Shown one piece after another: positions 1 through 38,621 of a stretch of DNA of 38,621 nt. This DNA comes from Bacillota bacterium (GTDB lineage Bacteria; Bacillota; Negativicutes; Sporomusales; CTSoil-080): assembly GCA_017889635.1 (NCBI GenBank), contig JAGGAC010000050.1, positions 1 through 38,621 on the forward strand. Direction: 5' to 3'. A program made the translations under genes and the position numbers. How positions within the stretch are numbered: position 1 is the stretch's first letter; each line of letters begins with the position of its first letter. The notes beneath the pieces are model-generated. The model made no database searches. It saw only the letters and a list, made by a program, of their open reading frames with translations, and was not told where the DNA came from.

Positions 1-1
1 G

Positions 2-382
2 GGAATTGTTCACTCCATGGCTCACTCGCTGGGAGCAGTATATGATACACCGCATGGTGTGGCCAACGCACTGCTGCTGCCTTATGTAATGGAGTATAAC
101 GCTTCGGCAACCGGCGAGAAATATCGTGAAATTGCCCGTAATCTTGGGGTAGCCGATGTTGACAGCATGACTGCCGATGAATACCGAAAGGCTGCTGTTG
201 ATGCGGTTGTTGCCTTGTCGAAGACGGTTGGCATTCCACAAAAGCTTATTGAGATTGGGGCCAAGGAAGAAGATTTGGCAAGATTGGCTAAGTTAGCCTA
301 TAATGATGTCTGTACGCCGGGAAATCCGCGGGATACAAATGAAGCTGAAATTCTTGAAATCTATAAAAAAGCCTTTAAATAA
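2..382 (+). CDS. Iron-containing alcohol dehydrogenase, C-terminal part (cut by window edge)
   Basis: The reading frame is open from the left edge, so only the last 126 residues are present. The segment GIVHSMAHSLGAVYDTPHG carries the His residues that bind the catalytic metal in group III (iron-dependent) alcohol dehydrogenases, and the C-terminal helical domain ends with the usual CTPGNPR region. This family includes lactaldehyde reductase/1,2-propanediol oxidoreductase (FucO), which reduces the L-lactaldehyde released from rhamnose. That assignment fits three rhamnosidases downstream but is inferred from context; a general butanol or 1,3-propanediol dehydrogenase is not excluded. Rhamnose isomerase, kinase and aldolase genes, if clustered, would lie left of the window. 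Confidence 0.85.
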   Translation, partial: GIVHSMAHSLGAVYDTPHGVANALLLPYVMEYNASATGEKYREIARNLGVADVDSMTADEYRKAAVDAVVALSKTVGIPQKLIEIGAKEEDLARLAKLAYNDVCTPGNPRDTNEAEILEIYKKAFK

Positions 383-407
383 ATAACCGGTTTAATGTTT
401 ACCAAAG

Positions 408-458
408 TTTTAGGCGGATTATCAGAGAGCGGTTAGCTTTATGATTATCCGCCTAAAA
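408..458 (+). terminator. Hairpin after the alcohol dehydrogenase
   Basis: A perfect 12-bp inverted repeat (TTTTAGGCGGAT / ATCCGCCTAAAA) lies 25 nt after the stop codon with a 27-nt loop. The 3' side is followed only by GTTTATG, not a proper U-tract, so termination may be partial. The A-rich 5' side would give a U-rich tail on the opposite strand. Confidence 0.5.
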
Positions 459-567
459 GTTTATGCCAAGCAGTGTACCTTATATTAGTACTGAGGTATA
501 GAACTTAGGGCTGCATATGTGTGAATTTGTAACGCTTGCTGCAAGCTTGGTGGTGAATGAAGACGAC

Positions 568-597
568 TTGTCGAAATAGGTAAAATTAACGTATAAT
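568..597 (+). promoter_or_regulatory. Candidate promoter of the first AraC regulator
   Basis: A perfect TATAAT at 592-597 is preceded, with an 18-bp spacer, by TTGTCG at 568-573. It sits 40 nt before the proposed GTG start of the regulator gene. The rest of the 459-627 stretch shows nothing I can name. Confidence 0.5.
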
Positions 598-636
598 GAT
601 TATGTACAGTGGTAGCTAGATGGGGAGGTGGAGGAT

Positions 637-1713
637 GTGGACAGAAACGAATTGGATATTTTTCTGCGCCGCCTTACTCCTTTTGAACAAGCGCTGCAAC
701 AAAAAAAGGGAAATGGTATTCCAAAAGTGTTGGATTACGGCAGTGATGTTAGCAATTACATGAAAAAGCATCCCTTTTATAATAAAAGGGATTTTATTGA
801 GCCGATATCTAATCCTGAAACGGACATAAATAAGAAGCTTGAACCGTCAGGTGAGTTTGTAAATTTTTGTTGTCATCCGCGCTTTTTAAAGAAGACTGCC
901 TTACATAGCCACTCATTTATCGAAATGATTTATGTTTACTCAGGGCAGTGCCGGCAAGTGATTAATGATGTACCGATCATAATGAATACCGGCGATACTT
1001 GCATTGTTGATATGAATGTCCAACATGTTATTGAAAGTGCTGGAGAAAATGATATTATTATTAATTGCCTGTTGAGTACGGAATATCTTGAAAACATTGT
1101 ATTAGCGCGGCTGGCGGGTAATGATTTGTTTACCAACTTCTTTATTCATGCTATTTATAAAAGCCGTGAATATAACAATTTTATGTTGTTTCGTTCCGGA
1201 CGGTCCGATAAACTTAATAAGTTAATGCTCGATATACTATGTGAAGGTTTTGACAAAGCGGCAATTTGCTCAGATGAAATTATAAATTGCTACATGATTT
1301 TAATATTGACAGAATTATTGCATATTTATAGCGATGATAGTAATTTAGCGGATAATAATGTTTTGCGAAGTTTTAAACTACCGGATATTCTGCGCTATAT
1401 TCATACTAATTGTAATGATGCTACGCTTGCTTCTACCGCTGAGTATTTTCATTTTCATCCCAACTATTTAAGCATGATGATGAAGAAGATTACCGGACGC
1501 AATTTCACCAATATTTTGCATGAAGCGAAACTTAGTAAAGCTTCGGTTCTTCTCAGTAATTCGGAATTAGCGGTTGCAGAAATTGCTAATTTAGTAGGCT
1601 ATCAAAACATTAATTTTTTCTATCAAATATTTAAGAAGAGTTATGGCGTTACTCCGGCGGAGTTCAGAAAAAAATCTAAAGCGGGTTTGCGGCAGAAGGA
1701 TAATAACTCATAA
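637..1713 (+). CDS. AraC-family transcriptional regulator (cupin + HTH), copy 1
   Basis: This is a cytoplasmic one-component regulator. An N-terminal cupin-like sensor has HSHSFIEMIYVYSGQC from about residue 90, followed by a beta-rich GDTCIVD segment. The C-terminal 100 residues form an AraC double helix-turn-helix ending in the signature FFYQIFKKSYGVTPAEFRKK. I chose GTG 637 over GTG 628: GGGGAGG at 622-628 is then correctly spaced, and residue 1 aligns with the start of the paralogue at 10043 (xDRxELDxFLRRxTPFE in both). The gene converges on the GH78 gene and is separated from it by a bidirectional terminator. It probably senses a sugar, most plausibly one released by the neighbouring rhamnosidases; that is inference. 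Confidence 0.9.
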   Translation: MDRNELDIFLRRLTPFEQALQQKKGNGIPKVLDYGSDVSNYMKKHPFYNKRDFIEPISNPETDINKKLEPSGEFVNFCCHPRFLKKTALHSHSFIEMIYVYSGQCRQVINDVPIIMNTGDTCIVDMNVQHVIESAGENDIIINCLLSTEYLENIVLARLAGNDLFTNFFIHAIYKSREYNNFMLFRSGRSDKLNKLMLDILCEGFDKAAICSDEIINCYMILILTELLHIYSDDSNLADNNVLRSFKLPDILRYIHTNCNDATLASTAEYFHFHPNYLSMMMKKITGRNFTNILHEAKLSKASVLLSNSELAVAEIANLVGYQNINFFYQIFKKSYGVTPAEFRKKSKAGLRQKDNNS

Positions 1714-1766
1714 GCAAAAGCACTTTTGCAAGAATAGGTCACCATCTTGTAATCGCGTAATATAAG

Positions 1767-1821
1767 AAACCTTTCAGAGCGGCGGCGCTTAACAAGCTTT
1801 GCCGCTCTGAAAGGTTTTTTT
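1767..1821. terminator. Bidirectional rho-independent terminator
   Basis: A perfect 17-bp stem (AAACCTTTCAGAGCGGC with its complement at 1801-1817) has a 17-nt loop, a T-run at 1815-1821 and an A-rich opposite flank. It lies between the convergent AraC and rhamnosidase genes and can serve both. Confidence 0.88.
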
Positions 1822-1864
1822 ACTTGGCAGTTATCAAAATGAGGGGCAGGATATTTTAATAATC

Positions 1865-4705
1865 TCATTTATGAGGATATGCAAAAGAATATTCTCCTGA
1901 GCCGATTTCAAACCATGCGCTAGTGTCGGACATACCTTCTAATACTTGAATATCGGGACTGCTCTCAATACTTGTTCCTGACTCGGTTACTTCTGTGATA
2001 GTTATGCCAGGCAATTTTATTGTTGCCGAGGTATTGGGGGGGATTGTTACATGAAGGTTCATTCTGCCGTTATCTAATGTCCAGCTAGATACGATTTTAC
2101 CATATACCGAATTATAACTAGCCATGGCGTAGGTTAAGGTTCTGTCAGGTTCAGGCTCGATGATAATATGCTTGTAACCGGGTCCGCCTCGCCTTAGACC
2201 GCCAATATAGCGATACATCCAATCGCCGATACAGCCGAAGGCGTAGTGATTAAACGAGGCGGGGGTGACTTTGCCTTCAGGGGTAATTGCTGTCCATGAC
2301 TCCCAAATGGTGGTGGCTCCTTTTTCGACTTCATAGAGCCACGACGGGCAGTCAGTTTGGTATAACAGTTTGTACGCCAGATCTTTTCGGTTATTATCGC
2401 AGAGAACATCCAATAAATAGGGAACAGAGACAAAGCCGGTATCTAATTTTGTGCCGTTTTGGTCAATCAATGTTGTTAGTTGATCAAGTACCTTGCTTTG
2501 CATGGCTTCAGGAATCATTTTCATGGTTAAGGCAAGAACATAAATGCCTTGGAAATGGGCGGTAAGGCGGCCAGCGGCATTTAAATATTCATCGCTAAAC
2601 GCGTGGCGGATTTTCTTGTTTAGTTCGGTAAAGTGCTCTGCAGCCGAAGTTTTGCCAAGCAAGCCCGAGATTTTCGCCATTAGTTCGGTAGAATACGCGT
2701 AAAAGCAGGTTGAAACCAACTCCCAGGTAACAGTAGCGCAGTTCATCATGCTTGCCGGGCTATTGTCACCTACCAGGCTTGGAATTAGCCAGTCGCCAAA
2801 ATGGAAACCGGTATTCCAGAGATATTTTTGCCGTTCGAGGCGTTCGGGTGAGGCTTCTTTCTCAAGCCCCGGCGGAATATTTTCGGCGGCGGATTTTTCG
2901 ATATAAGCAACCCATTTTACCATTGTGTCGTAGTTCTCAGTGAGGATCCGTAAATCGCCATACGAATTATAAAGTACCCAAGGGACAATTACACAGGCGT
3001 CACCCCAACCAGCTGAAGAGTGCGCGCCGTCAAAAAGAAAGGCGCTTACATCTTCATAGCACTTAAAGTAAGGTACGACGGTCGGTATTTGGCCATCAGC
3101 TTTCTGTTCGGCAGTAACATTGCGGAGCCAGCGGGTAAGAAAAGCTGCTACGTCCATATTAAAGCATGCAGTTGGAGCGAATATCTGAATATCTCCGGTC
3201 CAACCGGCACGTTCGCGCTGTGGGCAGTCGGTCGGGATAGAAAGCATGTTGCCTTTTTGGCTCCAAAGGATATTTGACTGGAGTTGGTTGAGGCGATGGT
3301 CAGAGCATTCAAATACACTTGTGGTATTTAAAGCTGATGATAATACTATGCCGGTAAAATTATCAACTGATACGTCACCAGGATAACCAGTAAGCTTGAT
3401 ATAACGGAAGCCGTGAAAGGTAAATTGCGGTTCAAAGGTTTCCTCTTGGCCGCCTTTTAGAATGTAGAAATCTTTCTGGTCTTTGTTTTTTCCTAGGATG
3501 TTAGTCAGAAAATTACCGTTTTCATCAAGCACTTCGCTGTGTTCTAAAACGACTTCGGTACCGGCCGGACCGGAAACTTTCATCCGTACCCGTCCGGCGA
3601 TATTTTGTCCAAGGTCAACCACCGTTTCGCCTTTGGGGGTAGTAATGATTGTCAGAGGGCGAATTTCCTCAATCGCCTGAAGCGGCTCACCATATTGGGC
3701 TACTAGGTTGTCATAGCCATAATCGGCGATCTGTACCTGCTTCCAGCTGCTGTCATCATAGTTCCGGTTTTCCCAGCCGTCTTTTTCCAGTCTTGCGTCA
3801 TAGCGTTCGCCCACAAAAATATCTGAATATACTAGTGGACCGGTAGCGGATTTGAAACTGTTATCAGATAGTACCAGTTGTTTGCTTCCGTCCGAAAATT
3901 CGATTTCTAACTGAAGCAGCAAAGCAAGCGTGTCGCCGTAGTTGCAGGGTAGCCCGGGGCCGCCGAGCCTTCCTGTATACCAGCCATCGGCAAGCGTTAT
4001 CCCAATAATATTTTCGCCTGGAATAATCAGTTCTGTTACATCATAGGTCTGATACATTAAGTATTTGTGATAGGTAGTAATTTCCGGGGCAAGTTCCTGG
4101 TTTCCTACGCGTTTCCCATTTAATTTCAGCGCGTAGACCCCGTGGGCTGTAGCATAAATTCGGGCTTGTTTTATGCCGGTTTTAGTTTGGAAACTCTTGC
4201 GGACTAATAGGCTGGGGTTGAATTCCTCGTAGGAACGCAATTCGGTCGCCGTGTAGGTGAACATTTCTTCTTCGGTAATTGTTTCTCTTTTTACCGGGGT
4301 TTGAAGTGGTTCAAGCCACTTTGCCTGCCAGTCAATCTTTTCTAGCAGCCCCATTTCCCAGTAAGATTCATCACTCCAAGCAGTAACTGCAGTTTGTTCA
4401 TCCCAAATACGGACTTTCCAATAATATTTTTGCCTAGATTGCAGCGCCAGGCCGCTGTATTCACAATGAATAGAATTATCTGAGCAAACCTTGCCTGTAT
4501 CCCAAAGTAAGTTGGTATTGTTTTTAAGGTCTAGGCTTGTTTTAGCGATAACCAGTTGATAGGCTGTTTGCCTTTTTCCGCGCCGCGGTGATTTTATCTG
4601 CCAACTAAAGCGGGGCTTTCTTTCATCAATGCCAATAGGGTTGGTCATATATTCACATTTTAGAGAAGTAACATATACATCATTGCTGATAGTTATTGTA
4701 TTCAT
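1865..4705 (-). CDS. Alpha-L-rhamnosidase, GH78, copy 1
   Basis: This inverting glycosidase removes terminal alpha-L-rhamnose from glycosides or oligosaccharides. The order is typical of GH78: an N-terminal beta domain (SLKCEYMTNPIGID, then a fibronectin-like region with YYWKVRIWDE), a lectin-like domain containing GVYALKLNGKRVGNQ and LADGWYTGRLG, an (alpha/alpha)6 barrel, and a C-terminal beta-sandwich. The acid region DCPQRERAGWTGD gives D493, E498 and D505. The general base is expected at E802 in TTIWESW. At 946 residues it is full length. There is no signal peptide, so it acts in the cytoplasm. It is the second gene of a two-gene minus-strand operon, 42 nt after the GPH symporter. It is closest in sequence to the rhamnosidase at 16418. 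Confidence 0.95.
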   Translation of the reverse strand: MNTITISNDVYVTSLKCEYMTNPIGIDERKPRFSWQIKSPRRGKRQTAYQLVIAKTSLDLKNNTNLLWDTGKVCSDNSIHCEYSGLALQSRQKYYWKVRIWDEQTAVTAWSDESYWEMGLLEKIDWQAKWLEPLQTPVKRETITEEEMFTYTATELRSYEEFNPSLLVRKSFQTKTGIKQARIYATAHGVYALKLNGKRVGNQELAPEITTYHKYLMYQTYDVTELIIPGENIIGITLADGWYTGRLGGPGLPCNYGDTLALLLQLEIEFSDGSKQLVLSDNSFKSATGPLVYSDIFVGERYDARLEKDGWENRNYDDSSWKQVQIADYGYDNLVAQYGEPLQAIEEIRPLTIITTPKGETVVDLGQNIAGRVRMKVSGPAGTEVVLEHSEVLDENGNFLTNILGKNKDQKDFYILKGGQEETFEPQFTFHGFRYIKLTGYPGDVSVDNFTGIVLSSALNTTSVFECSDHRLNQLQSNILWSQKGNMLSIPTDCPQRERAGWTGDIQIFAPTACFNMDVAAFLTRWLRNVTAEQKADGQIPTVVPYFKCYEDVSAFLFDGAHSSAGWGDACVIVPWVLYNSYGDLRILTENYDTMVKWVAYIEKSAAENIPPGLEKEASPERLERQKYLWNTGFHFGDWLIPSLVGDNSPASMMNCATVTWELVSTCFYAYSTELMAKISGLLGKTSAAEHFTELNKKIRHAFSDEYLNAAGRLTAHFQGIYVLALTMKMIPEAMQSKVLDQLTTLIDQNGTKLDTGFVSVPYLLDVLCDNNRKDLAYKLLYQTDCPSWLYEVEKGATTIWESWTAITPEGKVTPASFNHYAFGCIGDWMYRYIGGLRRGGPGYKHIIIEPEPDRTLTYAMASYNSVYGKIVSSWTLDNGRMNLHVTIPPNTSATIKLPGITITEVTESGTSIESSPDIQVLEGMSDTSAWFEIGSGEYSFAYPHK

Positions 4706-4747
4706 GGTTTGAGTCTTGAGCTCCTTTTGTTAAAGTGATGTTGCAAA

Positions 4748-6100
4748 TCAGGCATTCGTTTGGTTGGTTTGCTGCATTATGGTCAGTTCGGTTCTTTTCA
4801 GCGGGTATAAGATTACTAATAATATGACAATAATGCTGGCGATAGAGGGCAGGGTGAATATTGAATGGGAAATACCTTGCAGAGCGGATTCAGACTGTAC
4901 GACATTTGGAACATAGCCGGTAGAGTCTAAGACCAAACCGCACAGAGCGCCGCCAATAGCCATAGCTACTTTTTGCAAAAAGTTAAATACAGCATATGAC
5001 ACTCCGTCACCGCGAGTTCCGGTCTTCCAGGAAGAATAGGCAACTACGTCAGGGAGCATTGACCATGGTCCCAGGACCAACACTGATATTAAAGCCATTG
5101 ACAACGTCATAAAGACGACAATTGCAGTAATACTGGTGTAGGGCATAAAGTAAAGTACTGTATTCATAATAACCGATATTAGCGAAGCGGCAATTAACAC
5201 ATTCCGCTTATCAAAGCGGCTCATGACGAAGGTTGAAACAATGTAGACTAAAGCAAGACCGAGAAGGGCGCCTACCAGACTTACGGCGACAAAGAGACTT
5301 TCATTACCAATGTTGTATTTAAAGTAATAGAGCATGACTGTCATCCGCATCAGGATTCCGATAATAGTCATGAGATGGATAAGCGCAAGGATCATTAAGG
5401 GTTTGTTGCTAAAAATAAATTTGATGGCGTAGCCAAGGGTAAATTTATTAGCTTGATTATTATCAGTTATTCTTTCTTTGGTTTTGGCAAAGCAAATCAG
5501 GAGTAGGATGGCACCTATTGCCCCGAATATTATGCCTGCCCACTGAAATCCAAGCTTGGGAGTGGGAAATTGGGCAGTTATACTCATTATTCCGACATTG
5601 GCACCAAGCATGCCGATCGTAGAGCCTATTAACAGAAAGCCGGAAAGGCTGGCGGATTCCTTAGGGTCTCTTGTTATTGCAGCATTCATCGCAGCATGGG
5701 GAATGCCTACAAAACTGTACAGAATCATATACAGGACATAAATAATCGCTGCGTAGGCGATTTTTCCGGTTTCGGCCAAATCAGGAGAATAGAAGGATAG
5801 GGCGCTTATAACTCCGAATGGAATTGCGCCATATAAGATATACGGGCGGAGTTTACCCCATTTTGTATGGGTATGCTCAATAGCATAGCCTACCAGTAAG
5901 TCGGTAAAAGCATCGATGATGCGGGCAACTAGAAAAATCGTTCCGCCAATTACTGCTGATATACCAAACACATCTGTATAAAAAAATAATAGAAAATTAG
6001 AGAAGCCGAAAAGTAGATCTTTTCCTGTGGCGCCCATGGCAAAAGCTAGCTTTTCGCTAAAGCCTGGTTTGGGTAGTTCGGCAGATATAGATGGTTGCAT
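4748..6100 (-). CDS. GPH-family sugar:cation symporter (MelB-like)
   Basis: This is a 12-TM inner-membrane symporter of the glycoside-pentoside-hexuronide family. Diagnostic features are the N-terminal GFSEKLAFAMGATGKDLLFG segment, the acidic TM positions in ARIIDAFTDLLVGY (cation and sugar site in MelB relatives), the loop KWGKLRPYILYGAIPFG, and the mid-protein cytoplasmic loop TKERI. An AGGAGG ribosome binding site lies 8 nt before the ATG. It heads the operon with the GH78 rhamnosidase, so the likely cargo is a rhamnose-containing disaccharide or glycoside. The gene diverges from porin 1 over a 457-bp regulatory region. Confidence 0.93.
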   Translation of the reverse strand: MQPSISAELPKPGFSEKLAFAMGATGKDLLFGFSNFLLFFYTDVFGISAVIGGTIFLVARIIDAFTDLLVGYAIEHTHTKWGKLRPYILYGAIPFGVISALSFYSPDLAETGKIAYAAIIYVLYMILYSFVGIPHAAMNAAITRDPKESASLSGFLLIGSTIGMLGANVGIMSITAQFPTPKLGFQWAGIIFGAIGAILLLICFAKTKERITDNNQANKFTLGYAIKFIFSNKPLMILALIHLMTIIGILMRMTVMLYYFKYNIGNESLFVAVSLVGALLGLALVYIVSTFVMSRFDKRNVLIAASLISVIMNTVLYFMPYTSITAIVVFMTLSMALISVLVLGPWSMLPDVVAYSSWKTGTRGDGVSYAVFNFLQKVAMAIGGALCGLVLDSTGYVPNVVQSESALQGISHSIFTLPSIASIIVILLVILYPLKRTELTIMQQTNQTNA

Positions 6101-6153
6101 TTAAAATTCCTCCTATTGATAATGTGAGATTAAGAATAAATGATGTGGTAAAT

Positions 6154-6180
6154 GTCATTTTAGTTCGGGTTTAGGTCACC
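6154..6180 (+). promoter_or_regulatory. Weak AraC-like direct repeat near the GPH gene
   Basis: GTCATT (6154-6159, followed by TTAG) and GTCACC (6175-6180) are spaced 21 bp apart, the same core spacing as the stronger sites at 11112 and 13169. The element lies 54-80 nt upstream of the symporter ATG. The second half-site is degenerate, and the element points away from the symporter gene. Confidence 0.25.
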
Positions 6181-6328
6181 ACCTTATTTAAAATCGCAAT
6201 AGTGCGAACAATCTGTATATCATGATAACGGATTATAAAGTGTTGGCTAATAACTGAATCAAAGATCATCTATGACCATTAAAAAGTTTGTTAAGGGCGG
6301 CAATTAAAGAGGCCATAGTTTTATCTAG

Positions 6329-6377
6329 TTTATTAAGATATTAGAAATCGTCATAGTTAATGTGTAATAAGGACATT
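6329..6377 (+). promoter_or_regulatory. Candidate AraC-type operator upstream of porin 1
   Basis: AAATCGTCATAGTTA at 6345-6359 matches ATATCGTCATTGTTA, seen upstream of GH43 and porin 2, at 13 of 15 bases. Weaker half-sites are phased around it: TTTATT at 6329 and GACATT at 6372, 21-22 bp either side of the GTCATA core at 6350. The -10-like TATAAT lies at 6402. The remainder of the 457-bp divergent region shows no named element beyond those listed. Confidence 0.45.
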
Positions 6378-6401
6378 ATTCGGCTGGAGGTATTAGATTA
6401 T

Positions 6402-6424
6402 TATAATAAGTGTGAATTATCACT
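6402..6424 (+). promoter_or_regulatory. -10 box and overlapping palindrome before porin 1
   Basis: TATAAT at 6402-6407 has no convincing -35, as expected of an activator-dependent promoter. An imperfect palindrome AAGTGtgAATTatCACTT (6407-6424) covers the expected transcription start and could be a repressor site. Confidence 0.4.
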
Positions 6425-6493
6425 TAAATTGTAAAATCATGGAGCGATTGGAGGAGAAAGAACAAAGGTTGGAACTGAGGTTTAGCAGGCAGT

Positions 6494-6520
6494 TGTTTTT
6501 TAGGAAACAATGGACACTGA
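6494..6520 (+). promoter_or_regulatory. Shared porin leader element, copy 1
   Basis: The segment TTTTTTAGGAAACAATGGAC lies 45-60 nt before the porin start. Closely related segments lie at equivalent places before the porins at 13490 (13424-13447) and 23930 (23870-23894). It contains an ATG (6510) in frame with the porin that would add 16 residues (MDTEMQLSRKKKRWVF). I treat this as leader, because the ATG at 6558 has its own AGGTGG and begins a clean signal peptide. Confidence 0.5.
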
Positions 6521-6557
6521 GATGCAATTGTCAAGAAAAAAGAAAAGGTGGGTATTT

Positions 6558-7820
6558 ATGAAAAAAAGGTTTGCGGCAATTTTGATTATTGTTTTCGTAT
6601 TAGGTATTGCTGGCACAGCGTTTGCGGCCTATCCTTTTAGTGAGGTTCCTACGAATCATTGGTCCTATAATGCGGTTGGTAAATTAGTTGCCACTGGGCT
6701 TGTCGATGGCGGCGGTAATAAGTTCAATGGGGATAAAACCATAACCCGCTACGAAATGGCCATTATTGTTGCTAAAGCGATCGATAAACAAGAGACAGCT
6801 ACTCCAGAGCAAAAAGGGTTAATAAATAAATTGGTTGTTGAGTACAATGATGAATTGAGTAACCTGGGGGTTCGTGTACAAGCATTAGGAAATAATTCCG
6901 ACAAAATTGAAAAGTTTCAGGTTGGGGGATATCTTGGTTTTAGGTATGACCACCGGAAAAATAGCGGTATTTTGGCGTACGCCAATAATTTGGATGTAAC
7001 CGTCAACTATAATATTGCTAAAGACTTATTCATTACCACCGAAACTGAGATAAATAGAAACTTTAAAGGGGCTGAAAATGACTATAATCTTTGGGCCGAG
7101 ACATCTTATATTACCAGCGTAGGCGATGGTTATTTAATTAACGCCGGCCGGTTTAAGTATGTACCGACCTACGGATTGGTCTGGGACGGCAAAGTCAGTG
7201 GCATTCAAGCGACTGCCGGCAAAAAGAACTTAAAAACTACCGTTACATTCGGTCGGTGGGTAGAGTATGGGGTTACTGATGTTGGCGGCGGTGCTTATAC
7301 TTACTGGGGACAGAATATAAGCGATCACTATCGCGCCCTGGAACTGGCGTACGCGGTGTCTCCGGACACTAATGTTAAGGCAAGCTACCAGAAAATAGAT
7401 AACAGTGGCACTAACGCAGCGCTTGCAAGTGCTCTTTATAGTGTGAGTGTCGGGAACCGCGGTATATATGAGGTCGGTTTTGATACAAATGTAAAACAAG
7501 ACTTAAATCTCCAGGTGGTGGGCGCTAAATCCGATCTAAGTGCAGATAATAAAGCTTATCGTGTTCAACTGCGGTATAAAGGAGCTAATCCGTTTATGGC
7601 TCATACCGGCGATTTATTTGTTTCGTACAATAAAATACCAAATAACGCAGTTATCGATTCGACTGATGACTATACTAACGATTTTAAAGGACTATGGGTT
7701 GGTGGTCATTTCGTGCCGCGAAAAGGGGCAATGATTACGACTTGGTATAGAAGCGGCAAACAAGTAAGTAATAATGCCGAAAAGAATATATTCCGTGCCC
7801 AATGTGACTTCTTCTTCTAA
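6558..7820 (+). CDS. SLH-domain outer-membrane porin, porin 1
   Basis: This is a putative outer-membrane channel tethered to peptidoglycan. The start at ATG 6558 gives a 420-residue protein with signal peptide MKKRFAAILIIVFVLG ending in AFA. One SLH domain follows (about residues 24-75, with PTNHWSYNAVGKL and TITRYEMAIIVAKAI), then a short helical linker (LVVEYNDELSNLGVRVQAL), then a beta-barrel of alternating aromatic strands ending in CDFFF. A terminal Phe is the usual outer-membrane assembly signal. This architecture is known for Negativicute porins such as OmpM and Mep45. The gene diverges from the symporter-rhamnosidase operon, so it is the likely outer-membrane entry route for the same substrate. 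It is more distant from porins 2 and 3, which share a MFWAVPHSYD segment. Confidence 0.92.
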   Translation: MKKRFAAILIIVFVLGIAGTAFAAYPFSEVPTNHWSYNAVGKLVATGLVDGGGNKFNGDKTITRYEMAIIVAKAIDKQETATPEQKGLINKLVVEYNDELSNLGVRVQALGNNSDKIEKFQVGGYLGFRYDHRKNSGILAYANNLDVTVNYNIAKDLFITTETEINRNFKGAENDYNLWAETSYITSVGDGYLINAGRFKYVPTYGLVWDGKVSGIQATAGKKNLKTTVTFGRWVEYGVTDVGGGAYTYWGQNISDHYRALELAYAVSPDTNVKASYQKIDNSGTNAALASALYSVSVGNRGIYEVGFDTNVKQDLNLQVVGAKSDLSADNKAYRVQLRYKGANPFMAHTGDLFVSYNKIPNNAVIDSTDDYTNDFKGLWVGGHFVPRKGAMITTWYRSGKQVSNNAEKNIFRAQCDFFF

Positions 7821-7866
7821 AAATGGGTAAGGAAAATAAGTTAATTAAGTCTCATTTATGAATTTA

Positions 7867-7924
7867 GCGGTATCCATCTTGATTGCGAGAATGTATAATA
7901 TTAAGCATGATAGATGGATACCGC
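7867..7924 (+). terminator. Long-loop hairpin after porin 1, no U-tract
   Basis: A perfect 13-bp repeat (GCGGTATCCATCT / AGATGGATACCGC) flanks a 32-nt loop 46 nt after the porin stop. The 3' side is followed by ATTTGC, so this is not a canonical terminator. It may end, process or protect the porin mRNA. Confidence 0.45.
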
Positions 7925-7982
7925 ATTTGCTATTGCTGGCAATTGTCAAAATGGCTGGATAATAAAATAAGGGGTGCAAAAG

Positions 7983-8429
7983 ATGGCTAATTCTAAAATT
8001 GGGAAGCAGAAGCATATTGCTTTAGTTGCCCATGATAACAGAAAAAATGATTTAATAAACTGGGCAAAAAAGCACCGTGAGGCTCTAAGCCAACATGTTT
8101 TATGCGGGACAGGTACTACTGCTTCACTTATAGCGGAACATACCGGCTTAACGGTAAAGGCCTTTAAAAGCGGGCCGCTTGGCGGCGATCAGCAAATCGG
8201 GGCCTGTATTGTAACTGGCGAAGTGGATATGATGATCTTCTTTTGGGATCCGCTGACGTCCCAGCCGCATGATCCTGATGTCAAAGCGCTTTTAAGGATC
8301 GCAGTCTTATATGATGTGCCTGTGGCAATGAGCCAGTCAACAGCCGATTTCTTACTTACCTCGGAGCTTATGGGGGAAGAATACGACAGAAATATAATTG
8401 ACTATAGTGTGATTAAGCGAAGTGTCTGA
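7983..8429 (+). CDS. mgsA: Methylglyoxal synthase
   Basis: The enzyme converts dihydroxyacetone phosphate to methylglyoxal and phosphate, a bypass used when phosphosugars accumulate. Family motifs are clear: HIALVAHDNRKNDL, CGTGTTA, SGPLGGDQQIGA (phosphate-binding and catalytic region, including the GD pair), FFWDPLTSQPHDPDVKAL and PVAMSQSTADF. ATG 7983 is preferred over GTG 7974, because AAGGGG at 7969-7974 is then 8 nt away. The product is 148 residues, close to the usual size of about 150. DHAP is a product of rhamnulose-1-phosphate cleavage, and the lactaldehyde-type dehydrogenase at the left edge acts on related C3 aldehydes, so placement in a rhamnose locus makes sense; that link is inferred. 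Confidence 0.95.
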   Translation: MANSKIGKQKHIALVAHDNRKNDLINWAKKHREALSQHVLCGTGTTASLIAEHTGLTVKAFKSGPLGGDQQIGACIVTGEVDMMIFFWDPLTSQPHDPDVKALLRIAVLYDVPVAMSQSTADFLLTSELMGEEYDRNIIDYSVIKRSV

Positions 8430-8446
8430 TATAAGTGAGTCTTGTT

Positions 8447-8560
8447 TTCGGAGGGGGTTATTGCTCCCTCTGAACACTTAGAACGAAATATGGGTCCAAA
8501 ATTAAAGAAGAACATTGTAGCAATGGATAGGCCCATGACTATAATGTTCTTCTTTATTAT
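8447..8560 (+). terminator. Two tandem hairpins after mgsA
   Basis: A 9-bp stem at 8447-8474 (TTCGGAGGG / CCCTCTGAA) is followed by a perfect 17-bp stem at 8504-8555 (AAAGAAGAACATTGTAG and its complement) that ends in TTTATTATT. The second is the likely terminator. It separates mgsA from the hexokinase gene. Confidence 0.75.
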
Positions 8561-8636
8561 TGTAGTAGACAGTTCCTGTTTAGGGCAGAAATAACAATAT
8601 AAGTTTGGCAAGATACGAAAGTAAAGGGAGACAGTT

Positions 8637-9965
8637 ATGCGAGAATTAAAGGCCAAGGTAGATGGATTTTTGAAAAAATACGGAATGGATTATAAAAATA
8701 TCAGCATTGAAAAAGAATGTAATACTTTTATTGCAGAAATGAAAAAAGGGCTTGAAGGCACGGGCGGCACTTTAAAAATGTTGTGTACATATCTAAGTCC
8801 GGAGGGAGAAATACCGGTGCGTGAGCCGGTAATTGTTATCGATGCCGGCGGTACTAACCTTCGGGTTGCAGTGGTGACCTTTGATAGTAAGAAGACACCT
8901 GTAATTGAGGACTTTAAAGTTTATCCAATGCCAGGTACTCAGGGTGAATTGACTAAAGAAGAGTTTTTTCACAGGATTGCGGAGTATTTGGCGCCGGTAA
9001 TTGATCGGAGCAGTAAGATTGGCTTTTGTTTTTCTTATCCGACAGAGATTCTCCCGAATAGGGACGGAAAATTAATCGGCTTTACCAAAGAAGTCAGAGT
9101 CAGGGATATGAACGGTGAGGAGATTGGAGCAAATCTCTTAACCGCGTTACGGGCAATGGGGTATGACGGGGATAAAAGAGTCGTCGTGCTTAATGATACA
9201 GTAGCTACCTTGCTTGGGGGAAAGGCTGCTCAGCCACAGCGAAGCTTCGACAGTTTTATCGGCTTTATTCTTGGCACCGGGACAAATACCTGTTATATCG
9301 AAACTAATGCTAATATTATAAAGGTTCCGGCTCTGGTGAATAAGCCGGGTTCAACGATAATTAATATTGAATCAGGCGGCTATGGGAAAGCTCCCGGCAG
9401 TGTGATTGATGGTTATTTTGATACTATGACTGTCGATCCAGGACGCCAGTTGTTTGAAAAAATGATTTCCGGGGCTTATCAAGGGCAGCTTATCCTTCAG
9501 TTTCTCAGAAAAGCTGCCGCGGAAGGTTTATTTTCCAGCGAATTCGCGGCAAGGGTATGTAATTTGAATGAGCTGACGACAACGGAAGTAAACGATTTTT
9601 GTTTGCAGCCGTACTCTGAGGATAATGTTTTAGCTTGTGGTGCAAAGACGACTGGGTGTGCCGGAAACATTGCGGATCAGGTTGTGGTGTATTATATTGT
9701 TGACGCGGTTGTGGAGCGGGCAGCTAAACTGGTGGCGATAAATCTGGCGGCTATAATGCTCAAAACCGGCAAAGGCCAAAACCCCTGTTTGCCGGTATGC
9801 GTGACAGCAGAGGGCAGTACCTTTTACAAATCCAAGTTATTTAAAGGAAAACTGGAGTATTATGTTAAAGAGTATTTAAATGATCAAATGGGTTTATATT
9901 GTGAATTTATCCACGCTGATAAGGCAACTCTGGTGGGGACAGCGATTGCCGGGCTATTAAATTAA
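8637..9965 (+). CDS. Hexokinase of the eukaryotic-type HK family
   Basis: It phosphorylates glucose or another hexose with ATP in the cytoplasm. The protein carries the hexokinase_1/_2 pattern rather than the short bacterial ROK/GlkA pattern. The phosphate-1 loop is VIDAGGTNLRVAVV. The sugar-binding stretch is GFCFSYPTE. The catalytic Asp is D187 in VVLNDTVATLLGG. The second ATP loop is GFILGTGTNTCYIE, followed by INIESGGYG and the DPGRQLFEKMISGAYQG segment typical of yeast and animal enzymes. At 442 residues it matches one eukaryotic hexokinase unit. AAAGGGAGA precedes the ATG. It lies 77 nt before the second AraC gene. It probably captures glucose released by glycosidases of this locus. Confidence 0.9.
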   Translation: MRELKAKVDGFLKKYGMDYKNISIEKECNTFIAEMKKGLEGTGGTLKMLCTYLSPEGEIPVREPVIVIDAGGTNLRVAVVTFDSKKTPVIEDFKVYPMPGTQGELTKEEFFHRIAEYLAPVIDRSSKIGFCFSYPTEILPNRDGKLIGFTKEVRVRDMNGEEIGANLLTALRAMGYDGDKRVVVLNDTVATLLGGKAAQPQRSFDSFIGFILGTGTNTCYIETNANIIKVPALVNKPGSTIINIESGGYGKAPGSVIDGYFDTMTVDPGRQLFEKMISGAYQGQLILQFLRKAAAEGLFSSEFAARVCNLNELTTTEVNDFCLQPYSEDNVLACGAKTTGCAGNIADQVVVYYIVDAVVERAAKLVAINLAAIMLKTGKGQNPCLPVCVTAEGSTFYKSKLFKGKLEYYVKEYLNDQMGLYCEFIHADKATLVGTAIAGLLN

Positions 9966-10042
9966 TCGTTATAGCAGTTAAAATACCGTCAATGTTTGAA
10001 GCAGCAGATTTAGAAATTGATACAGTTGGGAGCATCCGAAAT

Positions 10043-11068
10043 ATGGACCGGTGGGAATTGGATAAATTTTTGCGCCGAATCACTCCTTTTGAAGCGGCGA
10101 TCCAGAATCGGCAGAACTTGAAAGTTCTCAAGCCGTTGGTAAGGGGCGAACATTCAAGAAAATATCCGATTTTTGATAACCAGGATATAGTTGATAATAT
10201 ACTAAGTAATGCGAACCAAGGTGAGGCTAAACTGGTTTTTGCGTCTGAGGGCATTAGTTTTTGCTGTCACCCCCGGTTTCTCAAAACCCAGCTCCATAGT
10301 CATTCTTTTGTTGAAATGATGTACGTTTATTCCGGGCAGTGCCGTCAAATAATCAATGGTATCGAAGTTACAATGCATCAAGGAGAAATATGTATTGTTG
10401 ATACTAATATACAGCACCTGATCGAACCTACCGGTGAGAATGATATTATTATTAATTGTCTGATGAGCAAAAGTTATCTTGAAAATATATTAATTGGCCG
10501 CCTGGCAGGCAACGATTTGTTTTCAAGCTTCTTTGCCAAGGCTTTGTATCCAAACAACGATTCTAACAACTACCTGATATTTAGTTCAGGGCAATCGGAG
10601 AAAATTAATCAGTTTATGACTTATTTGTTGTGTGAGAGTTTCAATAGAGTAATCTGGTCTGATGAAGTTATTAATAGTTACATGGTTTTGATTTTCTCCG
10701 AACTTTTGTCGATCCATACAAGTGATATTAATAGTCAGAATTACTATGTTATAAAGAATATAAAATTATCGGATATCATTTTGTTTATCCAGGAGAACTG
10801 TAACACTGCAACGCTGGCTTACGCTGCCGAACATTTTCACTTTAATCCCAATTATTTAAGTATGATGCTGAAGAAGCTGACTGGACATAATTTTACGGAT
10901 ATCCTTCATCAAGCGAGATTAAGAAAAGCCTGCCTATTGCTTAATAACTCAAGTATGGCAATTGCTAAAATTGCTAATTCGGTTGGCTATCAGAATGTGA
11001 ATTTCTTTTACCAGATATTCAAAAAGCATTATGGCGATACACCGGCCGAATACAGGAAAAAAGGTTAA
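10043..11068 (+). CDS. AraC-family transcriptional regulator (cupin + HTH), copy 2
   Basis: A paralogue of the regulator at 637: it shares the N-terminal xDRxELDxFLRRxTPFE, the cupin core HSHSFVEMMYVYSGQC, the segment GENDIIINCLMS and the C-terminal HTH ending FFYQIFKKHYGDTPAEYRKK. The frame is open from 9992, but ATG 10043 has GGGAG 10 nt upstream and aligns with copy 1, so I take it as the start (341 residues). It may be co-transcribed with hexokinase. Immediately downstream (11112-11176) is the best AraC-type operator and promoter in the window, making this protein or copy 1 the leading candidate to bind it. Confidence 0.9.
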   Translation: MDRWELDKFLRRITPFEAAIQNRQNLKVLKPLVRGEHSRKYPIFDNQDIVDNILSNANQGEAKLVFASEGISFCCHPRFLKTQLHSHSFVEMMYVYSGQCRQIINGIEVTMHQGEICIVDTNIQHLIEPTGENDIIINCLMSKSYLENILIGRLAGNDLFSSFFAKALYPNNDSNNYLIFSSGQSEKINQFMTYLLCESFNRVIWSDEVINSYMVLIFSELLSIHTSDINSQNYYVIKNIKLSDIILFIQENCNTATLAYAAEHFHFNPNYLSMMLKKLTGHNFTDILHQARLRKACLLLNNSSMAIAKIANSVGYQNVNFFYQIFKKHYGDTPAEYRKKG

Positions 11069-11111
11069 CAGCTATTTGATGCAATATTAATAAGGGGCAG
11101 AAAACATCTGA

Positions 11112-11176
11112 ATATCAGTCATTTAGACATCAAATATCGTCATTGTTACAGCGCTACTTATCATCTATTCTATAAT
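11112..11176 (+). promoter_or_regulatory. AraC-type operator and activator-dependent promoter of GH43
   Basis: Two direct half-sites, ATATCAGTCATT (from 11112) and ATATCGTCATTGTTA (11134-11148), have GTCATT cores 21 bp apart, two helical turns. The second runs up to the position where a -35 would be, and a perfect TATAAT follows at 11171-11176. No good -35 is present. The same layout recurs at 13169-13233. The predicted transcript would carry the hairpin at 11231 in its leader. Confidence 0.6.
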
Positions 11177-11230
11177 TAACAGAGTGTCATGCTTTTTTCT
11201 AAATCGGATAATATTTGTGCTGATTTGGTT

Positions 11231-11264
11231 AAGAAACGACTTGGCTTATGCCAAGTCGTTTCTT
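11231..11264. terminator. Perfect 15-bp hairpin between AraC copy 2 and GH43
   Basis: AAGAAACGACTTGGC and its exact complement flank the 4-nt loop TTAT. The 3' tail is ATAAATTAAAAG, not a U-tract. It could terminate the regulator transcript, or it could be a 5'-leader element of GH43, because the -10 box at 11171 lies upstream of it. Confidence 0.6.
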
Positions 11265-11331
11265 ATAAATTAAAAGTATGCCCCATTTAGCTGGTGTAAG
11301 GATATAAGCAACAAGGGGGATGGCTTTTGGA

Positions 11332-12663
11332 ATGAAAGAATTTAAAGATTGTCGCAATCCGGTTTTACCAGCAGATTTATATATTCCCGACGCGGAAGCA
11401 CATGTAATGCCGGACGGGAAAGTATATGTATATGGATCTTGGGATCAGGAAGAGGATATTTTTTGCAGTAAAGAGTATCGGGTATTTTCGTCGGCGAATA
11501 TGGTTGATTGGGTAGATCATGGAGTATCTTTTGATGCAAGTAAAGTAGCGTGGGTTTTTGATAAGAATGCCCCTAAATATCCCGGAGTGGATTGGTCAAA
11601 ACCGACTCCGTTTTTGCAAAAAATGTTTGAACAAGATACTAAGGACGGAAAGTTGGAACTTCCGAATTTTCCGGATGATATGCTGTTTGCTCCGGATGCT
11701 ATTAGTAAAAACGGCAAATATTATTTATATTTTTGTATGGCGGATTCTAGTGAGGGGGTTGCCATCGCCGATAAGCCGGAGGGGCCATTTGAAAACGCGG
11801 TTCAATTACCGTGTGGGGGAATTGATCCGGCGGTTTTTGTCGACGATGACGGGCAGGGCTATTACTATTGGGGGCAGTTCTATGCAAATGGTGTAAAACT
11901 AAAGGACAATATGGTCGAGTTTGCGGATGAAGCTATTGTAAAAAATATAATAACAGAAGAAGGGCATTACTTTCATGAAGGCAGTTCGATGCGAAAGCGT
12001 GGCGATACATATTATTTTGTCTATTCCTGCATGAAACGCGGCAAACCGACCTCTTTGGGTTATGCGACCAGTAAATCGCCGCTGGGTCCATTTCAATACC
12101 GGGGGATAATCATAGATAATGATGGCTGTGACCCGCAAAGTTGGAATAATCATGGTTCCATCGAAGAAGTGAATGGGCAGTGGTATGTATTTTATCATCG
12201 AAGTTCTCAAAATAAGCGACAAAAACGCCGGCTTTGCATAGAACCTATATTCTTTAATGATGACGGCACAATACAGGAGGTCCTTATGACTTCGCAGGGA
12301 GCTGGCAGGCCTTTTGGTATCAATGAAAAAATTGAGGCCTATCGGGCGTGTCAGTTAGCAGGCAGTGCCTATATCGGTCCTTTAAAAAGCGGCAGTGAAG
12401 GATTAACCGGCATCAAAGACGGGGACGAAGTGATTTACCGTTACGTAGAATGGGACAGGCCGGTATATTCAATAGCTATAGAGGCCACAGGCAGCGGTGA
12501 AATCAAAATTTATCTTGATAATGAGAAGGACGCATCAGGATATGTAGTAGTGAATGAAGGGCGTATTGTATCATCTTCGTTTCAAGGCTGTTCAGGCAAC
12601 CATGCGATAAAATTAAGTTTTAGTAAGACAAAGGACTTGGAAGTTCATACATTATGCTTCTGA
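11332..12663 (+). CDS. Glycoside hydrolase family 43 (beta-xylosidase/alpha-L-arabinofuranosidase type)
   Basis: This is an inverting five-bladed beta-propeller glycosidase, probably releasing L-arabinose or D-xylose from small glycosides in the cytoplasm. The expected acidic triad is visible: Asp in LYIPDAEAHV (base), Asp in CGGIDPAVFVDDDG (pKa modulator) and Glu in HYFHEGSSM (acid). GPFENA and GPFQYRG blade motifs also occur. After about residue 345 a small beta-sandwich-like tail follows, possibly a CBM6-like remnant. There is no signal peptide. AAGGGGG touches the upstream ATG 11320 directly, so I prefer ATG 11332, although its 12-nt spacing is long; the start is uncertain by four codons. 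A SemiSWEET-like gene follows after 63 nt. Confidence 0.88.
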   Translation: MKEFKDCRNPVLPADLYIPDAEAHVMPDGKVYVYGSWDQEEDIFCSKEYRVFSSANMVDWVDHGVSFDASKVAWVFDKNAPKYPGVDWSKPTPFLQKMFEQDTKDGKLELPNFPDDMLFAPDAISKNGKYYLYFCMADSSEGVAIADKPEGPFENAVQLPCGGIDPAVFVDDDGQGYYYWGQFYANGVKLKDNMVEFADEAIVKNIITEEGHYFHEGSSMRKRGDTYYFVYSCMKRGKPTSLGYATSKSPLGPFQYRGIIIDNDGCDPQSWNNHGSIEEVNGQWYVFYHRSSQNKRQKRRLCIEPIFFNDDGTIQEVLMTSQGAGRPFGINEKIEAYRACQLAGSAYIGPLKSGSEGLTGIKDGDEVIYRYVEWDRPVYSIAIEATGSGEIKIYLDNEKDASGYVVVNEGRIVSSSFQGCSGNHAIKLSFSKTKDLEVHTLCF

Positions 12664-12726
12664 AGTTGCTTTTAGCGCATAGATATGTCGATGTATATTA
12701 AGAATTAACGTAGGGGGACTTAGTGT

Positions 12727-12978
12727 ATGGGCGAATTAATAGGATCGTTAGCAGCTGTTCTTACAACTTGCGCATTTTTTCCACAAGTACTTAAATGTGT
12801 TAAAACCAAATCGGCAGAGGACTTATCGGCAGCATGGCTGTTAATGATGGGGTTTGGTATATTCCTTTGGGTTGTTTATGGGTTATGGATTGCTAGTTTT
12901 CCGATCTTGTTATCAAATATAGTTATTTTTGTTTGTCTTATAGTATTGATGTATTATAAGTTCGGTATGGCTAGATAA
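12727..12978 (+). CDS. SemiSWEET / PQ-loop family small membrane transporter
   Basis: An 83-residue protein with three predicted membrane helices and the proline-glutamine motif in TTCAFFPQVLKCVKTKSAEDLS, the hallmark of the MtN3/PQ-loop family. Bacterial SemiSWEETs of this size dimerise into a sugar uniporter. TAGGGGG precedes the ATG. Position directly after GH43 suggests passage of a released monosaccharide across the inner membrane; substrate and direction are unknown. Confidence 0.88.
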   Translation: MGELIGSLAAVLTTCAFFPQVLKCVKTKSAEDLSAAWLLMMGFGIFLWVVYGLWIASFPILLSNIVIFVCLIVLMYYKFGMAR

Positions 12979-12987
12979 ATGAGACTT

Positions 12988-13022
12988 AATTCAGGTGGGG
13001 TTTTAACCCCATCTGAATTTTA
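12988..13022 (+). terminator. Terminator after the SemiSWEET gene
   Basis: The stem AATTCAGGTGGGG / CCCCATCTGAATT (one G-T pair) has a TTTTAA loop and is followed by TTT. It starts 10 nt after the stop codon. Confidence 0.75.
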
Positions 13023-13058
13023 GTCGAATTATCCATCGGATAAACTATTAAATTAGAT

Positions 13059-13096
13059 AAAGGGAGCGTAGTACAGACTGGTACTATGCTCCCTTT
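13059..13096 (+). terminator. Second hairpin downstream of SemiSWEET, no U-tract
   Basis: A 16-bp stem, AAAGGGAGCGTAGTAC with GTACTATGCTCCCTTT (one G-T pair), has a 6-nt loop. It is followed by GCTATTC, so it lacks a U-tract. Confidence 0.45.
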
Positions 13097-13168
13097 GCTA
13101 TTCAACGTCAGTAAAGTTTTCCCTATAAATACAAAACTTACTTATATTAGAGATAAATGCGTAAATGA

Positions 13169-13233
13169 AGATTGGTCAATCATACGTGCGATATCGTCAT
13201 TGTTAGGGGCGTATCCAGGGCTTATCCTATATT
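13169..13233 (+). promoter_or_regulatory. AraC-type operator and promoter of porin 2
   Basis: Half-sites AGATTGGTCAAT (from 13169) and ATATCGTCATTGTTA (13191-13205) have GTCA cores 21 bp apart. The second shares 15 identical bases with the site before GH43. TATATT at 13228-13233 lies exactly 37 bp from the start of the second half-site, the same distance as TATAAT in the GH43 promoter. The predicted porin 2 leader is then about 250 nt. I see no further named element in 13234-13423. Confidence 0.58.
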
Positions 13234-13423
13234 TAACAGATTTATCGCGCTATTTATACATTTCATACAATCTTTTGTAATAAACGGCACTTAGATAAAA
13301 AACAGAACCTGCTAACAATTTTACCAAGATTAGTTGTCAGTTATTTCAGCAATATAGTAAGGCCGTAAAGGGGGTGGTTGCTTAAGCGAGCTGGCAAAAG
13401 AGAACAGGGGTCTAAATAAAGCG

Positions 13424-13447
13424 AATATTTTGAGGAAACTGGGAAAC
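13424..13447 (+). promoter_or_regulatory. Shared porin leader element, copy 2
   Basis: ATTTTGAGGAAACTGGGAAA matches the leader element before porins 1 and 3, but it lacks their ATGGAC. A perfect palindrome, GTTTCGCGAAAC, follows at 13455-13466 and may pair with the GGAAAC segment. Confidence 0.5.
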
Positions 13448-13489
13448 TCAAGAGGTTTCGCGAAACGAGAAGTTGTGGGAGGATATAGT

Positions 13490-14782
13490 ATGAAGAAAAA
13501 GCTTGTTGCAATTTTAGTGCTTGTTTTTGTCCTTTCCATTGCCGGGACAGCATTTGCGGCCGTTACAGGCAATCCTTTTGTTGATGTTCCCGCAAATCAC
13601 TGGTCTTATGGTGCTGTCAAAAAGTTAGCTGCTGCCGGGATTATTGAAGGTGCGGACGGAAGAGTTAACGGCGATAAGACGCTTACTCGCTATGAGATTG
13701 CGGTCATGGTAGCTAAAGCAATGGCGAAAGAAGAAAAAGCTGATGCCGAGCAGCAGGCTTTAATCGAAAAGTTATCAGCCGAATACAGGGTTGAACTTCA
13801 AAATATGGGGATTCGTTTAAATAAGGTAGAAGAGAAGACTAGTAAGATCAATTTCTACGGCTATTTGGGTCTAAGGTTTGATTATGGTAAAGGGAGTGCC
13901 TTCAGTGCACCAGGCATCCAGGCTGAAGCCGCCCATGTAGATACATACACGACCTTTAAAATTGATGACAATTCCACGGTTGGTATTGAAAATGTATTTC
14001 ATAATAATCTGAGAAGCGTCGGTCAATCTGCGGGATCGCTGTACGATGGGGTGGCTAATAGTTCGACTTATACTGGCGGCTACAACCAGTTAGCGCATTC
14101 ACTGTTTGTTAACACGGCACTGGACAAGGTGAAATTTACGGTTGGTCAATTCGGAATGATTCCCGCATATGGCATGGTTATGAGCAGTGAAGATTTTCAA
14201 GGTTCACGGGTCAAGGGCGTAAAGGCCAGTCTCGTAACCGGACCTGTTACCACGACGTTATTCTCGGGTAAAACTTTCGGGTTATATAACCTTGGCCTTG
14301 AAACTATGAATGCAGGTAAATACAATTTGGCAGAAATCGATTATGCTCTGTCTAAAGTAACGAATATTAAGGCGGCATACCACGATGCAAAGAATGCCAA
14401 TTATTGCGAAATGGGTTTTGACACTAAATTGAGCAGCAACCTTGCTTTTGAAGCCGCTACCGCCAAATCTGACTTGGATGTTGCTGCAAACCAGGGATAT
14501 TACGCCCAATTGAAGTACAAGCAAGCGATGTTTTGGGCGGTACCGCATTCTTATGACTTGTTTGCCGGCTATCGTAAAATAGGGGCTAATGCTACTCTAA
14601 ACGGCGGTTCTAACTCTGATTTCAACGGCAACTATACGTATGATGTTAAAGGCTTTATTGCCGGGGCTCACTATGTGCCGTCGAAAATGACGATGCTGAC
14701 TACTTGGTACGCATTCGGCAAAACTGTTTCAACAAATAAAGATCAGAAAGTGTTTCGGACTCAACTTGACTTTTTCTTCTAG
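13490..14782 (+). CDS. SLH-domain outer-membrane porin, porin 2
   Basis: A 430-residue putative outer-membrane porin. ATG 13490 follows GGGAGG by 7 nt and opens the signal peptide MKKKLVAILVLVFVLSIAG...AFA; the upstream in-frame TTG at 13430 is leader. One SLH domain (VDVPANHWSYGAVKKL to LTRYEIAVMVAKAM, about residues 28-80) is followed by a charged helix (IEKLSAEYRVELQNMGIRL) and a beta-barrel ending in LDFFF. It shares the MFWAVPHSYDLFAGYRK strand pair with porin 3, so porins 2 and 3 are the closer pair. It heads the porin-MFS-rhamnosidase cassette and carries its own AraC-type promoter. Confidence 0.93.
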   Translation: MKKKLVAILVLVFVLSIAGTAFAAVTGNPFVDVPANHWSYGAVKKLAAAGIIEGADGRVNGDKTLTRYEIAVMVAKAMAKEEKADAEQQALIEKLSAEYRVELQNMGIRLNKVEEKTSKINFYGYLGLRFDYGKGSAFSAPGIQAEAAHVDTYTTFKIDDNSTVGIENVFHNNLRSVGQSAGSLYDGVANSSTYTGGYNQLAHSLFVNTALDKVKFTVGQFGMIPAYGMVMSSEDFQGSRVKGVKASLVTGPVTTTLFSGKTFGLYNLGLETMNAGKYNLAEIDYALSKVTNIKAAYHDAKNANYCEMGFDTKLSSNLAFEAATAKSDLDVAANQGYYAQLKYKQAMFWAVPHSYDLFAGYRKIGANATLNGGSNSDFNGNYTYDVKGFIAGAHYVPSKMTMLTTWYAFGKTVSTNKDQKVFRTQLDFFF

Positions 14783-14831
14783 TTCCAACTTCAGTTCAAA
14801 TATTAAAATACAGTAGTAAAATTAGCGGTTT

Positions 14832-14877
14832 GTTTTTGGATGGATTGGTGGGATAGCTCATCAATCTATCCAAAAAC
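14832..14877 (+). terminator. Hairpin between porin 2 and MFS, no U-tract
   Basis: An 18-bp stem of GTTTTTGGATGGATTGGT with ATCAATCTATCCAAAAAC, containing G-T pairs, is followed by GACGATTGG. It could be a partial terminator or 3'-end stabiliser that sets the porin:transporter ratio. Confidence 0.45.
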
Positions 14878-14977
14878 GACGATTGGCAAGGCTTAGTTCC
14901 GACTGTCAGTATATTGTCAGTCGATATTATGTTGTTTTAGGATAAAAGAAATAGCCTATTGAGAGGAAGAGATTTAG

Positions 14978-16243
14978 ATGAGCGATCTAGCAACTAAGCC
15001 ATTGGTGAAGACTCCGTTTGGTCGGCTTCTAGCCGGTATGGTTTTCGGCGGTTTTGGTTTATATATTGCTACAATAATACCCTTAATACTGCTTTTGATG
15101 TTTAAGTTTTTGGAAATTGACCCGGCAAATGTTACCACAGACTTTAGTTTTACATCCGGGATTGGCGGAGTTATTACCATACTTGCTTCTTATTTTGGCG
15201 GAGCCATCAGTGACAGAACGTCTTGGTCGTTCGGGCGCCGACGGACGTGGATTTTGCTTGGTTCAATCGTTGGCGCAATATCTCTGGTAGGGGTTGGCAT
15301 GGCTAAGACGGTATTTATGGTTACCGTTTGGTGGTGTCTTGCACTTGTTTTCTATTATACTGCGCTTTCCGCCATTTCGGCATTGGTTCCTGATCAGGTT
15401 GATGAACGGAAGCGTGGTACGGCGTCAGGCGTTTTCGGGTTTTTTAACCCTTTATCCATTGTTGTGGGGATGGGGTTAATGTCACAGCTAAATAGTTATT
15501 CAGTACAGGATAAATTTAACCTTCTTGCTCTTATTTCAGTAGTATGCGCGATTATTTCCTGCGTATTGATCAAGGAGGGGGCTGTAAAGCGCTATGATAC
15601 AAAAGCCGCGGATAAGCAAATGACATTTAGTGAATGGATATGGAGGATCTATCCAAATCCGTTCCAATACCCGGCTTTTTCGTGGGGCGTATTGACAAGA
15701 TTTTTGGTCTGTGTAGCTTTTGCTTCACAAGTATATGGTTCGTTGTACTTGATGCAGCACTTCCATATTCCCCAGGATCAAGTGGCTGGTTTAGCTGCAC
15801 TTACTGCGCTTGTACAGACGATAGCGCTTGCACTTTCAAGTATTGTTGGTGGGATGCTTTCAGATAAGTTCCGCAAGCAAAAACCATTTGTGTCGCTGGC
15901 AGCTATTTTCGTTGCAATTGGTGTATTTATGATGGCGTTTGCTCCTTCGCTGACCTATGTATTTATTGGTACCGGCATACTGGGCTTTGGCTATGGGATG
16001 TATATTGCCGTAGATATTGCGTTGATCGCCAGAATTTTGCCTAACCAGAAGGACGCGGCCAAAGATTTCGGCATTATGGCTGTCGCAGGTCAAGTTCCGT
16101 CGTCGCTTGTTCCGGCGGTTGCACCCGCATTGATTGGCGCAGGTGGCTTTCCTTTGTTTTATGGCGTGCTTGCAGTTGCTGGGATACTGAGTGCTGCGGC
16201 AGTTGCGCCGATACCGGAAATGTCTTCTAAATCAATGGAGTAA
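14978..16243 (+). CDS. MFS sugar transporter, copy 2 cassette
   Basis: A 12-TM inner-membrane major facilitator. The loop between TM2 and TM3, GGAISDRTSWSFGRRRTWIL, is the MFS signature in the form seen in disaccharide/SLC45-like and GPH-related sugar carriers. The second half repeats it as GGMLSDKFRKQKPFV. It is 421 residues, with GAGAGGA upstream of the ATG. It is strongly similar to the transporter at 25358, and each follows a related SLH porin. It lies 174 nt before the GH78 gene, pointing to uptake of a rhamnoside. Substrate and coupling ion are inferred. Confidence 0.9.
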   Translation: MSDLATKPLVKTPFGRLLAGMVFGGFGLYIATIIPLILLLMFKFLEIDPANVTTDFSFTSGIGGVITILASYFGGAISDRTSWSFGRRRTWILLGSIVGAISLVGVGMAKTVFMVTVWWCLALVFYYTALSAISALVPDQVDERKRGTASGVFGFFNPLSIVVGMGLMSQLNSYSVQDKFNLLALISVVCAIISCVLIKEGAVKRYDTKAADKQMTFSEWIWRIYPNPFQYPAFSWGVLTRFLVCVAFASQVYGSLYLMQHFHIPQDQVAGLAALTALVQTIALALSSIVGGMLSDKFRKQKPFVSLAAIFVAIGVFMMAFAPSLTYVFIGTGILGFGYGMYIAVDIALIARILPNQKDAAKDFGIMAVAGQVPSSLVPAVAPALIGAGGFPLFYGVLAVAGILSAAAVAPIPEMSSKSME

Positions 16244-16292
16244 AGATGGCTGACATTAATGTTTTTTACTATTAGTACCGGGTTTATTAGCG

Positions 16293-16342
16293 GCAAAAGG
16301 TATCATGTCTGATCAGCACAAGACTGACATGATATCTTTTGC
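16293..16342 (+). terminator. 17-bp hairpin between MFS and rhamnosidase 2
   Basis: GCAAAAGGTATCATGTC pairs with GACATGATATCTTTTGC (one G-T pair) around a 16-nt loop. It is followed by GTTGAAATT rather than a U-tract. Confidence 0.45.
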
Positions 16343-16417
16343 GTTGAAATTATTTATTACTTATTAAAAAAAGGATTGTATCAGGGTGAAAAAAACTGAT
16401 TTTAAGGGGAGCGCGCC

Positions 16418-19237
16418 GTGAGTAAAGCTGTAGTAAGTATTAGTAGATTAAAATGTGAATATATGTCCGAACCAATCGGCATTGATGTATTAAAGCCACG
16501 GCTAAGTTGGGAAATAGCTTCAAGTCGCCGGGGGATGCTGCAAACGGCTTATCAGGTGATTGTGGCAAAAACGTTGGAAACTCTGGACCAACTCACTGAC
16601 TTGGTGTGGGACACCGGTAAGGTTGCGTCAGCACAGTCAATAAATTGTGAGTATGACGGGCCGGCGCTTCAGTCCCGGCAGCGGTATTATTGGAAGGTAC
16701 GTGTCTGGGATGAAAAAGATAATGTAACTTCTTGGAGCGAAAGCGCCTGTTGGGAAATGGGGCTGTTGGACAAGCGGGACTGGGCGGCTAAGTGGATCGA
16801 GCCGCAGCAAAAACCGACGGTTAAAGACGGGAAAAGAAAGTTTTTTGAAATGTTTGAGGGGAACCGGGAAGCGGAGAACGATTATTTGCGCCTCCAGCCC
16901 TGTCCGCTGCTCAGGAAAGAGTTTAAGGTCAGCGGCGATATAAAACAGGCCAGGATTTATGCTACGGCTCACGGCGTATATTCCCTTGAACTTAACGGAA
17001 AACGGGTGGGGAATCGGGAATTAGCACCGGAGGTTACTGCTTACCAGAAGTATCTTCAGTATCAAACTTATGATGTAACGGAAATGATTGCTGCAGGCGA
17101 CAATGCGCTTGGCGTAATTTTGGCTGACGGCTGGTACGCTGGCAGAATCGGGCTAAGCGGCGACAGCTGCCAATACGGGGATATGCTGGCGCTGTTATTG
17201 CAGCTGGAAATAGACTATGCCGACGGCAAAAAAGAAATTATTGTGTCTGATGGCAGTTTTAAGTCATCAACCGGGCCGCTGGTATACTCAGATATTTTTA
17301 TCGGCGAACGTTATGATGCAAGGCAGGAAAAAGCGGGTTGGAGCTGCGCAGGGTACGATGATCGTGGCTGGACAACGGCAAATGAAGTGGAATATGGCTA
17401 TGGCAATCTGGTGGCTCAGTACGGTGAACCAGTGCGGGTGATGGAAATAGTCAAACCGGTCGAGATTATAACGACCCCGAAGGGGGAAACGGTTATCGAC
17501 TTCGGCCAGGTGCTCTGCGGGCGGGTGCGAATGACTGCTAATGGAGCGGCAGGGACAGAGATTGTGCTGGAACATAGCGAAGTGCTGGACGAATACGGCA
17601 ACTTCATGATGAATATCATGGGGCGGAGCAAAGAACAAAAAGACCATTATGTGCTCAAAGGTGCAGGGGACGAGGTTTACGAACCACGGTTTACTTTTCA
17701 TGGCTTTCGCTATGTAAAAGTAACCGGCTATCAGGGAGACATAACGGCCGATAAGTTTAGTGCTGCGGTGCTTTATTCTGGGCTGGAGAGTGTAGGGAGT
17801 TTCGAATGCTCTGATCAGCGGCTTAACCAACTGCAGCATAATATCGTGTGGAGTCAAAAGGGAAATATGCTGGGGATACCTACCGATTGTCCGCAGCGGG
17901 AACGGGCAGGCTTTACAGGCGACATCCAGGTGTACGCGCCTACGGCGTGTTTTAATATGGATGTGGCGGCCTTTTTGATTAATTGGCTGCGCAATCTGGC
18001 GTTAGAGCAGCGCGAAGACGGGGCAGTGCCGGTAATGGTGCCGTACTTTCCGGCGATCGAAGATCTGCAGGCCTCGATGGGTACTCATACTTCAGCTGGT
18101 TGGGGCGACGCCTGCGTTATTGTGCCGTGGGCTTTGTATCAGGCTTATGGCGATAAGCGAATCCTTGAAGAAATGTATCCGGTAATGAACAGGTGGCTGG
18201 ACTATATTATCAAGGACGCGGCTGAGAATATTCCGGAGAATGTTGCCGGCGAAATGACTGAGGAACGCCGGCGGCGTCATCAGTATTTATGGAATACCGG
18301 ATTTCATTTTGGCGACTGGCTGATTCCCAGCCTGTGTGATGAAAAAGATGGTGCAATGCGCGGCGCGTTTATGACCAAAGAATTGGTGTCAACCTGTTTT
18401 TACGCTTATTCAACTGAGCTAGCCGCGAATATTGCCGACCTTTTGGGCAAGGCACAAGACGCTAAGCGTTATCAGGAAATATCCGGCAAGGTCCGCCAGG
18501 CGTTTGCAGAAGAATATCTTGGCGAAGACGGCACCTTAACGGCTCATTTTCAGGGGATATACGTATTGGCGCTAAAAATGAACCTAGTGCCGGACCATAT
18601 GCGCGGCAAGGTTCTGAACCAGCTTGTTACACTGATTGAACAGAATAATAACCGACTGGACACCGGGTTTTTGTCGGTGCCGTTTTTGCTGGATGTTCTC
18701 TGTGACAATGGCCGCCGCGATGTGGCATATAAGCTGTTGTATCAGACGGAGTGTCCGTCCTGGCTATACCAGGTTGAAAAAGGCGCGACCACGATGTGGG
18801 AACGGTGGGCGGCGATAATGCCTGACGGAAAAGTAACCGGGGCGTCGTTTAACCATTATGCCTTCGGTTGTGTGGGGGATTGGCTGTACCGGAGAATTGC
18901 CGGTATAAACGCCGGACAGGCTGGCTACAAACATATTGTAATCAAGCCTGAACCTGACGAAAAATTGACCTACGCAAAGGCAAGTTATCATTCGGTTTAT
19001 GGCGAAATTATTTCTGGCTGGAAGGTTGAAGACAGTGTGATGACTGTCAAGGTCACAATTCCGGTCAATACAACCGCAGAGGTATGGTTGCCTGGAGCCG
19101 AACTGGGTGAGGTTACTGAACAAGGGATGAGTCTTAACCAATGTCAGAGAGGTATCTCCGGCAGACAGCAGGATGAGAATGTTCTTGTTGCACTGGGGTC
19201 AGGCAATTATTCATTCCAGTATCCGCTGAAAAAATAA
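16418..19237 (+). CDS. Alpha-L-rhamnosidase, GH78, copy 2
   Basis: A full-length 939-residue cytoplasmic GH78 enzyme with the same domain order as copy 1 (KCEYMSEPIGID, YYWKVRVWDE, GVYSLELNGKRVGNRE, LADGWYAGRIG). The acid region DCPQRERAGFTGD gives D490, E495 and D502; the base is E795 in TTMWERW. The start is GTG 16418 with AAGGGGA 7 nt upstream. There is no signal peptide. It has many blocks in common with the copy at 1865 and differs more from the one at 29753, so copies 1 and 2 look like a duplication. Its upstream neighbours are the porin and MFS of the same cassette. Confidence 0.95.
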   Translation: MSKAVVSISRLKCEYMSEPIGIDVLKPRLSWEIASSRRGMLQTAYQVIVAKTLETLDQLTDLVWDTGKVASAQSINCEYDGPALQSRQRYYWKVRVWDEKDNVTSWSESACWEMGLLDKRDWAAKWIEPQQKPTVKDGKRKFFEMFEGNREAENDYLRLQPCPLLRKEFKVSGDIKQARIYATAHGVYSLELNGKRVGNRELAPEVTAYQKYLQYQTYDVTEMIAAGDNALGVILADGWYAGRIGLSGDSCQYGDMLALLLQLEIDYADGKKEIIVSDGSFKSSTGPLVYSDIFIGERYDARQEKAGWSCAGYDDRGWTTANEVEYGYGNLVAQYGEPVRVMEIVKPVEIITTPKGETVIDFGQVLCGRVRMTANGAAGTEIVLEHSEVLDEYGNFMMNIMGRSKEQKDHYVLKGAGDEVYEPRFTFHGFRYVKVTGYQGDITADKFSAAVLYSGLESVGSFECSDQRLNQLQHNIVWSQKGNMLGIPTDCPQRERAGFTGDIQVYAPTACFNMDVAAFLINWLRNLALEQREDGAVPVMVPYFPAIEDLQASMGTHTSAGWGDACVIVPWALYQAYGDKRILEEMYPVMNRWLDYIIKDAAENIPENVAGEMTEERRRRHQYLWNTGFHFGDWLIPSLCDEKDGAMRGAFMTKELVSTCFYAYSTELAANIADLLGKAQDAKRYQEISGKVRQAFAEEYLGEDGTLTAHFQGIYVLALKMNLVPDHMRGKVLNQLVTLIEQNNNRLDTGFLSVPFLLDVLCDNGRRDVAYKLLYQTECPSWLYQVEKGATTMWERWAAIMPDGKVTGASFNHYAFGCVGDWLYRRIAGINAGQAGYKHIVIKPEPDEKLTYAKASYHSVYGEIISGWKVEDSVMTVKVTIPVNTTAEVWLPGAELGEVTEQGMSLNQCQRGISGRQQDENVLVALGSGNYSFQYPLKK

Positions 19238-19243
19238 ATGAAT

Positions 19244-19297
19244 AAAACGCCTCTTTTATGCCATAACGTTAATTTTGGCACAAGGGAGGCGTTTTTT
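19244..19297. terminator. Terminator after rhamnosidase 2
   Basis: The outer stem AAAACGCCTC / GAGGCGTTTT with an inner TGCCA/TGGCA stem is followed by TTTTTT. It starts 7 nt after the stop codon. Confidence 0.8.
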
Positions 19298-19318
19298 ATT
19301 AAAGACATATTTATTCTG

Positions 19319-19347
19319 TTTCCGACATTCCTTACGTCTGGTATAAT
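19319..19347 (+). promoter_or_regulatory. Candidate extended -10 promoter of the AraC-GH39 gene
   Basis: TGGTATAAT (TATAAT at 19342-19347, with the extended TG) lies 52 nt before the proposed ATG. The -35 region (TTTCCG, 17 bp upstream) is poor, as is common with extended -10 promoters. Confidence 0.5.
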
Positions 19348-19399
19348 TGAGAAAACTGCAAGAGCTGAAATATGACCAGGGTGTAAGGTGGTTGGTAAT

Positions 19400-21814
19400 A
19401 TGGAATATAACTATGAATTGATCAATATTAATGAGGATTTGCCGCTGAATATTTTCTTGCATAAAGTAAAATACGTTGCCAATCATTGGCATGACCACAT
19501 CGAAATTCTATTTGTTTTAAAAGGCAAGGTTGATGTACGTATTTATGATAAACAGTTTACTTTGCGGCAGGAAGATTTGCTTTTAATCAATATCAATGAA
19601 ATTCATTCTATTCAGGCCGATGAAGATAATTTACTGCTTGCGCTGCAAATTCCGATTTCTTTCATAAAAGGACAATATAAAGATATTGAACCGATGACTT
19701 TTGAGTGCAAGTCCTTTATGTATGCTGGTGATGAACAGGAACGATTTAATCGGGTTCGGTCATTATTAGCCGAGCTGATGCTGGTACATAGTAAAGGAAC
19801 CTTTGGGGCTGAAATATCGATCAAAATTAAGGCCCTGCTCTTAGGGTTAATTTACTTGCTTGTCAGTAATTTTAGTTATAACAGTGAAGCTAGTCGTATA
19901 AGTAACAAATATATGCAGCGTTTGCTCCGAATAACTAATTATATGAAGGACAACTATACAAAGGAACTTGGGCTAAAGGATATTGCTGATCTTGAAGAAC
20001 TATCTGTTCCTCATGTATCAAATTTTTTCCAAAAGTATATGGGAATGTCCTTCAGCAAGTATTTGAGCCAAATCCGCATGGAACACTCGGTAAAGGAAAT
20101 ACTGCTGACCGATTTGCCAATAACCCAAATTGCCATGAATCAAGGGTTTCCCAACTTAAAATCTTTTCATAAGCTGTTTAAGGAGATATTCAATACTACG
20201 CCGGCTCAGTACCGCAAAGGTTTGCTTGAAAAGCCTAAGAAGCCGGGGAAAATTGATAATTCGATACCTAAGTATTTAGACTATAATCGGGAAAATGCCT
20301 ATGAAGGTTTGTTTAAGTATTTACGTCAGTCTTTGAATGAGGCGGCCTATATTACTGAAGCTGACAGCAGGAAAACACAGACGGTAAACATCGAAATGCC
20401 TGAACACTGTAAGGAACTGGCACATTCCTGGCGAAAGTTGTGTTCTATCGGCAAGGCCAAGGAGGGTCTGTATGTTGAAGTTCAGCGTCACCTCAAAGCG
20501 ATCCAGGAAAGAATCGGTTTCCGGTATGTCCGCTTTCATGGCATTTTTGACGACGAGATGATGGTTTACCACGAAGATGAAGCGGGGCAGCCATGCTTGA
20601 ATTTCGCCTATGTCGACCAACTCTTTGATTTTCTGCTGAACATTGGTTTGAGGCCGTTTGTTGAGCTGGGTTTTATGCCTAGTGACTTGGCTGGTGGGGC
20701 CGAAAAAATATTCTATAAAACAAGCAATATAAGTATGCCTAAAGATATACAACGCTGGAAACTTCTTGTACGGTCATTGGTTGTACACTGTATAACCAGG
20801 TATGGCTTGGAAGAAGTCAAGACCTGGTATTTGGAAATCTGGAATGAGCCGGATACCATTGCTTTTTGGCGCGGAAACTTTGAAGAGTATTGCCGGTTTT
20901 ATCTGGATAGCTACCAAACTATCAAGGCAGTTTGTTTTGATATTAAGGTTGGGGGGCCGGGAATAACTTTCGATTCACTTTGGAAAAATGACTTTCTGGA
21001 AAGGTTCATTGGTTACTGCCAGGAGCAGCAATGTCTGCCGGATTTTCTTACTTTTCACTCTTATCCTGGCGGATTGGAAGATATGCTGCAGCAACTCGAC
21101 TCGTCAGCGGTAGAACTAAAGGAAAATTCAGAAACCTATTTAAGTGACGCTGTGCAACTGGTAAATGATAAAATTGAACAACTGAAGATTGCGCAAACCG
21201 AAATTCATGTGACGGAGTGGAACTCTACTCCGTCGCATCGTGATCTTGTTAACGATACTTGCTTTAAGGCGGCGTACATTGCCAGAAATATTAATGACAA
21301 TTTAGATAGAGTTGCCAGCCTGTGTTATTGGACTGGCACCGATTTATTGGAAGAATTGCCGCTGGCAAGGGATACCTTTCATGGCGGGCTTGGTCTTATT
21401 ACCTATAACGGTATTAAGAAACCCGGGTTTTATGCCTATGAATTGCTGGCTAAGCTAGGGGAACGGCTGGTTTCAAAAGGGCCGGGCTACTGCCTCACCA
21501 AAACGCGTGATAAATATCAACTCTTGGTGTATAATTACTGCCATATTAATAAGCTGTATAGTATGAATGACTTATTAGGGATCGACGCAGTAAAGCGTTA
21601 TCATGTTTTCGCTGCTAACGGTCAGCTGGAAATAAATTTTAATATAACCGGCATTACTGCAGGGAATTACACCATCCGTAGTTATACCATTAACCGGGAG
21701 CATGGCAGCGCTTTTGATTTATGGCTGGAGTTAGGGGCGCCGCAGTCGCTGACAACCGCTGATATCGAATATCTAAACACTAAAGGCGTACCAAAACAAG
21801 TTGTGCGTTCGTAA
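19400..21814 (+). CDS. AraC regulator fused to a GH39 glycosidase domain
   Basis: A single 804-residue chain. Residues 1 to about 100 form an AraC-type cupin (NHWHDHIEILFVLKG), and about 170-280 an AraC HTH pair (LGLKDIADLEELSVPHVSNF and the C-terminal signature TPAQYRKG). From about residue 330 to the end comes a GH39 beta-xylosidase-like TIM barrel plus a beta domain. Both catalytic glutamates are present: acid/base E483 in LEIWNEPD and nucleophile E606 in HVTEWNS. ATG 19400 is chosen because AAGGTGG is 8 nt upstream. There is no signal peptide. It may be a glycoside-sensing regulator, or an enzyme that is also a regulator. It has its own promoter and terminator. Confidence 0.9.
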   Translation: MEYNYELININEDLPLNIFLHKVKYVANHWHDHIEILFVLKGKVDVRIYDKQFTLRQEDLLLININEIHSIQADEDNLLLALQIPISFIKGQYKDIEPMTFECKSFMYAGDEQERFNRVRSLLAELMLVHSKGTFGAEISIKIKALLLGLIYLLVSNFSYNSEASRISNKYMQRLLRITNYMKDNYTKELGLKDIADLEELSVPHVSNFFQKYMGMSFSKYLSQIRMEHSVKEILLTDLPITQIAMNQGFPNLKSFHKLFKEIFNTTPAQYRKGLLEKPKKPGKIDNSIPKYLDYNRENAYEGLFKYLRQSLNEAAYITEADSRKTQTVNIEMPEHCKELAHSWRKLCSIGKAKEGLYVEVQRHLKAIQERIGFRYVRFHGIFDDEMMVYHEDEAGQPCLNFAYVDQLFDFLLNIGLRPFVELGFMPSDLAGGAEKIFYKTSNISMPKDIQRWKLLVRSLVVHCITRYGLEEVKTWYLEIWNEPDTIAFWRGNFEEYCRFYLDSYQTIKAVCFDIKVGGPGITFDSLWKNDFLERFIGYCQEQQCLPDFLTFHSYPGGLEDMLQQLDSSAVELKENSETYLSDAVQLVNDKIEQLKIAQTEIHVTEWNSTPSHRDLVNDTCFKAAYIARNINDNLDRVASLCYWTGTDLLEELPLARDTFHGGLGLITYNGIKKPGFYAYELLAKLGERLVSKGPGYCLTKTRDKYQLLVYNYCHINKLYSMNDLLGIDAVKRYHVFAANGQLEINFNITGITAGNYTIRSYTINREHGSAFDLWLELGAPQSLTTADIEYLNTKGVPKQVVRS

Positions 21815-21870
21815 ATAACGCTAAGTATAAAATTGCCTTAGTGACAGTTCAAATAATAAATCGTTATGCA

Positions 21871-21904
21871 AAAAAGAAGTACATCAATAAGGTGCTTCTT
21901 TTTA
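21871..21904 (+). terminator. Terminator after the AraC-GH39 gene
   Basis: The stem AAAAAGAAGTAC / GTGCTTCTTTTT (one G-T pair) has a 9-nt loop and ends in a T-run. The preceding 21815-21870 stretch shows nothing further. Confidence 0.85.
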
Positions 21905-21990
21905 ATTCAATAGAATCTACATACTATTTTCTATAAATATTATACACTAAATTGGTTATATTTACCAGACTGTTATATATTGTATTCATT

Positions 21991-21999
21991 TGATATACT
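21991..21999 (+). promoter_or_regulatory. Candidate extended -10 for the broken reductase gene
   Basis: TGATATACT (TATACT at 21994-21999 with the extended TG) lies 39 nt before ATG 22039. The region is AT-rich with no clear -35. Confidence 0.35.
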
Positions 22000-22038
22000 T
22001 TGTGCATAGATAAGCTGACAAGAAGGGAAGTAGTCATA

Positions 22039-22708
22039 ATGAAAATTGTCGCTGTTAATGGAAGCCATAAAGGTAAAACAAGCTGGTGCAGAGACGGTAA
22101 ATATTTTTTTAGCAGATAAGAATATTGGGTATTGTACGGCATGCAAAGCTTGTTGGTTTAATACTCCTGGAACGTGTGTAGTGAAAGATGACATGAATGA
22201 AGTGCTGTGTTTATTACAAGATGCAGATGTTTGGATTTGGGCTACTCCGCTGTATTTTGATAATATATCCAGTATGTTAAAAGTATTTATTGATCGATTA
22301 ATGGTCATTGGCAGTCCTTATTGGGATAAAGATAAAGATGGAGAATATCGCCATTTAACTACCATTGCAGTACCAAAACTAATAATGATGTCTAATTGTG
22401 GTTATCCTGAAACGTCTCATTTTCAAGTAATTTCTCATTGGATTAATCGCCATGCACGCAATCTTGGTACTGAGGTGATTTGTGAAATTTATACTTCCGA
22501 AGGTGCTCTTCTGAGTACTCAAGTAGCTGAATTACTTCCTATGGTTTCTGATTATCTGCAGGCTTTAGAAACAGCTGGTAAGGAGATTGTTACCACTATG
22601 CAGGTATCGGAGAAAACCAAAAAGTTATTAGAACAAAAGTTTATTTCTGATGAAGTTTATGCTCAAGAAGTGAAGTTCTATGTTGACAGCATCTTGAAAA
22701 TGGGATAG
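22039..22708 (+). pseudogene. Flavodoxin-fold NAD(P)H-dependent oxidoreductase, internally deleted and frameshifted
   Basis: The N-terminus is intact: GAAGGGAAG, then ATG 22039 encoding MKIVAVNGSHKGKT, the start of the FMN-phosphate loop of NADPH-dependent FMN reductase-like proteins. That frame then stops after 12 more codons (TAA ending at 22119). The rest (from about VKQAGAETVNIF, through ADKNIGYCTACKACWF and TPLYFDNISSMLKVFIDR, to the end at 22708) reads in a different frame. In the family about 12-16 residues normally separate GSxxxGxT from AGAE; here the two are directly abutted around a GGTAAAACA junction. That indicates a short out-of-frame deletion rather than a single-base error. 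The longest continuous frame could only start at TTG 22046 with a nonsense N-terminus. It has no evident link to the sugar genes. Confidence 0.75.
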
Positions 22709-22800
22709 CAATCTTTGTTAAGTCGATTTCAAACTTAATAATCCGAATACCCATTTTCCTAATTTGGTAATAATTCTGTTTAATAAAATGACTATATTTT

Positions 22801-22836
22801 GCCTTAGTGATAAAAAAGTCACTAAGGCATTTTTTA
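22801..22836 (+). terminator. Terminator after the broken reductase
   Basis: A perfect stem GCCTTAGTGA / TCACTAAGGC with an 8-nt loop is followed by ATTTTTTA. The remaining 22837-22989 is AT-rich leader of the next gene with no clear motif. Confidence 0.88.
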
Positions 22837-22989
22837 TTATATCTTGACAGAATTTTAATAAAAATTAAGGTAAGTTACCTTGATGAATAATAAAAATGAC
22901 TATTCTTTTTATTAAGCAAGGGAAAGTTTTTTGAAAACTCAACCAGTATAATACAAATATGATAATTCCGTTTTAGGGTGTGACTATAG

Positions 22990-23631
22990 ATGAGGTTTAC
23001 AGTAGTTATTTTTGATTTAGATGGCGTTATTGTGTCAACAGATGAGTACCATTATTTATCCTGGAAGAAGATTGCCGACAGGGAAGGAATAGTGTTTAAC
23101 CGGGACATCAACAATCGTTTGCGCGGAGTCAGCCGTATGGAAAGTTTAGCGATAATTCTGGAGAAAGCTTCGCGTGAGTATAGTGCTAACGAAAAAGAAG
23201 TACTGGCTGCGACCAAAAATGCGCTCTACCGGGAGGCGCTAACAGAACTGACTGAACAAGACCTGTTACCAGGGATAAAGGAAACTATCAGCGAGCTTAA
23301 AAAACGCTATATAAAAATCGCGATTGGGTCATCAAGTAAAAATACTGCCCTCATTTTAAAGCAAGTGGGGCTGGCGCACGAGTTTGATGCAGTGGTAGAC
23401 GGTAATGACATAAAAAACAGCAAACCTGATCCGGAAGTTTTTCTGCTGGCGGCTGCCAGAATGGGAGCAGCTCCCGAACAGTGCCTGGTGGTGGAAGATG
23501 CCGATTCTGGTGTTGACGCAGCTATTAGGGCTGGCATGAAGGTGGCTGGTGTGGGACAAGCTGCCGCGAATTCGAAGGCAAGCTTTGCGTTAGGTTCGGT
23601 AAAAGATATATTAGCTTTTGTTGGCTGTTAG
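22990..23631 (+). CDS. pgmB: Beta-phosphoglucomutase, HAD family
   Basis: It interconverts beta-glucose 1-phosphate and glucose 6-phosphate in the cytoplasm. Motif I, IFDLDGVIVSTDEYHY, gives nucleophile D9 and acid/base D11. The cap has the substrate loop RLRGVSRMES. Motif II is GSSSKN, motif III the Lys of SKPDPEVFL, and motif IV VVEDADSGVDAA. At 213 residues it is normal for the family. Its substrate usually comes from an inverting disaccharide phosphorylase (maltose, trehalose or kojibiose type), and no such gene is in this window. The ribosome binding site is weak (AGGGTG). It sits alone between a terminator and the porin 3 leader. Confidence 0.92.
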   Translation: MRFTVVIFDLDGVIVSTDEYHYLSWKKIADREGIVFNRDINNRLRGVSRMESLAIILEKASREYSANEKEVLAATKNALYREALTELTEQDLLPGIKETISELKKRYIKIAIGSSSKNTALILKQVGLAHEFDAVVDGNDIKNSKPDPEVFLLAAARMGAAPEQCLVVEDADSGVDAAIRAGMKVAGVGQAAANSKASFALGSVKDILAFVGC

Positions 23632-23683
23632 ATAGTAAGGGCTGATAATCCAATTTTTTTATCGCGAAATAACAGAAAATTTT

Positions 23684-23709
23684 ATATAACATGATATTTT
23701 ATGTTATAT
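23684..23709. promoter_or_regulatory. Inverted repeat upstream of porin 3
   Basis: Perfect 9-bp arms ATATAACAT / ATGTTATAT are separated by 8 nt, centred about 230 nt before the porin 3 start. It could be an operator for a dimeric repressor, or a weak terminator of pgmB. I see no AraC-type repeat in 23632-23929. Confidence 0.35.
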
Positions 23710-23869
23710 TTACGCTTTTGGCATATTTAGCTATGATGCCGGTTGCGAAGGCTTGTTTTTAAATAGGACAAGTTGTCGCATTATTATAAAAAAACTGGCT
23801 AAAGGGAGTGAGGGTTTAGAGAAAACTCAGTAAAAAAGGTGGGCTATTATTTTTTTACTTACAGCAGAT

Positions 23870-23894
23870 GTTTTTGAGGAAACATGGACACTGG
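23870..23894 (+). promoter_or_regulatory. Shared porin leader element, copy 3
   Basis: TTTTTGAGGAAACATGGACA corresponds to the elements before porins 1 and 2. Its ATG (23884) opens a 30-codon upstream frame (MDTGKHLRKRF...) that overlaps the porin start out of frame and ends at 23976. In porin 1 the equivalent ATG is in frame. Whether it is translated is unknown. Confidence 0.5.
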
Positions 23895-23929
23895 AAAACA
23901 TTTGCGAAAAAGGTTTGAGGAGGGTATTC

Positions 23930-25255
23930 ATGAAAAAAAGTTTGGTTGTTACACTGACACTAGTCTTAATGCTTAGTATTGTCGGCACCGCTGCTGCTGC
24001 TGCCACAACTAATCCCTTTGTTGATGTTCCCGCAAACCACTGGTCTTATACTGCTGTTAAAAAGCTTGTTGCCGCTGGCATTATTGATGGCGCCGACGGA
24101 AAATTCAATGGCGATAAAACGCTGACCCGCTATGAAATCGCAGTTATTATTGCTAAAGCAATGGGTAAAGAGGAACAAGCCAATATTGAGCAAAGAGCGT
24201 TAATCGAAAAATTGGCTGCTGAATACAAGGCTGAGCTTGAAAGTATAGGGGTACGACTGAAAGCCGTAGAAGGCAGCGTCGGTCAGCTTAGTATTCAAGG
24301 CTCATATCTCGGGTTCAGATATCAAAGAACGACTAATGCAATTTGGCCGTTAACAGCGGCGCACATGGATCTTCTTACTCATTATAATTTTGATAGCACA
24401 ACAACTGTTACTGTGGAAAAAGAATTCCAGGCCGCCTATAAAACCAATGAGTATACTCAAGGCTGGGCTGGCGGCGATATGGATACCGATTTTGAGACAC
24501 TGTGTGTAGACACCGCACTAAGTAAAGCAACCAAACTTACTGCCGGCCAATTTGGCAATCGTCCAGCCTATGGCATGACTTACATTGGCAAGATGCGCGG
24601 GGCGCGCTTGGCTTTTGATGCGTCAAGCAAACTAAAAACCAGCGTGGCATACGGTCAGGTATATGATACTGACAGGTATTACTTAGCACAAGCGAAGATT
24701 GATAGTAATTATACTAATTCAGACTTAATAAGCGCTAGAATGCCTTATGCCAGCGTGGATTTTGCTTATGCTGCGTCTCCCAGTACCAATGTTAAGGCCG
24801 CTTATCAAAAAATCAGTGACTGGAAAACAACTGGCGGCAATTATGTCACAGTACCTGCTTCAAACTTCTATGAGCTTGGTTTTGATACCCAGCTTGGTAA
24901 CAATTTCACGTTAACTACTGCCGGGGTAAAATCCAGTGCTACAGCTAATAACAAATCATATTTAGCGGAGCTTAAGTACAAGCAGTCAATGTTTTGGGCG
25001 GTGCCGCATTCGTATGATGTGTTTGTGAATTACCGCAAAGTACCGTATAATGCGGTGATTGGCGGTTATGGCGGCAATGTAAACGACTTCTATGGCGATG
25101 ATAATAACTCAGTAAACTTCAAGGGTACGACAATTGGATTCCATTACACTCCTAAACGTCTGGCTCAGCTGACTTGCTTCTATATGCTGGGTAAAGCTGT
25201 TGATGATGGCGCTGATAAAAAGATATTTCGCACCCAGTTTGATTTCTTCTTCTAA
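23930..25255 (+). CDS. SLH-domain outer-membrane porin, porin 3
   Basis: A 441-residue putative outer-membrane porin. ATG 23930 follows GAGGAGGG and begins a signal peptide (MKKSLVVTLTLVLMLSIVG...AAA). The SLH domain runs from VDVPANHWSYTAVKKL to LTRYEIAVIIAKAM, then a helical linker (IEKLAAEYKAELESIGVRL), then a beta-barrel with MFWAVPHSYDVFVNYRK and a C-terminal FDFFF. The SLH part is nearly identical to porin 2, while the extracellular-loop regions differ, as expected if the two admit different glycosides. It heads cassette 3. ATG 23930 is preferred over the in-frame TTG at 23915. Confidence 0.93.
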   Translation: MKKSLVVTLTLVLMLSIVGTAAAAATTNPFVDVPANHWSYTAVKKLVAAGIIDGADGKFNGDKTLTRYEIAVIIAKAMGKEEQANIEQRALIEKLAAEYKAELESIGVRLKAVEGSVGQLSIQGSYLGFRYQRTTNAIWPLTAAHMDLLTHYNFDSTTTVTVEKEFQAAYKTNEYTQGWAGGDMDTDFETLCVDTALSKATKLTAGQFGNRPAYGMTYIGKMRGARLAFDASSKLKTSVAYGQVYDTDRYYLAQAKIDSNYTNSDLISARMPYASVDFAYAASPSTNVKAAYQKISDWKTTGGNYVTVPASNFYELGFDTQLGNNFTLTTAGVKSSATANNKSYLAELKYKQSMFWAVPHSYDVFVNYRKVPYNAVIGGYGGNVNDFYGDDNNSVNFKGTTIGFHYTPKRLAQLTCFYMLGKAVDDGADKKIFRTQFDFFF

Positions 25256-25274
25256 AAATTAAAGAGTAATTCGG

Positions 25275-25313
25275 CAAGCTGCCTGTGGTGTTATTTATAA
25301 CGCAGGCAGCTTG
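25275..25313 (+). terminator. Hairpin between porin 3 and MFS, no U-tract
   Basis: The 13-bp stem CAAGCTGCCTGTG / CGCAGGCAGCTTG (one G-T pair) has a 13-nt loop, 19 nt after the porin stop, and is followed by TGATCAGG. It holds the same position as the hairpin at 14832 in cassette 2. Confidence 0.5.
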
Positions 25314-25357
25314 TGATCAGGAGTCATCGATCGATATTGAAAGGACGACGATTAGAG

Positions 25358-26620
25358 ATGAATAATATGATTGCTGTCAGGACTCCTTTCTGGCAGTTAC
25401 TAATTGGTATGGTGCTTGGGCAATTGGGCAACACCATGGCGGCCGTAATTCCGCTGGCACTACTTTTAACGCTAAAATTAGTGGAGCTTGATCCGCAGAA
25501 CGTTGCTGCAAATATGGGGATGGCGGCTGGTTTAGCATCGTTGGTTGGAATTTTTTCCAGCTATATTGGCGGTGCGGTTAGCGACAGAACGAACTTGTCA
25601 TTTGGACGCAGACGTACCTGGATTTTAGCTGGTAGCGTATTAGCCGGAGTTTGTCTTGTGGCACTTGGTGCGACTAAAGATATCGGACAGATCATACTTT
25701 ATTGGTGTTTAGCTGTTTTTTGCATAAATTTTGCAATGGCTTCGCTTTCCGCGCTTATTCCCGACCAGGTTGAGGAAGGCCGGCGCGGTATGGCCTCAGG
25801 AATAATTGGTCTTTTTAATCCGGTGGCTATTGTTACTGGGATGGGACTGATGACTGCGCTGAATAGTATTCCGACAGCTACTAAATTTGATGTTATTGCC
25901 GGTGTTGTCGTGGTCTGTGGAGTAGTATGCTGCTTTATTATCAAAGACGGACCCGGATTGCGCCAACTTGAAGTAAATCAAGTTCAGGAAAAACTGACTT
26001 TTGGCGAGAAGTTGGGAAAAGTTTATCCCAGTCCCCGCAAGTATCCGGCCTTTTCCTGGGGTGTTTTGACTCGTTTTCTGGTTAGCATGGCCTTTAATAC
26101 CCAGATGTTCGGCACGCTGTATTTAATGCAGAAATTTAATATTCCAGCAGAGGCAGTTACCGGTGTGGCTGCTTTAACCATGCTGATTCAGACAATTTGT
26201 TTAGCACTGGCCAGCTTCTTTGGGGGAATGCTTTCCGATAAGTATCGCAAACAAAAGCCGTTTGTAGAGGGTGCGGCAGTTCTTGTAGCAATTGGTGTGT
26301 TTATCTTGGCGTTTGCTCCGTCCATGCCTGTTGTCTTTATCGGTAATGCAATTATAGGCGCGGGCTTTGGAGCATATCTTGCAGTGGATATGGCTTTAAC
26401 CGCCAGAATTCTGCCTAACAAGAAAGATGCCGCCAAAGATTTTGGTATTATGAATATCGCCGGTACGCTACCGCAGTCACTAGTAATGGCGATAGCGTCA
26501 CCATTACTGGCAATGGGGGGATTCCCAGTGTTTTACGGCGTGCTTGCTATAACCGGTATTCTGAGCGCTGCAGCAGTTATTCCGATTCCGGAAATGTCGT
26601 CAAAGCCTGTTCAGGAATAA
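25358..26620 (+). CDS. MFS sugar transporter, copy 3 cassette
   Basis: A 420-residue, 12-TM inner-membrane carrier closely related to the one at 14978. It has GGAVSDRTNLSFGRRRTWIL between TM2 and TM3, GGMLSDKYRKQKPFV in the second half, ALIPDQVEEGRRGMASG, and the same C-terminus IPEMSSK. ATG 25358 aligns with the start of the paralogue and has a GGACGACGATTAGAG leader like the GAGGAAGAGATTTAG there. The porin-hairpin-MFS order is the same as in cassette 2. Esterase, GH3 and rhamnosidase genes follow, so the cargo is probably an acylated or mixed rhamnoside; that is inference. Confidence 0.9.
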   Translation: MNNMIAVRTPFWQLLIGMVLGQLGNTMAAVIPLALLLTLKLVELDPQNVAANMGMAAGLASLVGIFSSYIGGAVSDRTNLSFGRRRTWILAGSVLAGVCLVALGATKDIGQIILYWCLAVFCINFAMASLSALIPDQVEEGRRGMASGIIGLFNPVAIVTGMGLMTALNSIPTATKFDVIAGVVVVCGVVCCFIIKDGPGLRQLEVNQVQEKLTFGEKLGKVYPSPRKYPAFSWGVLTRFLVSMAFNTQMFGTLYLMQKFNIPAEAVTGVAALTMLIQTICLALASFFGGMLSDKYRKQKPFVEGAAVLVAIGVFILAFAPSMPVVFIGNAIIGAGFGAYLAVDMALTARILPNKKDAAKDFGIMNIAGTLPQSLVMAIASPLLAMGGFPVFYGVLAITGILSAAAVIPIPEMSSKPVQE

Positions 26621-26626
26621 GCTTGA

Positions 26627-26661
26627 GCAACATCGTCTGCTCTGGAAGCAGGCGATGTTGC
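26627..26661 (+). terminator. 14-bp hairpin after the MFS gene, no U-tract
   Basis: GCAACATCGTCTGC pairs with GCAGGCGATGTTGC (one G-T pair) around a 7-nt loop, 6 nt after the stop. It is followed by GAATTGG. Confidence 0.5.
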
Positions 26662-26709
26662 GAATTGGTGAGCTTGAGAAAACGCGTATATTTCCCGATT
26701 ATCAAATGG

Positions 26710-26747
26710 TGCAGGGATAAATTTATCGTAATAGATTTATCCCTGCA
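26710..26747 (+). terminator. Second 13-bp hairpin before the esterase gene
   Basis: TGCAGGGATAAAT and its perfect complement have a 12-nt loop, followed by ATGTTTG. This is another U-tract-less intergenic stem, possibly a processing or attenuation site. Confidence 0.45.
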
Positions 26748-26819
26748 ATGTTTGATTCGGATGGAATCTTGTTTTCCTGTCATGAAAACATTAGCTGGTA
26801 TCAATAGGGGGATGATTAG

Positions 26820-27911
26820 GTGGCTGTAAATAACGACTATGACATTTTGGTAGCTCTTATGGAAACTCGGTTTACTGTCAGACCTGAGAAGGGTATTGAT
26901 ATGATTATAAAACACATTCCTGACTCTGATGCCGATGGTGTGCTTGATCAAAGGGTATTGAAGACTTTGTTGGATTTTAAAGTGCCGGATTTAGGCGATG
27001 TTCCAGGTGGGTTTGATGTAGAAGTCTTAAGGAGACTTGCAGGATTTCCTAATAAAGATATGACATGTAGTGAAATTAAGACTGAATATCGCGATATTGA
27101 AACCCGAAACGGCGTTATTCCTATCCGCGTGTATTCTCCACTAAAGGAAGATATTATGCCGGCAGTCGTTTTTTTTCATGGCGGCGGTTTCTTTGGCGGT
27201 TCGGTAGATACGGTTGAGAACTGCTGTAAAGCTTTGGCTGAGAAGGCAGGGGCTGTTGTGGTATCTGTCGCTTATTCTTTGGCACCAGAGCGCAAGTTTC
27301 CTGTAGGGCTGGAGGATTGCTTTGACGCCGTAAAATGGGTGTGGACTAATGTTTTGGAGCTTAAGGTAGATCGACGGAAAATCGCTGTTGCCGGTGATAG
27401 TGCCGGAGGTAACCTGGCGGCGGTATGTGCAATGATGGATCGTGATTTAGGAACTGGAATGATTAATTTTCAGGCATTAATTTATCCGGTAGTAATTCTT
27501 GATTTTTCGGCAGTGACTGAGGATTATAAATGGGATATTAAAGAATATGTAATTAAGGCTGATCATGAAGTAATCAAAGGTGCTTTAGCAGCATTAAGAG
27601 ATTCTTCGCCACTGATGAATGGTTTTTATGTAGGAGAAAAGGCGGACTTGATAAAACCTTATGCGTCGCCACTCTTGGCAGAGGATGCGGGCAATTTGCC
27701 GGAAACGCTTATTATAACCGCGGAGTATGATTATCTGCGGTTGCAGGGCGAGGCTTATGCCCGGAAGTTGACTAAAGCCGGAGTAAAAACAAAAGTAATT
27801 CGCTATAGTGGTGTAGATCATGCCTTTATTGACAAAATTGGTGTTTATCCGCAGGCCGAAGATTGTATGAATGAAATAGCAAAAGCATTGCAACAGGTAT
27901 TTAAGGCCTAG
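26820..27911 (+). CDS. Alpha/beta-hydrolase esterase, HSL (GDXG) family
   Basis: A cytoplasmic carboxylesterase, probably removing acetyl or other acyl groups from imported glycosides. The oxyanion-hole motif is FFHGGGFFGGS. The nucleophile elbow GDSAGGN gives S194, with D304 in AEYDYLR and H334 in DHAF completing the triad. About 90 residues precede the hydrolase core. The start is GTG 26820 with GGGGGA 8 nt upstream; 363 residues. It lies between the MFS and GH3 genes of cassette 3, on the same strand. The exact acyl substrate cannot be read from the sequence. Confidence 0.9.
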   Translation: MAVNNDYDILVALMETRFTVRPEKGIDMIIKHIPDSDADGVLDQRVLKTLLDFKVPDLGDVPGGFDVEVLRRLAGFPNKDMTCSEIKTEYRDIETRNGVIPIRVYSPLKEDIMPAVVFFHGGGFFGGSVDTVENCCKALAEKAGAVVVSVAYSLAPERKFPVGLEDCFDAVKWVWTNVLELKVDRRKIAVAGDSAGGNLAAVCAMMDRDLGTGMINFQALIYPVVILDFSAVTEDYKWDIKEYVIKADHEVIKGALAALRDSSPLMNGFYVGEKADLIKPYASPLLAEDAGNLPETLIITAEYDYLRLQGEAYARKLTKAGVKTKVIRYSGVDHAFIDKIGVYPQAEDCMNEIAKALQQVFKA

Positions 27912-27997
27912 GCGTCCGGATAAGAGAAAATAGACGATAAAAACCATTGCCGCTTTTTAACGCAAGAAACTATGCTAAAAAGGAAGAGTAGGGCACT

Positions 27998-29695
27998 ATG
28001 ATTAATTTAAAAGCAAAACCGTTTAATTTAAATGAAGAAGATATTAAGTGGGTTAAAAAGACGCTTGATTCGCTGGACCTCAAGGCTAAAGTAGGGCAAC
28101 TGTTTTGCCCAATAGGCCTGAGTACAGAACCGCAATACTTGGATAACCTTTTAAATACCATGCAGCCAGGCGGTATTCTGTTTAGGGCCGGGCCGGGAGC
28201 CCAAGTACAGGATACTCATAATTATTTGCAGGAAAATTCAGCGGTGCCGTTGTTGGTTGCCGCTAATCTGGAAGTCGGCGGCAATGGGAGTGCTGCTGAC
28301 GGGACTTTTTACGGCTATCCCATGCAGGCGGCAGCGACCGATAATGAGACGATGGCATACCGATTAGGTTTGGTTTCAGGGCGTGAGGGCGCAGCTGTAG
28401 GCTGTAACTGGTCGTTTGCACCAATTGTGGATATTGACCGGAATTGTAAGAACCCGATAACCAATGTGCGAACCTATGGCTCGGACTCGGACAGGGTGCT
28501 AAAGATGGCTAAGGCGTATATGAAGGGAGCGCAGGAAAGCGGGGTTGCTGTAGCAGCCAAGCATTTTCCTGGCGACGGCGGTGATGATAGGGATCAGCAT
28601 CTGCACATTGGCGTCAACAATCAGTCAGTTGCGGAATGGGATGCAACCTACGGAAAAATTTATCAGGGGATGATCGAGGCTGGCACCAACAGTGTAATGG
28701 TTGGGCATATCATGCTGCCGGAGTATTCGCGGGCGCTTGTACCAGGGATAACAGACAGTGAGATTATGCCGGCATCGCTGTCACCTGAATTAATGAAAAC
28801 TTTGTTGCGCGAAAAGCTTGGTTTTAATGGTGTCATAATTATTGATGCGTCACCGATGGGTGGATTTACTATGGCCGAGCGCCGGGAAGTTGCGGTGCCG
28901 AAGACAATTGCTGCCGGTTGTGATATGTTTCTCTTTAACCGGAATGTTGAGGAAGATTTGGAATTTATGCTGGGCGGAATTGAAAAAGGTATTCTGACAC
29001 TGGAACGTATCGATGAGGCGGTTACCCGTATTTTGGCACTAAAGGCATCGCTGGGGCTGTACAAGAAGCAGGCGGCAGGCGTACTTGTCCAGGAAGAAGC
29101 TGCACTGGCCAGTTTAAAATGTCAGGAGCATACTGAGTGGGCTGAGGAGTGCGCCGATTTGGCGGTGACGCTGGTGAAAGACACACAGCAGGTTTTGCCG
29201 CTTAATGTGAAGGACCATAAACGCATCTGGCTGTATGTCTTAGGTGAAGGTCAGGCGCATTTCAGTCAGGATGCTCATTTTTTGTTTAAGGAGCTGCTTG
29301 AAGAGGAAGGTTTTGAAGTAGAAATCTTTGATAAAGATAAGTATCAGTTTAGTTATATGGGGCTTTCAGTAAAAGAAGTAAAAGCCAAATATGACGCTGT
29401 AATCTATTTTGCTAATTATGAACCGGCCAGCAATAAGACAGTGCTCCGAGTCCACTGGACAATGCCGATGGGAGCAGATATGCCGTGGTTTATCAATGAT
29501 GTGCCAACAATAGGGGTTTCTGTGGGCAGTCCGTATCTCTTGCAGGATATCCCGCAGTTAAAGACGCTTATTAACGGCTATTCAGGCAATGATTATGTCG
29601 TTAAAGCGGTAGTGGAAAAACTGTTGGGACGTTCGCCGTTTAAAGGCGTAAGCCCGGTTGATCCGTACGCTGGGTATTGGGAAGCCAAGCGGTAA
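27998..29695 (+). CDS. Glycoside hydrolase family 3 (beta-glucosidase/beta-hexosaminidase type)
   Basis: A retaining beta-glycosidase with no signal peptide. The GH3 N-terminal barrel carries KHFPGDGGDDRDQH (substrate-binding Lys-His) and the nucleophile D283 in VIIIDASPMGGF. A shorter C-terminal alpha/beta domain fills residues of about 380-565. The total length of 565 and the KHFPG...DQH layout resemble the NagZ-like/beta-hexosaminidase branch more than large beta-glucosidases, so the sugar specificity is open. In this setting it may release glucose or another beta-linked sugar after the rhamnose is removed. It lies 57 nt before rhamnosidase 3 and 86 nt after the esterase. Confidence 0.9.
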   Translation: MINLKAKPFNLNEEDIKWVKKTLDSLDLKAKVGQLFCPIGLSTEPQYLDNLLNTMQPGGILFRAGPGAQVQDTHNYLQENSAVPLLVAANLEVGGNGSAADGTFYGYPMQAAATDNETMAYRLGLVSGREGAAVGCNWSFAPIVDIDRNCKNPITNVRTYGSDSDRVLKMAKAYMKGAQESGVAVAAKHFPGDGGDDRDQHLHIGVNNQSVAEWDATYGKIYQGMIEAGTNSVMVGHIMLPEYSRALVPGITDSEIMPASLSPELMKTLLREKLGFNGVIIIDASPMGGFTMAERREVAVPKTIAAGCDMFLFNRNVEEDLEFMLGGIEKGILTLERIDEAVTRILALKASLGLYKKQAAGVLVQEEAALASLKCQEHTEWAEECADLAVTLVKDTQQVLPLNVKDHKRIWLYVLGEGQAHFSQDAHFLFKELLEEEGFEVEIFDKDKYQFSYMGLSVKEVKAKYDAVIYFANYEPASNKTVLRVHWTMPMGADMPWFINDVPTIGVSVGSPYLLQDIPQLKTLINGYSGNDYVVKAVVEKLLGRSPFKGVSPVDPYAGYWEAKR

Positions 29696-29752
29696 GGTGA
29701 ACTGATCCGTGGGGTCAAGTTGAGAGCGAAGAGAAAGAAGGTTCAATAGTAT

Positions 29753-32461
29753 ATGGCAAATAACATTCAGGTTGTAAGCCTGAAATGCGAGTACCGGATC
29801 AATCCGCTTGGCATTGATGTTCTAAAACCAAGGCTAAGCTGGAAACTTCAAACGCAAGCGAGGAATATCATGCAATCGGCGTACCGTATTTTGGTTGCCA
29901 CTGATGAAGTTTTTAACAATATTGTCTGGGATTCGGGTCAAGTAATGTCCGACCAGTCGGTGCATGTGGAATATAATGGTGAAGTATTAATACAACGGAC
30001 AAGATATTATTATAAAGTACAGGTTTGGGATGGTGCAGGAAATGAATCGCTTTGGAGTAAAGCTGCCTTTTGGGAAACTGGGCTTTTAAAATCCAGCGCC
30101 TGGGTTGCTCCGTGGATTACTCCTGAAATGCCGGAAAGCGGAGCTTGCCCTCTATTAAGAAATACGTTTGAACTAAAGGGAAAGATTAAGGCCGCCCGGG
30201 TTTATGTAACCGCCCTTGGTGTTTATGAATTATATATAAATGGCGGCAAGGTCGGTGATTGGCTGTTGACTCCTGGGTGGACAGCTTATCATAAACGGTT
30301 GCAGTATCAGACCTATGATGTAACTGATCTGTTGAAGACCGGCACCAACGCCGTCGGGGCTATGCTGGGCGGCGGCTGGTACAATGGTAATATGGGCTGG
30401 GAAGAAAAGAAATACAATTACGGCGATAAATTAGCTTTACTCTGCCAAATGCATGTAACCTATGAGGATGGCACTGAGGAGATTATTTCCGACGCCGGGT
30501 GGAAATCGGCAACTAGTCCAATTCTTATGTCCGAAATATATCATGGAGAAACATATGATGCCCGCTTGGTGAAAAATGGTTGGAATACCCCTGGGTATGA
30601 CGACAGCGATTGGCTAGGGATTCAGGTGTTGGAACAAACAAAGGATATTCTTATTGCGCAAGAGTCACAGCCGGTTAAAGTAATTGAGGAAGTTAAGCCT
30701 AGTGGGATAATTCATACCCCCAAGGGGGAAACGGTACTGGATTTCGGTCAGAATATGGTTGGTTGGGTTCGCTTTTCGGTTGATGGTCCGGCAGGAGCGG
30801 TGGTAACTCTCCGACACGCCGAGGTGTTGGATCAGGAAGGAAATTTTTATACTGAGAATTTAAGAACTGCAAAACAGACTATCGAATATATCCTGAATGA
30901 TGATGGTCAGCAGACATATGAGCCGCATTTTAGTTATCAAGGATTTCGGTATGTCCATGTTGTTCAGTATCCTGGTGAGATCCAGCGTGAAAACTTCACT
31001 GGTATTGTAATTCACTCAGCCATGGCCGAGACCGGAAGATTCGAGTGCTCTAGTGAGCTGGTAAATCAGCTCCAACACAATATCCTCTGGAGTCAGAAAG
31101 GGAACTTTGTTGAAGTTCCCACCGATTGTCCCCAGCGAGATGAACGGGTTGGCTGGACTGGCGATGCCCAAATCTTTGCCCGTACGGCCTGCTTCAATAT
31201 GGATACTGCGCTGTTCCTGAAAAAGTGGTTGGGGGATGTAAAGGCCGAACAACGGGATGACGGTGGTGTACCGGTTGTAGTGCCAAACATTCTTGGCGCT
31301 CCTTTTGGCAGCTTTACTGCCGGGGCTTGGAGTGACGCGGCGGTAATCTGCCCGTGGACAATTTATCTGTGCTATGGCGATTTGCAAATACTAAAAGACC
31401 ATTACGAAAGTATGCGCTCTTACGTCGAATACGTCAAGAGTGTAGCTGAAAATGGGTTGTTGTGGAAAAGCGGTTTTCAGTTTGGAGATTGGCTTGCCCT
31501 TGACGCTAAAGAAGGCAGCTTTGTTGGGGCGACGTCCAATGAGTTGGTTGCTACCGCTTGCTATGCCTATTCAACAAGTATTTTGGCCAAGACAGCGGCG
31601 CTTCTGGAAAAAGCAGATGATGAGAAGCTTTATCGTGAACTGCATGCTAACATTGTTCAGGCTTTCAGACAAGAGTTTTTTACCCCTGCCGGGCGGCTTG
31701 CAGTGCCGACTCAGACAGCGCATATTCTGTCCTTAATGTTTGATCTGATGGAAGAAAAGGACCGGCAGCGAACCGTTGATACGCTGGTTAAATATTTAGA
31801 TAAAAACAAGTGGCATTTGGATACTGGCTTTGTTGGTACGCCATATCTTTGCCATGTTCTGAGCAGCAACGGTCGAGCGGACGTGGCCTATAAATTGCTT
31901 CTGGCTACCGATTACCCGTCCTGGCTATACCAGGTAACCAAAGGTGCTACCACCATTTGGGAGCACTGGGATGGCATTAAGGAGGACGGTTCATTTTGGA
32001 GCGCAAACATGAATTCTTTCAATCATTACGCTTATGGCGCGATTGGTGAGTGGCTGTATCGAGTTGTGGCCGGTTTGGATCTTGATGAAACAATCCCTGG
32101 CTACAAGCGGATTATTATTAAGCCGCAGCTTTCAAAAGCTCTTAGTTGGGCGAGTGCCGAACTGGAATCAATGTACGGCCTTATTAAAACTAAGTGGCTA
32201 TATGCAGGTGATTTTTTGTCGGTAGATGTGACCATCCCGCCAAACACTACGGCTAAAGTTACATTGCCTTATGCTAAAGTAAGTGCAGTAACTGAAGGTG
32301 GCGCAGCGTTAGCGAATCTGCCGCTGCTCGGGTTACTTGCTGAAGACGCCGCAGGCGTGAGTTTGGAAGTTGGTTCAGGCAGTTACTCTTTCCGCTATAG
32401 CGTTAACAGCGACCTAATACCTGACATCCCGGCGACAGTAAACAAAATGCCGTGGGAGTAA
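29753..32461 (+). CDS. Alpha-L-rhamnosidase, GH78, copy 3
   Basis: A 902-residue cytoplasmic GH78 enzyme: KCEYRINPLGID and YYYKVQVWDGAGN (beta domain), GVYELYINGGKVGDW and LGGGWYNGNMGW (lectin-like domain), then the barrel and C-terminal sandwich. The acid region is TDCPQRDERVGWTGD (D458, E464, D471), the more common GH78 form with one residue more than copies 1 and 2. The base is E737 in TTIWEHW. It is clearly a separate lineage from the other two copies, so its specificity probably differs. It ends cassette 3, followed by a strong terminator. Confidence 0.95.
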   Translation: MANNIQVVSLKCEYRINPLGIDVLKPRLSWKLQTQARNIMQSAYRILVATDEVFNNIVWDSGQVMSDQSVHVEYNGEVLIQRTRYYYKVQVWDGAGNESLWSKAAFWETGLLKSSAWVAPWITPEMPESGACPLLRNTFELKGKIKAARVYVTALGVYELYINGGKVGDWLLTPGWTAYHKRLQYQTYDVTDLLKTGTNAVGAMLGGGWYNGNMGWEEKKYNYGDKLALLCQMHVTYEDGTEEIISDAGWKSATSPILMSEIYHGETYDARLVKNGWNTPGYDDSDWLGIQVLEQTKDILIAQESQPVKVIEEVKPSGIIHTPKGETVLDFGQNMVGWVRFSVDGPAGAVVTLRHAEVLDQEGNFYTENLRTAKQTIEYILNDDGQQTYEPHFSYQGFRYVHVVQYPGEIQRENFTGIVIHSAMAETGRFECSSELVNQLQHNILWSQKGNFVEVPTDCPQRDERVGWTGDAQIFARTACFNMDTALFLKKWLGDVKAEQRDDGGVPVVVPNILGAPFGSFTAGAWSDAAVICPWTIYLCYGDLQILKDHYESMRSYVEYVKSVAENGLLWKSGFQFGDWLALDAKEGSFVGATSNELVATACYAYSTSILAKTAALLEKADDEKLYRELHANIVQAFRQEFFTPAGRLAVPTQTAHILSLMFDLMEEKDRQRTVDTLVKYLDKNKWHLDTGFVGTPYLCHVLSSNGRADVAYKLLLATDYPSWLYQVTKGATTIWEHWDGIKEDGSFWSANMNSFNHYAYGAIGEWLYRVVAGLDLDETIPGYKRIIIKPQLSKALSWASAELESMYGLIKTKWLYAGDFLSVDVTIPPNTTAKVTLPYAKVSAVTEGGAALANLPLLGLLAEDAAGVSLEVGSGSYSFRYSVNSDLIPDIPATVNKMPWE

Positions 32462-32474
32462 TAACCCCAATATA

Positions 32475-32529
32475 AAAACAGCCAATCGGCCTTTGAAGAA
32501 ATATCTTCACAAGCCGATTGGCTGTTTTT
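32475..32529. terminator. Strong terminator after rhamnosidase 3
   Basis: A perfect 16-bp stem AAAACAGCCAATCGGC / GCCGATTGGCTGTTTT has a 22-nt loop and ends in a T-run. Confidence 0.88.
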
Positions 32530-32578
32530 AGCGTTAAACGGTTAAACTATTCTAAAATAAACTTTGGGAGGAATAGGG

Positions 32579-33385
32579 ATGTTATGGGAAGATTTAACCG
32601 CCGACCAGTTTGCGCAGGCGGCTAAAGATACTGGAGGTACTTGTATTTTTCCGCTTGGCGTTATTGAGAAGCATGGAAGTCACCTGCCTCTGGGGACTGA
32701 TATGATGATTGGCAGAAAAATAGCTGAGGAAGCGGTAAAAAGCGAGCCGGCAGTGGTTTTTCCCTATTACTATTTCGGACAGATAAATGAGGCTCGGCAT
32801 ACGCCGGGGACGATTGCAATAAAACCGGAATTGGAATATGCTCTCCTGGATGAGGTATTTAAGGAAATAGCTAGGAATGGTTTTAAGAAGATTGTTATTC
32901 TCTCATCGCATGGCGGTAACGCTGCCTTTGTTGATTATTTTATGCAGGGCAGTCTTTATGAACAGAAGGATTATGTTATATACAGCATCGGTTTCTTCAA
33001 TTGGCTGACTGAGGCTCAGCAGGCGGAGATAATGGAAATGCTAACCCTGGACCAAGTGTTGGATCACGCCGGAGCTATTGAAACTTCTTTAATAATGTCA
33101 ATAAGACCGGAGCTTGTTCATATGGAACAGGTGAATCCGGAAGGACATAAAAATTTGGGACGGTTAAACCATCTTCCTGGGGTGGCGGCATCGATATCCT
33201 GGTACGCCAATTTTCCCACTCATCAGGCTGGTGATCCGTCAGCTGCTACTAGCTCAGTCGGCGATAAGCTGATACTTTACGCCGCCAATAATGTTGCTAA
33301 AGCGATAAAGGCTATTAAGGAAGATCAAGCAGCCCAAAGCTTGCAAGACCAATTTTTTACTGCATCGGCAAAGTGCATATTATGA
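32579..33385 (+). CDS. Creatininase-family metal-dependent amidohydrolase
   Basis: The protein has the creatininase (creatinine amidohydrolase) fold signature: FPLGVIEKHGSHLPLGTD carries the Glu, His and Asp metal ligands, ILSSHGGN is the second conserved motif, and a Glu in HAGAIETSLIMS is the usual late ligand. ATG 32579 follows GGGAGG by 7 nt; the in-frame TTG at 32564 is upstream of this site. 268 residues is normal. Members act on cyclic amides, formamides or lactam-like rings, and several are found in sugar gene clusters without known function. Creatine metabolism is unlikely here. A strong terminator separates it from rhamnosidase 3, so it may have its own promoter. Confidence 0.88.
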   Translation: MLWEDLTADQFAQAAKDTGGTCIFPLGVIEKHGSHLPLGTDMMIGRKIAEEAVKSEPAVVFPYYYFGQINEARHTPGTIAIKPELEYALLDEVFKEIARNGFKKIVILSSHGGNAAFVDYFMQGSLYEQKDYVIYSIGFFNWLTEAQQAEIMEMLTLDQVLDHAGAIETSLIMSIRPELVHMEQVNPEGHKNLGRLNHLPGVAASISWYANFPTHQAGDPSAATSSVGDKLILYAANNVAKAIKAIKEDQAAQSLQDQFFTASAKCIL

Positions 33386-33397
33386 CGCCGTATAAAG

Positions 33398-33437
33398 AAG
33401 TCTGGATGGATTTTACCATTCGGACTTTTACTTTTTT
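33398..33437 (+). terminator. Terminator after the creatininase-family gene
   Basis: The 12-bp stem AAGTCTGGATGG / CCATTCGGACTT (two G-T pairs) has a 6-nt loop, followed by TTACTTTTTT. It marks the end of the sugar locus. The 33438-33582 stretch holds no further recognised element. Confidence 0.8.
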
Positions 33438-33582
33438 AGCTGCTGTAACAATGATAGTTATGCAGAATACACTGATACAAGAAAAAACTTAAGGTTTTAG
33501 AAATGCCTTAGTTATAGGAAGCAGTGTATGTACAATAGCTCTGCATGAAGGTGGTCGAATTTAGTACGAGGGGAAAGCGCTG

Positions 33583-34251
33583 ATGGATGAAGTAAAAAAG
33601 CTATGTGATAAGCCAGTGCTGTTTATTATTACATCAGTTATATATTATACAAATGCGCCGTTGTGTTATACCGACATAAGGTCTATTTTTTGTCCGGAAG
33701 AAAGAGCGAAGCAAACTGTTTGGACAATCGAATCAATTAGAGCCAGGTTTTCTAAGGCTAAAATACTGCTTATAGAATCTGGTTTAAACAATGAATTGCC
33801 GTGTAATATTGCTAATTTAGTGGATTGTTATCTTTATAATGGAACCGATACGGCAGTTAGAGCGGCTGTGGACAGTAAGTTTAAAGGGCTGGGGGAAGCA
33901 ATTTCATTAATTCAGACAGCACCATATCTAATATACGAAACAACGCCTTTTGTTATGAAACTTAGCGGTCGCTATTTTTTATCCGAAGACTTTAACTTCA
34001 ATAATTGGAATTTGCAAAAGTTTAATGCTCTTATATGTGAAGGTGCGATTTCGACTCGTTTGTATGGATTTTCCCAAAACGAATATCCAATGTGGCTGAA
34101 TGCTCTAAAGCAAGCTATTCCTTTATTAGTGGCCGGAGTTTCGATAGAAGATGCCTTATATCAGAATATCGCTAAAGATAAGTTTAACAGCCTAAAAAAG
34201 CTTGGGGTGTCAGGTCTTGTTGGCGTAGATGCCTCGCTTATAAAAGAGTAG
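33583..34251 (+). CDS. Hypothetical protein in a surface-glycan gene set
   Basis: A 222-residue soluble protein that I do not recognise with certainty. The N-terminal half looks like an alternating beta/alpha region (PVLFIITSVIYYT, AKILLIESG), and the middle has KGLGEAISLI and VMKLSGRYFL. Phrases like these occur in nucleotide-sugar-binding GT-A-like proteins of polysaccharide clusters. There is no DXD motif, signal peptide or TM segment. GAGGGG precedes the ATG. It is first in a same-strand run with a methyltransferase and two glycosyltransferases at short spacing, so a role in surface glycan synthesis is likely but unproven. Confidence 0.75.
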   Translation: MDEVKKLCDKPVLFIITSVIYYTNAPLCYTDIRSIFCPEERAKQTVWTIESIRARFSKAKILLIESGLNNELPCNIANLVDCYLYNGTDTAVRAAVDSKFKGLGEAISLIQTAPYLIYETTPFVMKLSGRYFLSEDFNFNNWNLQKFNALICEGAISTRLYGFSQNEYPMWLNALKQAIPLLVAGVSIEDALYQNIAKDKFNSLKKLGVSGLVGVDASLIKE

Positions 34252-34321
34252 AGTTTTCGTGTTTAATTCCAGAAGAATGGCTGTGAGGTGCGGTTTGAGT
34301 ATATCTTGGGAGGGTGAGGCT

Positions 34322-34972
34322 ATGAATTTAGCGGAAATGGAGAATGTAAAGATTCATGTCGGTTGTGGTGGTGCTAAAATAAACGGGTTTATTAATATTG
34401 ATGTACGCCAAACGGTGGCGACAGATTTAGTACTGGATCTTAATTTACCAATTCCTTTTAAATCAATTGAATGTGCGTTTAGTAACGCATTTTTTGAGCA
34501 TCTGTATCGTGATAAACGAGTAACGCATTTAACTGATTTATACAATAAATTAACAACTACAGGGTTCATTTGTTACATTGGGATTCCTTACTTTAAGAAC
34601 GTTGCGAGATTTTATCTTGAAAATATGCCAGGAACTGCTGGTCCGGTATTTGATTTGTATAATGTGTATCGTTACACTCATGGAGGCGATACGGAAGACG
34701 TATTATTCGATAACTATCACGCGCAATTACATAAATCATTATTTGATGAACAGGAGCTAATGCAGTTACTAAGTAAAGCCGGGTTTACCAATTATGTGAT
34801 TTTTTGTTACGGATTTCCCGGTGACTATGTTGAACTTCCTGTTACTATGGGGTTTTTTGCTATGAAACAACAAGATCATCAAGATTTTACCAGGCAAGTT
34901 TGCCGTAATTTCCTAAAAAACTTCGACGGAACATACCTAAGAATGAAGACTCTTCAATTTTTGTCGGTTTAG
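34322..34972 (+). CDS. Class I SAM-dependent methyltransferase
   Basis: A 216-residue methyltransferase. Motif I, IHVGCGGAKINGFINIDV, is the glycine-rich SAM loop in the form found in polysaccharide-cluster methyltransferases. The acidic LVLDLNLPIPF and the FSNAFFEHLYR segment (motif II region, E-H pair) follow. ATG 34322 is chosen over 34259, because GGGAGGG at 34308-34314 is directly upstream and the region before it has no family similarity. It lies 70 nt after the hypothetical gene and 46 nt before the GT-D gene. It probably methylates a sugar or lipid-linked glycan; the substrate is unknown. Confidence 0.85.
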   Translation: MNLAEMENVKIHVGCGGAKINGFINIDVRQTVATDLVLDLNLPIPFKSIECAFSNAFFEHLYRDKRVTHLTDLYNKLTTTGFICYIGIPYFKNVARFYLENMPGTAGPVFDLYNVYRYTHGGDTEDVLFDNYHAQLHKSLFDEQELMQLLSKAGFTNYVIFCYGFPGDYVELPVTMGFFAMKQQDHQDFTRQVCRNFLKNFDGTYLRMKTLQFLSV

Positions 34973-35018
34973 TTCTTCCGAGTGAAGGACCAGAAAAGCA
35001 AGTAGGAGATGCATTGAT

Positions 35019-35825
35019 ATGAACGATAGCATGAATGGCTTTCCTTCGTGTATTAGAATACAAACGCCGCTTACCACAATTAAACAGTGCCAAGAGTTAA
35101 TTTCTCTACGACAAAATGGTGCCTATATGCGTTTTGGTGATGGTGATGTTAATTTATTGGAAAGCAAAAATGATATGCTGCAAGCAGGAAATAAACAAAT
35201 TGCGGCTGAGATGCAGGAAGCTTTTTCTTTAGCCGGTGATGGAATAGTAAAGTGTTTGCCTCTGCACTCAAAAAAATTTGGATTTATGCCGGGGATGCAG
35301 CCAGGTATTCACTTATCGCCTGATGAATGGGCTGATAATATGCTTTCGCGGATATATAAATATTTTATTGGCGAGAAAATTTATTCTCCTGTCGCATTGG
35401 CTTATTTAGCAGTGTTTGAGCCGAGTAGTGCAATTGCTTTTTTAAGATTATTAAGATCGCAAAATCCGATTTTTGTAGGAAATGAAAATGTCTCACCGTT
35501 TACGCTAGAAAAGCTTTTTGGTAATACTGCGCATGTAAAAACTCCTACCCAAAATTCTTTTGTGGACATTGACCGAATAGAACAGGAAACTATCCAAAAC
35601 TATTTTGAACGTAAGCGGGAGTATGAAGTAATTGTTGTAGCAATGGGGTGTTCGGGAAGGGTGTTGGAAAAGCGATTATTAAAAAACAAAGGGTTAAATG
35701 TATTTTTATTTGATTTTGGCAGTTCGCTTGATGCCTTTTGCGGCTGGAATACCCGGGCTTGGATTGATTTAGTAGGCTTGCCGCAGGCATATTGGGAAAC
35801 CATGCTTAACTGCATCCGAGAATAG
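35019..35825 (+). CDS. GT-D-fold glycosyltransferase (DUF1792-type)
   Basis: A 268-residue protein with the hallmarks of the GT-D glycosyltransferase domain. Near the N-terminus is AYMRFGDGDVNLL (RFGDGE-type nucleotide-sugar motif). The middle part is helical. The C-terminal Rossmann-like segment is VIVVAMGCSGRVLEKRLL followed by VFLFDFGSSLDAFCGW. Such domains transfer glucose or related sugars in streptococcal adhesin glycosylation and capsule loci. AGGAG precedes the ATG. It is third in the surface-glycan run and 29 nt before the GT-B gene. Donor and acceptor are not readable from the sequence. Confidence 0.82.
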   Translation: MNDSMNGFPSCIRIQTPLTTIKQCQELISLRQNGAYMRFGDGDVNLLESKNDMLQAGNKQIAAEMQEAFSLAGDGIVKCLPLHSKKFGFMPGMQPGIHLSPDEWADNMLSRIYKYFIGEKIYSPVALAYLAVFEPSSAIAFLRLLRSQNPIFVGNENVSPFTLEKLFGNTAHVKTPTQNSFVDIDRIEQETIQNYFERKREYEVIVVAMGCSGRVLEKRLLKNKGLNVFLFDFGSSLDAFCGWNTRAWIDLVGLPQAYWETMLNCIRE

Positions 35826-35854
35826 TTAAATAATATAATGGCAGGTGAGGTGCG

Positions 35855-36811
35855 GTGATTGTATTACTGGAACCTTTAGCCGATGGTGATAAGGCTGGCA
35901 AAATAGATGAGCGGATTTTTCAATATTATCTGCGTTGGAGTACTAGCGGACACTCCGGCGGGCCGACGGTAGTTGCCGAAAATCTGCTAAAAGAACTGCG
36001 GCAGCGCGATGATGTGGCTTGGATGCTGGTTACGCCGGTAACCAAGCTTGATAGGATTTATTCGGTTATATGGGTAGTCAACGACATTAATCATCTTGTA
36101 TGGGCCATAGAAAATAAAGAAAAGTTGGGCTGTAAACAGTTATGGGCCGGTCCGAATCTGGTAGTAGTTCCGCAGGAATTGCAAGGTATTATCGGACATT
36201 CTAAGGTTGATAAGGTGATTGTTCCTTGCCGGTGGCCAGGCGAGGTTTATTCCCTTTTGATGCCCAGTATTAGGGAAAAGATAGTGATATGGCCGGTAGG
36301 TATTGATACCGATGAATGGCGGCCCGATGTGACTAAAGAGAAACAGCTTATAGTGGTTTATAACAAAGGAAATACTGCATTGACAGAGGCGCTGAAGAAT
36401 GGTTTGGGTTCGGCTGGTGAACAGGTTCATGAAATTACATATGGAAAATATAGCCGAAGCGAATATAAGGCGTTGTTAGATCAGGCTAAGGCCGTTGTAT
36501 GGCTGTCAGCAACCGAAAGTCAGGGAATTGCTCTTTTAGAAGCGATGGCTATGAACGTTCCGGTGCTTTGCTGGCGAAATACTGTCTGGAATTATTATAG
36601 TGTAGAATTGCGAACAGTGTTTAGCTATGACAGAGCAACACCGGCTCCATATTTTTCTGAGCAGTGCGGCATGTTTTTCAATGATGCGCAGGATTTCTTT
36701 GAGCGGCAGTATCCGGCATTTGCTGATAAAACAACCTGCTTTTCACCGCGACGATATTTATATGACAATAATTTGGTGGTGGGAAAATCGTTGACCTATA
36801 TTTGGGACTAA
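35855..36811 (+). CDS. GT-B glycosyltransferase, GT4-like
   Basis: A 318-residue glycosyltransferase. The N-terminal domain has SGHSGGPTVVAENLLKEL (the GG acceptor-side loop of GT4 enzymes). The C-terminal donor domain has VIWPVGIDTDEWRP and AVVWLSATESQGIALLEAMAMNVPVL, the E-x7-E retaining GT-B pattern. The start is GTG with GGTGAGG upstream. It is somewhat shorter than typical GT4 enzymes (about 350-400). It is last of the four same-strand glycan genes and converges on the DNRLRE-type gene. Confidence 0.85.
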   Translation: MIVLLEPLADGDKAGKIDERIFQYYLRWSTSGHSGGPTVVAENLLKELRQRDDVAWMLVTPVTKLDRIYSVIWVVNDINHLVWAIENKEKLGCKQLWAGPNLVVVPQELQGIIGHSKVDKVIVPCRWPGEVYSLLMPSIREKIVIWPVGIDTDEWRPDVTKEKQLIVVYNKGNTALTEALKNGLGSAGEQVHEITYGKYSRSEYKALLDQAKAVVWLSATESQGIALLEAMAMNVPVLCWRNTVWNYYSVELRTVFSYDRATPAPYFSEQCGMFFNDAQDFFERQYPAFADKTTCFSPRRYLYDNNLVVGKSLTYIWD

Positions 36812-36908
36812 TTAAAAAAGCGGCTGGCTAAGGACGATTAATAGTTGGCATAGCAGCAATAATGGCTATGAAATCTTAATACTGGTTGTAATGGTTTGAA
36901 AAATGAAT

Positions 36909-36947
36909 AAGGCTCTTGATGCCTTCCTGTGGAAGGCACAAGAGCTT
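36909..36947. terminator. Terminator between convergent genes
   Basis: A long stem AAGGCTCTTGATGCCTTCC with GGAAGGCACAAGAGCTT (two bulges or mismatches) has a TGT loop. The minus-strand tail TTATTCATTTTTC is T-rich, so it mainly serves the minus-strand gene, though it can also stop the glycosyltransferase run. The rest of 36812-36988 shows nothing. Confidence 0.75.
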
Positions 36948-36988
36948 AAAGAATGTTTGACAGTTTATAAATTGAATAGGAGTAATGA

Positions 36989-37846
36989 CTAGCTATGGCC
37001 TTGAATGTGAATAAGCAGTTTGGTACTATGGTCGTCAGCATGTTCGGACTTATAGCCTAGCCTTGAATATTTTGCAATATAGTCCGGGACAAAGAATTTT
37101 TGTTCACCTGGGTTTATTGTTTTGGTTTGGCCGGTTGTTTCCCAATGATGATCGTCGGGACTTAACTGAAGGTGGGCTAACGCCGGAGCTGAGCCGACAT
37201 TTGTAACGATATAAGTATAGTTGAACGGCAGGGTTTTAATGGGATCAGTAAAAGCAGCGTCTTTACGCGCAGTTACATGCAGCGTTACTTCCAGCGGTGG
37301 ACGGACTGGTTTACAGGGAACGGCAGGGTCTAAATATTCTATTCGCAGATAGGGCCAAGACTCGGAGTTAGGCGATTCTTTGCTTGCGAAGACAATTTCA
37401 TTAGGAAAACATTCGTTGGCCATTTTTAGCAAAACCCCTAGATTAGCTTCTGTGCCTTGGTACCACTTTTCAATTAATGAGGTTAGGTCAAAGGATATTA
37501 GGTTTTTGTGGTGTTTTGTCAGCTTCAAGCTAGCCGCAGGGGTTGGCTTAAATAGAGGTTGGTGTTTAAAGGATACACATCTTGCACACCATTCTGATAG
37601 AATTTGGTGAACCTCTACCGTTTTAGAGATGCTAGGGTACGTGTTTGGGGCTAAGTATAAGTTTAAAGTTGCATTTGAGATTTTTAAAAAGGGCGGCAAC
37701 TGTGATATATCAAATTCGATTAGCGACCGGTATACTTTGCTGCCTATTCTCCCCACAGTGAGGCTTTTGCTAAAGCATTTACAGCCAATCGATTTTTGTT
37801 TTACAAATGTATCTTTTTGCGGCGGCTTAATAATTGTAAATCCCAT
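36989..37846 (-). CDS. DNRLRE-type surface protein with DUF6385-like C-terminal domain
   Basis: A 285-residue protein. Residues 1 to about 175 resemble the DNRLRE (disaggregatase-related) jelly-roll module (DTFVKQKSIG, YRSLIEFDISQLP, ATLNLYLAPNT, LTSLIEKWYQGTEANLGVLLK). After a proline-rich linker (PAVPCKPVRPP) a C-terminal domain of about 85 residues (LPFNYTYIVTNVGSAPA, HLQLSPDDHHW, ending LLIHIQGHS) is homologous to the end of the repeat protein at 38052. I call it DUF6385-like from memory. No classical signal peptide is visible. GGGAGGA lies before the ATG. It is probably on the cell or spore surface; the location is inferred. Confidence 0.75.
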   Translation of the reverse strand: MGFTIIKPPQKDTFVKQKSIGCKCFSKSLTVGRIGSKVYRSLIEFDISQLPPFLKISNATLNLYLAPNTYPSISKTVEVHQILSEWCARCVSFKHQPLFKPTPAASLKLTKHHKNLISFDLTSLIEKWYQGTEANLGVLLKMANECFPNEIVFASKESPNSESWPYLRIEYLDPAVPCKPVRPPLEVTLHVTARKDAAFTDPIKTLPFNYTYIVTNVGSAPALAHLQLSPDDHHWETTGQTKTINPGEQKFFVPDYIAKYSRLGYKSEHADDHSTKLLIHIQGHS

Positions 37847-37958
37847 AATTGGTTCCTCCCTAATGTTAGCATACAGGCAGGGGGTACTTTAGGGTACATA
37901 ATAAAGAGAAAATAGACATGGCAGTAATGATTGTAGTAATCATTCCAAAATGGGAGGG

Positions 37959-37978
37959 GTTGAAACGAAAGTTTCAAC
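37959..37978. terminator. Short hairpin between the two surface-protein genes
   Basis: The perfect 8-bp stem GTTGAAAC / GTTTCAAC has a GAAA tetraloop and G-rich and C-rich flanks. On the minus strand it follows the repeat-protein gene and is trailed by CCCTCCCATTTT. It could be a terminator for that gene or part of the leader of the next. The rest of 37847-38051 shows nothing else. Confidence 0.5.
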
Positions 37979-38051
37979 ACGCCCCCTTTTGGATTTAATC
38001 CATATAAGGATAACTTTTAGTGTGCTGTATTAGTAAGATAAGCAGCATTTT

Positions 38052-38621
38052 TTAGGCGTGGCCTTGTAAATAGAGGTTTAGTGTCACAGTACTACCAGAA
38101 GTAGTAGCCCGATAGTACATTCTTGCATACTTAAAGTGATAGGTGGAAACAAAGGCGGAAAGGCTGGCTGCAGGCAAAGTTATTTCTGGTTCCTCATTTA
38201 AATAGTTGGTGCCATCGGGACTTACCTGTAATATAAGTCCTGCACTATTGGTGGTACTGGCATTATACGCGCCAACTGTCCAAACATTAAACGGCAGTAC
38301 TGTCCAGGTATCTGAAGCTGAGAACGTAGTGTCACTTGTAGTAAGATTGAGTGCGGTTACGTCGGTAGTAGCGTTGTCTGCTGTAACGGAGCCGGTGACG
38401 CTTAAGGCACCAGAAGTAGTGATGGTAACAGTACCGATGGTAACACTGACGGTGTTATCAACATTGACGGAGCCGGTGACGCTTAAGGCACCAGAAGTAG
38501 TGATGGTAACAGTACCGATGGTAACACTGACGGTGTTATCAACATTGACGGAGCCTGTAACACTTAAGGCACCAGAAGTGGTGATGGTAACAGTACCGGT
38601 GGTGACGCTGACAGTATTATC
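38052..38621 (-). CDS. Repeat-containing surface protein, C-terminal part (cut by window edge)
   Basis: The minus-strand frame is open from the right edge to the stop at 38052-38054, giving 190 residues. It begins with 27-residue tandem repeats of the form VTIGTVTITTSGALSVTGS then VNVDNTVS, rich in Ser/Thr and with alternating Val/Ile as in a beta-solenoid. A linker follows, then a C-terminal domain (LPFNVWTVGAYNAS, LQVSPDGTNYLNEE, ending LNLYLQGHA). That domain is homologous to the end of the neighbouring 36989-37846 protein. No start codon lies inside the window. It is probably a surface filament, spore-coat or S-layer-associated protein; the function is unknown. The high Thr content next to glycosyltransferase genes suggests possible O-glycosylation. 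Confidence 0.8.
   Translation of the reverse strand, partial: DNTVSVTTGTVTITTSGALSVTGSVNVDNTVSVTIGTVTITTSGALSVTGSVNVDNTVSVTIGTVTITTSGALSVTGSVTADNATTDVTALNLTTSDTTFSASDTWTVLPFNVWTVGAYNASTTNSAGLILQVSPDGTNYLNEEPEITLPAASLSAFVSTYHFKYARMYYRATTSGSTVTLNLYLQGHA
38389..38621 (-). repeat. 81-bp tandem coding repeats
   Basis: Repeat starts (the GAGCC of GAGCCGGTGACG/GAGCCTGTAACA) fall at 38389, 38470 and 38551, exactly 81 bp apart. The first two units are nearly identical and the third has scattered synonymous changes. Each encodes 27 residues of the protein above. The array continues past the window edge, so its copy number is unknown. Confidence 0.92.

Follow-up and report, generated by a model that had tools for sequence, protein, structure and literature searches.

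The AraC-type regulator encoded in the window (the whole stretch of 38,621 nucleotides that was analyzed, from a bacterium of the class Negativicutes) continues into a GH39 glycosidase domain whose active site is complete as judged by alignment. The pattern of sequences across the family is best explained if this domain served the fusion first of all to recognize a glycoside on behalf of the regulator; catalysis would have been preserved in regulators that accompany a GH3 operon and given up in the others. The family to which the protein belongs contains members with a whole active site, with lost catalytic residues, and with half-deleted barrels and extends, by profile comparison, to the staphylococcal regulator AryK and probably to Rsp.

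Architecture and active site of the fusion protein

The reading frame of the fusion (Table 1) is preceded by AAGGTGG ∼8 bases 5' of the ATG at 19400, which agrees with the residue numbering of a first-pass annotation of this DNA; a GTG at 19388 is the alternative start. Cupin, AraC helix-turn-helix (HTH) domain, and GH39 domain, which that annotation placed on one chain, do share a single open frame, and all three score above their Pfam cutoffs: AraC_binding reaches 40.8 bits (cutoff, 21.1), HTH_18 69.1 bits (cutoff, 33.6), and Glyco_hydro_39 289.4 bits over residues 329 to 800 (cutoff, 26). HTH_AraC is also above its cutoff, with 56.4 bits. Inspection of the linker by eye reveals no convincing internal ribosome-binding site. 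A sequencing artifact or chance read-through can be excluded as the origin of the fusion because ∼110 AraC-GH39 fusions with both parts in one open frame were gathered from other genomes; the architecture is thus not unique to the window, in agreement with the first-pass annotation, according to which such fusions exist in databases. The gene is probably its own transcription unit, since strong terminator hairpins are found on both sides.

TABLE 1 Fusion gene, parts of its product, and neighboring features in the window
Feature	Position	Strand	Basis or remark
GH78 α-L-rhamnosidase gene, directly upstream of fusion	16418..19237	+	Pfam
Intrinsic terminator of upstream GH78 gene	19244..19295	+	23-nt arms, 83% complementary; RNA fold z −7.1
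AraC-GH39 fusion gene	19400..21814	+	ATG start, 804 amino acids, uninterrupted reading frame
Cupin (AraC_binding), residues 17 to 101, N-terminal	19448..19702	+	Pfam and structure model; H29, H31, E35, H69
AraC DNA-binding domain, two HTH motifs, residues 169 to 276	19904..20227	+	HTH_18 and model helices
Linker, residues 277 to 322, mostly low confidence	20228..20365	+	pLDDT <50 at 277 to 298 and 311 to 321
GH39 (β/α)8 barrel and C-terminal β domain, residues 323 to 804	20366..21811	+	Pfam, 289 bits; Z 43 to 1w91/2bs9/1px8
Codon of E483, putative acid/base (XynB E160)	20846..20848	+	Alignment
Codon of E606, putative nucleophile (XynB E277)	21215..21217	+	Alignment
Intrinsic terminator 3' of fusion gene	21871..21903	+	12-nt arms, 92% complementary; RNA fold z −3.3
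β-Phosphoglucomutase gene	22990..23631	+	171 bits to 3nas; adjoins fusion and GH3 in L038 and L056
MFS sugar transporter gene	25313..26620	+	Pfam; MFS adjoins fusion in many relatives
α/β-Hydrolase esterase gene (HSL type)	26820..27911	+	50 to 52% identical esterase in L038, L040, and L056 operons
Gene for GH3 protein like β-glucoside phosphorylase BglX/BglP	27998..29695	+	495 bits, full length, to 5vqd

The AlphaFold model of the protein has a mean pLDDT of 83, with most of the GH39 domain above 90. The predicted GH39 domain (residues 326 to 804) superposes on the crystal structures of GH39 xylosidases with a Z score of 43 at 1.9 to 2.4 Å over ∼440 residues. By Pfam and the model, the protein has the DNA-binding domain of ∼100 residues with two HTH motifs that defines the AraC/XylS family; it belongs to GH39 by profile, barrel fold, and both catalytic glutamate positions, the activity itself being predicted. 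The first-pass annotation had both catalytic glutamates retained, and alignment with XynB from Thermoanaerobacterium saccharolyticum as the reference (acid/base E160 and nucleophile E277) bears this out, with Glu at both E483 and E606. The other pocket residues R378, H380, N482, H553, Y555, W644, D648, E651, E652, F660, and H661 are present as well, corresponding to XynB R52, H54, N159, H228, Y230, W315, D319, E322, E323, F331, and H332, respectively.

The barrel fold, catalytic pair, and pocket are shared with the GH39 β-xylosidases XynB of T. saccharolyticum (1px8) and XynB1 of Geobacillus stearothermophilus (2bs9), at ∼32% identity. In contrast to the window protein, these are free enzymes without a DNA-binding part. 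With the classical sugar regulators AraC, RhaS, and MelR the protein shares the cupin, the HTH domain, and the surroundings of a sugar operon; it differs from them in that the HTH domain lies midchain, followed by an enzyme domain of 480 residues.

Intact and dismantled members of the fusion family

The fusion is the sole GH39 protein of its own genome, which is 99% complete, and GH39 proteins of any kind are rare in the class (4 of 380 genomes). AraC-GH39 fusions are common in Paenibacillus, other Bacilli, and Clostridia; the closest relatives of the window protein are from Paenibacillus (L040 and L067, 49 to 52% identity), from genomes G572/G708 (L136 and L192), and from the Peptostreptococcaceae (L038 and L056, 44% identity). 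In a tree of the GH39 domain, one branch with a support of 100 parts all 60 sampled fusions from free GH39 proteins, a topology compatible with a single fusion event. Apparent fusions from Massilia in a DNA search were rejected, being separate neighboring genes. At these loci (L117, 7158 to 10031; also L087 and L114), the two partners occur as neighbors in unfused form: a free GH39 gene is immediately preceded by an AraC gene whose product has an apparent membrane segment.

Fusions were called intact if both glutamates and the asparagine of the WNEP motif are kept, which applies to 61 of the ∼110; the others are dismantled. Conservation of both glutamates across homologous fusions, which the first-pass annotation had named as a check, is thus found in a diverse set but not throughout the family. 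Clustering below 70% identity leaves 39 nonredundant intact fusions with a mean identity of 37%. H380, H553, Y555, W644, D648, and E652 are invariant among them, i.e., 6 of the 10 pocket sites beyond the three defining residues, compared to 24 invariant positions among 373 of the barrel overall (hypergeometric P = 7e-6 for enrichment in the pocket).

One or both glutamates are lost in some 40 fusions. The acid/base motif reads WNAP in Clostridium puniceum (L065), a natural Glu-to-Ala change, WNDP in L072/L078, and WKNE/WKKE in L033/L082; both catalytic glutamates are gone in L070. A further group, L005 and L213 to L220, is without much of the middle of the barrel. The C. puniceum protein (L065, 2300 to 4777) retains nearly all of the rest of the pocket, and a free GH39 protein (L127) is encoded in the same genome. 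Of 39 dismantled members, 16 still have Glu at the nucleophile position but only 3 at the acid/base position, as expected if binding outlives catalysis. The cupin quartet H/H/E/H, common among ordinary AraC cupins, is found in all 61 intact fusions versus 8 of 40 dismantled ones; these 8 keep the quartet without the catalytic pair. Parsimony requires at least three changes for the active-site losses on the tree; a single dismantled clade is not rejected (AU P = 0.08), and independent losses are not claimed. In general, fusions of this kind do not need catalysis for their regulatory role, because a large branch has lost catalytic residues or half the barrel and kept the regulator.

Among NCBIfam models, the window protein matches best that of AryK (NF047455), a regulator that the first-pass annotation does not mention, with 201.3 bits (E = 2.5e-59) against a curated cutoff of 850 bits, which makes it by sequence a homologue of AryK and not AryK itself. 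Three proteins from Staphylococcus genomes (L203, L207, and L209) are AryK by that cutoff, with 1,026 to 1,230 bits, and Pfam detects no GH39 domain in them. Profile comparison nevertheless relates the C-terminal halves of AryK to the intact fusions with a probability of 99.96% (E = 5e-38) and to the free GH39 profile alone with 99.1% (E = 8e-18), against 0.1% for a reversed control. By this comparison, AryK has an eroded GH39 domain as its C-terminal half. AryK has the same order of parts as the window protein, with an N-terminal domain, an AraC HTH domain, and a GH39-like C-terminal half; both catalytic glutamates, much of the pocket, and the cupin quartet are absent from AryK, whereas the enzyme part of the window protein is complete. 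The same order applies more distantly to Rsp (NF033869), whose C terminus matches the intact fusions with 96.5% over the last 160 to 170 columns; Rsp and Rsp-like paralogues (L262 to L273) probably carry eroded GH39 sequence over this part. The link is weaker than that of AryK because it is barely detected against free GH39 alone. In Staphylococcus aureus, AryK influences the expression of toxin and metabolic genes in vivo (PMC3922988), and the C-terminal region of these regulators has been described as divergent and possibly signal recognizing (PMC7241556). No report of a GH39 origin of these C-terminal halves was found in the literature searched.

Gene neighborhood, candidate operators, and likely ligand

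The gene cluster in the window comprises three GH78 rhamnosidases, a GH43 enzyme, porins, transporters, an esterase, a β-phosphoglucomutase, and a GH3 protein, the last encoded 6 kb downstream of the fusion with other genes in between. The GH78 α-L-rhamnosidases (1865 to 4705, 16418 to 19237, and 29753 to 32461) are paralogous, with adjoining transporter genes. The products of the window genes are 49 to 64% (GH3), 50 to 52% (esterase), and 55 to 57% (β-phosphoglucomutase) identical to those encoded beside the closest fusions. The gene order there is fusion, GH3, β-phosphoglucomutase, and esterase in L038 and L056 and fusion, MFS, GH3, and esterase in L040 and L250 (the gene of L136), while the MFS-GH3-esterase genes of L050 run divergently from the fusion. 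GH3 is the first gene downstream of the fusion in 10 of 28 cases and MFS in at least 13; GH3 is the second in 18 of 25. Retention of the active site tracks this neighborhood: a GH3 glycosidase or phosphorylase gene lies within 5 kb of 40 of 50 intact fusions versus 1 of 30 dismantled ones (P = 3e-12 by Fisher's test, which ignores relatedness), and only two phylogenetically independent pairs are available, both concordant (P = 0.5 by sign test).

β-Glucose 1-phosphate is the substrate of β-phosphoglucomutase. GH3 phosphorylases of the retaining type rely on a His/Asp dyad and yield β-sugar 1-phosphates (PMC8950772); the GH3 protein of the window carries a KHFPGDG...DxH motif. The two enzymes would fit as one pathway, because the β-sugar 1-phosphate released by one would be used by the other. 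No xylose isomerase was detected in the genome of the window, which encodes two rhamnose isomerases. Plain xylose catabolism is unlikely as the purpose of the fusion, given a genome without a detectable xylose isomerase, the isomerase route being the one searched. The first-pass annotation had proposed a xyloside or arabinoside as the ligand; this gives way as the best guess to a β-glucoside, perhaps rhamnosylated, in view of the isomerases and of neighbors that point to β-glucoside phosphorolysis.

No operator of the fusion regulator is identifiable in the window. A conserved inverted repeat, GTCAATTTTTAA / TTAAAAATTGAC, ∼45 bp apart, lies between the fusion and the MFS gene in only one Paenibacillus clade, 3' of the fusion gene (L032, L039, L041 to L045, L049, L066, L068, and L069), where it is a candidate binding site for the fusion regulator. 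A CcpA-cre-like sequence, TGTAAACGTTTTCA, is found beside it in the same intergenic region. The repeat is absent from the window, and the closest relatives gave no transferable motif. A repeat TTGCCTTAGTGA at 21833 and 22799 was rejected as an operator, its second copy lying in a terminator hairpin and its count being no higher than chance. The 12-mer TCGTCATTGTTA occurs in noncoding DNA at 11137 to 11148 and 13194 to 13205 and, with one mismatch, at 6348 to 6359, upstream of the genes for GH43, porin 2, and porin 1; it is a possible operator of the two other AraC regulators of the window (628 to 1713 and 9992 to 11068). An exact 17-mer, ATAAATGAGACTTAATT, is present in two intergenic regions in opposite orientations (7843 to 7859, minus strand; 12975 to 12991, plus strand). 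A tandem repeat protein with VDNTVSVTIGTVTITTSGALSVTGSVN units is encoded at 38052 to 38621 on the minus strand, running off the end of the window.

Sensing, catalysis, and alternative roles of the GH39 domain

The first-pass annotation knew of no established mechanism for AraC-GH39 fusions, and a search of open-license papers found none either. On balance it is probable that the GH39 pocket senses an imported β-glycoside and thereby controls the GH3 operon; some catalysis, residual or full, is probably retained. The regulator would be a cytoplasmic one-component protein in which an AraC-type DNA-binding domain is joined by a flexible linker to a complete GH39 domain as the glycoside sensor. 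A neighboring transporter would import the β-glycoside, and occupation of the GH39 pocket, or of this pocket and the cupin, would alter DNA binding and activate the MFS, GH3 phosphorylase, esterase, and β-phosphoglucomutase genes close by. As neither the catalytic pair nor any other part of the pocket is damaged, the bound glycoside would probably be turned over, at least slowly. Sensing is supported by an architecture that is kept despite the loss of catalytic residues, including in AryK, and the original role of the fusion was probably that of a sensor of sugar compounds. Against sensing by GH39, the intact H/H/E/H cupin could itself be the sensor, and dismantled members tend to have lost the two pockets jointly; the acid/base Glu is also conserved completely in the intact branch, more than binding by itself requires. 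The few independent events behind the GH3 association, the operator search without a result in the window, and the distance of the GH3 gene from the fusion count against the proposal as well.

The same cupin, kept in every intact fusion, argues for a role in which it alone senses and GH39 is an ordinary cytoplasmic glycosidase that contributes catalysis only. The complete active site, with acid/base and nucleophile invariant in a divergent set, and the absence of any other GH39 protein from the genome would fit such a tethered enzyme. This explanation is unlikely, as a dead or half-deleted GH39 domain persists in many lineages that keep the regulator, something of no use if the domain were only a tethered enzyme, and adjoining GH3 genes already provide β-glycoside cleavage. 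Regulators are also usually present in few copies per cell and would make poor metabolic enzymes. Full conservation of the catalytic residues would be explained directly if GH39 turned the imported glycoside into the true inducer, a product of hydrolysis or transglycosylation bound by the cupin of the same chain. LacZ and allolactose provide an analogue, there not within one protein. In line with such a role, all 61 intact fusions have cupin and GH39 pockets preserved side by side, and the two are often lost together, but the 8 members with the cupin quartet and without the catalytic pair do not conform to it, and this reading is decidedly improbable.

A glycoside hydrolase domain as a sensor has a precedent in RsgI6 of Clostridium thermocellum, whose GH10 domain of very low activity is a carbohydrate sensor (PMC4711584). 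RsgI6 is a membrane-spanning anti-sigma factor that responds to extracellular polysaccharide, whereas the window protein is predicted to be a soluble one-component AraC regulator with GH39; Pfam gives only cupin, HTH, and GH39 in it, so that it is no member of the RsgI type and is proposed to work comparably. This precedent, with the preferential loss of the acid/base in part of the family, speaks for a pocket that binds glycosides like RsgI6-GH10, with no meaningful hydrolysis despite intact residues. Such a binder is quite improbable for the intact branch, where all catalytic and nearly all pocket residues of XynB are invariant and the sequences give no sign of an impaired site. The protein may also destroy its own inducer, as the first-pass annotation suggested. 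In the full form of this idea, a working retaining glycosidase as the sensor would bind the inducer, turn the operon on, and then cleave the inducer, which would limit the signal in time, and the architecture would be ancestral to AryK and Rsp by erosion of the enzyme, a reading that can be put forward only tentatively.

Glycoside sensing by GH39, as preferred here, builds on what was already known, namely, AraC-GH39 fusions in databases, two halves from known families, and glycoside hydrolase domains as sensors. What is new is the split into intact and dismantled members, the way this split follows the presence of GH3 operons, and the connection to AryK and Rsp. The family offers a natural experiment on the path from enzyme to sensor, with a whole active site, loss of the acid/base only, and loss of half the barrel behind the same DNA-binding domain. 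The comparison also gives an origin to the unexplained C-terminal half of AryK in S. aureus, and probably to that of Rsp, and suggests glycoside sensors as the ancestors of these regulators. Intact members, if they combine sensor and enzyme, would be compact self-resetting switches.
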